In this document: positions 1-42,965 of the stretch, piece after piece
How the letters are laid out: every line of letters starts with the position of its first letter
How positions within the stretch are numbered: the stretch's first letter is position 1
Assembly (NCBI GenBank): GCA_017464225.1
Contig: JAFUDW010000119.1
Location: 1 to 42,965, forward strand
DNA: 42,965 nucleotides
Direction of reading: 5' to 3'
DNA from: Clostridia bacterium
GTDB taxonomy: Bacteria; Bacillota_A; Clostridia; Christensenellales; Aristaeellaceae
Notes under the pieces: generated by a model
Databases searched by the model: none
Told to the model about the DNA's origin: nothing
The model's input: only the letters and a program-made list of their open reading frames with translations
Made by a program: the position numbers and the translations under genes

Positions 1-2
1 CG

Positions 3-134
3 GTCGACAAGGATTATCACCTGAACATCACCTTCTATGTGGCAGCTGACTCCTTCCGGACGCAGATCGCTCAGGAGAAGCCTCTGATCCAGATCGATGA
101 AGCGGAACGCTGCATCCCGGCAATCGCTGTATAA
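3..134 (+). CDS. C-terminal fragment of an unrecognised protein (gene enters from left edge)
   Basis: One frame is open from the left edge to a TAA at 132-134 and gives the last 43 residues of a protein that starts outside the window. The tail reads as an ordinary folded domain (hydrophobic/charged alternation, ending CIPAIAV) but I do not recognise the family. It is followed 12 bases later by a strong terminator, as expected for the end of a real transcription unit. Because a displaced tRNA 3' end lies just to the right (305-358), this gene probably belongs to an integrated element, but the fragment is too short to prove this. Confidence 0.55.
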   Translation, partial: VDKDYHLNITFYVAADSFRTQIAQEKPLIQIDEAERCIPAIAV

Positions 135-145
135 AACAAATAGAA

Positions 146-187
146 TTCGGCCAACGCGAGATAACACTCATGTTGGCCGAGTTTTTT
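146..187 (+). terminator. Rho-independent terminator of the left-edge gene
   Basis: A 9-bp perfect stem (147-155 with 172-180, core CGGCCAAC/GTTGGCCG) with a 16-base loop is followed by GTTTTTTCTTTT. It sits 12 bases after the stop codon of the left-edge gene. Confidence 0.75.
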
Positions 188-200
188 CTTTTCAGAACAA

Positions 201-252
201 AAAAAGGGGTGCGGTATAGATGCTTCGATTCTATCGAAGTTGCTAACACCCC
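201..252 (-). terminator. Minus-strand terminator-like structure inside the element end
   Basis: GGGGTG (206-211) pairs with CACCCC (247-252). Inside is a second perfect 7-bp hairpin CTTCGAT/ATCGAAG (223-229 with 233-239). Read on the minus strand the outer stem is followed by a run of seven T (complement of 199-205), the arrangement of an intrinsic terminator. No minus-strand gene that would need it is visible between here and 571, so it could instead be a structural site of the element end. Confidence 0.4.
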
Positions 253-304
253 ACACAACCAGGCAGAAGCCCAAAATGGGAGTGCAGAACGCTGAACTCG
301 TTAG

Positions 305-358
305 CGCGCGACATTCGCATTGTCGAGGTCAGGGGTTCGACTCCCCTATGCTCCACCA
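305..358 (+). mobile_element. Displaced 3' half of tRNA-Ala(CGC): candidate right attachment site of an integrated element
   Basis: The bases reproduce the 3' half of a tRNA exactly: anticodon stem CGACA/TGTCG (309-313, 321-325) with loop TTCGCAT (anticodon CGC at 316-318, U33 present), variable loop AGGTC, T arm AGGGG-TTCGACT-CCCCT (331-347), acceptor 3' strand ATGCTCC (348-354), discriminator A and encoded CCA (356-358). Anticodon CGC and a U at position 70 fit tRNA-Ala. Upstream there is no GGGGCAT acceptor strand and no normal D arm, so the 5' half is missing. Such 3' fragments are the usual scar at the distal end of elements integrated by tyrosine recombinases into tRNA genes; the intact gene would then lie to the left, outside the window. 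Confidence 0.6.
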
Positions 359-361
359 GCC

Positions 362-402
362 AAAAACCCTTGAAATTGCTTGATTTCAAGGGTTTTTGTT
401 TT
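362..402 (+). terminator. Strong hairpin terminator behind the tRNA 3' end
   Basis: AAAAACCCTTGAAAT (362-376) pairs perfectly over 15 bp with 383-397 around a TGCTTG loop, followed by GTTTT. It is presumably the original terminator of the tRNA-Ala gene and can work in both directions. From here to 570 (about 170 bases) I see no gene, only AT-richer spacer; together with the other items this accounts for the gene-free stretch 135-653. Confidence 0.8.
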
Positions 403-570
403 ACCTAAACGTTTCCATATTGTGGTAAAAATTGCTATTCATCATCACCGCATCCGGCATCCGACATTTTATCTGCTTCCTACGACTTTACGGATTCGTC
501 ATAAAAGGAAGGTACACGGCTTACCGCATATTGAATAATACCATGCGCACAGTGCATGCTGCCAGATTTC

Positions 571-608
571 AAACGGGGCTGCCTCCTCCGCGGAGACAGC
601 CCCGTTTT
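571..608 (-). terminator. Terminator of the HD-msrA-msrC operon
   Basis: AAACGGGGCTG (571-581) and CAGCCCCGTTT (597-607) form a perfect 11-bp stem. On the minus strand it lies 46 bases after the stop of the last gene of the operon and ends in GTTTGAAAT. The T run is short in both directions. Confidence 0.6.
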
Positions 609-653
609 GCGTATCATATATCTTGCCAATGCCGTTTGCGTCACGGCCTCCGC

Positions 654-1103
654 TCACATCCGCAGCGTGTCTTCCAACGCCCGAACCGCCGCTTCAAGCC
701 CAGCTTGGTCGGCCTCGGTAAAGCGGTCGAACACCGGGCTGTCGATGTCCAGCACGCCGATCACGCGGCCATTCTGGCGCAGAGGGATGACGATTTCGGA
801 ATTGCTGGCGCCGTCGCAGGCGATATGGCCGGGAAAACGGTGCACGTCGGCCACCCGCTGGGTGCGATCCTCGGCCACGGCTGTTCCGCAAACGCCCTTG
901 CCCACGGCGATATGGATGCAGGCAGGCTTGCCCTGAAAGGGCCCCAGCACCAGGCCGCCCTCCCGCATCAGGTAAAAGCCCGCCCAGTTGAGATCGGGCA
1001 GCGCGTCATAGATCAGGGCCGATACGTTGGACAGCAGCGGCACATACCAGCTTTCCTCCGCAGCCAATTCTCTGATCTGTCGGGTCATCAGCTCATAATC
1101 CAT
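654..1103 (-). CDS. msrC: Free methionine-(R)-sulfoxide reductase, GAF domain
   Basis: This 149-aa cytoplasmic enzyme reduces free methionine-R-sulfoxide, using three cysteines and thioredoxin. It consists of one GAF domain. Cys62, Cys72 and Cys96 have the same spacing (10 and 24) as Cys84, Cys94 and Cys118 of the E. coli enzyme, inside the family motifs GKGVCG and FPGHIACD, followed by SEIVIPL. The ATG at 1103 is preceded by AGGAGGAAT; a longer open frame upstream is only the overlap with msrA. The start overlaps the end of msrA by 11 bases, so translation is probably coupled. With msrA next door, the operon repairs both epimers of oxidised methionine (S in protein or free, R free). Family assignment is firm. 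Confidence 0.93.
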   Translation of the reverse strand: MDYELMTRQIRELAAEESWYVPLLSNVSALIYDALPDLNWAGFYLMREGGLVLGPFQGKPACIHIAVGKGVCGTAVAEDRTQRVADVHRFPGHIACDGASNSEIVIPLRQNGRVIGVLDIDSPVFDRFTEADQAGLEAAVRALEDTLRM

Positions 1104-1602
1104 CGTGATTCCTCCTGCCCGATTCTTCCATTTCCCGCTCAAACTCCTCCGGATGCCGCAGATAAAAATACTGATGCTCCTCACCGGCCGGCCAGAAGGA
1201 TTTGAAGGGCTCCAGCGCCACCTGCGGCGTTTTTCCTTTTTTGCGCTCCAGCTCCGAAAGCCGCGTCCGGGCGGCCGCCAATTCGTCCGCGTCCTGATAA
1301 TACACCGCAAGCGTATAGCTGCGTCCCCGGTCGATGAACTGGCCGCCGCCGTCAAAGGGATCCACGTTGTCAAGGAAAATCGAAAGCAGGGTATCAAAGC
1401 TCACCTTTTCGGGGTCGTATTCCACGCTGACGGTCTCCCTGTGCCCGGTTTTCTGGCGCTTGACATCCTCGTAGCTGGGATCGGCCTCATCCCCGCCCGA
1501 AAACCCGCTGACCACCTGTCCCACGCCGGGCAGCCGGGTAAAGAAGGGCGTGATGCACCAAAAGCACCCGCCGGCAAAATAGGCGTTTTTCATATCGGTC
1601 AT
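1093..1602 (-). CDS. msrA: Peptide-methionine (S)-S-oxide reductase MsrA
   Basis: MsrA reduces methionine-S-sulfoxide in proteins with thioredoxin as electron donor. The 169-aa product has the family hallmark GCFWC at residues 12-16 (catalytic Cys13, then Cys16) and the conserved GGxxxxPSYEDV and HxETVSVEYDP stretches, the latter around the substrate pocket. Length is normal for a single-domain MsrA. The ATG at 1602 overlaps the TGA of the upstream HD gene (ATGA), typical of translational coupling; the in-frame ATG three codons later has no better ribosome site. MsrB is not in this operon; the third gene is the free-Met-R-sulfoxide reductase instead. Confidence 0.95.
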   Translation of the reverse strand: MTDMKNAYFAGGCFWCITPFFTRLPGVGQVVSGFSGGDEADPSYEDVKRQKTGHRETVSVEYDPEKVSFDTLLSIFLDNVDPFDGGGQFIDRGRSYTLAVYYQDADELAAARTRLSELERKKGKTPQVALEPFKSFWPAGEEHQYFYLRHPEEFEREMEESGRRNHDGL

Positions 1603-2183
1603 CCCTTCGATATTTCATCCAGCGACATGCTGAACCCCGGCACAAACTCGTCCATAAAATCCTGCACCTCGGGCAGATCGATCTTGCGGATGGAAGCCAG
1701 CGTGGTTTCCTCGGCCTGCAGGAATTCCCGGTTGCCCGCGCTGCGCTCCTCGGTGCACTTGATATAAGCGCTGATCTTGTCGGCAGCCTTGACGATGCGC
1801 CATTCCTCGGTGCTCTCATCGGGCTCGATCAGCGGCTCATAATCAGGCATGATATCGGCGGGAAGCATGGTGAGCAGCCTCTTTTGGGCGATGGACTCCA
1901 GCTTGTGGTATTCCTTTTTGATGGCCGGATTGTTATGCTTGATGGGCGTGGGCAAATCGCCCGTGATCACTTCGCTGGCGTCATGATACATGCCCAGCAC
2001 GGCGATATGCTCAGCGTCGTAATGCCGCTCGTAGCGGTTATTGCCCAGCAGCGCGATGGCATGGGCGATCATGGCGGTCTGGAACACATGCTCCATATCG
2101 TTTTCAATTTTGGTGTTGCGCATCAGGCCCCAGCGCCGAATATACTTCATGCGGTTCATGTAAGCGAAAAAATGATAAGCCAT
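1599..2183 (-). CDS. YfbR-like HD-domain 5'-deoxynucleotidase
   Basis: An HD-superfamily phosphohydrolase of 194 aa resembling YfbR, which dephosphorylates deoxyribonucleoside 5'-monophosphates. Visible residues match YfbR with an offset of one: R17-W18, H32, H67-D68, E71 and D76 in YHDASEVITGDLPTP, plus the AADK helix near residue 136. I chose the ATG at 2183 because AAGGAGAG lies 7 bases upstream; an in-frame ATG at 2201 has no ribosome site. It is first in a three-gene operon with two methionine sulfoxide reductases, an arrangement with no obvious pathway logic. Substrate range (dNMP or a modified nucleotide) cannot be read from sequence. Confidence 0.85.
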   Translation of the reverse strand: MAYHFFAYMNRMKYIRRWGLMRNTKIENDMEHVFQTAMIAHAIALLGNNRYERHYDAEHIAVLGMYHDASEVITGDLPTPIKHNNPAIKKEYHKLESIAQKRLLTMLPADIMPDYEPLIEPDESTEEWRIVKAADKISAYIKCTEERSAGNREFLQAEETTLASIRKIDLPEVQDFMDEFVPGFSMSLDEISKG

Positions 2184-2194
2184 AATCTCTCTCC

Positions 2195-2222
2195 TTGACA
2201 TCTGCTGTATTTGTGCTATAAT
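2195..2222 (+). promoter_or_regulatory. Sigma-A promoter of thiT with extended -10
   Basis: TTGACA (2195-2200), 16-base spacer, TATAAT (2217-2222), with TG one base before the -10. It is a near-consensus promoter placed 12 bases before the riboswitch. It overlaps the ribosome-binding region of the divergent HD gene. Confidence 0.85.
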
Positions 2223-2230
2223 GCAATGCG

Positions 2231-2323
2231 TACCCGCTGGGGGCGTCGCAAAGCGGCTGAGATGGCGGAAAACGCCGGTCCCCTTGAACCTGTGTAGATC
2301 ATCCTACCGTAGGGAAGCGGACA
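2231..2323 (+). promoter_or_regulatory. TPP riboswitch (THI element)
   Basis: The conserved parts are all present and in order: closing stem CCGCT/AGCGG (2234-2238 with 2316-2320), thi box GCTGAGA (2255-2261), the CCCTTGAACCTG segment (2281-2292), and the GTAGGGAA segment (2309-2316). The aptamer lies between a strong promoter and a terminator in front of a thiamine transporter gene, so thiamine pyrophosphate binding should favour termination and reduce uptake when thiamine is plentiful. A second small hairpin GCGAAGG/CCTTCGC (2325-2341) may take part in the switch. Confidence 0.93.
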
Positions 2324-2349
2324 GGCGAAGGTTTCCTTCGCACCCGTTT

Positions 2350-2380
2350 CCCGCATGCGAAAGCGTGCGGGTTTTGTTTT
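2350..2380 (+). terminator. Riboswitch-controlled attenuator
   Basis: CCCGCATGC (2350-2358) pairs with GCGTGCGGG (2363-2371) over a GAAA tetraloop and is followed by TTTTGTTTT. It lies just after the TPP aptamer and before the thiT ribosome site, the expected place for transcriptional attenuation. Confidence 0.85.
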
Positions 2381-2399
2381 GCGGGAAAAGGAGGTACAA

Positions 2400-3047
2400 A
2401 TGTTCAAAAAGCTTGCCGAAGTTACCCCCACCACCTGGATCGCCATCGCCGCGCTGGCGGCGCTGGGCGCCATCCTGCTCTTTGTATCCCGGAAGCAGCA
2501 GAAGTGGACGGCCAAAATGATCGCCTCGGGCGCGCTGGCCATCGCGCTGAGTTTCGTGCTCAGCTGCATCCGCCTCTACCGCATGCCCACCGGCGGCAGC
2601 GTAACGCTGGGCAGCATGCTGCCCCTCATGCTGTTTGCCGTGTCCTACGGCGTGGGCCCCGGCCTGCTGGCGGGCCTTGCCTACGGCCTGCTGCAGTATC
2701 TGCAGGGCGGCTGGTGGCTGAACGTGTGGCAGTTCATCCTGGATTACCTGCTGGCCTTCGCGGCCCTGGGGCTGGCGGGCATCGCCCATAACAAGAGCGA
2801 TAAATGGATGTACATCGGCATTCCTGTGGCGGCCCTGGGCCGGGCGGTGAGCGCCATCCTGGCGGGCCTCATGTGGGTGGCCGGCTCCGCGCCCGAGGAT
2901 CTGGTGATCGGCTCCACCCAGTTCTCCTCGCCCCTGCTGTACTCGATCGTGTATAATGGCACCTACCTGGTTCCCGATACGATCATTTGCCTGGTGCTGG
3001 CCTTCATCGTGGGCAAGCAGCTGGTAAAAATCATGAAGCAGCGGTAA
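2400..3047 (+). CDS. thiT: Thiamine ECF transporter substrate-binding subunit ThiT
   Basis: S-component of an energy-coupling-factor importer: a membrane protein that binds thiamine and works with a shared EcfAA'T module encoded elsewhere. The 215-aa product has an N-terminal hydrophobic segment (residues 13-32) followed by about five more. It carries the ThiT-family stretch WWLNVWQFILDYLLAF (about residues 105-120) near the thiamine pocket. The ATG at 2400 follows AAAAGGAGG by a good distance; an upstream in-frame ATG would lie inside the attenuator. The TPP riboswitch in the leader independently supports the assignment. The N-terminal extension before the first core helix is slightly longer than in short ThiT proteins. 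Confidence 0.93.
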   Translation: MFKKLAEVTPTTWIAIAALAALGAILLFVSRKQQKWTAKMIASGALAIALSFVLSCIRLYRMPTGGSVTLGSMLPLMLFAVSYGVGPGLLAGLAYGLLQYLQGGWWLNVWQFILDYLLAFAALGLAGIAHNKSDKWMYIGIPVAALGRAVSAILAGLMWVAGSAPEDLVIGSTQFSSPLLYSIVYNGTYLVPDTIICLVLAFIVGKQLVKIMKQR

Positions 3048-3062
3048 GCTTCGCTTTTTCCC

Positions 3063-3096
3063 GCGCAAGGATCAGCCCTGATCCTTGCGCTTTTTT
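3063..3096 (+). terminator. Terminator of thiT
   Basis: GCGCAAGGATC (3063-3073) pairs with GATCCTTGCGC (3080-3090), followed by TTTTTT. It overlaps the last codons of the convergent rarA gene. Confidence 0.85.
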
Positions 3097-4370
3097 ACTT
3101 TGGCCTCGTGGCCCTGATCCGACGGTTGGTAGTAAACCTTATCTCTGAACGCGTCGGGCAAATACTGCTGCCGCACCCAATGGCCCGGAAAATCATGGGG
3201 GTACAGGTAGCCTTTTCCGTTGTTCAGCCGGGTATGCCCAGCGTAGTGGGTATCCCGGAGCGCCTGGGGCACATCGCCGATGCCGGTCTGGGCGTCCTGC
3301 ATGGCGGCCTCGATGGCCACGGCCACGCTGTTGCTCTTGGGGCTTTCGCACACGGCGATAATGGCCTGGGCAATGGGGATGCGCGCCTCGGGCATGCCCA
3401 GCTGCTCCAGCGCCTGTGCGGCGGCCGCCGCCTGCAGCTGCGCGATGGGATTGGCCTGGCCCACGTCCTCGCTGGCATGCACCATCACCCGCCGCACCAG
3501 CAGGCGGGGATCGACTCCGGCGTAGATCAGCCGTCCAAACCAGAACAGCGCCGCGTCGCTGTCCGATCCGCGCAGGCTTTTGCAGAAGGCGCTGAGCATA
3601 TCGTAATACAGCGTATCGTCGCAGCGGATCTGGGGCTTCTGGATGCTCTCCTCGGCCACAGCAAGCGTGATGCGGATGCCTTCGCCGGTGGTGGGCGTGG
3701 TCAGCGCCGCAAGCTCAACGGCGTTCAGCGCGCTGCGCACGTCGCCGCCCGCCACCCGGACGATATGCGCCAGCGCGTCCTCGTCAATATGCACGTTCAT
3801 ATCCCCCAGGCCGCGTTCCCGGTCCGCGATGGCTTTCAGCAGGATGGCCCGCACGTTTTCCGCCGTCAGCGGCTGAAAGGCGAACACCCGGCAGCGGCTG
3901 ACGATGGCCGGCGTCATGCTGATCATGGGGTTTTCGGTGGTGGAGCCGATAAAGCGGATCAGCCCTTCCTCAATGGCGGGCAGGATGGAATCGCTCTGGG
4001 CTTTATTCCAGCGGTGGCATTCGTCCAGCAAAAGATAGGTGCTTTGGCCGTACAGCGTGCGGCGCTCCCTGGCCTCGTCCAATATCCGCCGCACGTCGGC
4101 CACGCCGCTGGTAACGGCGTTGAGCCGAGCGAAGGCGCTGCGCGTGGTGCCGGCGATCACGTGGGCCAGCGTGGTTTTGCCGCAGCCCGGCGGCCCGTAA
4201 AAGATGCTGCTGGTGAGCCGGTCGGCCTCCACCGCCCGGCGCAGCAGACGGCCAGGCCCCAGCAAATGCTCCTGGCCGTAGAATTCATCCAGGCTCCTGG
4301 CGCGCATGCGCTCGGCCAGCGGAGCGTTTTTGCGCGCGTTGCTCTGTTCCAGTTGATCTAACAAGCTCAT
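3072..4370 (-). CDS. rarA: Replication-associated recombination protein A (RarA/MgsA), AAA+ ATPase
   Basis: RarA acts at stalled replication forks, interacting with SSB and DNA ends. The 432-aa product has Walker A GPPGCGKTT (residues 59-67), Walker B LLLDECHRW (usually DEIHRF; here I to C and F to W), the sensor motif GSTTENP, and the C-terminal domain ending in the typical YLYPHDFPGHWVRQQYLP stretch. The ATG at 4370 overlaps the TGA of the upstream nitroreductase-like gene (ATGA). A much longer open frame upstream is just read-through of that gene in another frame. Length and motif order match the family. The 3' end is shared with the convergent thiT terminator. Confidence 0.95.
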   Translation of the reverse strand: MSLLDQLEQSNARKNAPLAERMRARSLDEFYGQEHLLGPGRLLRRAVEADRLTSSIFYGPPGCGKTTLAHVIAGTTRSAFARLNAVTSGVADVRRILDEARERRTLYGQSTYLLLDECHRWNKAQSDSILPAIEEGLIRFIGSTTENPMISMTPAIVSRCRVFAFQPLTAENVRAILLKAIADRERGLGDMNVHIDEDALAHIVRVAGGDVRSALNAVELAALTTPTTGEGIRITLAVAEESIQKPQIRCDDTLYYDMLSAFCKSLRGSDSDAALFWFGRLIYAGVDPRLLVRRVMVHASEDVGQANPIAQLQAAAAAQALEQLGMPEARIPIAQAIIAVCESPKSNSVAVAIEAAMQDAQTGIGDVPQALRDTHYAGHTRLNNGKGYLYPHDFPGHWVRQQYLPDAFRDKVYYQPSDQGHEAKVKKRKDQG

Positions 4371-5119
4371 GCGTTGTCCTCTGCGATCAGGTGGGCCACG
4401 CATTTCTGCTGGCCCCACTCCCAATGATAGCGCTTGCCGCCCATGGCGGCTGCCATATGCAGCATGGCGATGCCCATATCCAGGCTGTCGGCCTTTTTGC
4501 CCAGCAGGCGCAGCGTTTTTTGTCCATAGCTCAGCGACCAGGGCTGCATGTTCACGGCGGAAGGCGCCTGGCGCACGCACTCTGCGGCCTGATAGGCCCA
4601 CTGCGGCCAGTTTTCAGGCGCGCTGGTGCAGATCTGGGCCAGCTTTTTGCGCTTGCGGCCCTGGGGCGGCTCGCCCGCGGCGATGCCCAGCGGCGTCACC
4701 GCCACTACGCGCTCATTTTCCCTGATCTTCACGTTGACAGCGCTCCGGCGGTAGGTGCCCGACACCCAGCAGGTGTTCACCTTCATGGCGGCGGCTTCCA
4801 GCACAAAGGCTTCGCCGCTGATACCCGCCAGGGTATGCGGGAGCGTTTGCTCAAGATCCGCAACGACGCAGGCATATACCGTTGCCCCGCGGATGGGTTC
4901 AACCAGCGGGATGCGCAAAAACAGCCCTTCTGGGCAATCGGCAATGATGATGCGCACGCCCGGCAGGCATACGCGCTGGGCAGCGTAATGCAGCGCCGTC
5001 AGCTGATCGGCGTCCGGCGGCCCGGCGTAGGCGCGGCAGCTGTACCGGCCCGGCATGGCCTGGCGCCACCGGATCAGCTGCGCCGGGGAATAAAAGGCAT
5101 TCAGGATGCTGGCCTCCAC
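4367..5119 (-). CDS. Nitroreductase-like FMN flavoprotein (TM1586 type)
   Basis: The roughly 250-aa product resembles the putative TM nitroreductase family: an N-terminal half with RYSCRAYAGPP, where nitroreductases bind FMN phosphate (usually RxSxRxY), and a second half with APSAVNMQPW, the usual APSxxNxQPW motif. Such proteins are pseudo-dimers of two nitroreductase halves; substrate is unknown. The frame has two GTG starts. The outer one (5128) abuts AAAGGAGG with no spacing, so I use the inner GTG at 5119, which has 8 bases of spacing. It is translationally coupled to rarA by an ATGA overlap, though no functional link is known. Confidence 0.8.
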   Translation of the reverse strand: MEASILNAFYSPAQLIRWRQAMPGRYSCRAYAGPPDADQLTALHYAAQRVCLPGVRIIIADCPEGLFLRIPLVEPIRGATVYACVVADLEQTLPHTLAGISGEAFVLEAAAMKVNTCWVSGTYRRSAVNVKIRENERVVAVTPLGIAAGEPPQGRKRKKLAQICTSAPENWPQWAYQAAECVRQAPSAVNMQPWSLSYGQKTLRLLGKKADSLDMGIAMLHMAAAMGGKRYHWEWGQQKCVAHLIAEDNA

Positions 5120-5143
5120 AGAGCGCACCTCCTTTGCGCCTCC

Positions 5144-5172
5144 AGTGTATCACGGGAGAGACGCAATTACAA
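5144..5172 (-). promoter_or_regulatory. Promoter of the nitroreductase-rarA operon
   Basis: On the minus strand: TTGTAA (5172-5167), 17 bases, TACACT (5149-5144), with TG before the -10 (extended type). It ends about 15 bases before the AAAGGAGG site. Confidence 0.6.
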
Positions 5173-5238
5173 GCGAAGAAACTGTTGCATTTTTATGATG
5201 GTTTTTTCGCACCCTATCCCCGAAAGGAGGGGATTGCA

Positions 5239-5400
5239 TTGAGCGAGCATTTTCAGGACGATGTGTTCACCGTGGCGTCCAATACCGAGTGCACGGGCAT
5301 TCTGCCCGCCGTGCCCTGGGACGCGGACACCGAGGAAGCGCGCAGGCTTTATCATGTGCACCGCCAGCCGCGCACCGTTTACCGCCGGGTAAAGGATTGA
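5239..5400 (+). CDS. Small protein of 53 aa, unknown function, TTG start
   Basis: I place a gene here because AAAGGAGG (5223-5230) lies exactly 8 bases before a TTG (5239) that opens a 53-codon frame. The predicted protein is hydrophilic and acidic at first (SEHFQDDVF), then has ECTGILPAVPWD and a basic tail. It has no signal peptide or membrane segment. No ATG or GTG with a ribosome site exists in the frame; longer versions lack one. It resembles short conserved clostridial hypothetical proteins in style, but I cannot name a family. A promoter for the next gene overlaps its stop codon. Confidence 0.6.
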   Translation: MSEHFQDDVFTVASNTECTGILPAVPWDADTEEARRLYHVHRQPRTVYRRVKD

Positions 5401-5425
5401 CGAAACCCAGCGAATGGCGTAATAT
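5397..5425 (+). promoter_or_regulatory. Promoter of the Fe-S aldo/keto reductase gene
   Basis: TTGACG (5397-5402), 17 bases, TAATAT (5420-5425). The -35 overlaps the TGA of the 53-aa gene. The leader to the ATG at 5465 is about 33 bases. Confidence 0.55.
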
Positions 5426-5464
5426 ACAGATGAAAGAATAATCATCATTACGGAGGGCCGAACC

Positions 5465-6490
5465 ATGGCAAGAATCACGCTGGGACGCACCGGCATCACG
5501 GCGGAACAGAACGCTTTCGGCGCGCTGCCCATCCAGCGCGTCACCTTTGAAGAAGCGGGCAAGCTTTTGAACATGGCGCTGGACGGCGGCATGGATTTTA
5601 TCGATACCGCCCGCGCCTATTCCGACAGCGAAGAGAAGATCGGCCGCGCCGTATCGCATCGCCGGAACGAATACACCCTGGCCACCAAAACCATGACAAA
5701 GACGCCCGAGGGCTTCTGGCGCGACCTGCATACCTCGCTGAAAAACCTGAACACCGACCACATTGATATCTACCAGTTTCACCAGGTGGGCCAATGCTGG
5801 CGGCCCGGGGACGGCAGCGGCATGTACGAATGCATGCAGAAGGCCAAGGCCCAGGGCAAGATCCTGCACATTTCCGCCACGACCCACAAAATCGGCGTAG
5901 CCCGGGAGATCGCCGAAAGCGGGCTTTACGACACGGTGCAGTTCCCCTTCAGCTATCTGAGCGGGCAGCAGGAGATCGACCTGGTAAACCTTTGCCGGGA
6001 GCGGAACGTGGGCTTTATTGCCATGAAGGCGCTCAGCGGCGGACTCCTCACCAACAGCGCGGCGGCATACGCTTTCATCGCGCAGTTTGATAACGTACTG
6101 CCCATCTGGGGCGTACAGCGCGAAAGCGAACTGCTGGAGTTCCTTTCCTATATGGATAACCCGCCCGCGCTCACCGAGGATATGCGCGCGCTGATCGCCC
6201 GCGACAAAGAGGAATTGGGCGGGGATTTCTGCCGGGGCTGCGGCTATTGCATGCCCTGCCCGGCGGGTATTGAAATCAATAACTGCGCCCGCATGATTCA
6301 AATGATCCGCCGTTCGCCCTCCGCACGCTGGCTGGAACCCGACGCCCAGGCCAAAATGGAACGGATCGCTCACTGTCTGCACTGCGGCAAATGCATGCAG
6401 CACTGTCCCTATGGGCTCAAGATCCCCGATCTGTTGGAAAAGAACCTGGATGATTACCGGAAGATCGTAGCCGGGGAGATCAGCGTATAA
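5465..6490 (+). CDS. Aldo/keto reductase with C-terminal 2x[4Fe-4S] ferredoxin-like domain
   Basis: The 341-aa product has an N-terminal TIM-barrel aldo/keto reductase domain with the catalytic tetrad D47, Y52, K75 and H106 (DTARAYS, LATKTM, YQFHQ). The C-terminal 90 residues carry two cysteine clusters: CRGCGYCMPCP (from about residue 256) and CLHCGKCMQHCP (from about 306), typical of the ferredoxin-fused subfamily common in anaerobes. It is expected to be a cytoplasmic NAD(P)H- or Fe-S-linked oxidoreductase; substrate unknown. The ATG follows CGGAGGG by 7 bases. It is transcribed from its own promoter and no pathway partner is adjacent. Confidence 0.9.
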   Translation: MARITLGRTGITAEQNAFGALPIQRVTFEEAGKLLNMALDGGMDFIDTARAYSDSEEKIGRAVSHRRNEYTLATKTMTKTPEGFWRDLHTSLKNLNTDHIDIYQFHQVGQCWRPGDGSGMYECMQKAKAQGKILHISATTHKIGVAREIAESGLYDTVQFPFSYLSGQQEIDLVNLCRERNVGFIAMKALSGGLLTNSAAAYAFIAQFDNVLPIWGVQRESELLEFLSYMDNPPALTEDMRALIARDKEELGGDFCRGCGYCMPCPAGIEINNCARMIQMIRRSPSARWLEPDAQAKMERIAHCLHCGKCMQHCPYGLKIPDLLEKNLDDYRKIVAGEISV

Positions 6491-6583
6491 TCCTTTCGGA
6501 AGCTGTCAAACAGATGTAAAAGCGCCGTGTTCCAATCGCGCTCCATCATGGAACATTCTGTTATTGCTGCACTTTTCAGAGCA

Positions 6584-6612
6584 TTGGCTGCCCTTGACAA
6601 CCGCGGTATAAT
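6584..6612 (+). promoter_or_regulatory. Promoter of the acyl-ACP thioesterase gene
   Basis: TTGGCT (6584-6589), 17 bases, TATAAT (6607-6612). A perfect TTGACA at 6594-6599 is too close to this -10 (7 bases) to be its partner. Confidence 0.6.
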
Positions 6613-6633
6613 AAGCAAGGAAAGGAGCGCACA

Positions 6634-7371
6634 ATGAAAAGCTATCAGGAAAATATCCTTCTGCGCACCTGCGACTGCGATATGAACGGCCAATGGCGGC
6701 CCAGCGCCGTGCTGACCGCCATGCAGGAGCTGAGCGGAACGCACTGCGCGCTGCTCGGCTGCGGCAGGGACGATCTTTTAAAGAAAGGCATCGTATGGAT
6801 CCTGGCCCGCAGTGAAGTGCAGATGAGCCGGTATCCCAATCTGGGCGAGACGGTGACGGTGCAGACCTTCCACAAGCCGGTCAGGCTCCGTTTCTTCCCC
6901 CGGTATTATATTTTTAAAGACGCGGCAGGCGAGGTGATCGGCAAGGCCGGCACGCTGTGGCTGCTGATGGATCTGAAGACCCGCCAAACCATCCCCGCGG
7001 GCGATATCGCCGCTCTGCTGCCCGATAACAGCGATCTGGCCGCGCCCATGGCGCTGCCCGCCACCGTAGGCCAGCTCCAGGGGGACGAAACGGTCACGCT
7101 GTACGATCCGGTATATACCGATCTGGATGTGAACGGTCACGTGAACAACACCCGCTACGCCGACTGGCTATGCAACGCCCTGGGCGTCGAAAACATGACG
7201 GCCTTCGCTCCCCAAAGCCTGATCCTCAACTATAACGCCGAGGTGCTCCCGGGCCAGCATGTGGAATTGCGTTTGACCCGTCAGGGCCTGGCCTATCGTT
7301 TAGCAGGCTTCCATGGCGATAAGCTGGCCTTTGAGATCGGCGGCCAGCTGATGGAGCGCAGAAAAAGCTGA
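6634..7371 (+). CDS. Acyl-ACP thioesterase (FatA/FatB-like, double hotdog fold)
   Basis: This enzyme hydrolyses acyl-ACP to free fatty acid and ACP. The 245-aa length fits two fused hotdog domains. The first begins with a C-x-MN-G helix region (residues 14-45). The second contains DLDVNGHVNNTRYADW (about residues 162-177), which holds the Asn/His active-site residues conserved from plant thioesterases to bacterial ones. The ATG follows AAAGGAGCG. In anaerobic bacteria such enzymes tune chain release or recycle acyl groups; chain length preference cannot be read from sequence. It is a monocistronic unit bounded by a promoter and a strong terminator. Confidence 0.88.
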   Translation: MKSYQENILLRTCDCDMNGQWRPSAVLTAMQELSGTHCALLGCGRDDLLKKGIVWILARSEVQMSRYPNLGETVTVQTFHKPVRLRFFPRYYIFKDAAGEVIGKAGTLWLLMDLKTRQTIPAGDIAALLPDNSDLAAPMALPATVGQLQGDETVTLYDPVYTDLDVNGHVNNTRYADWLCNALGVENMTAFAPQSLILNYNAEVLPGQHVELRLTRQGLAYRLAGFHGDKLAFEIGGQLMERRKS

Positions 7372-7380
7372 CCGGGCAGA

Positions 7381-7437
7381 AAAAAGCCGCGGAGCAATCG
7401 AAAAACCACGAACTTTTTCGATTGCCCCGCGGCTTTT
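7381..7437 (+). terminator. Long bidirectional terminator
   Basis: AAAAGCCGCGG and GCAATCGAAAAA (7382-7405) pair with TTTTTCGATTGC and CCGCGGCTTTT, with one small mismatch region. T or A tracts on both sides serve the thioesterase gene (+) and the convergent fbp gene (-). Confidence 0.8.
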
Positions 7438-7485
7438 GCTGTGCGCACGCAAAGCGCGGCCGGCGCGGCTTCCGCCAAAGGCCGC

Positions 7486-9399
7486 TTATCTTGTCCCCAA
7501 GCTCACCTCTCCCGCCCGGTAGGCGTCCAGCAGCTCCACCAGATCGTCCATGCGCTCCTTCATGGCGCGGCCATGATCGGTATCGCGCACATAGCGGCGT
7601 TTGGGATAAGCGGCAAACTCGTAGCTCTGGCTGTGAATATCGGTGCCGTTGGCCTGCGCGTCCTGTAGGCTGGTAAAGGGCTGATGGCTCATAAGCCGCA
7701 TACCATGGCTGTTGGCGATCAGCGTATAGCCCGCAATGCCGGTGGTTTTCTGATAGGCGCGGCAGAAACCGCCGTCGATCACCACCAGCCGTCCGCCCGC
7801 CTTGAGCGGGCTTTCGCCATGGCTCACCCGCACCGGGGTATGGCCGTTGACGATCCGGCATTCCTCGCCGGTAAGGCCAAAGGCCGCCAATATCTCCCGG
7901 CATTTCTCCTCCCGGTTATACCAGGTATAATAGGGATTGCGGGGTTCATGCCAGGCCGTTTCGTCGGCGATGAAGGCCCGGGCAAAGGTTTTGATCTGCC
8001 TGCCGCACACCGGGGAATCGGTGCCGCACCACAGATACCACATAAAGTCCAGAGCATACCGGTCGCCCTTATAGAAGGCGCGCCGGGCGGTTTGATCGCA
8101 GTAATCCATGAAGGCCTTGCCCGAAAGCGCGTTGCCCTCCAGTGTTTTTTGCAGGAAAGATCCGTCCTCGTTCAGCGGCACACAGCCATGGAACAGCAGA
8201 TTGCCGTTGAAGGCCCTGTACATAAAGCCCCGATCATAGAGGAAGGTCACGTGCTCATGCAGCCGCAGGCTGTGGGTAAAGGCCGCCCGCAGGCCGCGCA
8301 TCACCTGTTTCTCCTCCTCGGTGAGCCGGTAGGGATCATCGGCCTGCAGCGTGGGCAGCGGCAGCTCCTTGACCTCCCAAATTTTTCCATCGGCCTCCAC
8401 GGTATAGCTGTTGCGGTTCAGCTTGTGCAGCAGCATCCTGTCCTCCAGACCAAAATCGGGATTGCGGCGGATCAGCTGCCCCTCCAGCTTGAACATCATC
8501 ACCTGGATGGCGTGCACCAGCGCCTTGTCCAGCGGCATGCCGGGATATGTTTTTTCAGCGAACAGCGAAAGCTCCCGCAGTGGGATGCCGTATCCGCTCT
8601 CCAGGATGGTCATATTGTGATAGGCCAGGGCGTTGCGCACCACGGCGGCGATGCAGGCCTCGCTGCCCGACGCTGCGCCCATCCAAAGGATATCGTGGTT
8701 GCCCCATTCGATATCCACCGAATGATGGCTCATCAGGATATCCATGATGCTGTCGGCCCGGGGGCCGCGGTCAAAAATATCGCCCACCACGTGCAGCCGA
8801 TTCACCGCCAGGCGCTTGATGAGATGGGCCAGCGCCTTGATCAGCCCATCGCCGCTGCGCGTGGCGATCAGCGTATCCACCAGCACATGGTGATACCGGC
8901 GCTGGTTATCCTCCTGCTCCGAAAGCTCCTGCTCTTCATCGCTCTGGAAATGCATGAGCTCGTCCAGCACGAAGGCCCATTTTTCAGGCATGGCGCGGCG
9001 CACCTTGTCCTGGGTATATTTGGAGGAGAGCATGCGGCACAGCGTGGTCATATGCTCCACCTGCTCCCGGTACCAATCCGGGGAGATGGTGCCGCTTTCG
9101 GCGTGCAGATGCTTGAGAACGGCGTCCGGGTAATAGATCAGCGTGCACAGGGCGTCGGCCTGCTCATGGGTAAGCCTGTCCCCCAGCCACAGATCCACCT
9201 TTTCCCGGATCACACCCGAGCAGTTGTTCATGATATGGCAGAAGGCCTCGTACTCGCCATGGATATCGCTCATAAAATGCTCGGTGCCCTTGGGCAGGCT
9301 GAGCTGCGCCCGCAGCCGCGTGATTTCAGTGCACAGATCCTCCACCGTGGGAAACTGCTCGGCCAGCAGAGCCAGGTACTTTTGCCGCAGATTCTCCAT
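7486..9399 (-). CDS. fbp: Class III fructose-1,6-bisphosphatase
   Basis: Converts fructose 1,6-bisphosphate to fructose 6-phosphate in gluconeogenesis. The 637-aa product matches the Firmicutes class III enzyme in length. It shows the metallophosphatase motifs FMSDIHGEYEAF (about 42-53), VVGDIFDRGPRAD (about 200-213) and WGNHDILWMGAASG (about 232-245) for the dinuclear metal centre, and C-terminal NGHTPV and GESP blocks. The ATG follows AGAGGTGG by about 4-5 bases. A promoter (TTGACG-N18-TATGAT) overlaps the end of hemW. Together with pfkA at 25079 the window holds both directions of this glycolytic step. Class III enzymes in Bacillus are regulated by metabolites such as PEP; whether that holds here is unknown. 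Confidence 0.96.
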   Translation of the reverse strand: MENLRQKYLALLAEQFPTVEDLCTEITRLRAQLSLPKGTEHFMSDIHGEYEAFCHIMNNCSGVIREKVDLWLGDRLTHEQADALCTLIYYPDAVLKHLHAESGTISPDWYREQVEHMTTLCRMLSSKYTQDKVRRAMPEKWAFVLDELMHFQSDEEQELSEQEDNQRRYHHVLVDTLIATRSGDGLIKALAHLIKRLAVNRLHVVGDIFDRGPRADSIMDILMSHHSVDIEWGNHDILWMGAASGSEACIAAVVRNALAYHNMTILESGYGIPLRELSLFAEKTYPGMPLDKALVHAIQVMMFKLEGQLIRRNPDFGLEDRMLLHKLNRNSYTVEADGKIWEVKELPLPTLQADDPYRLTEEEKQVMRGLRAAFTHSLRLHEHVTFLYDRGFMYRAFNGNLLFHGCVPLNEDGSFLQKTLEGNALSGKAFMDYCDQTARRAFYKGDRYALDFMWYLWCGTDSPVCGRQIKTFARAFIADETAWHEPRNPYYTWYNREEKCREILAAFGLTGEECRIVNGHTPVRVSHGESPLKAGGRLVVIDGGFCRAYQKTTGIAGYTLIANSHGMRLMSHQPFTSLQDAQANGTDIHSQSYEFAAYPKRRYVRDTDHGRAMKERMDDLVELLDAYRAGEVSLGTR

Positions 9400-9448
9400 A
9401 TTCCACCTCTCACAGATCGTCCGGCAGTTCTGTTATCAGTACATCCTT

Positions 9449-9478
9449 ATCATAGCACGCGCGGGATTGCGCCGTCAA
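9449..9478 (-). promoter_or_regulatory. Promoter of fbp
   Basis: On the minus strand: TTGACG (9478-9473), 18 bases, TATGAT (9454-9449). The -35 overlaps the stop codon region of hemW. Confidence 0.55.
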
Positions 9479-10593
9479 TCCAGCAGCGCCACAAGCACGC
9501 TGTTCATCACATCCATGCCGCGCTCGGTGAGGAACACATACCCGTTTTCCCGCTTGAGCCTGCCGTCGTCTGCGGCGGGCTGGAGCCTTGCGCCGTATAC
9601 CGTCCACAATTCCCTGCCGTACCGGCGGGCAAAATCGGCCTCCTCCACGCCCCGGGTGAGGCGCAGCCCCAGCATCATGGTTTCAAACATGGCCTCTTGG
9701 CTATCGATGCGCTCTGTCTCAGGCGCTTCGCCCGAAAGATAGGCATCTATTCCCCTGGGATTCGCCCGGCGCTCGTTCTTCCACAGGCTGTGGGCGGCGC
9801 AGCCAAAGCCCAGGTAATCCTCCCGCCGCCAGCAGTTGACGTTGTGGCGGCATTCCTGTCCCGGCAGAGCGAAATTGCTGATCTCATACTGGCGGAAGCC
9901 GTGCCTTTGCAGCGTTTCCCGGCACAGGCCGTACATCTCCCGGTCGGCGTCGTCCCCGGGCAGGCTGACTTCTCCCCTGTTCACCCGGTCATAAAGCGGC
10001 GTGCCCTCCTCCAGGATCAATGCATAGCAGGACAGATGCTCCGGCTCCATGCGCAGCGCTTCCTTCAGCGTTTCGTCCATATCGGCCAGGGTCTGCCCCG
10101 GAAGGCCCAGCATAAGATCCAGGTTCAACCGCCTTATGCCTGCCCGCCGGGCGATGCCCGCGGCCTCCCGCGCCTGGAAAAGCGTATGGATACGGCCCAG
10201 GGCGTTAAGCAGCCGAGGCTGAGCGGCCTGCAGGCCCATGGACAGGCGATTGCAGCCGCTCTCTCTCAGGACGTCGGCAAAGTCCGCCGTCAGCGTTCCG
10301 GGATTGCACTCCACCGTCCACTCGGCGTCCGGCGCAATCGAAAAGCAGTTCCGCAGCATGCGGGCGATTTTCATATATGATTCTGGAGGCAGCAGCGACG
10401 GCGTTCCCCCGCCGAAGAACACCGTATCGGCTGCCGGATGGCCGCACTCCCCGGCCCGTTTTTCGATCTCAGCGCACAGCGCGTCCACATAACGCGGCAT
10501 ATCAGCCTGCCGCCCGGCCCAGGAAGCAAAATCGCAGTAGGCGCACTTCCTCGCGCAAAAGGGAATATGAACGTATAAACCAAGAGGCGGCAT
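9475..10593 (-). CDS. hemW: Radical SAM heme chaperone HemW-like protein
   Basis: The 372-aa protein has the radical SAM triad C13-x3-C17-x2-C20 in VHIPFCARKCAYCDF near the N-terminus, GGGTPSLL, and the HemW-type C-terminal domain (NCWRREDYLGFGCAAHSL). HemW proteins were long annotated as oxygen-independent coproporphyrinogen III oxidase but are thought to be heme chaperones. In an anaerobe with few heme proteins the role is unclear. I use the ATG at 10593, with GGAGGAGC upstream; a longer frame to 10635 has no ribosome site. A second, distinct family member (hemZ) lies at 29887. HemW often sits beside lepA or hrcA; here it stands alone. Confidence 0.88.
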   Translation of the reverse strand: MPPLGLYVHIPFCARKCAYCDFASWAGRQADMPRYVDALCAEIEKRAGECGHPAADTVFFGGGTPSLLPPESYMKIARMLRNCFSIAPDAEWTVECNPGTLTADFADVLRESGCNRLSMGLQAAQPRLLNALGRIHTLFQAREAAGIARRAGIRRLNLDLMLGLPGQTLADMDETLKEALRMEPEHLSCYALILEEGTPLYDRVNRGEVSLPGDDADREMYGLCRETLQRHGFRQYEISNFALPGQECRHNVNCWRREDYLGFGCAAHSLWKNERRANPRGIDAYLSGEAPETERIDSQEAMFETMMLGLRLTRGVEEADFARRYGRELWTVYGARLQPAADDGRLKRENGYVFLTERGMDVMNSVLVALLD

Positions 10594-10642
10594 AAAAGCT
10601 CCTCCTTTTTCTTTACCAAAAAAACCTCCAAGCACATATAAA

Positions 10643-10684
10643 GGCAGGGAATGTACGGTTCCGGGGAGTATACATTCGCCTGCC
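10643..10684. repeat. Inverted repeat between hemW and the ger operon
   Basis: GGCAGGGAATGTA (10643-10655) pairs with TACATTC and CCTGCC (10671-10684) with one bulged G. It lies in the divergent spacer 10594-10839, about 50 bases upstream of hemW and 100 bases before the sigma-G-like promoter. It has no T run, so it is not a normal terminator; it may be an operator or a leader structure. The rest of the spacer shows nothing else I recognise. Confidence 0.45.
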
Positions 10685-10786
10685 GGGAAGGGTTAAACCG
10701 ACAAAAGCCGCAGCATATGCCTCTGTGCGACGGTTTTATTATAAGACGCCGGCGTAATCACGTCAAGGATTGTACCGCGGGCAAAT

Positions 10787-10816
10787 GCATAGCTTTATCC
10801 CTTCCCGCCCATACTT
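10787..10816 (+). promoter_or_regulatory. Sigma-G-like forespore promoter of the ger operon
   Basis: GCATA (10787-10791), 18 bases, CATACTT (10810-10816). The known sigma-G consensus in Bacillus is roughly GHATR, 17-18 bases, CATnHTA, so this matches the -35 fully and the -10 at six of seven positions. It lies just upstream of the ribosome site of a germinant-receptor operon, the classic target of sigma-G. No good sigma-A promoter is seen here. The leader would be short (about 17 bases). Confidence 0.6.
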
Positions 10817-10839
10817 CCATAAAAAAGGAGGTGCCTGCC

Positions 10840-12339
10840 TTGCCCCTTCCGCAGACGGAGAACAAAGCGCTGACCGGCGGCTTTGAGGAAAACAGAGCGC
10901 TGATCCGCGCGGCCATGCGCATCCCGGTCAGCGAGGACGCCATCGAACGGCGCTTCACGCTGATGGGGCATCCCGCGTCGCTGTATTATGTGGACGGGCT
11001 GAGCAGCAGCACAGCCATCCAGGAATACGTCCTGCGGCCCTGCCTAAAAGCCGTGGGCGAGCTGAGCCTGGAAAGCCTGACCGATCATGTGCTGCCGGTG
11101 GGCGGCGTATCGCCCATGCTGCGCCTGCAAGCCGTGATCAGCCGGATCTATGGCGGCGACGCAGCGCTGATCGCCGAGGGGCTGAAAGGCGCGCTGGTAT
11201 TCGATGTAAAGGGCTTTATCAAGCGCGGCGTGCAGCCGCCCGCCACTGAAACGGTGGTCATGGGCCCTCAGGAGGCGTTTACCGAAAGCCTGCGGGACAA
11301 TATTGTGCTCTTGCGGCGCATCATGCGCACCCCTGCGCTGATATCCGAAGCGGCGGAGGTGGGCACCAGCATCCCCAGCCGAGTATGCCTGCTCTATCTG
11401 GACGGCGTAGCAAGGCAGGAGGACGTACAGGAACTTCGCCGCCGCCTGGCGGGCTGCAACGTGGACTACGTATCCTCCATGGGCATGCTGGAGCAGCTGC
11501 TGGAGGATAACCCCTGGAGCCTGATCCCCCAAATGATCACCACCGAACGGCCCGACAGGGCGGCCAGCTTCCTGCTGTCCGGGCAAGTGCTGATCGGCAT
11601 GGAGAACGCGCCCCAGCTCATGGCCCTGCCCATGAGCCTGACCCAGCTGTTTCACGCTCCGGACGACAGCGCTCTCCGATTTCAATACGGCTCCTTTCTG
11701 CGGCTGCTCCGGCTGGTGGGCGTGGTCACATCGCTGCTGGTGCCGCCGCTCTTTGTGGCGCTGACCAGCTACCACGTGGTCGGTCTGCCGCTGCCGCTGC
11801 TCACCAGCGTGCAGGAGGCCCAGAGCCGGGTGCCCATCGCCGTATTCCCGGCCACGATTCTCATGCTGGTGGTGTTCAGCCTGATCAATGAGGCCAGCAG
11901 CCGCATCCCCTCGGTGATGGGCGGCAGTCTGGGCGTGGTCAGCGCGCTGATTTTGGGCCAGGCCGTGGCCGAAGCCGATCTGGTGAGCCCGCTGCTGCTC
12001 GTACTGGTGGCGCTCAGCGGCCTGGGCAGCTTTGTAATGCCTGATTACGCCATGTCCATGGCCCTGCGCATCATACAACTCCTGTTGGTGGCAGCCGCGG
12101 GGATCGCCGGATACTTTGGCATCATCCTGTGCCTGTTTGTACTCATCCTCCGTCTTGCCTCCGAAACCAGCCTCCAGTGGCCGCTGGCCGCGCCTTTCGC
12201 GCCCCAGCGGCCCCGCAATCCCGACCTGCTGCTGCGCTCTCCGGTATGGCGGCAGCGTCTCCGGGGGTATACCGCCAATCCATCCTCCATGCTGCGCGCC
12301 CGGGGACGCATGCGCGCCTGGGCGCAAAGAAAGGACTGA
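10840..12339 (+). CDS. Spore germination receptor A subunit (GerA/GerKA/SpoVAF family)
   Basis: The A subunit of a Ger-type nutrient germinant receptor in the spore inner membrane. The 499-aa product has an N-terminal soluble half (family motifs LYYVDGLSSS and LLYLDGVA) and a membrane half with about five segments between residues 285 and 455, then a basic cytoplasmic tail. I use the TTG at 10840 because AAAAGGAGGT precedes it by 7 bases; the frame is open further upstream but without a ribosome site and across the sigma-G-like promoter. It is followed after 2 bases by the B subunit and then the C lipoprotein, the full tricistronic order. The germinant cannot be predicted. Confidence 0.92.
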   Translation: MPLPQTENKALTGGFEENRALIRAAMRIPVSEDAIERRFTLMGHPASLYYVDGLSSSTAIQEYVLRPCLKAVGELSLESLTDHVLPVGGVSPMLRLQAVISRIYGGDAALIAEGLKGALVFDVKGFIKRGVQPPATETVVMGPQEAFTESLRDNIVLLRRIMRTPALISEAAEVGTSIPSRVCLLYLDGVARQEDVQELRRRLAGCNVDYVSSMGMLEQLLEDNPWSLIPQMITTERPDRAASFLLSGQVLIGMENAPQLMALPMSLTQLFHAPDDSALRFQYGSFLRLLRLVGVVTSLLVPPLFVALTSYHVVGLPLPLLTSVQEAQSRVPIAVFPATILMLVVFSLINEASSRIPSVMGGSLGVVSALILGQAVAEADLVSPLLLVLVALSGLGSFVMPDYAMSMALRIIQLLLVAAAGIAGYFGIILCLFVLILRLASETSLQWPLAAPFAPQRPRNPDLLLRSPVWRQRLRGYTANPSSMLRARGRMRAWAQRKD

Positions 12340-12341
12340 TC

Positions 12342-13427
12342 ATGCGGACAACCACCGCCGTACATGACGAGGCCTCCTCCGCCGTCCAGCGGCAAAGGGA
12401 ACAGCGGCACGAAAGCGAGCTTACCCTGAGCATCGCCATGGAAGCGCAGGTGCTATCCTACGGAGCGCTGTACATACTGCCCGCCGCCTCCACCGCCGCC
12501 TGGTGGGTGGTGCTTGCGCTGCTGCCGCCCGCCGGGCTCATGCGCCTGCTGGGCTGGGCGATCCAGCGCACCGCTCCGGAAAGCGCTGAAAGATCCTGGC
12601 CTTACCGCGCCGCCGCCCTGGGGCTTTCGCTGCTGTTTCTCACCAACATGGCTGTCTGCCTGCTGACGCTGACCGAATTGACCCACGTTTTCTTTTTTTC
12701 TCAGGCTCCACGGCTGCTCATCGCGCTCTCCGCGGCGCTGGCGCTGGGGCTTGGCATGCCCGCCTCTCCCGCCGCCGCGCCTAATCTGGCCCGTTTTCTG
12801 TGCTGGTTCCTGCTGGCAGCCTTCATCTTCTGCATGATCACCGTGATCCCCTCCTCTGAACCGGGCTACCTGTTTCCCCTGGCCGGATACGGCGCGCTGC
12901 CCACGCTGCGCGTTTCACTGACGGGCTGGGGCAGCGTATGGATGGCAGGAGCGCTGAGCGTGCTGCGTCCCAACCAGAAGGCTTCCAGCCCGGTCCGGGC
13001 GGCGCTTCCGGGCATGACGGCGATCCTCCTGACGGCGCTGCTGTTTTTCTGCTGCGCTTTGGTGCTGCCGGGCACCCGTCTGAACTATGATATGGGCTAC
13101 GCCCTGCGGCTGCAGCTGCTGATGGAAATGAGCCCTAACGTGCTGTCCTGGTCGCTGATGCTCATGGCTGAAATGCTGCTGTTTCTCACCGGCTTCGCCG
13201 TGTGCGCCGATCTGATGCGCAAATGCCTGCAAACCGCTCTTTGCAAATCCCGGGTGCCGCTGCTGCCCTTTGCCCTGCTGTGCGTGCCGCTGGCCGTTAT
13301 CGGCATGGGCCAGGCCGGGGACGCGCTGGCCCGTCTGCTGCCCTGGCGGTATCCCGCGGCGTTCGCCCTGCTGCTTTTATGCCTGATAACCAACCTGATC
13401 GTAAAGAAGAAGGGAAAAACGCCATGA
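12342..13427 (+). CDS. Spore germination receptor B subunit (GerB/GerKB family, APC-like permease)
   Basis: The 361-aa product is an integral membrane protein with about ten hydrophobic segments, the length and layout of GerB proteins, which are amino-acid-permease relatives that bind germinants. Characteristic features are the N-terminal region before the first helix and the last helix followed by a lysine-rich end (VKKKGKTP). The ATG at 12342 follows AAAGGACTGATC; the frame upstream of it overlaps the A subunit. Its TGA overlaps the ATG of the C subunit. Sequence similarity within GerB proteins is generally weak, and here the operon position is the stronger evidence. Confidence 0.88.
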   Translation: MRTTTAVHDEASSAVQRQREQRHESELTLSIAMEAQVLSYGALYILPAASTAAWWVVLALLPPAGLMRLLGWAIQRTAPESAERSWPYRAAALGLSLLFLTNMAVCLLTLTELTHVFFFSQAPRLLIALSAALALGLGMPASPAAAPNLARFLCWFLLAAFIFCMITVIPSSEPGYLFPLAGYGALPTLRVSLTGWGSVWMAGALSVLRPNQKASSPVRAALPGMTAILLTALLFFCCALVLPGTRLNYDMGYALRLQLLMEMSPNVLSWSLMLMAEMLLFLTGFAVCADLMRKCLQTALCKSRVPLLPFALLCVPLAVIGMGQAGDALARLLPWRYPAAFALLLLCLITNLIVKKKGKTP

Positions 13428-14446
13428 GAAAAACGCTGTGCCTGCTGCTGTTCCTGGCCATGCTGCCGCTGCAGGGCTGCGCGCAGCGCGTCGAGCTGGC
13501 CTTTGTGGCCGTATGCCTGGGCGTGGACGCGGCGGAGGACGGCGTAACGCTCACCGTCAAATGTCCCAGCTACGGCGGCGGCTCCCGGCAGGAAGAGAAA
13601 GACGCCTATACAGTGCTCAGCGCTCAGGGCGAGGACTGGCCCCGGGCGGTGGCAGCGCTGTATGCCGCGTCGCCGGTATCGCCCCAGTTCAGCCAGCTGC
13701 GGGAGATCGTGATCAGCCGGCCATCCTTTGATATTCTGCTGCCCGAGGAGCTGCTGCGCTGCGCCGATCAGCTGCCGGGCATCCGGGTGCACGCGCTGGT
13801 GACCGTATGCCCGGGCTGCGCCGCGGACTATATTGAAGCGCTGAAGCCCGAGATCGGCAAGCGGCTGAGCAAATATCTGGATATTTCGCTGCGGCACGCG
13901 GAGGAGCAGGGCATGCTGCCCGCCACCTCGCTTTCCTGCGCGCTGCGCGATCTGAGCGGCCCCTGGCGCGATCCGGTGCTGGCGTACGCCGATACCGGCA
14001 AAGTGCCTCAAGGCGCCGCGATGGGCAGTCTGGGGATCACGCTGCTCACCTCCCGGGAGGTACAGCTCTACCGCCTCCTCCGGGGCGAAAGCCAAGCCCT
14101 GCTGCTGAAAAGCGGCGGCCGCTATTACGGCGTATCCGCCCGGGGCCGCGCCAAACGGGAAGTAACCGGCAGCACCCTGCTGCTCACCGTTCCGGTATAC
14201 ATCACCTATTCGCTCTACGACGCTCCGCCGGACGAGGAAGCCGCGAATCAGCTGCAAAGCGAGCTGCAGTCCTTTCTGCGCCGCCTGCAGGCGGCGGGCT
14301 GCGACGCCCTGGGCTTTGGCTGCGCGGCCGTCCGGGAATATGACACGCTGCCGGAATGGCTGAGCAGCGGTTGGGAAAGCCGATACCGCCGGGCCGACGC
14401 CATCGTGCGGGTGGAGGCCAGGGCCCGTCAGCAACCCCTGCAGTGA
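13424..14446 (+). CDS. Spore germination receptor C subunit (GerC lipoprotein)
   Basis: The 340-aa product begins with a lipoprotein signal peptide (basic start, hydrophobic core, lipobox LQGC with Cys19) and continues with the GerC fold, as expected for the outward-facing lipoprotein of the receptor. Recognisable pieces are the SPQFSQLREIVISR stretch (GerC proteins usually have a HxxxIxxGE-like segment here) and the C-terminal GFGCAAVREY/W region (usually D-P-G-F-G). The ATG at 13424 overlaps the B-subunit TGA (ATGA). The start of this gene marks the strongest translational coupling of the operon. An intrinsic-terminator-like hairpin follows at 14499-14538. Confidence 0.9.
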   Translation: MRKTLCLLLFLAMLPLQGCAQRVELAFVAVCLGVDAAEDGVTLTVKCPSYGGGSRQEEKDAYTVLSAQGEDWPRAVAALYAASPVSPQFSQLREIVISRPSFDILLPEELLRCADQLPGIRVHALVTVCPGCAADYIEALKPEIGKRLSKYLDISLRHAEEQGMLPATSLSCALRDLSGPWRDPVLAYADTGKVPQGAAMGSLGITLLTSREVQLYRLLRGESQALLLKSGGRYYGVSARGRAKREVTGSTLLLTVPVYITYSLYDAPPDEEAANQLQSELQSFLRRLQAAGCDALGFGCAAVREYDTLPEWLSSGWESRYRRADAIVRVEARARQQPLQ

Positions 14447-14453
14447 GCCCGGC

Positions 14454-14482
14454 TTGACTTGCGGACGGGCCCATGGTATAAT
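14454..14482 (+). promoter_or_regulatory. Strong sigma-A promoter of the candidate ncRNA
   Basis: TTGACT (14454-14459), 17 bases, TATAAT (14477-14482), 8 bases after the ger operon ends. It faces a 580-base region with no convincing ORF. Predicted start of transcription is near 14489. Confidence 0.8.
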
Positions 14483-14488
14483 TCAGAC

Positions 14489-14950
14489 AATCAATCGCAA
14501 AAGGAACCCTTGGATGATCCGGTTTTCTTTTTGCGTATTTAGGGAATCGCGCGGCGGATGCGGCCTTCATCCGCGGCGTTTCCGCATGACCCAGGAGAGG
14601 ACGGCCGTCCCGCGGCAGCCCTCCCCGGTTGCGAGCGTGCGGACATTGACCCGCGCCCCAGCCGGCTGTGCCCTGGCAGCTTCACCGCGGCGGCATCCGC
14701 CGTTCCCGTGATTTCGGCAAAGGCAAGGCGATATGGCCAAACGCGCGTTCCGGGGCATGACCGCCCCATGACGTCCGTTATTTACAGGGATCGGCCCACC
14801 GGCCCGTCCCGATCTCGACCCCATGGAGACCGCGATCCGCGCTTTCGCGCGGACCGGCCCCGCCGCGTCAGCCGCCCTGCGGCTGCGCTGTGCGCGGAAT
14901 GCCAGCGGCACGGGATACCGGAAGGCCCCGCTGGCATCCGCGTTTTTTAT
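14489..14950 (+). ncRNA. Candidate structured non-coding RNA of about 460 nt, family not recognised
   Basis: The stretch is framed by a near-consensus promoter (14454-14482) and an intrinsic terminator (14893-14952). No frame on either strand looks like a protein: the open frames have random, Arg/Pro/Ala-rich composition and no ribosome sites. Predicted pairings include CGCAAAAGGAACC with GGTTTTCTTTTTGCG (14496-14535), GCGGATG/CATCCGC (14554-14573), TCCGCGC/GCGCGGA (14836-14853), and a long-range CGCGGCGG/CCGCCGCG (14550-14557 with 14860-14867). I found no RNase P, tmRNA, SRP or 6S signature. In such GC-rich DNA, chance pairings are common. The first hairpin contains T runs and may instead terminate the ger operon. 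Confidence 0.45.
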
Positions 14951-14952
14951 TT
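14893..14952 (+). terminator. Terminator of the candidate ncRNA
   Basis: CGCGGAATGCCAGCGG (14893-14908) pairs with CCGCTGGCATCCGCG (14928-14942), one bulge, then TTTTTTATTTT. The length and T run make it one of the strongest terminators in the window. Confidence 0.85.
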
Positions 14953-15011
14953 TACCGCCATATAATGTTACAAAAACATTTCAGATAGTGGTGGAGAAAT
15001 GCGGCGACTTG

Positions 15012-15020
15012 TGCTATAAT
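15012..15020 (+). promoter_or_regulatory. Extended -10 promoter of the CotH operon
   Basis: TGCTATAAT (15012-15020) is an extended -10 element about 45 bases before the start codon. There is no -35 match at the right distance. A second possible -10, CATATAAT at 14959-14966, resembles the sigma-E type and would suit a sporulation gene. Confidence 0.45.
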
Positions 15021-15064
15021 ACCGCTGTCGCCGTATTTTTTATTTTTTCAGCAAGGAGTTACGC

Positions 15065-18000
15065 ATGCCCCAAGTAGCACGCCGCCGTCAGGAAGCCCCC
15101 CAGCGCCGCGCCCGCAGGCACGATTACCGCGCCCTGGTGCTGGTGCTCTTTCTGGCGTTTATCGTTTTCATGGTGGCCGTCAGCCCCTGGGAGCCGGTGA
15201 ACCAGGCGCTCAACGCCGACGGCACAGGCGCCGGCACCTACAAGGGCCTGGTGATCAGCGAAATCATGAGCGCAAACGGCTCGGCCCTGCCCGACGATTC
15301 CGGCAGCTTCGCCGACTGGGTGGAGGTCATGAACACCTCCGAAGAGCCCATCAGCCTCAAGGATATCACGCTTTCCGATCGGCCGGACAAGGCCAAATTC
15401 ATTTTCCCGGATCAAACCCTTTCCCCGGGCGAATGCGTGCTGGTATTCTGCGACAATACCAATCAGAACCAGATGGGCAGCGCTTATCACGCCAAATTCA
15501 AGCTGTCCTCCCTCAAGGACGCCATTTATATGTTCAACCCGGCGGGCTACGTGATCGACAGCGTGGAGATCCCCACGCTGAATACCAACGAGGCCTATGC
15601 CCGCATGGAGGACGGCCGCTTTGATATCACCTCCATGTACAGCCCCGGCTACGCCAACACCGAGGACGGCCACGTCACCTACCTGAGCCGCTACACCATT
15701 GAGGCCAACACGCTGCGCATCAATGAAATCATGGCTGCTCCCCGCAGCGGCCTGCGCGACGAGGACGGCGAGCTTTCGGACTGGATCGAACTGTACAACG
15801 CCGGAACCGAGCGCATCCAGCTCAGCGATTACGCCCTGAGCGATAACGAGGAAAAGCTGACCAAATGGTTCTTCCCCCAGGGCGCGTACATCGATCCCGG
15901 CCAATATTACATCGTGTTCTGCTCGGGCAAGGATCGCACGGGGGCCGAGACCGGATACCCCCACACCAATTTCAGCCTTTCGGCGGAGGGTGAAACCATC
16001 ACGCTGTCCAACGCCTTGGCCCAGCTGGTGGACCGTGCGGTATATGATAATCTGCCCGTGGACTGCAGCTATGGCCGCAACGACGCCACCGGCGCCTGGC
16101 AGATCTATACCTTGGCCACCCCCGGCGTTTCCAACGACGCTTCCGGCGCTGCCCGGGCCGACGAATACCTGCGCGCGCTGAACCGCACGCATGTGATCCT
16201 CAGCGAGGTCATGGCCAGCAACGATCATGTTTCCATTTTTTCGGGCTCCGATAACAAGGACTGGGTAGAGGTTTATAACGACGGCACCGACACCATTGAC
16301 CTGAGCGGTTTCGGCCTGTCGGACAACATCAACTGGCCCCGCAAATGGCAATTTCCCGCGGGCACGGTGATCTGGCCTGGGGAATACAAGCTGATCATGC
16401 TGGACGGCAAGAACGCCGTGGATACCCAGGGCGGGCTGCACGCCTCCTTTAAGCTCAGCCGGGCGGGCGGCGAAACGCTGACGCTTTCCGACGCCACGGG
16501 CTACGTGCTGGACAAGCTCTACCTGCCGGAGATCCCCACCGATTTCAGCTATGGCCGCACGCTGGGTCTGGGCGGGTTTTTTTATTATGACGCCGCCACC
16601 CCCGGCGTGATCAACGGCACGGGGTTCACCGGCTTTACGGCTGCGCCTTCCTTTGTTCAGGCGGGCGGCCTGTACGATGAAAACGTCACCGTGGCGATCG
16701 ATGTGCCCGCGGGTACGGCGGTCTACTACACGCTGGACGGTTCTGTGCCTACCGTTACGGGCGGAACGCTGTATACAGGCCCCTTTGAGATCACCGATAC
16801 GAAAGCCGTGCGCGCCCGGGCCTTTGAAAGCGGACATCAGCCCTCGGATACCGTTTCCGCCACTTACGTGCTCAAAACCTTTTTCACCCTTCCCGTGGTC
16901 TGCCTGACCGCCGATCCCGACAGCCTGTGGGACGAGAATACCGGCATCTTCGCCGCGGGCCCGGGGGTCGATCTGACCAGCTATACCCGCATTCCCTTTA
17001 AGAATCCTACGCCTACCTACCGCCGCCAGAAGGAGTCCGGGGTACGGGTGGAAGCCTATGCCGAAATGTTTGAGCAGGACGGCGCAATCGTGTTCAGCCA
17101 GGGCCTGGAGTTTGGGCTCATCGGCCAGTACAGCCTGGATATACCCCAGAAATCCATCAAGATGGTGGCCAAGGCCCGCTACGGCAATAAATATATCCAG
17201 GGCAATCCCTTCCCGGATCGGGATTTTACCGAGTACCGTTCACTGGTGCTGCGCAACAGCGGCAACGACTGCGTATGGACGCGCATGGTGGACGGCGTAC
17301 AGTCCAGGCTGGTGGATCAGGTGGAGGGCAACACCGTCATCCACCAGGCCTGGCGGCCCGTGATCGTGTACATCAACGGCATTTATTGGGGGCATTACAA
17401 CCTGCGGGAGCGGGTCAACGAATACTTTGTGGCCCAGCATGAAGGCCTGGACCTGAGCCAGGCTAAATCCATCGATGTGCTGGAGGGCAGCGGCACCACC
17501 AAGGATAAGGTCAACAACGGCAGCAACGCCGAATGGAAGGCTTTCATCACCGCCGTCAAATCCATGAACCCAGCCCGCAATCCCGAGGATCTGCAATACA
17601 TCCTGGATCGCATCGACCTGGACAACTATTTTGATTACGTGATCTATGAAAGCTATTTCGCCAATACCGACTCGGGCAACATCCGTTTTTACAAAGTGCC
17701 CGGCGGCAAATGGAAATGGATCATGTACGATATGGATTACGGCCTGTTCAACGCCAATTCCAACGGCATCGCCAACTATCTGAATCCCAAGGGCCACGGC
17801 GCCAACGACGATATTGACAATACCCTGATTTTGAAGCTGCTGGAAAACAGCGACATGCTGGATCGGTTCCTGATCCGCTTCGGCGAGATCTTCCGCACGC
17901 TCAATACGGATGCCATGCTCACCGAGATCGACCGCTGCTACGCCCTGCTGGAGCCCGAAATGGATATGCATTTTGACCGATGGGCTTCCGAAAACCTCAA

Positions 18001-18271
18001 AAACATTTCCTTTGACCAGCCCCAGACCAAGGACGGCTGCCTGCGCTGGTGGCGCAGCCGCGTGGAACGCCTGCGCAATATCGCCCGCAAGCGTCCCGCT
18101 TATTGCTGGCGGCAGGTGGCCGAGTGGTTTAGCCTTTCGGACAAGGTGATGGAAAGCTATTTCGGCCCCATCCCGCTGATTCCCCCGGAGGCCACCTGGG
18201 ATTCCGAAAAGCAGCAGGACACCGGCATGACCTATCTGTACGGCGCCAACTGGCAAAGCCTGTACCAATAA
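15065..18271 (+). CDS. Membrane-anchored CotH-family kinase with three lamin-tail domains and a CHB_HEX_C domain
   Basis: The 1068-aa product has a basic N-terminus, one membrane segment (about residues 22-40), and a large external part. Three lamin-tail (LTD) domains begin near 61, 215 and 375, each with an SEIM/NEIM/SEVM start, a DWVE/DWIE step and a LSD turn. Next is a chitobiase-C-like beta domain (about 523-604, YYTLDGSVPT), then the CotH domain (about 608-1010) with GIYWGHYNLRERVNEYF and WIMYDMDYGLF, the atypical-kinase Asp motif. B. subtilis CotH phosphorylates spore coat proteins. The ATG follows AGCAAGGAG. It is first in an operon with a DUF4956 membrane protein and a VTC polymerase. 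Confidence 0.9.
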   Translation: MPQVARRRQEAPQRRARRHDYRALVLVLFLAFIVFMVAVSPWEPVNQALNADGTGAGTYKGLVISEIMSANGSALPDDSGSFADWVEVMNTSEEPISLKDITLSDRPDKAKFIFPDQTLSPGECVLVFCDNTNQNQMGSAYHAKFKLSSLKDAIYMFNPAGYVIDSVEIPTLNTNEAYARMEDGRFDITSMYSPGYANTEDGHVTYLSRYTIEANTLRINEIMAAPRSGLRDEDGELSDWIELYNAGTERIQLSDYALSDNEEKLTKWFFPQGAYIDPGQYYIVFCSGKDRTGAETGYPHTNFSLSAEGETITLSNALAQLVDRAVYDNLPVDCSYGRNDATGAWQIYTLATPGVSNDASGAARADEYLRALNRTHVILSEVMASNDHVSIFSGSDNKDWVEVYNDGTDTIDLSGFGLSDNINWPRKWQFPAGTVIWPGEYKLIMLDGKNAVDTQGGLHASFKLSRAGGETLTLSDATGYVLDKLYLPEIPTDFSYGRTLGLGGFFYYDAATPGVINGTGFTGFTAAPSFVQAGGLYDENVTVAIDVPAGTAVYYTLDGSVPTVTGGTLYTGPFEITDTKAVRARAFESGHQPSDTVSATYVLKTFFTLPVVCLTADPDSLWDENTGIFAAGPGVDLTSYTRIPFKNPTPTYRRQKESGVRVEAYAEMFEQDGAIVFSQGLEFGLIGQYSLDIPQKSIKMVAKARYGNKYIQGNPFPDRDFTEYRSLVLRNSGNDCVWTRMVDGVQSRLVDQVEGNTVIHQAWRPVIVYINGIYWGHYNLRERVNEYFVAQHEGLDLSQAKSIDVLEGSGTTKDKVNNGSNAEWKAFITAVKSMNPARNPEDLQYILDRIDLDNYFDYVIYESYFANTDSGNIRFYKVPGGKWKWIMYDMDYGLFNANSNGIANYLNPKGHGANDDIDNTLILKLLENSDMLDRFLIRFGEIFRTLNTDAMLTEIDRCYALLEPEMDMHFDRWASENLKNISFDQPQTKDGCLRWWRSRVERLRNIARKRPAYCWRQVAEWFSLSDKVMESYFGPIPLIPPEATWDSEKQQDTGMTYLYGANWQSLYQ

Positions 18272-18281
18272 CGCGTTTCCC

Positions 18282-18310
18282 TTGCGCTTTGCGCCTGTTC
18301 CCTGTATAAT
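18282..18310 (+). promoter_or_regulatory. Promoter in front of the DUF4956-VTC pair
   Basis: TTGCGC (18282-18287), 17 bases, TATAAT (18305-18310), 11 bases after the CotH stop. The pair can therefore be expressed separately from CotH. Confidence 0.6.
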
Positions 18311-18338
18311 ATTTTTATTGATCTACGGAGGTACGCCC

Positions 18339-19037
18339 ATGAACCTGATCCCCGCTCTGACCAGTCTCAGCAAATCCGATATTGTATCCAGCGATTTCTG
18401 GGCCTCCCAGTTTTCCTCCTTCACCCCGGCCAACGTGATGCTGGTGCTGATCTTCGCCCTGATCACCGGCATCGTCATTTCGCTGGTATACCGCATTACC
18501 TACCGCGGCGTGCTCTACAGCCCGCAGTTTTCCATGGTGCTGATCATGCTGGTGCTGGTCACGGCCCCGGTGGTCATGGCCATCGGCAGCAACGTGGCCC
18601 TTTCAATGGGCATGGTGGGCGCGCTTTCCATTGTGCGCTTCCGCACAGCCATCAAGGAGCCGCTGGATACCTGCTATATGTTCTGGGCCATTACCATGGG
18701 CATATTGCTCGGCGCCAAGCAGTACGCCATCGCTCTGGTGGTGGTGGTGGGCATCGGCGCCATATTGATCCTTCTGTCCTTCGTGCATTTCCGCCATCCC
18801 AACGCCTATCTGCTGGTGCTGCACTACGATGTGATCGCCGAGGCCGATATTGAAACCGAGCTGCGCCGCAACGCGCATTTCCGCCGCATCCGCTCCAAGA
18901 CCGTTACCCGCGGCGGCGCGGAGATGACCGTGGAAGTCCAGCTCAACAACCGCTCGGACATCGTGCGCAACATGCTGGCCATCGCGGGCGTGCACGACGC
19001 TACCCTGGTGGCCTGCCAGAATGAAACAGGAGCCTGA
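18339..19037 (+). CDS. DUF4956 family membrane protein
   Basis: The 232-aa product has about four membrane segments between residues 30 and 155 and a cytoplasmic C-terminal domain of about 75 residues. The conserved core is SMGMVGALSIVRFRTAIKEP, the signature of DUF4956. The C-terminal part looks like a small alpha/beta domain. The ATG at 18339 follows ACGGAGG. DUF4956 genes are frequently found beside VTC-domain and CotH genes, as here. The function is not established; a role as membrane partner or conduit for the neighbouring polyphosphate polymerase, comparable with the membrane domain of the yeast VTC complex, is my inference. Confidence 0.85.
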   Translation: MNLIPALTSLSKSDIVSSDFWASQFSSFTPANVMLVLIFALITGIVISLVYRITYRGVLYSPQFSMVLIMLVLVTAPVVMAIGSNVALSMGMVGALSIVRFRTAIKEPLDTCYMFWAITMGILLGAKQYAIALVVVVGIGAILILLSFVHFRHPNAYLLVLHYDVIAEADIETELRRNAHFRRIRSKTVTRGGAEMTVEVQLNNRSDIVRNMLAIAGVHDATLVACQNETGA

Positions 19038-19039
19038 TT

Positions 19040-19744
19040 ATGGCAGTTCCGCTTCGGCATGAGCTCAAGTTTTTCATATCGCCCCTGCAATACCAGGTGC
19101 TCTCGCGCACGCTGCGCGCCGTGCTGAACCCCGATCCTCACGGCGATGAGAACAACCAGTATCATATCCGTTCGCTGTACTTTGATACCGTGAACGACGA
19201 CGCCCTGTACGATAAAATCAACGGTACGGCCAACCGCGATAAATACCGCATCCGCATCTATAATTTCAGCGACAGCATGATCCGCCTGGAATGCAAAAGC
19301 AAGTTCCGCGATCTGATCAGCAAGCGCTCTGTCGCCATCTCCCGCGATCTGGCGGAGCAGCTTATCTCCGCCGATCCCACGGGCTTGGACGCCACAGCGT
19401 CCGGCCTGGTCAGCGACGTATTCCGGGAAATGCGCACCAATCTGCTCCATCCGGTGGTCATTGTGGACTATCTGCGGGAAGCCTACCTGCATCCCGCGGA
19501 GGAAGTGCGCATCACCTTCGATATGCAGCTGCGCAGCGGTCTGGGCAGCGTGGATATGTTCAACCCCCACGTTCCCACCGTGCCGCCCTTCGATCACGAT
19601 GAGATCATCCTGGAGGTCAAATACAACCAGGTGCTCCCGCCCTACATCGCCAACCTGCTCACCTATGCGCTCAGGGATGGCGCCGCCCGCTCGGCCATCA
19701 GCAAATACGTGTGGTGCAGGCGGTTTGAGTTTAAGGATTTCTGA
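19040..19744 (+). CDS. VTC-domain polyphosphate polymerase-like protein
   Basis: VTC domains form a tunnel enzyme that makes polyphosphate from ATP. The 234-aa product is a single VTC domain with the family's basic tunnel motifs in order: RHELKF (residues 5-10), SLYFDT, KYRIRIYNF, LECKSK, VDYLREAY, RITFD, ILEVKYN and SKYVWCR. The Lys/Arg of these motifs and the Glu of LEVKY correspond to substrate and metal ligands in yeast Vtc4. No membrane segment or SPX domain is present. The ATG lies 2 bases after the DUF4956 stop, with AGGAGCC upstream, so the two are co-translated. Activity as a true polyP polymerase is untested here. Confidence 0.88.
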   Translation: MAVPLRHELKFFISPLQYQVLSRTLRAVLNPDPHGDENNQYHIRSLYFDTVNDDALYDKINGTANRDKYRIRIYNFSDSMIRLECKSKFRDLISKRSVAISRDLAEQLISADPTGLDATASGLVSDVFREMRTNLLHPVVIVDYLREAYLHPAEEVRITFDMQLRSGLGSVDMFNPHVPTVPPFDHDEIILEVKYNQVLPPYIANLLTYALRDGAARSAISKYVWCRRFEFKDF

Positions 19745-19802
19745 TGTTTCATGCTTATGCCTGATGGCAAGCGAAAAGCAGAGATTTTGACGAAGGAATA
19801 CG

Positions 19803-19894
19803 TTAAGGAGCGCTGCCCCTTAAAAACCTCGCCAGGGCGGGAAGGCTGTCCGGGGCCTTTGGCGCGAAGGTTTGGAGGCCGCGGAGGCCTCCAA
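19803..19894. repeat. Hairpin-rich intergenic element
   Basis: The 260-base spacer between the VTC gene and the XRE gene (19745-20004) has no ORF. It holds three short hairpins in a row: TTAAGG/CCTTAA (19803-19808 with 19818-19823), CCTT/AAGG (19856-19859 with 19867-19870), and a perfect TTGGAGGCC/GGCCTCCAA (19872-19880 with 19886-19894). The wording (GCGCTGCCCCTTAAAAACC, GCCAGGGCGG, CCGGGGCCTTT) resembles the multi-copy intergenic repeats seen in some Clostridia. That resemblance is from memory and unverified. Confidence 0.35.
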
Positions 19895-19949
19895 CGAAAT
19901 CCTCCGCGCAAACTTCTATTTCAATCGGGAATGTTACCTCTGCATGCAG

Positions 19950-19989
19950 CGCCGCCCGACGGTTCTTTATTTCCGTCGGGCGGCGTTAT
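19950..19989 (+). terminator. Terminator-like hairpin between convergent genes
   Basis: CGCCGCCCGACGG (19950-19962) pairs perfectly with CCGTCGGGCGGCG (19973-19985), then TTATT. The stem is strong but the T tract is poor in both directions; it may serve the VTC operon. Confidence 0.5.
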
Positions 19990-20004
19990 TATGGATCTGT
20001 CGGC

Positions 20005-20994
20005 TCATTCCACCGTCTTCCGCTTTTCGATATAGGTGCACAGGATCATGACCACGGCAAACGCCGCGCCTGCCACAGGCCATATGATCCAGCTGTGTTC
20101 CCAGTCCCGCGTTATAAAACTGTATCCGAGAAAGATCGCGGTCGTCAAGCACCAGTAAACGCCTGCCACCGTGGATGGCAACCCGCTGCCGCGCTTGCGC
20201 GCCGGGGCATAATCGCCCTCCTGCAGCACGCGGAGCAGCGCGTTCCAATAGATGCCGTCCAGCGCCAGGATGGCCGCGCCCAGGCCGCAGAGCAGCAGAA
20301 GCAGCCCCACCGTCGCCAGGATGATCAGCTCCTCTCCGCCCATCAGGCTTGCCAGAAGCAGCGGGATCACCGAAACGATGCACAGCGACACGCCCGCAAT
20401 GGTATTCCGGGTATGCTTTTCCTGCTGCTCCTGCCGCAGGCTTTCCGCCAGCTCGGTCACGCCCGCGCCTGGCGCGAACTCCTCCTTGTCCAGCCATTCA
20501 TATTTTGCCGTTTTCATGCCGCTGCTGATGAAAAGCCCCACGGCCACCGCCGCCAGCGCCAGGAGCACGGCGATGCCCACGCCCACCAACGTATTCTGAG
20601 CGATTGGCCGCATGCTGCCGTAGCCCGAGAGCAGGATCAGCGCCGCGGGCGATATCACGCAAAGCAGCACGCCCAGCGCGATCCGCGGCGCGGTCTCCCG
20701 CTTCACCGTCAGATAATCGTTGGCCTCCTCGCCGTCCAATATCCGCAATCCCGTTTCTCCTTTAGCCTCCCGCACGGGCAGGCTGTCGGGCGTCTCCATT
20801 TCGTCCTTCAGTAAATAATCGGTACTCACGCCAAAGAGCCTGCTCAGCGCCACAATGCGGTCCGGCTCAGGCATGGCCAGATTCCCTTCCCATTTGGAAA
20901 CCGCCTGCCGCGACACCTCCATACGATTGGCCAGCTCCTCCTGAGACCAGCCCTGCCGCTTGCGCAGCTCCGTCATTTTTTCCGCCAGGTTCAT
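20005..20994 (-). CDS. XRE-family regulator with membrane-spanning C-terminal region
   Basis: The 329-aa protein has an N-terminal helix-turn-helix (residues 4-60; MTELRKRQGWSQEELANRM, VSRQAVSKWE), a linker, and about six hydrophobic segments in the rest (from about residue 102). This two-part layout is common in Firmicutes XRE proteins of unknown signal; they are thought to be membrane-tethered regulators. The ATG follows GAAGGAGGGG. It is monocistronic. A perfect 11-bp inverted repeat 41-94 bases upstream of the start could be its own operator. Target genes cannot be inferred. Confidence 0.85.
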   Translation of the reverse strand: MNLAEKMTELRKRQGWSQEELANRMEVSRQAVSKWEGNLAMPEPDRIVALSRLFGVSTDYLLKDEMETPDSLPVREAKGETGLRILDGEEANDYLTVKRETAPRIALGVLLCVISPAALILLSGYGSMRPIAQNTLVGVGIAVLLALAAVAVGLFISSGMKTAKYEWLDKEEFAPGAGVTELAESLRQEQQEKHTRNTIAGVSLCIVSVIPLLLASLMGGEELIILATVGLLLLLCGLGAAILALDGIYWNALLRVLQEGDYAPARKRGSGLPSTVAGVYWCLTTAIFLGYSFITRDWEHSWIIWPVAGAAFAVVMILCTYIEKRKTVE

Positions 20995-21034
20995 ACTGCC
21001 CCTCCTTCGCTTTTGATGGCCCTATTTTATCATG

Positions 21035-21088
21035 AACCGCCGGTTTTCAGCCACCAATCTGACCCACACAATCTGTCAACCGGCGGTT
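21035..21088. repeat. Perfect 11-bp inverted repeat upstream of the XRE gene
   Basis: AACCGCCGGTT (21035-21045) and AACCGGCGGTT (21078-21088) are exact reverse complements 32 bases apart. They sit in the promoter region of the XRE-membrane regulator. A TTGACA on the minus strand (21079-21074) overlaps one arm. The spacing fits either a looping operator or a transcript hairpin. Confidence 0.5.
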
Positions 21089-21159
21089 GCGAAAGCGCTG
21101 TAACAGAAACGCGCTGCTGTCACGCATGGTATTTCGCTTCCTTTTGCGCGGCGCTTCCC

Positions 21160-21630
21160 TCAGGCTCCCTCCTTCGCCACGTCTACCCAGCCCACAGGCT
21201 GCATGGCGGCCTCCAGCTCGCTCAGCGCCAGCCGCACAGCGGTATGATCGTCCCCGGCGGCGGGATACACCGGATCAAAGTTTTTCAGGCTCACATCCAG
21301 GTATACCGGCACGCCCGCTTTCCTGCCAAAGGGGCATACGCCGCCCGGCGCATGGCCCACCAGCGCCTCCACCTGATCCGGCGCGATCATTTTCGCCTTG
21401 ACGCCGAAGGCCTGCTTGAATTTGGCGTTATCGATGCGCGCGGTGCCCTCAAACACGATCAATACGGGCTGATCCCGAACGATAAACGACAGCGTTTTGG
21501 CAATGCGCCCGGGCTCCACGCCCAATGCTTCGGCCGCAAGCTGCACGGTGGCGGTATTTTCTTCCATTACGATCAGCCGATCGATGAATCCGGTCTCCTT
21601 TAAGGCATTCTCAGCTGCGATGCGTGACAT
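21160..21630 (-). CDS. YbaK/EbsC (ProX-like) aminoacyl-tRNA deacylase
   Basis: The 156-aa single-domain protein belongs to the YbaK/aminoacyl-tRNA synthetase-associated domain family, which hydrolyses mischarged tRNAs in trans (for example Cys- or Ala-tRNA-Pro). Visible features are the KTLSFIV strand, the substrate-pocket Lys in ARIDNAKFKQAF, and GHAPGGVCPFG, the family's GxxxGxxxPxG signature. The ATG follows GCGGAGGAAAA. It has its own promoter (21665-21693), divergent from the tRNA-modification pair at 21768. Substrate specificity within the family cannot be read from sequence. Confidence 0.88.
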   Translation of the reverse strand: MSRIAAENALKETGFIDRLIVMEENTATVQLAAEALGVEPGRIAKTLSFIVRDQPVLIVFEGTARIDNAKFKQAFGVKAKMIAPDQVEALVGHAPGGVCPFGRKAGVPVYLDVSLKNFDPVYPAAGDDHTAVRLALSELEAAMQPVGWVDVAKEGA

Positions 21631-21664
21631 GTTTTTTTCCTCCGCAATAAAATATACAGCTTAC

Positions 21665-21693
21665 ATTATAACCATACTCCGCCGATTTGTCCA
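21665..21693 (-). promoter_or_regulatory. Promoter of the ybaK-like gene
   Basis: On the minus strand: TGGACA (21693-21688), 17 bases, TATAAT (21670-21665). It lies back to back with the plus-strand promoter at 21702-21730. Confidence 0.7.
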
Positions 21694-21701
21694 CCGCGGC
21701 A

Positions 21702-21730
21702 TTGCATTCCCGGGCGATCTGGTGTACAAT
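21702..21730 (+). promoter_or_regulatory. Promoter of the ttcA-like/tcdA operon
   Basis: TTGCAT (21702-21707), 17 bases, TACAAT (21725-21730). Leader of about 30 bases to the ATG. Confidence 0.65.
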
Positions 21731-21767
21731 ATAAAGCCTATTGATTTGCTATGCAAGGAGTGCCGCC

Positions 21768-22619
21768 ATGCCCAGGCAATTCACCGCTGTCCAGCTGATC
21801 GAGCAGACCATTGTCCGCCGCTACCATGAGGAATTGTGGAGCCCATTCTGCAAAGCCATCAAACGCTACGAGCTGATCAAGCCCGGCGATAAGATCGCCG
21901 TGTGCATTTCCGGCGGCAAGGACAGCATGCTGATGGCCAAAATGATGCAGATGCTGCACCGGCATTCGGAGATCCCCTTCGACGTGGAATACCTGATCAT
22001 GGATCCGGGCTATAACGAGCTGAACCGCCGCAAGGTGGAAAGCAACGCCCGTTTCCTGGAGATCCCTTATACGATCTTTGAAAGCGATATTTTTGAAGTC
22101 GCTAACAGCCAGGATAAAAATCCCTGTTTTCTCTGTGCCCGGATGCGGCGCGGCTGCCTGTATAAGAAGGCAAAGGAGCTGGGCTGTAATAAGATCGCTC
22201 TGGGCCACCATTTTGACGATGTGATCGGCACCACGGTGATGGGTATGTTTTACGGCGGGCAACTGCAGGCCATGATCCCAAAGCTGAAAGCCAAGAACTT
22301 TCCCGGCATGGAACTGATCCGCCCGCTGTATCTGGTGCACGAGGAAAACATCATCGCCTGGGCGCGGGCCAATGCCCTGGAATTTATCCAGTGCGCCTGC
22401 CGCTTTACCGAAAACAGCGTCAAACACGAGGGCGGCAGCAAGCGGCTGGAAACCAAACTGCTGATCAAAGAGCTCAAAAAAAATAACCCCACCATCGAGG
22501 ACAACATCTTTGCCAGCATCCATACCTGTCAGCTGGATACCATGGTGGGCTGGAAATACCGGGGAAGGGAATACTCCTTCCTGGACGATTACGATGAACG
22601 CGGAGGCGCCGAATGCTGA
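21768..22619 (+). CDS. TtcA/TilS-family PP-loop ATPase, likely tRNA thiolation enzyme
   Basis: The 283-aa protein has the PP-loop ISGGKDSM (residues 47-54) that activates a tRNA base by adenylation. Cys120 and Cys123 (CFLC) with Cys209 or Cys211 fit the three ligands of the [4Fe-4S] cluster in TtcA, which makes 2-thiocytidine at position 32 of tRNA. GHHFDDV (about 146-152) is the second family motif. The ATG at 21768 is preceded by AAGGAG at 7 bases; the frame upstream crosses the promoter. It overlaps tcdA by 7 bases. Some Firmicutes TtcA-like proteins may act on other bases, so I leave the symbol out. Confidence 0.85.
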   Translation: MPRQFTAVQLIEQTIVRRYHEELWSPFCKAIKRYELIKPGDKIAVCISGGKDSMLMAKMMQMLHRHSEIPFDVEYLIMDPGYNELNRRKVESNARFLEIPYTIFESDIFEVANSQDKNPCFLCARMRRGCLYKKAKELGCNKIALGHHFDDVIGTTVMGMFYGGQLQAMIPKLKAKNFPGMELIRPLYLVHEENIIAWARANALEFIQCACRFTENSVKHEGGSKRLETKLLIKELKKNNPTIEDNIFASIHTCQLDTMVGWKYRGREYSFLDDYDERGGAEC

Positions 22620-23368
22620 ACCAATTTTCCAGAACGCAATTGCTCTTTGGCCCTGAGGCCATGGAAAAGCTGGCGCAATGCCGGGTGGCGGTATTCGGCA
22701 TCGGCGGCGTGGGCGGCTATACCGTGGAAGCGCTGGCCCGGTCGGGCATAGGCGCCCTGGACCTGATCGACGACGACAAGGTATGCCTTACCAACCTGAA
22801 CCGCCAGATCTACGCCCTTCGCTCCACCGTGGGGCAGTACAAAGTGGACGTAGCGAAGGCCCGGGTGCTGGACATCAATCCGGAATGCCGTGTGACCGTC
22901 TATAAAACCTTTTATCTGCCTGATACCCAGGATCAGTTTGACTTTACGCAGTATGATTACATCGTGGACGCCATCGATACGGTGAAGGGCAAGCTGGCGC
23001 TGGTGGAAAACGCGCAGGCCGTCGGCACGCCCATCATCTGCTCCATGGGCGCGGGCAACAAGCTGGATCCCACCGCCTTCCAGGTGGCCGATATCTATAA
23101 AACCTCGGTATGCCCCCTGGCCAAGGTAATGCGCACCGAATGCCGGAAGCGCGGCATTAAAAAGCTCAAAGTGGTCTACTCCCAGGAAAAGCCCATCCGT
23201 CCCCTGGAGGATCCCGCCATCAGCTGCCGTCAGCATTGCATCTGCCCGCCGGGCACCCGCAAGTGCACCGTGCGCCGGGATATTCCCGGTTCCACGGCCT
23301 TTGTTCCGTCAGTGGTGGGGCTGATCATCGCCGGGGAGGTCGTCAAGGATCTGGTAAAGCAGCCGTAA
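22613..23368 (+). CDS. tcdA: tRNA threonylcarbamoyladenosine dehydratase TcdA (ThiF/MoeB family)
   Basis: TcdA uses ATP to cyclise t6A37 of ANN-decoding tRNAs to ct6A. The 251-aa protein has the E1-like nucleotide site GIGGVGG (29-35) and LIDDDKVCLTNLNRQ (the D-x-V-x-x-[ST]-N-x-x-R-Q motif), DAIDTVKGK, and SMGAGNKLDP, typical of TcdA rather than MoeB or ThiF. The usual sulphur-carrier-specific CxxC zinc motifs of MoeB are absent. It is co-translated with a tRNA thiolation-type enzyme, and the window also holds trmO, another enzyme acting on t6A37 tRNA. The ATG lies inside the end of the upstream gene with GGAGGCG before it. Confidence 0.92.
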   Translation: MLNQFSRTQLLFGPEAMEKLAQCRVAVFGIGGVGGYTVEALARSGIGALDLIDDDKVCLTNLNRQIYALRSTVGQYKVDVAKARVLDINPECRVTVYKTFYLPDTQDQFDFTQYDYIVDAIDTVKGKLALVENAQAVGTPIICSMGAGNKLDPTAFQVADIYKTSVCPLAKVMRTECRKRGIKKLKVVYSQEKPIRPLEDPAISCRQHCICPPGTRKCTVRRDIPGSTAFVPSVVGLIIAGEVVKDLVKQP

Positions 23369-23377
23369 GGCCGCTGC

Positions 23378-24655
23378 CTACGCCTGCAGCATTTGGCGGA
23401 AAAAGGATATGCCCCGGCGCAGGTTTTCAACGCTGAGCCGCTCGTCATAGTGATGGGTGCGGGCCAGCTCCTCCGGCGGCAGGATAAAGGGGCTGAACCG
23501 GTACACGTTTTTACAGATGCACTCCATATGCCGGGAGTCTGTGCCCCCTGCCAGCAGGCAGGGGACGATGCGCACGCCGGGAAAATGCACCTGGATCGCC
23601 GTGGTAAGCGCATCCCAGCTCAGTCCCTGGGCCGGGGAAACCTGTCCCGGCTCCTCCAGCACGTTGACCCGCAGCGTAATGGGCGTGCGCGCCAGCATGC
23701 GCCGTACGCGCTCCAACAGCTTCTGGGTCTCCTCCCCAGGCAGCACGCTGGCTGAATAGTAAAGCGTGGGGATCTCGCGCATCAGCGCGTCCCCGCTCTG
23801 TTTCCAGAGCGACAGCTGCGTCTGGGTGATGGCCCGGCCTGTAGCCGTTTGCCGCAGCCGCAAAAGCAATCCATGGCCAAAGATCCGGGGATATCGCAGA
23901 AACAGCTTTGCCTCCCGGGTCAGGAGCGGCCGCATGGCGGGCAGCATCACATCGGTCACAGGAGCGCACAGCCGATACCTGGGCTTGATGCGCGCCACCC
24001 GGAGGGAAGCCCTGGCCAGCGTTTCCATCGCCCCCGTCCCCTCGCAGGACAGCGTAAACAGCAGTCTGCCTTTTTCGCACACGCCCACATAAGCGGCGTC
24101 CTGCCGGGCCAGGGCGAAGGGATGGGAAATATTGCCGCCCTCGTCCAGCACAAAGGTCGGCTGCACGCCGCGGCTTTGCAATATGCGGGCCATGGAGCTC
24201 ATACTGCCGCCCCGGGTCTCCTCATCACAGGAGAAAGCAAACCAGATATCCCCCGCAGGCTGCCAACCCTCCTGTAGCAGCCCTTCGGCAGCTGAAAGCA
24301 GAGCGATCAGGTGCCCCTTCATATCGGCGGCGCCCCGTCCGTAAATATACCCATCCTTTACAGTGCCCGAAAAGGGCGGAACGCTCCAGCGCTCGGGGGC
24401 GCCCGCGCTCACCACGTCCAGATGGGCGCAGAACACCAAAGCGCGGGCATTGCGCTGCCCGGGCAAATGGATCAGCAGCGCGCCGCCATCCACCGTTTCA
24501 CAGCTTCCCTGGGAAAACACCAGCGGAAACAGTTGTCTGAGCAGCGTATGCATGCGCTGGAAGCTCCCGGCGTCGTCCCCCGATATGGTGGGCTGCATGA
24601 TGGCCAGGCGCAGGGCGCGCACCGCCGCGTCGTTCTGATAATCCTGATGTAGCAA
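23378..24655 (-). CDS. M20-family metallopeptidase (ArgE/DapE/CPG2 group)
   Basis: A di-zinc amidohydrolase of about 425 aa. The metal-site motifs are all visible: AHLDVV, YGRGAADMKG (bridging Asp), CDEETRGG (catalytic Glu-Glu), LDEGG, and the C-terminal HHYDERLS. The insertion of the lid domain lies between about residues 180 and 310. The longer reading from an ATG at 24676 would put its ribosome site inside the coding frame: GGAGG occurs 7 bases before an in-frame TTG at 24655, so I take TTG as start. No signal peptide, so it is probably cytoplasmic. Substrate (dipeptide, acyl-amino acid) is unknown. It converges on tcdA with only 9 bases between them. Confidence 0.85.
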   Translation of the reverse strand: MLHQDYQNDAAVRALRLAIMQPTISGDDAGSFQRMHTLLRQLFPLVFSQGSCETVDGGALLIHLPGQRNARALVFCAHLDVVSAGAPERWSVPPFSGTVKDGYIYGRGAADMKGHLIALLSAAEGLLQEGWQPAGDIWFAFSCDEETRGGSMSSMARILQSRGVQPTFVLDEGGNISHPFALARQDAAYVGVCEKGRLLFTLSCEGTGAMETLARASLRVARIKPRYRLCAPVTDVMLPAMRPLLTREAKLFLRYPRIFGHGLLLRLRQTATGRAITQTQLSLWKQSGDALMREIPTLYYSASVLPGEETQKLLERVRRMLARTPITLRVNVLEEPGQVSPAQGLSWDALTTAIQVHFPGVRIVPCLLAGGTDSRHMECICKNVYRFSPFILPPEELARTHHYDERLSVENLRRGISFFRQMLQA

Positions 24656-24777
24656 GAAACAGCCTCCGTACTGCATAGATCAAAAAACGGTATTTATAGT
24701 ATATTCGCCCGCCTGCTCCATTATCCTTTTTTTCGTTCCACCGGCGCAAAAAATCGCACAAATTCCGCAAAACCCGA

Positions 24778-24806
24778 TTGAACGGCCCGGCGGGCTGTGA
24801 TATAAT
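24778..24806 (+). promoter_or_regulatory. Promoter of the DUF2007-pfkA operon
   Basis: TTGAAC (24778-24783), 17 bases, TATAAT (24801-24806). Confidence 0.75.
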
Positions 24807-24842
24807 GAAGCTTGCAAAAACAAAAGGGGGTCGGCAGCGGCA

Positions 24843-25052
24843 TTGGAGCCTGGATGGACGGTCATTCACCTGGCGCGCAGCGAGCAGAGCGCGCGGGAGA
24901 TCCTGCAATTTCTGCAGGAAGAAAGCTTTCTGGCGCGGTATCGGCGCATCGCGTCCGGCGCGCCCGGAAAAGATTGTTATGAAATCCTCGTGCCCTCCGG
25001 GGAGGCCCGGGAGGCGCAGCAGCTGTTGATCGAAAATAACCTGCTGCGCTGA
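24843..25052 (+). CDS. Small DUF2007-like protein
   Basis: A 69-aa protein starting with TTG; AAAGGGGGT lies about 11 bases upstream. It reads VIHLARSEQSAREILQFLQ...YEILVPSGEAREAQQLL, the beta-alpha-beta pattern of the DUF2007 family, a small ferredoxin-like fold proposed to be a regulatory or signal-binding domain. It lies 26 bases upstream of pfkA under a shared promoter. I remember similar small genes ahead of pfkA in other Clostridia, which would hint at a role in glycolytic control, but this is unverified. Confidence 0.7.
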   Translation: MEPGWTVIHLARSEQSAREILQFLQEESFLARYRRIASGAPGKDCYEILVPSGEAREAQQLLIENNLLR

Positions 25053-25078
25053 GCGCGGCATACGGAAGGAGCCTTTTT

Positions 25079-26140
25079 ATGTCTAAAATCGCAGTTTTGA
25101 CCAGCGGCGGCGACAGCCCCGGAATGAACGCGGCGGTAACCGCCATCGCCCGCTGCGCCAATATGCTGGGCATGTCCCTGGTGGGCGTAGACCGCGGCTT
25201 CAACGGCCTGCTGGGCAAGAATCCTGAAACGGATTTCATCGATATGTCGCTGGAAAACGCGCTGGATATTGCCGATATGGCCGGTACTCAGCTGCGCACC
25301 GCGCGCTGCCTGGAGTTCAAGGAGCCTGCCGTACAGGCCCGCGCCGCTCAGCTGCTGCGCGATATGGACGTCCGCGGCCTCATCGTCATCGGCGGCGACG
25401 GCAGCTTCCATGGCGCCCAGGCGCTCTGCAATCACGGGATGCCCTGCATCGGCATCCCCGGCACCATCGATAACGATCTGCCTTACACCAGCATGACGCT
25501 GGGCTACGATACAGCCGTCAACGTATGCGTGGACGCCGTGCGCAATATCCGCGCCACCTCCCGCAGCCATGACCGCCCCCACGTGGTGGAGGTAATGGGC
25601 CGTCACTGCGGCGATATCGCCCTACAGACCGCCATGTCCACCGGCGCTGAAATCGTTATCTGTCCCGAAGGCAAACGCTGGACAGTGGATTCCATCGCCC
25701 GCCGCCTGCAAAGCCAGATCGACCAGGGCAACTACCGCACCACCATCGTGGTGGCCGAAGGCAGCTGGGCTGAAATGGTGCCCTTTGACGTATATGATTT
25801 CCTGCGGCCCTACGGCAAGCAGGTGTTCAAGGGCGAACCCATGACCGCCCTGCGCTTCGCCAGCATCCTCAAGCGCAAGTGCAAAATGCCTGACGGCACG
25901 TATCCTGAGGTGCGCTCCACCGTGGTGGGTTACACCCAGCGCGGCGCGCGTCCCTCCGCCCGCGACGCCGCCTTCGCCTTTGAAGCCGGTGTGCGCGCAG
26001 TGGACCTGCTCAACCGCGGGATCGGCAACCGCGTGATCGGCCGCAAAAACGGCAAAGTGTTCGATGAGGATATCGATAAAGCGCTTCGCGCCCGCCGTCC
26101 CTTCGACCGCATGATGTACAACGTGATCAACGCTCTTTGA
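25079..26140 (+). CDS. pfkA: 6-phosphofructokinase, divergent ATP-type
   Basis: Phosphorylates fructose 6-phosphate. The 353-aa protein keeps TSGGDSPGMNA at the N-terminus, GGDGS (105-109; Gly108 marks ATP rather than pyrophosphate use), PGTIDND with catalytic Asp131, VEVMGRHCGDIA, and an RxTVxG..QRG segment. Two things differ from the E. coli type: an insertion of about 30 residues between VVAEG (225-229) and EVRSTV (277-282), and YTQRGA (285-290) in place of HIQRGG, so the F6P-binding His is Tyr285. Start ATG follows ACGGAAGGAG. Operon with a DUF2007 protein. Certainly a PFK-family enzyme; the substitutions may alter substrate or control. Confidence 0.93.
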   Translation: MSKIAVLTSGGDSPGMNAAVTAIARCANMLGMSLVGVDRGFNGLLGKNPETDFIDMSLENALDIADMAGTQLRTARCLEFKEPAVQARAAQLLRDMDVRGLIVIGGDGSFHGAQALCNHGMPCIGIPGTIDNDLPYTSMTLGYDTAVNVCVDAVRNIRATSRSHDRPHVVEVMGRHCGDIALQTAMSTGAEIVICPEGKRWTVDSIARRLQSQIDQGNYRTTIVVAEGSWAEMVPFDVYDFLRPYGKQVFKGEPMTALRFASILKRKCKMPDGTYPEVRSTVVGYTQRGARPSARDAAFAFEAGVRAVDLLNRGIGNRVIGRKNGKVFDEDIDKALRARRPFDRMMYNVINAL

Positions 26141-26155
26141 TCCCCTTTAAATGAA

Positions 26156-26192
26156 GGCTTCCGCGCAGACAGCATGCGCGGAAGCTTTTTTA
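26156..26192 (+). terminator. Terminator of pfkA
   Basis: GCTTCCGCGCA (26157-26167) pairs with TGCGCGGAAGC (26175-26185) and is followed by TTTTTTAT. Confidence 0.85.
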
Positions 26193-26230
26193 TGGGGGTG
26201 TTCACTTGATCCTGATCGGCAAAGATTTCA

Positions 26231-26980
26231 TCAGTATACCAGGTCGCTGGTCTGGATGAAGGCCAGCACATTATTGTAGCGAACTGCGGCAAAACCGTTG
26301 GTGGTATAGTATATCTCCACCGGTGTGCCGCTGTTGAAGGTATCGATCTTGCCGTACTGGGTGGAGGCATAGCCATACACCTTGGTTTTATCATTGATCA
26401 CATAGCCGGGCGTTCCGGGCTTGGCGAGCATTTCCGCCAGATCCTCCTCCACCCAGTAATCAGCGCTCATGGGCAGGAATGCCACGGCGTCGCGGAAGGA
26501 TACAATGTAATAATTGCCAGTTTCGGCGATGACGGTAAAGCGCTGGTAGTTTTCCAGCGTGCCCACGCGCTTGTTAACGGCATAGGGCCCGGCCAGGGCA
26601 TAAACGCCGCTGTTGCTGCGCAGCACGATGTGGGTGGGATTTTCAATCACGTAATCGAACATCACATACCCGGTATCAAAGCCGCCGTTGCCGTTATCCA
26701 CCATCACGTGAGCATAGCTGTCCTTCACATCCAGAATGGTAAACTGAGTGCCGTTGGGCAGCTTGCGCAGCGAGGTGGAGCTGCTCTTGGCCTGGCTGAA
26801 CAGCGTGATCTGCCGGGCGATCACCTCGCCCGTCCAGCTGCCGTCGGGCAGCGGGCCCTGCACGCCGGCCACAGGCGTGACCGAGCCGAAGTCATAATAG
26901 AGAGGCGCGTCGGCCACAGCCGGCACACACAGTGCCAGCAGGCTGACGGCGATCAGCAGCACCGCAATGAATTTTTTCAT
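26231..26980 (-). CDS. Secreted protein with SH3-like repeats
   Basis: The 249-aa product has a classic signal peptide (MKKF, hydrophobic core, cleavage after about AVA at residue 23). The mature part contains about three bacterial SH3-like units: around 52-110 (ITLFSQAKSSSTSLRKLPNGT), 115-170 (VLRSNSGVYALAGPYAV..RVGTLENYQ) and 192-249 (TKVYGYASTQYGKIDTFNSG). Such domains bind cell-wall peptides in other proteins, so an extracellular or wall-associated role is likely. No catalytic domain is attached. The ATG follows AAGGAGG. A TATAAT on the minus strand (27018-27013) is the probable -10; its -35 is weak. Confidence 0.8.
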   Translation of the reverse strand: MKKFIAVLLIAVSLLALCVPAVADAPLYYDFGSVTPVAGVQGPLPDGSWTGEVIARQITLFSQAKSSSTSLRKLPNGTQFTILDVKDSYAHVMVDNGNGGFDTGYVMFDYVIENPTHIVLRSNSGVYALAGPYAVNKRVGTLENYQRFTVIAETGNYYIVSFRDAVAFLPMSADYWVEEDLAEMLAKPGTPGYVINDKTKVYGYASTQYGKIDTFNSGTPVEIYYTTNGFAAVRYNNVLAFIQTSDLVY

Positions 26981-27117
26981 GGAAGAAAACCTCCTTATCT
27001 TTGCTATTCACTATTATAACGCACAATCCCCGCCTTTCCATCCCTTTTGCGGAAATTTTTTGCATAAGCGTGGGCGCGCTGGCATATATCGGGATAACGG
27101 AGAAAGGGGAGATGCAC

Positions 27118-27507
27118 ATGAACCGAACGATCGCGCGCAGGCTGAACAGTCCCTGGGCAGCCATGATCAAAGGCATGCTGCTGGCCATTGCGGCCACAGC
27201 GGTATTGGTGGCGGTGTTCGCCCTGGTGATATCGCTGGTGGATATATCGGACGGCGCTGTGCGCGGCGTCAACCAGGCCATCAAGCTGATATCCATCATT
27301 CTGGGCGTACTGGCGGCGGTGCGCCGCGGCAGTACGGACGGCGTGCTGCGCGGCGCGCTGGTAGGGCTGTGCTATATGGCGGCCGGCGTACTGGTGTACG
27401 CGCTGCTCACCGCCCAGCGGCTGACCGCCTTTTCCTACCTGGCCGATCTGCTGCTGGGCGTAGCCGCCGGCGGACTGACCGGCATGCTGCGCGGTCGGTC
27501 AGCGTAA
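27118..27507 (+). CDS. TIGR04086-type four-helix membrane protein
   Basis: The 129-aa product has four hydrophobic segments (about residues 18-40, 52-67, 77-97 and 102-123) with a short positively charged N-terminus (MNRTIARRLNS). Size, helix pattern and the GxxRG...GxLRG spacing fit the TIGR04086 family found in most Clostridia and Bacilli. I choose the ATG at 27118, 8 bases after AAAGGGGA, instead of the one at 27112, which is too close. Function unknown. It is divergent from the SH3-repeat gene and ends at a good terminator. Confidence 0.8.
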   Translation: MNRTIARRLNSPWAAMIKGMLLAIAATAVLVAVFALVISLVDISDGAVRGVNQAIKLISIILGVLAAVRRGSTDGVLRGALVGLCYMAAGVLVYALLTAQRLTAFSYLADLLLGVAAGGLTGMLRGRSA

Positions 27508-27540
27508 GCGGATCATTAAAACCTATAAAAACGCAGGAGA

Positions 27541-27590
27541 AGCGCCCTGCCGGTCGGCCATCCAGGCCTCCGGCAGGGCGCTTTCGTTTA
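27541..27590 (+). terminator. Terminator of the TIGR04086 gene
   Basis: AGCGCCCTGCCGG (27541-27553) pairs with CCGGCAGGGCGCT (27570-27582), then TTCGTTT. It overlaps the stop of the convergent mntR-like gene. Confidence 0.8.
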
Positions 27591-27959
27591 CAGTTTATGG
27601 TTTTTAAGGAAGGTCACCAGCGCTTCATAGGAAGTCTGGCTGATATCGTGCTCCAGCTTGCAGGCATCCTCCCGGGCAATCTCATCACTGACGCCAATCA
27701 GCTGCAGGCAATGGGTCAGCGTTTTATGGCGGTCATAAATGCTGCGGGCAATGGCCTCGCCGCTCTCGCTCAGGGTGATCAGGTTATTCTGATCCATATA
27801 GATATAGCCGTTTTCGCGCAGGCGTTTCATGGCCACGCTCACCGAGGGCTTGGTCACGTTCAGCCCCGCGGCGATATCAATGGAGCGAACCTCTCCCTTC
27901 TTTTCCCTGATCATTAAAATTTGTTCCAAATAATCCTCAGACGACTTGCGAATGTTCAT
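27588..27959 (-). CDS. MntR/DtxR-family metal-dependent regulator with a Cys ligand
   Basis: The 123-aa protein has a winged helix (about residues 8-70) and a helical dimerisation/metal domain, without the SH3-like third domain of DtxR, so it has MntR length. Aligned to B. subtilis MntR with an offset of one, the metal ligands are D9 (D8), E12 (E11), H78 (H77), E103 (E102) and H104 (H103), but C100 replaces E99. In DtxR/IdeR the equivalent place is Cys102. The site is therefore a mix of the Mn-type and Fe-type sets. It presumably represses a metal importer elsewhere. The ATG has only a weak ribosome site (GAGGTATTG). Confidence 0.85.
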   Translation of the reverse strand: MNIRKSSEDYLEQILMIREKKGEVRSIDIAAGLNVTKPSVSVAMKRLRENGYIYMDQNNLITLSESGEAIARSIYDRHKTLTHCLQLIGVSDEIAREDACKLEHDISQTSYEALVTFLKNHKL

Positions 27960-28060
27960 ATCAATACCTCAAATTCCCTTGTTTGATGCATCTATCCTAT
28001 CATGAAACGGTTTTTTTTTCAATGAAATTTTATTGATCTGCGAAAAAAAGCCCTCTTTTA

Positions 28061-28069
28061 TGGTACAAT
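28061..28069 (+). promoter_or_regulatory. Extended -10 promoter of the trmO-dtd operon
   Basis: TGGTACAAT (28061-28069) is an extended -10 element 28 bases before the start codon; no -35 match. Confidence 0.45.
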
Positions 28070-28096
28070 AGTGAAAATCCATGCAGGAGGACAGGC

Positions 28097-28801
28097 ATGC
28101 AGGCCTACGCGATCGCGCCGGTGGCGCACATCCGAAGCGATTTTTCCCAGAAATTCGGCATTCCGCGGCAGAGCGGGCTGGTGGAGGCATTGGAGGCGCG
28201 GATCATCTTTGAGCCGCTCTACCGGCGCGCCGAATCGCTGCGCGGTATCGAGGGCTTTTCCCACCTGTGGCTGATCTGGCAATTTTCGCAAGCGCTGACC
28301 GACAAATTCAATCCCACGGTGCGCCCGCCGCGGCTGGGCGGCAACCGCCGCGTGGGGGTCTTCGCCAGCCGAGCGCCTTATCGGCCCAACGGCCTGGGGC
28401 TCAGCTGCGTGCGGCTGCTCCGGGTGGAGGAAACGGACAACGGGCCCGAGCTGATCGTATCTGGCGCCGATCTGCTGGACGGCACGCCGATCTTTGATAT
28501 CAAGCCCTACGTCCCCTATTCCGACTGCCATCCCGAAGCGCTGCCCGGCTATACCGCCCAGACGATAGCGTATCGCCTTCGGGTGGAATGCCCGGAAGCG
28601 CTGCTTGCGCAGATACCCGCCGATAAGCGGGAAGCGCTGCTGGGCGTGCTGGCCTGCGATCCCAGGCCCGGCTATGAAGACGCGCCGGAGCAGGTTTACG
28701 GCCTGGCCTTCGCCGGGCTGGACGTGGGCTTCCGGGTGGAAAACGGCGTGCTCACCGTGGTGCGCGTGGACAGAAAGGAAGATGACCAATGCGGGCAGTG
28801 A
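28097..28801 (+). CDS. trmO: tRNA (t6A37) N6-methyltransferase TrmO
   Basis: TrmO methylates t6A37 of tRNA-Thr to m6t6A using SAM. The 234-aa product has the N-terminal beta-barrel start (PVAHIRSDF, KFGIPRQSGL), the motif RLGGNRRVGVFASRAPYRPNGLGLS (family SAM/active site; shown here in two halves RLGGNRRVGVFASRAPY and RPNGLGLS), and DGTPIFDIKPYVPY. Start ATG follows AGGAGGACAGGC. It overlaps dtd by 13 bases, so the two are translated together. Both act on tRNA, one on the base next to the anticodon and one on a mischarged end. Confidence 0.93.
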   Translation: MQAYAIAPVAHIRSDFSQKFGIPRQSGLVEALEARIIFEPLYRRAESLRGIEGFSHLWLIWQFSQALTDKFNPTVRPPRLGGNRRVGVFASRAPYRPNGLGLSCVRLLRVEETDNGPELIVSGADLLDGTPIFDIKPYVPYSDCHPEALPGYTAQTIAYRLRVECPEALLAQIPADKREALLGVLACDPRPGYEDAPEQVYGLAFAGLDVGFRVENGVLTVVRVDRKEDDQCGQ

Positions 28802-29238
28802 TTCAGCGCGTGAGCCGCGCTTCGGTTCAGGTAAACGGCCAAATAGTAGGCAGCGTGGGCCTGGGCTATTTGGTGCTGCTGGGCGTCAAAGCCGGCGATA
28901 CCGAAAAGGACGCCCTCTATATGGCGGATAAAATCGTCAAGCTGCGCGTTTTCGAGGACGAAAACGGAAAGATGAACAAAGCCCTCCGGGACGTGGGCGG
29001 AAGCGTGCTGTGCGTCAGCCAGTTCACGCTGCTGGGCGATGCCCGGGGCCAGAATCGCCCGGGCTTTACCCAGGCCGAAGCGCCCGACCGCGCCGATGCG
29101 CTGTACCATCTGGTCTGCGGCCGAATACGGGAACAGGGCGTACCGGTGGAAACCGGTATTTTCCGCACCGATATGCAGGTGGAATTATGCAACGACGGCC
29201 CGGTGACCATCCTTCTGGACAGCGAAAAGCTGTTTTGA
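28789..29238 (+). CDS. dtd: D-aminoacyl-tRNA deacylase Dtd
   Basis: Dtd removes D-amino acids (and Gly from tRNA-Ala) from tRNA. The 149-aa protein shows MRAVIQRVSRASV at the N-terminus, SQFTLLGDARGQNRPGF (about residues 77-93), where the family usually has SQFTLxADxxKGxRPSF, and NDGPVT (135-140), which holds the Gly-cisPro motif. Length is standard. Its ATG lies inside the end of trmO, with AAAGGAAG upstream. An 82-base gap follows before the MBL gene. Confidence 0.95.
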   Translation: MRAVIQRVSRASVQVNGQIVGSVGLGYLVLLGVKAGDTEKDALYMADKIVKLRVFEDENGKMNKALRDVGGSVLCVSQFTLLGDARGQNRPGFTQAEAPDRADALYHLVCGRIREQGVPVETGIFRTDMQVELCNDGPVTILLDSEKLF

Positions 29239-29320
29239 CGGGGAGCGTATCGCCTGAGCCACAAAAAAACTGAAACGGAAAATTTGCTCTCCCAGCCATA
29301 AAAATGTCAAAGGAGCCGCC

Positions 29321-29890
29321 ATGCTGCACATTGAAACCTTCCCCCTGGGCCCGCTGGAAACCAACTGCTATATCCTGTGGCAGGATGATCCCCGGCGGGT
29401 GATCGTGATCGACCCGGGGGATGATATTGAAACGCTCCGCCATGCCCTTCGGGAAAAAACGGTGACCGGCGTGCTGATCACGCACGCGCATTTTGATCAT
29501 ATTCTGGGGCTGCCGGCCATTTCCGGCGCGCCGATCTATGTACACGCGCTGGACGCGCCCGCCATGACCGACGCGGCACTGAACTGCGGGCCGGAGCAGC
29601 CCGCTTTCCCCTATGTCGCCGCCACCGATCTTGTCCGGGAGGGCAGCCAGATCACGCTGGACGGCGTCACCTTTACGGTATTGCATACGCCGGGGCACAC
29701 TGTGGGCTCGGTTTGCTACCGCTGCGGGGAGGATCTGTTTACCGGGGATACGCTGTTTGTGGGCGGCTACGGGCGCGTTGATCTGCCCGGAGGCGATTGG
29801 AGCCAGATGCGGCAATCGCTGGAACGGCTGATGGCGCTCCATGGGCTGCGGGTGTATCCGGGACACGGGGAAAGCGGGTATATCCGATGA
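29321..29890 (+). CDS. Metallo-beta-lactamase-fold hydrolase (glyoxalase II-like)
   Basis: The 189-aa cytoplasmic protein has THAHFDH (54-60), the HTPGHT loop, the FTGDTLF loop with bridging Asp, and PGHGE at the C-terminus: the complete set of metal ligands of the MBL fold, compact type similar to YcbL/hydroxyacylglutathione hydrolase. It lacks the C-terminal helical domain of true glyoxalase II. The gene usually lies after dtd and before hemZ in Clostridia, as here. The ATG follows AAAGGAG. Its TGA overlaps the ATG of hemZ. Substrate unknown. Confidence 0.9.
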   Translation: MLHIETFPLGPLETNCYILWQDDPRRVIVIDPGDDIETLRHALREKTVTGVLITHAHFDHILGLPAISGAPIYVHALDAPAMTDAALNCGPEQPAFPYVAATDLVREGSQITLDGVTFTVLHTPGHTVGSVCYRCGEDLFTGDTLFVGGYGRVDLPGGDWSQMRQSLERLMALHGLRVYPGHGESGYIR

Positions 29891-31338
29891 GCGCCGTATC
29901 GCTGTATACCAACGCGCCCGCCCTGACCGGGGATATGGCCGAGGTCATCCGGCTTTTCCTGGGCAATATTGCGCTATTGATCAACGAAGCAGGCGGCGAT
30001 TTTTCGCTGACGCACACCGAGACCGAGAGCGACGGTTTGCGCGTCGTCACCGTTACAGACGGCGAGATCAGCCATGAGACCCGGGAAAAGCTCACGGGCG
30101 ACGCGGTGATCGATAAGCGTCTGCGCCGCCGTCAGGCCAAGCTGGGCGTTTATCAGGTGATGAAGGCGCGCACCGGCATGACGCCGCCCTGGGGCAGCCT
30201 TACCGGTATCCGGCCCACCCGGCTGCTGTACGCCAATCTGGATCAGGGAATGGAAATGGATGCCGCCTGCGCCGAACTCCGAAGGATATTTGACGTGAGC
30301 GCCGAAAAAACCGATATCCTCCGACGGATCGTCACCGTCCAGCGGGAGATGACCCTTCCGCAGTCCGACGAAGCGGACGTCTATATCGGCATTCCTTTCT
30401 GCGTCACGCGCTGCGCCTATTGCAGTTTTCTATCCGGCGAGGTGGGCAAGGGCGAGCTTCTGGCTCCCTATACCGACGCACTTTGCGCGGAGATCGATGC
30501 GGCAAAAGCGCTGCTCCGGCAAACCGGCCTGCGGCCCCGAGCGTTTTACATGGGCGGGGGCACGCCCACAGCGCTGCCGCCGGAGCTGCTGCGCAGGATC
30601 CTGAACGCCGCGTCGCCCATCCTGGCCGGCTGCCGGGAAATCACGGTTGAAGCCGGACGGCCTGATACCATTGATCGGGAAAAGCTGCAGGTATTGCTGG
30701 ACGCCGGGGTAACGCGCATCAGCGTAAATCCCCAGACCATGCATGATGAAACGCTCCAGCGTATTGGCCGCAGGCATAGCGCGGCGCAGACCGAAACCGC
30801 TTACCGTTTGGCCCGGGAAATGGGCTTTGGGCATATCAATATGGATCTGATCGCCGGGCTGCCCGGGGAAGACCTGCGCATGTTCCGGCAAACGCTGGCC
30901 TGGCTGAAAGCGCTGGCCCCCGAGAGCATGACGGTGCATACGCTGTCCATCAAGCGCAGCAGCCTGCTGCACCTTTGGCAGGCGCAGCTGCCGGACGGCG
31001 ATATGGTGGCCGATATGGTGCGCGCCGGGGCCGAAGCCGCCCAGGAGATGGGCATGCGGCCCTATTACCTGTATCGGCAGAAATACATGGCAGGCAACCA
31101 GGAAAACGTGGGCTATGCGCTGCCGGGCCACGAATGCGCCTATAACGTGGACATGATGGAGGAAACGGCCAATGTTATCGCTCTGGGCGCGGGCGCGGCC
31201 AGCAAACGCCTGTTCCCCGAAAAAGGCTTCATCCGCCGAGCCTTCAATGTCAGCGATATCCGCCAGTATATCGATCGGGTTCAGGAGATGGCCGAACGCA
31301 AACGCGAGCTATTCCTGAACGAGCCCGCACAGCGGTAA
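29887..31338 (+). CDS. hemZ: HemZ-like radical SAM protein (coproporphyrinogen dehydrogenase family)
   Basis: The 483-aa protein has an N-terminal domain of about 160 residues typical of HemZ (ends WGSLTGIRPTRL), then the radical SAM core with GIPFCVTRCAYCSF (Cys at CxxxCxxC), GGGTPTAL, and the C-terminal YLYRQKYMAGNQENVGYA block characteristic of HemZ rather than HemN or HemW. In B. subtilis hemZ is linked to oxygen-independent heme synthesis; clostridial versions often occur without a heme pathway, so the true reaction is uncertain. The ATG overlaps the MBL TGA. It is the last gene of the plus-strand cluster. Confidence 0.92.
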   Translation: MSAVSLYTNAPALTGDMAEVIRLFLGNIALLINEAGGDFSLTHTETESDGLRVVTVTDGEISHETREKLTGDAVIDKRLRRRQAKLGVYQVMKARTGMTPPWGSLTGIRPTRLLYANLDQGMEMDAACAELRRIFDVSAEKTDILRRIVTVQREMTLPQSDEADVYIGIPFCVTRCAYCSFLSGEVGKGELLAPYTDALCAEIDAAKALLRQTGLRPRAFYMGGGTPTALPPELLRRILNAASPILAGCREITVEAGRPDTIDREKLQVLLDAGVTRISVNPQTMHDETLQRIGRRHSAAQTETAYRLAREMGFGHINMDLIAGLPGEDLRMFRQTLAWLKALAPESMTVHTLSIKRSSLLHLWQAQLPDGDMVADMVRAGAEAAQEMGMRPYYLYRQKYMAGNQENVGYALPGHECAYNVDMMEETANVIALGAGAASKRLFPEKGFIRRAFNVSDIRQYIDRVQEMAERKRELFLNEPAQR

Positions 31339-31382
31339 CGGCTTGAAGAGGACGATAAGTGCCTCTGCGTCTATCACCACAT

Positions 31383-31424
31383 AAAAACTCCCGCCGCAGG
31401 ATGTTATCCGCGGCGGGAGTTTTT
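31383..31424. terminator. Bidirectional terminator between hemZ and the rnf operon
   Basis: AAAACTCCCGCCGC (31384-31397) pairs with GCGGCGGGAGTTTT, with T tracts on both strands. It ends the plus-strand hemZ cluster and the minus-strand rnf operon. Confidence 0.85.
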
Positions 31425-31626
31425 ACCATTTGAACAGCATTTTGATCATGCCTGAGGGCTTAAAGCCTTTCACCAGGTGCTTGTTCGCATAGCAGTATGG
31501 GCAATAATGCCCGGTATTGACATAGCGCACGTCCTTGCGTCTGAGATACACGCCGTACTCGCGGTTCATGCAATCCCGACACAGGAAGGAACCAAATCTC
31601 TTTTTTACTCGTCTGGCTGAAAGCAA
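31423..31626 (-). CDS. Small zinc-ribbon protein at the end of the rnf operon
   Basis: The 67-aa frame starts with TTG and has AGAGG about 9 bases upstream. It has two CxxC pairs, C16/C19 and C42/C45, 22 residues apart, which make a four-Cys zinc ribbon, and many basic residues (net positive). No membrane segment or signal. It lies 36 bases after rnfB and immediately before the operon terminator, so it is probably the last gene of the rnf locus. I do not recognise a named family. A role in Rnf assembly or an unrelated RNA-binding role are both possible. Confidence 0.6.
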   Translation of the reverse strand: MLSARRVKKRFGSFLCRDCMNREYGVYLRRKDVRYVNTGHYCPYCYANKHLVKGFKPSGMIKMLFKW

Positions 31627-31662
31627 AGCAATTTACCTCTCGCTCATCTGTGCAACGTTTTA

Positions 31663-32454
31663 TCAATCGGTGGTGATGCAGTGGCAGGGGCACACGGCAG
31701 CGCAAGCGCCGCAGCGGGTGCACTTGGCGGGATCGATGCGGGCAAAGCCATTTTCCACGGTGATGGCCTCGTACTGGCATTCCTTTTTGCAGCGGCCGCA
31801 GCCGATACAAGCGTCCATGCACACCGCGCGGGCCACACGGGCCACGTCGCTGTTGCGGCAGCGCACGATCACGTTCTGGCTGGCAGGCATCAGCTTGATG
31901 GCGTTGCGGGGGCAGCTGTTGACGCAGGCGCCGCAGGCCGTACACTTGGTATCATCGATACAGGCGATGCCGTCCTTCATGCTGATGGCGCCAAAGGCGC
32001 AGTGATCCATACAGTCGCCCATGCCGATGCAGGCGAAACGGCAATCCTTGGGGCCGCCGGCCACGGTGGCCGCCACAGCGCAGCTCTTGTAACCGTCGTA
32101 GGTATAGCGCTCCTTGGCCACGCCCTTATAGCCCTGGCACAGCACGCGAGCCACCATGCGCTCTTCCTCAGCGCCGGCATCGGCGCCCATGATGGCGGCA
32201 ATCTTCCGCGCGCCTTCGGCGCCGGCGGGCTTACAGCCGTTTACAGGTGCCTCTCCGGCCACCACGGCGGCGGCAAAGCCGTCGCAGCCCGGGAAGCCGC
32301 AAGCGCCGCAGTTGGCGCCGGCACAGCATTCGCGCACCTGCGTGACGCGCTCATCCACATCCACGTGGAACACCTTGCAGGCAAAGGTCAGGATCAGGCC
32401 GAAGATCAGGCCGATGACCGCCAATACGATACCGGCAGTAAGAATCGGACTCAT
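31663..32454 (-). CDS. rnfB: Rnf complex subunit RnfB (ferredoxin-side Fe-S protein)
   Basis: RnfB is the cytoplasmic multi-cluster subunit that exchanges electrons with ferredoxin. The 263-aa product has one N-terminal membrane segment (about 5-27), the 4Fe-4S domain CCAGANCGACGFPGCDGF (about 43-60), and then a chain of ferredoxin-type clusters: CRFACIGMGDCMDHC, CTACGACVNSCP, CIGCGRCKKEC and CTRCGACAAVCP. This cysteine-rich form is typical of Clostridia and acetogens. ATG with GGAGGG upstream. Last Rnf core gene in the operon order C-D-E-A-B. Confidence 0.95.
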   Translation of the reverse strand: MSPILTAGIVLAVIGLIFGLILTFACKVFHVDVDERVTQVRECCAGANCGACGFPGCDGFAAAVVAGEAPVNGCKPAGAEGARKIAAIMGADAGAEEERMVARVLCQGYKGVAKERYTYDGYKSCAVAATVAGGPKDCRFACIGMGDCMDHCAFGAISMKDGIACIDDTKCTACGACVNSCPRNAIKLMPASQNVIVRCRNSDVARVARAVCMDACIGCGRCKKECQYEAITVENGFARIDPAKCTRCGACAAVCPCHCITTD

Positions 32455-32469
32455 ATCAGTTTACCCTCC

Positions 32470-33042
32470 TTATACCAAGCCGTTGAAGCCCATGAAGGCG
32501 ATGGCCATAAGCCCGGCAGTGACCAGACTGATGGGGAAGCCCTTCATGCACTCGGGGATCTTGCTGCTTTCAAGCCGCTCGCGCACGCCCGCCATCAGCA
32601 CGATGGCCAGCAGGAAGCCCAGGGCCGAGAAGGTGCCGTTCAGCACGCTGAAAAGCATGTTGTAGCCTTCCTTCACGTTCAGGGTGGCCACGCCCAGCAC
32701 CGCGCAGTTGGTGGTGATCAGGGGCAGATAGATGCCCAGGGCGCTGTACAGGGCAGGCATGGACTTTTTCATGAACATTTCCACAAACTGCACCAGGCCC
32801 GCGATGATCAGGATGAAGGCGATGGTCTGCATGTACTCCAGCTGCAGGGGCACAAGCACCCAGGTATTGACCATGTAGGCGAACAGGCTGGCGATGGTCA
32901 TAACGAAGGTCACGGCGATGCCCATGGAAGCGGCGGTTTCCACCTTGCTGGATACGCCCAGGAAGGGGCAGCAGCCCAGGAATTTATTGAAGATAAAGTT
33001 ATTTGTCAGGATGCAGCTGATCATGAACAGGATCACATTCAT
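32470..33042 (-). CDS. rnfA: Rnf complex subunit RnfA
   Basis: A six-helix membrane protein of 190 aa that pairs with RnfE to bind the intramembrane [2Fe-2S] cluster. Characteristic stretches: NNFIFNKFLGCCPFLGVS at the N-terminus, holding the conserved LGxCPFLG Cys, and LPLITTNCAVLGVA (about 105-118), with the second Cys. The start ATG overlaps the rnfE stop by one base (TAATG), so translation is coupled. Confidence 0.96.
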   Translation of the reverse strand: MNVILFMISCILTNNFIFNKFLGCCPFLGVSSKVETAASMGIAVTFVMTIASLFAYMVNTWVLVPLQLEYMQTIAFILIIAGLVQFVEMFMKKSMPALYSALGIYLPLITTNCAVLGVATLNVKEGYNMLFSVLNGTFSALGFLLAIVLMAGVRERLESSKIPECMKGFPISLVTAGLMAIAFMGFNGLV

Positions 33043-33662
33043 TATTTAGCAGCTCCCTTCTTGCGGTTGGTCAGGGCGTTGATGATGCCCAGCAGCAGGC
33101 CGAACACCAAGAAACCGCCCGCGGGCAGGATCATCAGCAGCATGGGCTGGTAGGAAGCGCCCAAAAGGCTGATGCCAAACACGGAACCGTTGCCGGCCAG
33201 CTCGCGGATGCAGCCGATCAGGGTCAGCGCCAGGGTGAAGCCCAGGCCCATGCCGATGCCGTCAAAGGCGGAGGCCACCACAGGATTCTTGCTGGCAAAC
33301 GCCTCGGCGCGGCCCAGGATGATGCAGTTGACCACGATCAGCGGCAGGAAGATGCCCAGGCTTTCATACAGCGAGGGCAGGAATGCCTGCATCACCAGCT
33401 GGATAATGGTCACGAACATGCAGATGACCACGATAAAGCAGGGAATACGCACCTTATCCGGGATCACCTTGCGCAGCGCTGAAATAACGATGTTGCTGCC
33501 CAGCAGCACGAAGGTGGCCGCCGCGCCCATGCCTAGCCCGTTGATGGCGCTGGTGGTAACGGCCAGGGTGGGACAGGTGCCCAGCACCAGGCGGAAGGTG
33601 GGGTTTTCGGTCACGATGCCGTTCATCAGCACCTTGCCGAGGTTTTGTTTCTTTTCGCTCAT
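33042..33662 (-). CDS. rnfE: Rnf complex subunit RnfE
   Basis: The 206-aa membrane protein homologous to RnfA in inverted topology. NPTFRLVLGTCPTLAVT (the LGxCPxLAVT Cys motif, about residues 20-36) and LPLIVVNCIILGRAEA (about 108-123) supply the two cysteines from each side of the membrane for the shared [2Fe-2S] cluster. It starts only 3 bases after the rnfD stop. In the common order rnfCDGEAB, rnfG would stand in that gap; here it is absent. Confidence 0.96.
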   Translation of the reverse strand: MSEKKQNLGKVLMNGIVTENPTFRLVLGTCPTLAVTTSAINGLGMGAAATFVLLGSNIVISALRKVIPDKVRIPCFIVVICMFVTIIQLVMQAFLPSLYESLGIFLPLIVVNCIILGRAEAFASKNPVVASAFDGIGMGLGFTLALTLIGCIRELAGNGSVFGISLLGASYQPMLLMILPAGGFLVFGLLLGIINALTNRKKGAAK

Positions 33663-33665
33663 GGC

Positions 33666-34580
33666 TTATTTTCCCTCCTTCGTGGCTTTGGTGTGGCCGT
33701 AGATGCGCTGCGCCGGAATGCGGTCAAACAGCGGAGCGGCGATATTCATGAGCAGGATGGCATAGGTCACGCCTTCGGGATAGGAGCCGAACTTGCGGAT
33801 CAGCACCACAATAACGCCGATACCCACAGAGTACAGGATGCGGGCGAATTGGGTCATGGGGGTGGTCACATAGTCGGTGGCCATATACACCGCGCCAAAG
33901 AGCAGGCCGCCGGACAGCACTGTGGTCAGCGGATCATAGCCCAGCGCCCAGCCCAGCAGACAAGCGCTGGCCAGCGAAATCACCGGGATCTCCCAGCGGA
34001 TGGTGCGGGTGAACAGCAGCCAGGCAAAGCCGATGAGGATGGCGATCTTGCAGGTTTCGCCCACAGCGCCCGTCACGTTGCCCAGCAGCAGATCGGCATA
34101 GGACGCGCCGGACAGCAGCGGGGTGGCGCCGGACACGGCGTCAAACCTGCCTACGTTGTAGCCGCTGGTCATCAGCGCAGGCCAGGAAGCCAGCAGCACG
34201 GCACGGGCAGCCAGGGCAGGGTTCAGGAAGTTATCGCCGATGCCGCCAAAGAGCTGCTTGACCACCATGATGGCGAAGAAGCTGCCAATGACCAGCATCC
34301 ACCAGGGCGCCGAAGGCGGCACGATGAGGCCGATGAGCAGGCCGGTCACCACAGCGGACAGATCGTAAATGCGGATCTTTTTATGCGCCAGCTTCTGCCA
34401 GATGAACTCCGCAGCCACAGCGGAGACCACGCTGACGCAGATCACCAGGGCGGCGCGCCAGCCAAAGTAGTAAATACCGGCGATCACGCAGGGCAGCAGC
34501 GAAATGATCACATTGAGCATCAGGCGCTGCGTATTGTCCTTGCTGCGCACATGGGGCGCGGATGAAAGAATCAGACTCAT
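33666..34580 (-). CDS. rnfD: Rnf complex subunit RnfD (covalent FMN membrane subunit)
   Basis: The 304-aa membrane protein has about eight to ten helices and the flavinylation motif DAVSGATPL (about residues 155-163), where FMN is attached to Thr by ApbE on the outer face. Other conserved parts are NPALAARAVLLASWP and ATDYVTTPMT, near the riboflavin/FMN sites. I choose the ATG at 34580, which overlaps the rnfC TGA (ATGA); the open frame upstream runs through rnfC in another frame. RnfD passes electrons to the FMN of RnfG, here presumably the multi-FMN protein at 36738-40175. Confidence 0.95.
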   Translation of the reverse strand: MSLILSSAPHVRSKDNTQRLMLNVIISLLPCVIAGIYYFGWRAALVICVSVVSAVAAEFIWQKLAHKKIRIYDLSAVVTGLLIGLIVPPSAPWWMLVIGSFFAIMVVKQLFGGIGDNFLNPALAARAVLLASWPALMTSGYNVGRFDAVSGATPLLSGASYADLLLGNVTGAVGETCKIAILIGFAWLLFTRTIRWEIPVISLASACLLGWALGYDPLTTVLSGGLLFGAVYMATDYVTTPMTQFARILYSVGIGVIVVLIRKFGSYPEGVTYAILLMNIAAPLFDRIPAQRIYGHTKATKEGK

Positions 34581-35902
34581 TTGGCAGCCGCCTCCTTTTT
34601 CGCCTGTTCGGCAATCTTCTGTTTCGCGATCCGGAAGGAAGGCGTCAGCCACCGGCGAGCGGGGCAGATGAAGGCGCAGGCGCCGCACAGCATGCAGTCC
34701 ATCACGTGCTTCTTCTTGCAGATATCCCACTTTTCGGCGTCGGCGAATATCTTCATATCATAGGGATTGAGGCCGATAGGGCAGGCATCCACGCACTTGC
34801 CGCAGCGGATGCAGGGATCCTCCTCGTCGCTGACCGCCTCTTCCCGGGTCATCACCACGATGCCGTTGGTGGATTTGGACATGGGCAGCTGGTCGTTTGG
34901 CAGGCACATGCCGGTCATGGCGCCGCCAAAGAAGATCTTGCCGGGATCGGTGCTGTAGCCGCCGCATTCGCCGATGATATCCTCGGTGATGGTGCCGATG
35001 CGCAGCCGCAGGTTGGCGGGAGAGCGAACGGCGCCGGTGACGGTACATACGCGTTCGATCACAGGCTTTCCGTCGATGACGGCGTCGGCAATGGCGGCGC
35101 AGGTGCCCACGTTCAGCACCACGCAGCCGCAGTCGATGGGCAGACCGCCCGAGGGCACCTCGCGGCCGGTGAGCACCTTGATCAGCTGCTTCTCACCGCC
35201 CTGCGGGTACTTTGTCTTCATCACCTGCACGCGCACGCCCTGGCGGCCCTGGCAGGCCTTTTCCATGGAGGCGATGGCGGCGGGCTTGTTATCCTCGATG
35301 CCGATAATGCCCTGCTCCACGTTCAGCGCACGCATGGCGGCCCTCAGGCCGTCCACCACGCGGGTGGCGTTCTCCTGCATCAGCCGATCGTCGCAGGTGA
35401 TATGCGTTTCGCATTCCGCGCCGTTGGCCAGAATGTACTCGCACTTTTTGCCCGGCGCGATGCTCAGCTTCACATGAGTGGGGAAGCTGGCGCCGCCCAT
35501 GCCGCAGATTCCGGCCGCCTTAATGGCAGGCAGGATCAGCGCGGGATCAACGGTTTCCACGTTGCCAAGAGGATGCAGTTCCTCCCATTCATCCTGGAAA
35601 TCGTTCTTGATGGTGACGCTCTGCACCATATCGCCGGTGAGGTAGGCGATGGCGTCCACCGCCACCACCTCGCCGGATACGCTGGCGTGCACCGGGATGC
35701 CCAGGCCGCCCACGGCCTCGCCGATCACCTGGCCCACTTTCACATGGTCGCCCTTTTTGACACAGGGCTTGGAGGGCGCGCCGATGTTCATGTTCATGAC
35801 GATCTGAACGGTATCGGACACGAAATCCCGGATGGCAAGCGCCTGTGTCGGCCGCTTGCTGCCGTGCGCCGGATGGACGCCTCCGCGGAATGTTGCTTTC
35901 AA
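34577..35902 (-). CDS. rnfC: Rnf complex subunit RnfC (NADH-binding Fe-S flavoprotein)
   Basis: RnfC carries the NAD(H) site. The protein (441 aa) begins with FRGGVHP (family FxGGIHP), has GMGGASFPTHVKL (nucleotide/FMN site, about residues 129-141), EPLLxxDxxLM-like ECETHITCDDRLM, the SLBB domain, and two ferredoxin clusters CIRCGKCVDACP and CMLCGACAFICP. I use the TTG at 35902, 8 bases after AAAGGTGG; a GTG at 35914 would lie inside that ribosome site. It is followed by rnfD with an ATGA overlap. An internal promoter may lie just upstream (35936-35963). Confidence 0.95.
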   Translation of the reverse strand: MKATFRGGVHPAHGSKRPTQALAIRDFVSDTVQIVMNMNIGAPSKPCVKKGDHVKVGQVIGEAVGGLGIPVHASVSGEVVAVDAIAYLTGDMVQSVTIKNDFQDEWEELHPLGNVETVDPALILPAIKAAGICGMGGASFPTHVKLSIAPGKKCEYILANGAECETHITCDDRLMQENATRVVDGLRAAMRALNVEQGIIGIEDNKPAAIASMEKACQGRQGVRVQVMKTKYPQGGEKQLIKVLTGREVPSGGLPIDCGCVVLNVGTCAAIADAVIDGKPVIERVCTVTGAVRSPANLRLRIGTITEDIIGECGGYSTDPGKIFFGGAMTGMCLPNDQLPMSKSTNGIVVMTREEAVSDEEDPCIRCGKCVDACPIGLNPYDMKIFADAEKWDICKKKHVMDCMLCGACAFICPARRWLTPSFRIAKQKIAEQAKKEAAAK

Positions 35903-35935
35903 CTGCGATCCCACCTTTTAATCAAAGTTGTTGTT

Positions 35936-35963
35936 TGTATAGTGATTGAAATACAGAAAACAA
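35936..35963 (-). promoter_or_regulatory. Possible internal promoter before rnfC
   Basis: On the minus strand: TTGTTT (35963-35958), 16 bases, TATACA (35941-35936), in the AT-rich 64-base gap between the NusG-II gene and rnfC. It could allow the Rnf core to be made without the upstream flavin genes. Confidence 0.4.
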
Positions 35964-35966
35964 AGT

Positions 35967-36404
35967 TTACACGTCGGGAGCCTCGGTATCGACGCTGTCC
36001 ACCAACAGCACCACGTCCACCCGATTGGGCAGGCAGATCACGTGAGTGCCCAGGATGCGCTGATTCCAGTTTTCCCGGGTGACGGAGCCTTGGTAGATGC
36101 AATCCTGGTTCTTGCAGGTGGAGGACTGCATAAAGAAGCCCCCTTCCACCATGCGGATCACATTAATGCTGCCGTCCTCCTGCGTGACCGTCAGATCCTC
36201 CCCGGGCTTCAGCGGTGAAGTCATATACAGGCTGCCATCCACATATACGGCGATCTCGTCCCGGGCGGTCTGTCGATTGGTCTTGATCTTATACCCTGCC
36301 AGCACGCCCACCGCCAGCAGCGCCAGGCACAGGATCAGGAGCACATCTCTTCGCTTAATCTTTCTTTCCTCCGCTCTGTTTCTCATGGCTTTCGGCCTTT
36401 TCAT
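35967..36404 (-). CDS. NusG domain II-containing membrane-anchored protein
   Basis: The product has a basic N-terminus, one membrane segment (about residues 21-41) and an external NusG-II-like beta domain with CKNQDCIYQG (two Cys five apart) and NRVDVVLL at the end, the pattern of small NusG_II proteins often found beside rnf or FMN-binding genes. Function unknown. The start is uncertain: the ATG at 36404 (145 aa) has GGGAG 7 bases upstream but overlaps the DUF1622 gene by 50 bases; another ATG is at 36386; and GGAGG sits 8 bases before an ATT at 36359 that overlaps the upstream TAA and would give about 130 aa. Confidence 0.78.
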   Translation of the reverse strand: MKRPKAMRNRAEERKIKRRDVLLILCLALLAVGVLAGYKIKTNRQTARDEIAVYVDGSLYMTSPLKPGEDLTVTQEDGSINVIRMVEGGFFMQSSTCKNQDCIYQGSVTRENWNQRILGTHVICLPNRVDVVLLVDSVDTEAPDV

Positions 36405-36708
36405 TCTTGATCTCCCAATGGATCAGGAAGGTCATGGCCGCGCGCAGCAGCACGATGGCGCCGGCGATGATCAGCTCGCTCATATCGCGGACCACCACGG
36501 TACGCAGCACCTCGCTGCCCAGCTTGAATTCCAGCGCCAGGGCGATGGCCTCGCCCAGATGCAGGCGGATGTTTTCCTTATTGCCCCGCAGCAGGTTGAT
36601 CACCGCGCGGATAGCGCCGCCCACGATGATCACCGAACCGATCAGCTCCAGCAGGATGATGCCGTACTTGACCAGCGTTTCAAACGCGGTTTCGATCCAT
36701 GTGAACAT
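36355..36708 (-). CDS. DUF1622 family membrane protein
   Basis: The 117-aa protein has three hydrophobic segments (about 13-40, 57-70 weaker, 77-96) and the conserved DUF1622 core: LELIGSVIIVGGAI, LGEAIALALEFKLGSEVLRT and DMSELIIAGAIVLLRAAMTFLI. Its position between the multi-FMN RnfG-like protein and the NusG-II protein suggests a part in the same redox assembly, but the family has no established function. The ATG follows AAGGAGACGG. The gene end overlaps the NusG-II gene. Confidence 0.88.
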   Translation of the reverse strand: MFTWIETAFETLVKYGIILLELIGSVIIVGGAIRAVINLLRGNKENIRLHLGEAIALALEFKLGSEVLRTVVVRDMSELIIAGAIVLLRAAMTFLIHWEIKNEKAESHEKQSGGKKD

Positions 36709-36737
36709 AAGCCGTCTCCTTCCCTTTGGCTTTTGCG

Positions 36738-39700
36738 TTACTCAGCGGATTCAAGCACCAGATTGACGCCGCGCGTCACGGCCTGGGCGGAGAAGGTAGC
36801 GCCCGTGATTGCGTCAACGCTTTCAATGGGAGCAGCCGCACCCTGGAACTGGTTCAGGAAGGCTTCGCCGCGCACCATATCCACGTAGAGCGCGTCCTCC
36901 TTGGCGTCGGTATCGCCCACGGTCACGGCGGCCACGGCGCCGTTTTCAATGGTCACGGTCAGTTCGATCGCGCCGTTCATGCCGTTGACGCTGGTCTTAT
37001 AGATACCGTCCCGGTAGCTGTGCGCCTCGGGAGCGGGCGCTTCCGGCGCGGCGGTCTTTTCAGGCACGGTCACGCCCAGCTGGGCAAACACGCTGTTCAC
37101 CGCCTCGGTGACGGCGTTGCTGGAGAAGGTGGCTCCGGTGATCACCTGCACATCCTCCGCCGGCGCATCCTGGCCGATGTACTGGCTCAAGAAAGCTTCA
37201 TCCTGCACCTTGGCCACATAAGGCGCGTTCATAGCGTCGGCGGCGTCGGCAACGGTCACGGCGGTCACCACGGCGTTTTCATCCATGGTCACGGTCACAT
37301 CCAGATCGTCCAGGAAGCTGCGGGCGGATACGGTGTACTCGCCAGCCTCGGATTGCGCGGCTTCTTCACTTGCTTCAGCTTCGGCGGGGGCGGCGGCAAA
37401 GCCGTTCACCGCCTCGATCACAGCCGTACTGCTGATGGTGGCTCCGGCCACGGTATCCGCGCTGACGGGCAGCGCCTTGCCGGCGAACTGCGCCAGGAAG
37501 GCGTCGTCCAGCTTGGCCAGGTATTCCTTGTCCATATCGGAATCGCTATCGCCCAGCGTAACGGCCTTGACGGTGCCGTCGTCGTTCAGCTCAACGGTTA
37601 CCGGGAAGGTGCCGGTCAGGCCGCTGGCCTTGGCAACGCCGCCGGATACGGCCTTCTCCTCGGGCGCGGCTTCCTGGGCGGGCGCTTCCTCCGCGCTTTC
37701 CGCCGCCGCGTCTCCGCTGAGCGCCTGGTTGACGGCGGTCAGCACAGCATTGCTGGAGAAGGTGGCTCCGGTCACGGCGTCGATTTGATCCAGGGGCGCT
37801 TTCGCGCCGATGAACTGATTCAGGAAGCCTTCGTTATCCTTTACTTTGGCAACATAGGGAGCGTCGGTATCCGAGCTGCTCTCCTGCACGGCTACGCTCT
37901 CCACGGCGCCGCCCTGTACGGTCACAGTCACGTTCACCATGTCGATAAAGCCCTGGGCCGAAACGCTGTAAACGCCGTCGGCCACCGGCTTGGTTTCTTC
38001 CTTGGTTTCCTCCTGCGCAGGCTCCTCGGCGGGAGCGGTGATGCCCAGCTTGTCAAAAGCCTGGTTCACGCAGTCGATCACCGCTTTGCTGGCAAAGGTA
38101 GCGCCAGCCACCACGTCGACCTCGCCCTCGGCGATGGGAGCGGTTTTGCCGATGAACTGATCCAGGAAGGCCTGATTGTCACCCACCAGCTTCACGAACA
38201 TGGCGTCGCTGGCAGAGTCGCTTTCAGCCACCTCCACCTGAGCGATGGCGCCGTTTTCCACGGTCACGGTCACACGCACGGGATCGGTGAAGCCCTGGGC
38301 GGTGAGTTCAAACACGCCGTCCAGCGCGGCAGGCTGAGCTTCGGCCGCAGCCTTGCTCTCATTTTCTTCCGTCCCGGAAGCGAAGCTGTTCACAGCCTCA
38401 ATGATGGCGCTGCTGCTGACGGTAGCGCCGCTGGCAGCGTCGATGCCGGAAACCGGCAGGCTCTTGCCAATGAACTGGCCCAGGAAAGCGTCGGTATTGG
38501 CCAGCGCCAGGAAGGATTTGTCCATATCGGAATCGCTGTCGCCCAGCGTGACGGCCTTCACGGTGCCGTCCTCGTTCAGCTCAACGGTCACCGGGAAGGT
38601 GCCGGTCAAGCCACTGGCCTTCACGGTATTGCCAGCTTCCTCGGCGGGAGCGGCAGTCTCGGCGGCGAAGCTGTTCACGGCGTCGATCACAGCCTTGCTG
38701 CTGATGGTAGCCCCGGCCACGGCATCCACGCTGACGGGCAGCGCCTTGCCGGCGAACTGCGCCAGGAAGGCGTCGTCCAGCTTGGCCAGGAAGTCCTTAT
38801 CCATATCGGAATCGCTGTCGCCCAGCGTGACGGCCTTCACGGTGCCGTCCTCGTTCAGCTCAACGGTCACCGGGAAGGTGCCGGTCAGGCCGCTGGCCTT
38901 CACAGTGTTGCCAGCTTCCTCGGCGGGAGCGGCAGGCGCTTCGGTGGGCGCGGGCTCTTCCACGATGCCCTGGCTCTCGTTCCAAGCAGCGTTCACAGCG
39001 CTGATCACGCCCTTGCTGCTGATGGTAGCGCCGGTGACCAGGTCAATATCGGCCTCGGCCACGTTGCCCGCGGTGCCGATGAACTGCGCCAGGAACCGGG
39101 CGTTGTCCTTCACCTGGCCCAGGAAAGGCGCGTCGTCAGCGGTGCTGGGATCGCCCACCTCAATGCCGGTGACCGCGGCGTTTTCATCCACAGAAATGGT
39201 CACGTCAAAGGTACCGGTCAGACCCTTGCCCTGGGCGGTAAAGGTATCGGCGCCCTCGGGGATGGCCACATCGGGCACGTCGGCCTCGGCGGCAGCCTGG
39301 GCCGCGTAAGCGGCGGGATCATTGACGAACAGCAGCACCTTGCTCACGGCGCTGTTCACAGAAGAGGAAGATACGGTAGCGCCGGAAACGGTATCCAGCG
39401 CGCCGGCTTCCACGGCGGTCTGCCCCACAAACTGATTCAGGTAATCGGCGTTGCCCTGCACGCGGGACAGGTAGCTGATATCGTTAGCCGATTCGGTATC
39501 CAGCACCTCAACGGCCACCACAGCGCCGCCGTCATCCACGGTGACGACCACCGGGAAGGGGCCGCTGACGCCCTGGGCGGTGGTACCGTAACGGTTGTCG
39601 CCCAGCTCCTCAATAGCCACCACGGGCTCCTTGAGCTTGATGCCGGCCACGTCGGCGATGTACTTGGCGGTCTCGTTGACGCCGCGGATCACAGCGCTGG

Positions 39701-40175
39701 ACGTGATGGTCGCCGCCGTGATAGCGTCGATCTCGCCGCCGTTTTTGCTCAGATCCACGGGATAGGTCTTGCCCGCAAACTGCTCATAGAAGGCAGGCTC
39801 CTTTGATTTGGCGCCCAGACCGGCGGTCTCGCTGAAATTGGAGCCGCCCACGCGCACGCCGGACAGCGTGCCTTCGCCGTCCATGCCCACGGTCACCTCC
39901 ACCGGGCCGCCAAAGCCGGTCACGGTGCCTACGGATACGTAGCCCACGGCGCTGCCGTCCGCGTCCACGCCCTTGAACACCTCGGTTTCACCCTCGGCCG
40001 CGATCTGCTCAAAATCCGCCGCCTGGGGCAGCAGCTCCTGGCGGACGGCCACGGCCTTTTCGGCCTCCTGCGCGGCGATGCGGTCTTTTGTGCCGTTGTA
40101 CGTCGCGCCGAGGGCCAGAGCGGCCACCAGCGAAATGACGGTCAGCACGATCCATGCGGGCAATTTCTTACTCAT
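36738..40175 (-). CDS. Giant RnfG-like protein with ten predicted covalent-FMN domains
   Basis: The 1145-aa protein has one N-terminal membrane segment (about residues 7-25), an RnfG-like first domain (35-180, FMN motif AITAAT with Thr156), then nine FMN-binding domains of about 100 residues each. Their ApbE target motifs are GAT with Thr at 267, 384, 490, 585, 693, 805, 913, 1016 and 1127, each followed by the usual Ser-rich turn (SSS, SSK, ASK, SSN). Ala/Glu/Pro-rich linkers join them. Normal RnfG is about 200 aa with one FMN. The ATG at 40175 follows GGAGG by 8 bases and overlaps the FAD synthetase gene. It likely replaces the missing rnfG and forms a long outward flavin chain; electron transfer along it is inference. 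Confidence 0.92.
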   Translation of the reverse strand: MSKKLPAWIVLTVISLVAALALGATYNGTKDRIAAQEAEKAVAVRQELLPQAADFEQIAAEGETEVFKGVDADGSAVGYVSVGTVTGFGGPVEVTVGMDGEGTLSGVRVGGSNFSETAGLGAKSKEPAFYEQFAGKTYPVDLSKNGGEIDAITAATITSSAVIRGVNETAKYIADVAGIKLKEPVVAIEELGDNRYGTTAQGVSGPFPVVVTVDDGGAVVAVEVLDTESANDISYLSRVQGNADYLNQFVGQTAVEAGALDTVSGATVSSSSVNSAVSKVLLFVNDPAAYAAQAAAEADVPDVAIPEGADTFTAQGKGLTGTFDVTISVDENAAVTGIEVGDPSTADDAPFLGQVKDNARFLAQFIGTAGNVAEADIDLVTGATISSKGVISAVNAAWNESQGIVEEPAPTEAPAAPAEEAGNTVKASGLTGTFPVTVELNEDGTVKAVTLGDSDSDMDKDFLAKLDDAFLAQFAGKALPVSVDAVAGATISSKAVIDAVNSFAAETAAPAEEAGNTVKASGLTGTFPVTVELNEDGTVKAVTLGDSDSDMDKSFLALANTDAFLGQFIGKSLPVSGIDAASGATVSSSAIIEAVNSFASGTEENESKAAAEAQPAALDGVFELTAQGFTDPVRVTVTVENGAIAQVEVAESDSASDAMFVKLVGDNQAFLDQFIGKTAPIAEGEVDVVAGATFASKAVIDCVNQAFDKLGITAPAEEPAQEETKEETKPVADGVYSVSAQGFIDMVNVTVTVQGGAVESVAVQESSSDTDAPYVAKVKDNEGFLNQFIGAKAPLDQIDAVTGATFSSNAVLTAVNQALSGDAAAESAEEAPAQEAAPEEKAVSGGVAKASGLTGTFPVTVELNDDGTVKAVTLGDSDSDMDKEYLAKLDDAFLAQFAGKALPVSADTVAGATISSTAVIEAVNGFAAAPAEAEASEEAAQSEAGEYTVSARSFLDDLDVTVTMDENAVVTAVTVADAADAMNAPYVAKVQDEAFLSQYIGQDAPAEDVQVITGATFSSNAVTEAVNSVFAQLGVTVPEKTAAPEAPAPEAHSYRDGIYKTSVNGMNGAIELTVTIENGAVAAVTVGDTDAKEDALYVDMVRGEAFLNQFQGAAAPIESVDAITGATFSAQAVTRGVNLVLESAE
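37462..37631 (-). repeat. Near-identical FMN-domain repeat, copy 1 (domain 8)
   Basis: 170 bases that match 38731-38900 with only scattered changes (for example CTATCG for CTGTCG). Both encode the end of one domain motif region and the SGLTGTFPVTVEL..GTVKAVTLGDSDSDMDK segment. Confidence 0.8.
38522..38656 (-). repeat. Near-identical FMN-domain repeat, copy 2 (domain 5)
   Basis: 135 bases almost identical to 38801-38935, including the linker for PAEEAGNTVKASG. High DNA identity, beyond protein identity, indicates recent duplication or gene conversion. Confidence 0.8.
38731..38935 (-). repeat. Near-identical FMN-domain repeat, copy 3 (domain 4)
   Basis: 205 bases that overlap both other copies: 38731-38900 matches 37462-37631, and 38801-38935 matches 38522-38656. 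Confidence 0.8.
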
Positions 40176-40773
40176 TGTATCTTCCTCCAAGCAATGCCTC
40201 TTCCCGGGGGGAAAGAGGGCGATTGAGCATTTCCTCCGCCCGACGGCGGTTGTTTTCTGCAAGGCTGGCGCGGATGGCGCTGCTGGACACCAGCTGTCCG
40301 TCCGGCAGGCACACGGGCGGCACCACGGTGAGCCCGATGCCCGCCTCCCGGCAAAGCTGCTTCATCAGGCGGGCGTCCCCCCGGGCGCGGCGTCCAAAGT
40401 GGTAATGGAACCCGATCACGATGTGTCGGGCGTTCAGCCGCTCCAGCAGCAGCTCCCGGAAAAACTCCTCCGGGGAACGGGCGGCGATTTCCGGCGTAAA
40501 GGGGCTGCTGATCACGGTATCAACGCCGCATTCTCCCATGAGCGCGGCCTTCTCTTCCAGATCTGTCAGCACCGGACAGGGCTTGCTCCCCAGCACGCCG
40601 GCCGGGGGCGTTTCAAATGTAAAGGCGCAGGGCGTCAGCCCCTTTTCCCCCGCGGCCCGCACCGTGGCCGCCAGGAGCGCTCTGTGCCCCAAGTGCACGC
40701 CGTCAAAGGTGCCCAGCGCCACCGCGGCGGGCGGCATGGGCGGCGCGCAGTCGCTCAGCGATATCAGACGCAT
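40168..40773 (-). CDS. Single-domain FAD synthetase (FMN adenylyltransferase, RibF N-terminal domain)
   Basis: The 201-aa protein matches the N-terminal half of bifunctional RibF: GTFDGVHLGHRALL (residues 21-34, nucleotidyltransferase HxGH-type site), FHYHFGRRARGD, and VSSSAIRASL. It stops after this domain; the riboflavin-kinase half (about 100 aa) is missing and no frame continues it. It would therefore make FAD from FMN and ATP but not FMN from riboflavin. FAD is the flavin donor of ApbE, encoded just upstream, so the gene is well placed to feed protein flavinylation. The ATG follows GAGGAGG; it overlaps the multi-FMN gene by 8 bases. Confidence 0.88.
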   Translation of the reverse strand: MRLISLSDCAPPMPPAAVALGTFDGVHLGHRALLAATVRAAGEKGLTPCAFTFETPPAGVLGSKPCPVLTDLEEKAALMGECGVDTVISSPFTPEIAARSPEEFFRELLLERLNARHIVIGFHYHFGRRARGDARLMKQLCREAGIGLTVVPPVCLPDGQLVSSSAIRASLAENNRRRAEEMLNRPLSPREEALLGGRYNE

Positions 40774-40783
40774 TCAAACCTCC

Positions 40784-41851
40784 TCAGCGATCGGTGGAGG
40801 TCGCTCCCTGGCTTTGCAGCGTGGAGGCCAGTCCGTCTGTAAAGTACACCGAGCCGTCGCTTAGCACCCAGTAAGCTTCCACGTCGGGCAAGCTGTCCAC
40901 AAAGGCGCGTCCCTGCTCATAGGGCATCAGGAAAAGCGCTGTGCTCAGGGCGTCGGCATAGCCGCTGTCGGGCGTAACCACGGTGACCTGGCGCATGAAG
41001 TCCGAGGGGAACAGCGTATCCGGATCGATGATATGATGGTAATATACGCCGTCCACCACGTAATAGCGCTGGTAATCGCCGCTGGTCACCACCGACATAT
41101 CGGTGAGATAAGCCACGTCCTTTATGGTATTTGCGCCCAGGATCAACGCGTCCTCAGGGTTCTGGATGCCCACGCCCCAGCGGCTTCGGCCATCCCGCGG
41201 CTGATTGCCGCAGCGAACGTTTCCCCCTGCATTTATAATATAGGAAGGCATGTCGCTTGTCAACATCCAGGAGGCCACAATTTCGGCGGTGTATCCCTTC
41301 GCTACGGCTCCCAGATCCAGCGACAGCAGGGGATCGGCAAAGTAAACGGTGCCGGCCTGCGCGTCGATGATCACATCGTCAAAATCGCAGTGTTCGGAAA
41401 GGGTTTTCAGCACTTCCGGATCGGGCACCGCCACGCCCTCGGCGCGATAGTCGTGCCAGCAGCGCAGCACAGCGCCCATGGCCACGTTGACCCGGCCCAG
41501 GAGCCTTGGCTGCAGCTCCTTCATATACAGCAGCAGATCGATGAGCTCGGGCTCTGCCTCCGTGGGCTCGCGCCCCGCGTTGGCGTTCACATAGTACAGG
41601 TTGCGCACGCCCTCGTAGGCATTGTAGCCGTCGTATATCTGATGGTAGCGCAGGAACATGGCCTTGGCCGGTTCATAGACGGCGTCAAAGGCTTCCTGGC
41701 TTTCGGCGTAGCCCATGATGGTGATCACGGTATCAAAGGCGTCGTAGAAGGCGGCTGAATACTTGTCCAGCTTTTTTTCCCCGGCGGCGCAGCCCGCGCA
41801 CAGCAGGCAAAAGGCCAGCGCCAGGCATAAAAAACGATGCTTGAATTTCAT
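40784..41851 (-). CDS. apbE: ApbE-family FAD:protein FMN transferase lipoprotein
   Basis: ApbE transfers FMN from FAD to Thr/Ser in target motifs outside the membrane. The 355-aa product has a lipoprotein signal (hydrophobic run ending CAGC, Cys21; Cys at -3 is unusual) and the family motifs DLGAVAKGYTAE, YIINAGGNVRCG, DMSVVTSGDYQRYY, HHIIDPDTLFPS (usually HIIDPxTG) and DSGYADALSTALF (Mg-binding Asp/Thr). It is the first gene of the flavin/Rnf operon, 10 bases before the FAD synthetase. Its likely targets, RnfD and the ten GAT motifs of the giant RnfG-like protein, are in the same operon. The ribosome site is weak (GGGATGAAAGAG). Confidence 0.93.
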   Translation of the reverse strand: MKFKHRFLCLALAFCLLCAGCAAGEKKLDKYSAAFYDAFDTVITIMGYAESQEAFDAVYEPAKAMFLRYHQIYDGYNAYEGVRNLYYVNANAGREPTEAEPELIDLLLYMKELQPRLLGRVNVAMGAVLRCWHDYRAEGVAVPDPEVLKTLSEHCDFDDVIIDAQAGTVYFADPLLSLDLGAVAKGYTAEIVASWMLTSDMPSYIINAGGNVRCGNQPRDGRSRWGVGIQNPEDALILGANTIKDVAYLTDMSVVTSGDYQRYYVVDGVYYHHIIDPDTLFPSDFMRQVTVVTPDSGYADALSTALFLMPYEQGRAFVDSLPDVEAYWVLSDGSVYFTDGLASTLQSQGATSTDR

Positions 41852-41918
41852 GCAGGCTCTTTCATCCCATCGAAAAACAAAAAATTATAGGATATAGCGG
41901 CTTATTTTATCACGTTTC

Positions 41919-41946
41919 ATAATAGTTAGACAATATTAACTGACAA
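41919..41946 (-). promoter_or_regulatory. Promoter of the apbE-rnf operon
   Basis: On the minus strand: TTGTCA (41946-41941), 16 bases, TATTAT (41924-41919). The whole gap 41852-41959 is strikingly AT-rich compared with its surroundings and offers other -10-like boxes (TAAAAT near 41905, TATAAT near 41886). Confidence 0.55.
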
Positions 41947-41954
41947 AGATGTCA
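41941..41954. promoter_or_regulatory. Palindrome over the -35 of the apbE-rnf promoter
   Basis: TGACAAAGATGTCA is an inverted repeat (TGACA, 4 bases, TGTCA) covering the -35 element. A second inverted repeat AGTTA-N8-TAACT (41924-41941) lies next to it. The pattern is the kind bound by CRP/FNR-type dimers, but no regulator can be named. Confidence 0.4.
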
Positions 41955-41959
41955 AAAAT

Positions 41960-42965
41960 TTATCCTTCCCTGTCGATCCGCCTGCTCTCCTCGGCCTCTG
42001 CGGGCGTGATTTCCCGGCTGCTGTAGCGGGCGGCCTCATAGAGCGCGGCCAGCTTTCCATCGTCAAGCTGCTGCCGGGCCGTGCGGCTGGGCGGGATATC
42101 GCTGTGGCGGCGCAGATAATCCCGATAGCTTCGCCGTACCCGCTGGCGGGGCGTCAGGCTGTCCCAGGGAACCTCCGGCACGCGGCGTTTCACCGCCCGT
42201 TGCCTGCGGAAAAACGCGCGTCCCGCCTCGCCCGGCTCTGCCAGTCGCTCCACCGTATCCTCGTAGCCGCTGTTCAGCGCCACGGCGTAGGCCCGCAGCC
42301 AGGCGGCCAGATGACCGGCCAGCCGCCGGAGCGCTTTGTACGCCAGCCGCAACAGCAGGCAAACCAGCGCAACCGTCAGCAGCGCGGCCAGCGCATAGAA
42401 CGCCTTTTCCATCACCAGCCAGAACGCGGAAGGACCGCTCTCCTCTCCCGCCAGGCCGCTCAGATCAAAGCCGCCGCCGCCCGAGCCGCCATCGGCCGCC
42501 CGGGTGGGAAACAGCGACATGAGCCAGAGCGCAGCGCTAAAAACGGCGCGCAGCGCTCCGCGCAGCAATCGTCCGAGGGCGGGCAGGTGCGTTAACACCA
42601 GCAGCGCCGCGGCCAGACCGGCGACGGCAGCGCCGTTGCGCAGGCGCATCAGCCGGGAAGGTCCCCGGCCGCCGCCCATGCCCTCCCGCAGCGATTTGGC
42701 CGAGAGGGCGAACAGCGTATACACGGCGTATGCCAGCATGAAGGGCCAGAGCAATCCGGGCAGGGCGGTCAGTCCGCTCACCGCTCCCACCAGCCGCACG
42801 CCAAAGTACAGCGCCAGGCCTCCATACCACAGCATGGGCGGCAGTCCCTCCCAGGGCAGCGTCAAATACCGCGCCAGCGCCACGGCCTGCGCCGCGGCCG
42901 GCAGGGCGGTAAGGAGCCCCCGGCCGCCGGCCTTCAAAGCATGCGCGAGCAGCGCTCCCGCCCCC
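41960..42965 (-). CDS. Membrane protein with C-terminal DUF4129-like domain (5' end beyond window)
   Basis: The frame is open to the right edge, so the start is missing; an internal TTG at 42937 is not needed as a start. The visible 335 or so residues contain about five hydrophobic segments (the first four near residues 10-50, 60-80, 100-120 and 125-145 of the visible part, one more near 180-200), a glycine-rich loop, and a C-terminal cytoplasmic tail with IPPSRTARQQLDDGKLAALYEAARYSSREIT, the pattern of DUF4129 (usually P-x-E-T-A-R-E-Y...LYERARYS). Such proteins usually neighbour MoxR ATPase, DUF58 and transglutaminase-like genes, which would lie to the right. Function unknown. Confidence 0.75.
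   Translation of the reverse strand, partial: GAGALLAHALKAGGRGLLTALPAAAQAVALARYLTLPWEGLPPMLWYGGLALYFGVRLVGAVSGLTALPGLLWPFMLAYAVYTLFALSAKSLREGMGGGRGPSRLMRLRNGAAVAGLAAALLVLTHLPALGRLLRGALRAVFSAALWLMSLFPTRAADGGSGGGGFDLSGLAGEESGPSAFWLVMEKAFYALAALLTVALVCLLLRLAYKALRRLAGHLAAWLRAYAVALNSGYEDTVERLAEPGEAGRAFFRRQRAVKRRVPEVPWDSLTPRQRVRRSYRDYLRRHSDIPPSRTARQQLDDGKLAALYEAARYSSREITPAEAEESRRIDREG

Follow-up and report, generated by a model that had tools for sequence, protein, structure and literature searches.

The minus-strand gene at 40175..36738 of the window (the whole 42,965-nucleotide stretch of DNA analysed here) encodes, from an ATG start, a 1145-aa protein that we take to be this cell's RnfG, a subunit of its Rnf complex that grew by tandem duplication and that probably serves as a flexible tail of predicted flavins draining electrons from Rnf outward. 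Indeed, ten stretches of the protein match FMN_bind (Pfam PF04205, E 1.3e-95, far above chance), each with a candidate Thr, as the first-pass annotation had predicted; that annotation had named fewer than three such matches as evidence to the contrary. The membrane anchor and RnfG-like first domain that it described are also borne out: the TIGR01947 rnfG model scores 191.2 bits against a cut-off of 102 and aligns residues 9-173 with positions 2-185 of its 187, and inspection of the sequence places a hydrophobic anchor helix at residues ~7-28. The protein lacks the single FMN_bind domain, the ~200 aa length and the gene position between rnfD and rnfE that are typical for RnfG, features that TIGR01947 does not require. 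TonB_C matches on it were weak, with no single stretch passing alone. A plus-strand gene at 36738..40175 is ruled out by an in-frame stop, and the long plus-strand ORF at 36726-39806 seems to mirror the coding strand. The features of the gene are:

36738..40175, minus strand: multi-FMN RnfG, N-terminal anchor helix and ten FMN_bind domains
39651..39956, minus strand: domain 1, RnfG-type FMN_bind (within TIGR01947 match 9-173), IDAITAAT, candidate Thr156 (codon 39708-39710)
39321..39608, minus strand: domain 2, FMN_bind, SGAT, candidate Thr267 (39375-39377)
38970..39272, minus strand: domain 3, FMN_bind, TGAT, candidate Thr384 (39024-39026)
38655..38936, minus strand: domain 4, FMN_bind, AGAT, candidate Thr490 (38706-38708)
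38364..38666, minus strand: domain 5, FMN_bind, SGAT, candidate Thr585 (38421-38423)
38046..38351, minus strand: domain 6, FMN_bind, AGAT, candidate Thr693 (38097-38099)
37707..38006, minus strand: domain 7, FMN_bind, TGAT, candidate Thr805 (37761-37763)
37383..37682, minus strand: domain 8, FMN_bind, AGAT, candidate Thr913 (37437-37439)
37074..37373, minus strand: domain 9, FMN_bind, VQVITGAT with Gln for the motif Asp, candidate Thr1016 (37128-37130)
36744..37037, minus strand: domain 10, FMN_bind, TGAT, candidate Thr1127 (36795-36797)

The ten candidate residues are regularly spaced, as first reported, over a range of 95-117 residues rather than 92-118. GAT is present in all nine extra domains (2-10), as had also been claimed, but the surrounding motif is not complete in each: [ST]GA[ST] is matched at six of the ten sites and the full Dxx[S/T]GA[S/T] at five (domains 2, 3, 5, 7 and 10), while domain 9 is without the Asp, domains 4, 6 and 8 have Ala for S/T, and domain 1 (TAAT) has Ala for Gly. 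According to the review PMC12052999, in one model protein a Gly-to-Ala change left ~50% flavinylation and an Asp-to-Ala change had a minor effect, and thus flavinylation remains plausible at all ten candidate sites. We dropped the idea that domain 1 is unflavinylated owing to its TAAT, since TAAT is also found in 4 of 14 single-domain RnfGs of the order encoded between rnfD and rnfE (L048, L052, L054 and L056). That argument leans on these 14 because a separate set of 120 matches, used for the domain 1 motif, is incomplete: 11 gave no motif, and many of the 120 are cut pieces of longer genes. Across 120 proteins, 863 of 864 aligned domains carry Thr at the attachment site (875 domain matches less 11 without a residue there); the sole position better conserved is the preceding Ala, present in 864 of 864.

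The link to Rnf and ApbE proposed in the first-pass annotation holds, with rnfCDEAB and apbE in the same operon and rnfC, D, E, A and B all downstream of rnfG on the same strand:

40784..41851, minus strand: apbE, FAD:protein FMN transferase, 355 aa (PF02424, E 1.1e-59)
40168..40773, minus strand: FAD synthase domain only, 201 aa (PF06574)
36355..36708, minus strand: small DUF1622 protein (PF07784, E 3.8e-18)
35967..36404, minus strand: NusG domain II protein (PF07009, E 5.4e-14), N-terminal hydrophobic stretch by inspection
34577..35914, minus strand: rnfC (TIGR01945, 493 bits)
33666..34580, minus strand: rnfD (TIGR01946, 291 bits), with its own flavinylation motif DAVSGAT
33042..33662, minus strand: rnfE (TIGR01948, 253 bits), directly after rnfD with no rnfG between
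32470..33042, minus strand: rnfA (TIGR01943, 253 bits)
31663..32454, minus strand: rnfB (TIGR01944, 91 bits)

The multi-FMN rnfG thus lies upstream of rnfC and behind apbE and the FAD synthase gene, whose stop overlaps the rnfG start, and not between rnfD and rnfE. The order apbE - FAD synthase - rnfG - DUF1622 - NusG_II - rnfCDEAB is complete in the window as well as in L001-L004. L005-L008 and L010, whose sequences stop within rnfG or shortly past it, also have the first three genes together. The ApbE N-terminus is lipoprotein-like, with a lipobox (LLCAGC) by inspection, and no flavokinase family is among the Pfam matches of the 201-aa FAD synthase. A promoter and terminator scan gave consensus matches and nothing further, and a literature search found no paper treating both DUF1622 and Rnf. 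Every one of 13 relatives' genomes contains a single rnfD and a single full-length RnfG match, which in all cases is the multi-domain protein, and ApbE is over its cut-off once per genome, on the rnfG contig in 11. The FAD synthase cannot be called dedicated, as PF06574 has no other match in any of the 13; in 11 of them it lies on the same contig as rnfG. Counting against electron exit through the tail, some multi-FMN genomes of the order (G130, G145 and G309) have a second rnfD.

The domains, motifs, operon, site conservation and, in 13 relatives' genomes, the lack of a second full-length RnfG match are computational findings; flavinylation, the direction of flow, the acceptors and the physical mode of transfer we infer as follows. 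Domain 1 would keep the usual RnfG role, its FMN shuttling between RnfA/E and RnfD, while domains 2-10, flavinylated by the ApbE of the same operon with FAD from the adjoining FAD synthase, would be strung out beyond the membrane while tethered to it. On reaching domain 1, electrons would hop along this tail through collisions of its loosely linked domains and leave it to extracytosolic acceptors, which may be secreted flavin reductases in some relatives and other acceptors elsewhere, so that Rnf would have a second outlet for electrons in addition to NAD+.

Secreted-type FMN_bind/FAD_binding_2 reductases are found in 10 of 25 multi-FMN genomes but in none of 53 genomes with a short RnfG (Fisher p 2.6e-6), and in a sample drawn evenly, with the query's own genome left out, the counts are 6 of 12 and 0 of 53. 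The association is not exclusive to multi-FMN genomes, since 5 of 12 genomes with an RnfD-RnfG fusion also carry such reductases; four of these five have other FMN_bind proteins, with CxxCH motifs, beside rnf. With kinship taken into account, there were 3 independent pairs on supported branches, which is not significant, and kinship may explain the co-occurrence. The same counts bear on an alternative that we consider distinctly less probable, in which the tail trades electrons with domain 1 and keeps them in place, evening out fluctuations between reduced ferredoxin and NAD+ with no outside acceptor. Such a buffer would suit the 15 of 25 multi-FMN genomes in which no FMN_bind/FAD_binding_2 reductase was found, G004, where all nine FMN_bind matches fall within RnfG itself, and the retention of the attachment Thr; an array length that changes easily is also expected if capacity outweighs geometry. 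However, about twenty electrons per complex would be a small store, and the secreted-type reductases in the other ten genomes need an electron source.

The external flavin chain first proposed is consistent with the predicted structure as beads on a string joined by low-confidence linkers, but the model (pTM 0.29) gives no fixed domain arrangement, and distances between flavin sites were not derived from it. Wire-like conduction along the chain, storage of 20 electrons and passage through the wall would be putative functions. The linkers are 66% A+P+E over 142 residues, and 7 of 9 coincide with low-pLDDT gaps; the model is also poor near the domain 1 site, with residues 116-127, 144-147 and 153-156 below pLDDT 50. 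No wall-anchor family or wall-binding domain is among the Pfam matches of the 1145-aa RnfG, and any reach through the wall would come from length alone. These low-confidence linkers, with their abundant Ala, Glu and Pro, and the lack of an identified acceptor or wall anchor would also fit a tail that is mainly a structural or surface feature (for binding, spacing or flavin display) with minor redox flow; we judge this improbable, as the near-universal site Thr and the apbE of the same operon would be hard to explain.

The array varies in length, and ten domains are one value among several. Among the 119 relatives listed, Thr-bearing domains number 5-12 per protein, with nine relatives at ten or more, counting only matches with Thr at the site (split matches inflate the raw count to as many as 13), and the nearest relative found, 97% identical in domain 1, has six domains in all. 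We consider it very improbable that the repeat number is partly an assembly artefact, even though contig ends often interrupt related genes and domain 4 has near-identical repeats on this contig (with domain 5, 160 nt at 93% and 76% protein identity; with domain 8, 250 nt at 91% and 80%), because separate assemblies yield arrays of 5-12 Thr-bearing domains and domains 6, 7, 9 and 10 are ≤51% identical to one another, which leaves at most the copy number of domains 4, 5 and 8 in doubt.

Not every long RnfG frame is a multi-FMN protein; 24 such frames comprise 12 RnfD-RnfG fusions and 12 multi-FMN RnfGs. A topology that places every multi-FMN RnfG in one clade is rejected (p-AU 0.002) in a domain 1 tree that left out L021, L027 and L045, without a full-length domain 1 match, and in which L007 and L041 have long branches; multi-FMN RnfG was likely gained repeatedly. 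We advance only tentatively the broader proposal that in this order Rnf became a branched machine on more than one occasion, with a many-flavin RnfG tail as the main route by which electrons reach secreted FMN/FAD reductases or different acceptors outside the cell, the ion pump then driving, or being fed by, cytochrome-free extracellular redox chemistry. Likely repeated gain and reductase co-occurrence give this class, whose function the literature has called unclear, a defined group of partners that can be tested. Should electrons leave Rnf through the tail, these clostridia would connect the pump to outside acceptors by protein-bound flavins, not hemes.

PplA of Listeria is an extracellular FMN_bind protein for electron export, in agreement with the name of its NCBIfam model, NF041941, which scores 33.8 on the ten-domain RnfG, below the cut-off of 325. 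Among canonical RnfGs, those of C. tetanomorphum (7zc6_G), A. woodii (9eri_G) and A. vinelandii (8rb9_G) align with the anchor helix and first FMN_bind domain (residues 8-173), and 7zc6_G and 9eri_G are the PDB matches of domain 1. These proteins have 189-229 residues, one FMN (as described in PMC12174285) and a gene between rnfD and rnfE, in contrast to ten domains and a gene upstream of rnfC here. Like the ten-domain RnfG, SaFMN3 and CbFMN4 have FMN_bind repeats on flexible linkers, and both carried covalent FMN after co-expression with ApbE and FAD synthetase; they have three and four domains, respectively, and are not described as Rnf subunits in the account in PMC10339131. By sequence, CbFMN4 domain 1 (8p2b) matches domain 6. 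The first-pass description of an Rnf-linked chain of ten sites as unusual is weakened by the array lengths of the relatives and mostly fails against Meheust et al. 2021 (PMC8238504), who report multi-flavinylated RnfGs encoded in RNF clusters as well as multi-FMN proteins having as many as 13 sites, and propose for such RnfGs a second electron path to extracytosolic acceptors; the account consulted singles out no individual gene of this kind. The Christensenellales subset described there has multi-heme domains, whereas the ten-domain RnfG has no CxxCH. With its ten PF04205 stretches, it belongs by sequence to the class as defined there, RnfGs of RNF clusters that bear two or more FMN_bind domains; this kind of RnfG has thus already been reported, and the Clostridia bacterium protein adds a predicted member.

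The multi-FMN rnfG gene is minus-strand (40175 to 36738) and comprises 1145 codons; GGAGG precedes its ATG, and its start overlaps the stop of the preceding gene. The ten FMN-binding domains and the RnfG-like first domain read by the first-pass annotation are both confirmed: Pfam FMN_bind matches ten stretches (E 1.3e-95), and the NCBIfam rnfG model scores 191 bits (cut-off 102) over residues 9-173. The ten candidate attachment Thr residues are spaced 95-117 residues apart. The nine added domains all carry GAT, as the annotation read; the strict [ST]GA[ST] is found at six sites, d4, d6 and d8 have AGAT, and domain 1 has TAAT. The d9 motif lacks Asp. According to the available text of the review PMC12052999, in one model protein a Gly-to-Ala change in the flavinylation motif reduced flavinylation to about half, and an Asp-to-Ala change had little effect.

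A protein search returned 308 proteins at E ≤ 1e-20, of which 120 were listed, including the window's own. A profile made from its ten domains gave 875 hits in these 120 proteins, 11 of them without a residue at the attachment site; this site is Thr in 863 of the 864 aligned domains and Ile in one, although the 863 Thr are not independent events, because the proteins are related. The 120 proteins have 5-12 Thr-bearing domains each, with at least ten in ten of them (window protein included). The closest relative found (L002), 97% identical in domain 1, has six domains, which map best to d1, d2, d3, d5, d9 and d10; thus, judged by sequence, the ends of the array look stable and the middle appears to expand. 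Domains d4, d5 and d8 are recent copies. Two relatives' proteins (P0025, P0051) have an extra FMN_bind unit, apparently inside domain 1.

In the window, the operon order is apbE, FAD synthase domain, rnfG, DUF1622, NusG_II, rnfC, rnfD, rnfE, rnfA, rnfB. This complete order recurs in four relatives (L001-L004); in five others (L005-L008 and L010) apbE, FAD synthase and rnfG are present, and the sequence stops in or just after rnfG. The remaining loci are:

L009: apbE, NusG_II, rnfG, rnfCDEAB, without FAD synthase or DUF1622 at the locus
L011: apbE, NusG_II, rnfG, then the sequence ends
L012: FAD synthase, rnfG, then the sequence ends
L013: NusG_II, FAD synthase, rnfG, then the sequence ends

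By comparison, rnfG lies between rnfD and rnfE in 7/7 control loci (L014-L020) and in 14 of the 16 single-domain loci that were fetched from this taxonomic order. ApbE exceeds the cut-off once in each of the 13 relatives' genomes (G001-G013), on the rnfG contig in 11; PF06574 (FAD synthase) likewise has one match per genome (13/13; same contig in 11), so the operon copy probably serves as the general FAD synthase of the cell. At another relative's locus (L041), a nine-domain RnfG frame (1068 aa) adjoins NusG_II and apbE; rnfCDEAB was not found within the 18 kb fetched, and rnfD of that genome is on another contig.

Each of G001-G013, all assembled from metagenomes and so perhaps incomplete, has one rnfD and one full-length rnfG match, the multi-domain protein itself (just below cut-off in G012, two pieces of one frame in G007). 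A second rnfD occurs in three other multi-FMN genomes (G130, G145, G309), and G130 and G309 also have a second, short RnfG.

Elsewhere in the window, a CotH kinase gene with lamin tail domains (15065-19744) adjoins genes with DUF4956 and VTC domains. GerA- and GerAC-type germination genes (10651-14446) hint at a spore-forming host.

A sample of 297 genomes from the taxonomic order to which the nearest relative's genome (G002) belongs contains 78 with an rnfG match at 1e-20; in 25 of these (G002 and 24 fetched) the frame has at least 340 aa. The 24 comprise 12 multi-FMN RnfGs (3-9 domain hits; contig ends truncate some) and 12 RnfD-RnfG fusions of 519-570 aa, in which the RnfG match begins at residue 327-380 (L022, L023, L024, L026, L027, L032, L033, L034, L036, L040, L044, L045). 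Multi-FMN RnfG is thus found in 13 of the 78 genomes. Frames in the remaining 53 genomes span 178-321 aa; the 16 fetched have one domain each, and the two short RnfGs close to 300 aa in length (G158, G086) may carry two. In a tree of 59 first domains, ten of the twelve fusions are represented and form one supported group. Three multi-FMN RnfGs encoded between rnfD and rnfE (L038, L039, L043) branch among single-domain RnfGs, and a single clade of all 26 multi-FMN rows is rejected (p-AU 0.00185); either repeated gain or a gain followed by losses is required.

The nearest relative's genome encodes candidate partners, FMN_bind/FAD_binding_2 proteins by Pfam (two complete, one cut: L062, L065, L066), whose N-termini read like signal peptides. 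With L065 as query, we counted a reductase when the match tables placed the FAD part in the same frame as FMN_bind. Such reductases occur in 10/25 multi-FMN genomes (G002, G007, G009, G011, G019, G095, G051, G228, G248, G206), and the other 15 show none. The query came from G002, and it was a search with the window's protein that led to G001-G013. They occur in 5/12 fusion genomes (G280, G270, G195, G113, G300) and in 0/53 genomes with short RnfG frames, 17 of which have L065 matches, every one confined to the FAD part. The difference between 10/25 and 0/53 has a Fisher p of 2.6e-6, but supported branches yield only 3 independent pairs, for which the sign test lacks significance. Leaving out G002, the evenly drawn sample gives 6/12 versus 0/53. 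In G004, all nine FMN_bind hits fall within RnfG.

At the fusion loci L026, L036 and L040 (and at L034), frames of 984-1153 aa located downstream of rnfB carry FMN_bind domains and four CxxCH motifs; these may be the multi-heme type mentioned in PMC8238504. FtsX-type permeases with an FMN_bind domain before the FtsX part occur at L067:838-2376 (G002), L068:1325-2785 (G001) and L069:2104-3564 (G003), and L071:1928-4447 encodes two FMN_bind domains ahead of BspA-type leucine-rich repeats.

Both the sequence and the predicted fold of domain 1 resemble RnfG, with RnfG chains 7zc6_G and 9eri_G as best PDB matches. The AlphaFold model, built from a 30-row alignment, has a mean pLDDT of 73.8 and pTM of 0.29; low-confidence linkers run from the d3-d4 linker onward, and weak stretches also occur within domain 1, attachment site included. 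Together, the nine linkers comprise 142 residues, of which 66% are Ala, Pro and Glu. A single FMN_bind domain of a multi-flavin protein measures 26 x 26 x 44 angstrom (PMC10339131, in part), and we estimate that the ten domains and linkers, if stretched, could reach several tens of nanometres. Hopping between moving domains seems likelier than a fixed wire. We favor, with moderate confidence, multi-FMN RnfG as a side branch by which electrons would leave Rnf along the tethered flavin tail; flavinylation, direction and acceptors are what we infer.

The literature searched, partly as excerpts, yielded no experimental study of any multi-FMN RnfG, which is no proof of absence. Nor did those excerpts mention a multi-FMN protein as the only RnfG of a genome, the relocated operon, the rejection of a single clade or the reductase co-occurrence. 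The first-pass annotation called a ten-domain Rnf-linked chain unusual; the available text of PMC8238504 already describes RNF clusters with multi-flavinylated RnfGs, reports up to 13 sites in multi-FMN proteins and proposes that electrons have a second route, to extracytosolic acceptors, and the window gene belongs to this described kind. The small FMN_bind domain in CbFMN4 (8p2b_A) resembles the later domains of multi-FMN RnfG, and the beads-on-a-string arrangement of other multi-flavin proteins (PMC11334425, PMC10339131, both in part) is also the one predicted by our model.
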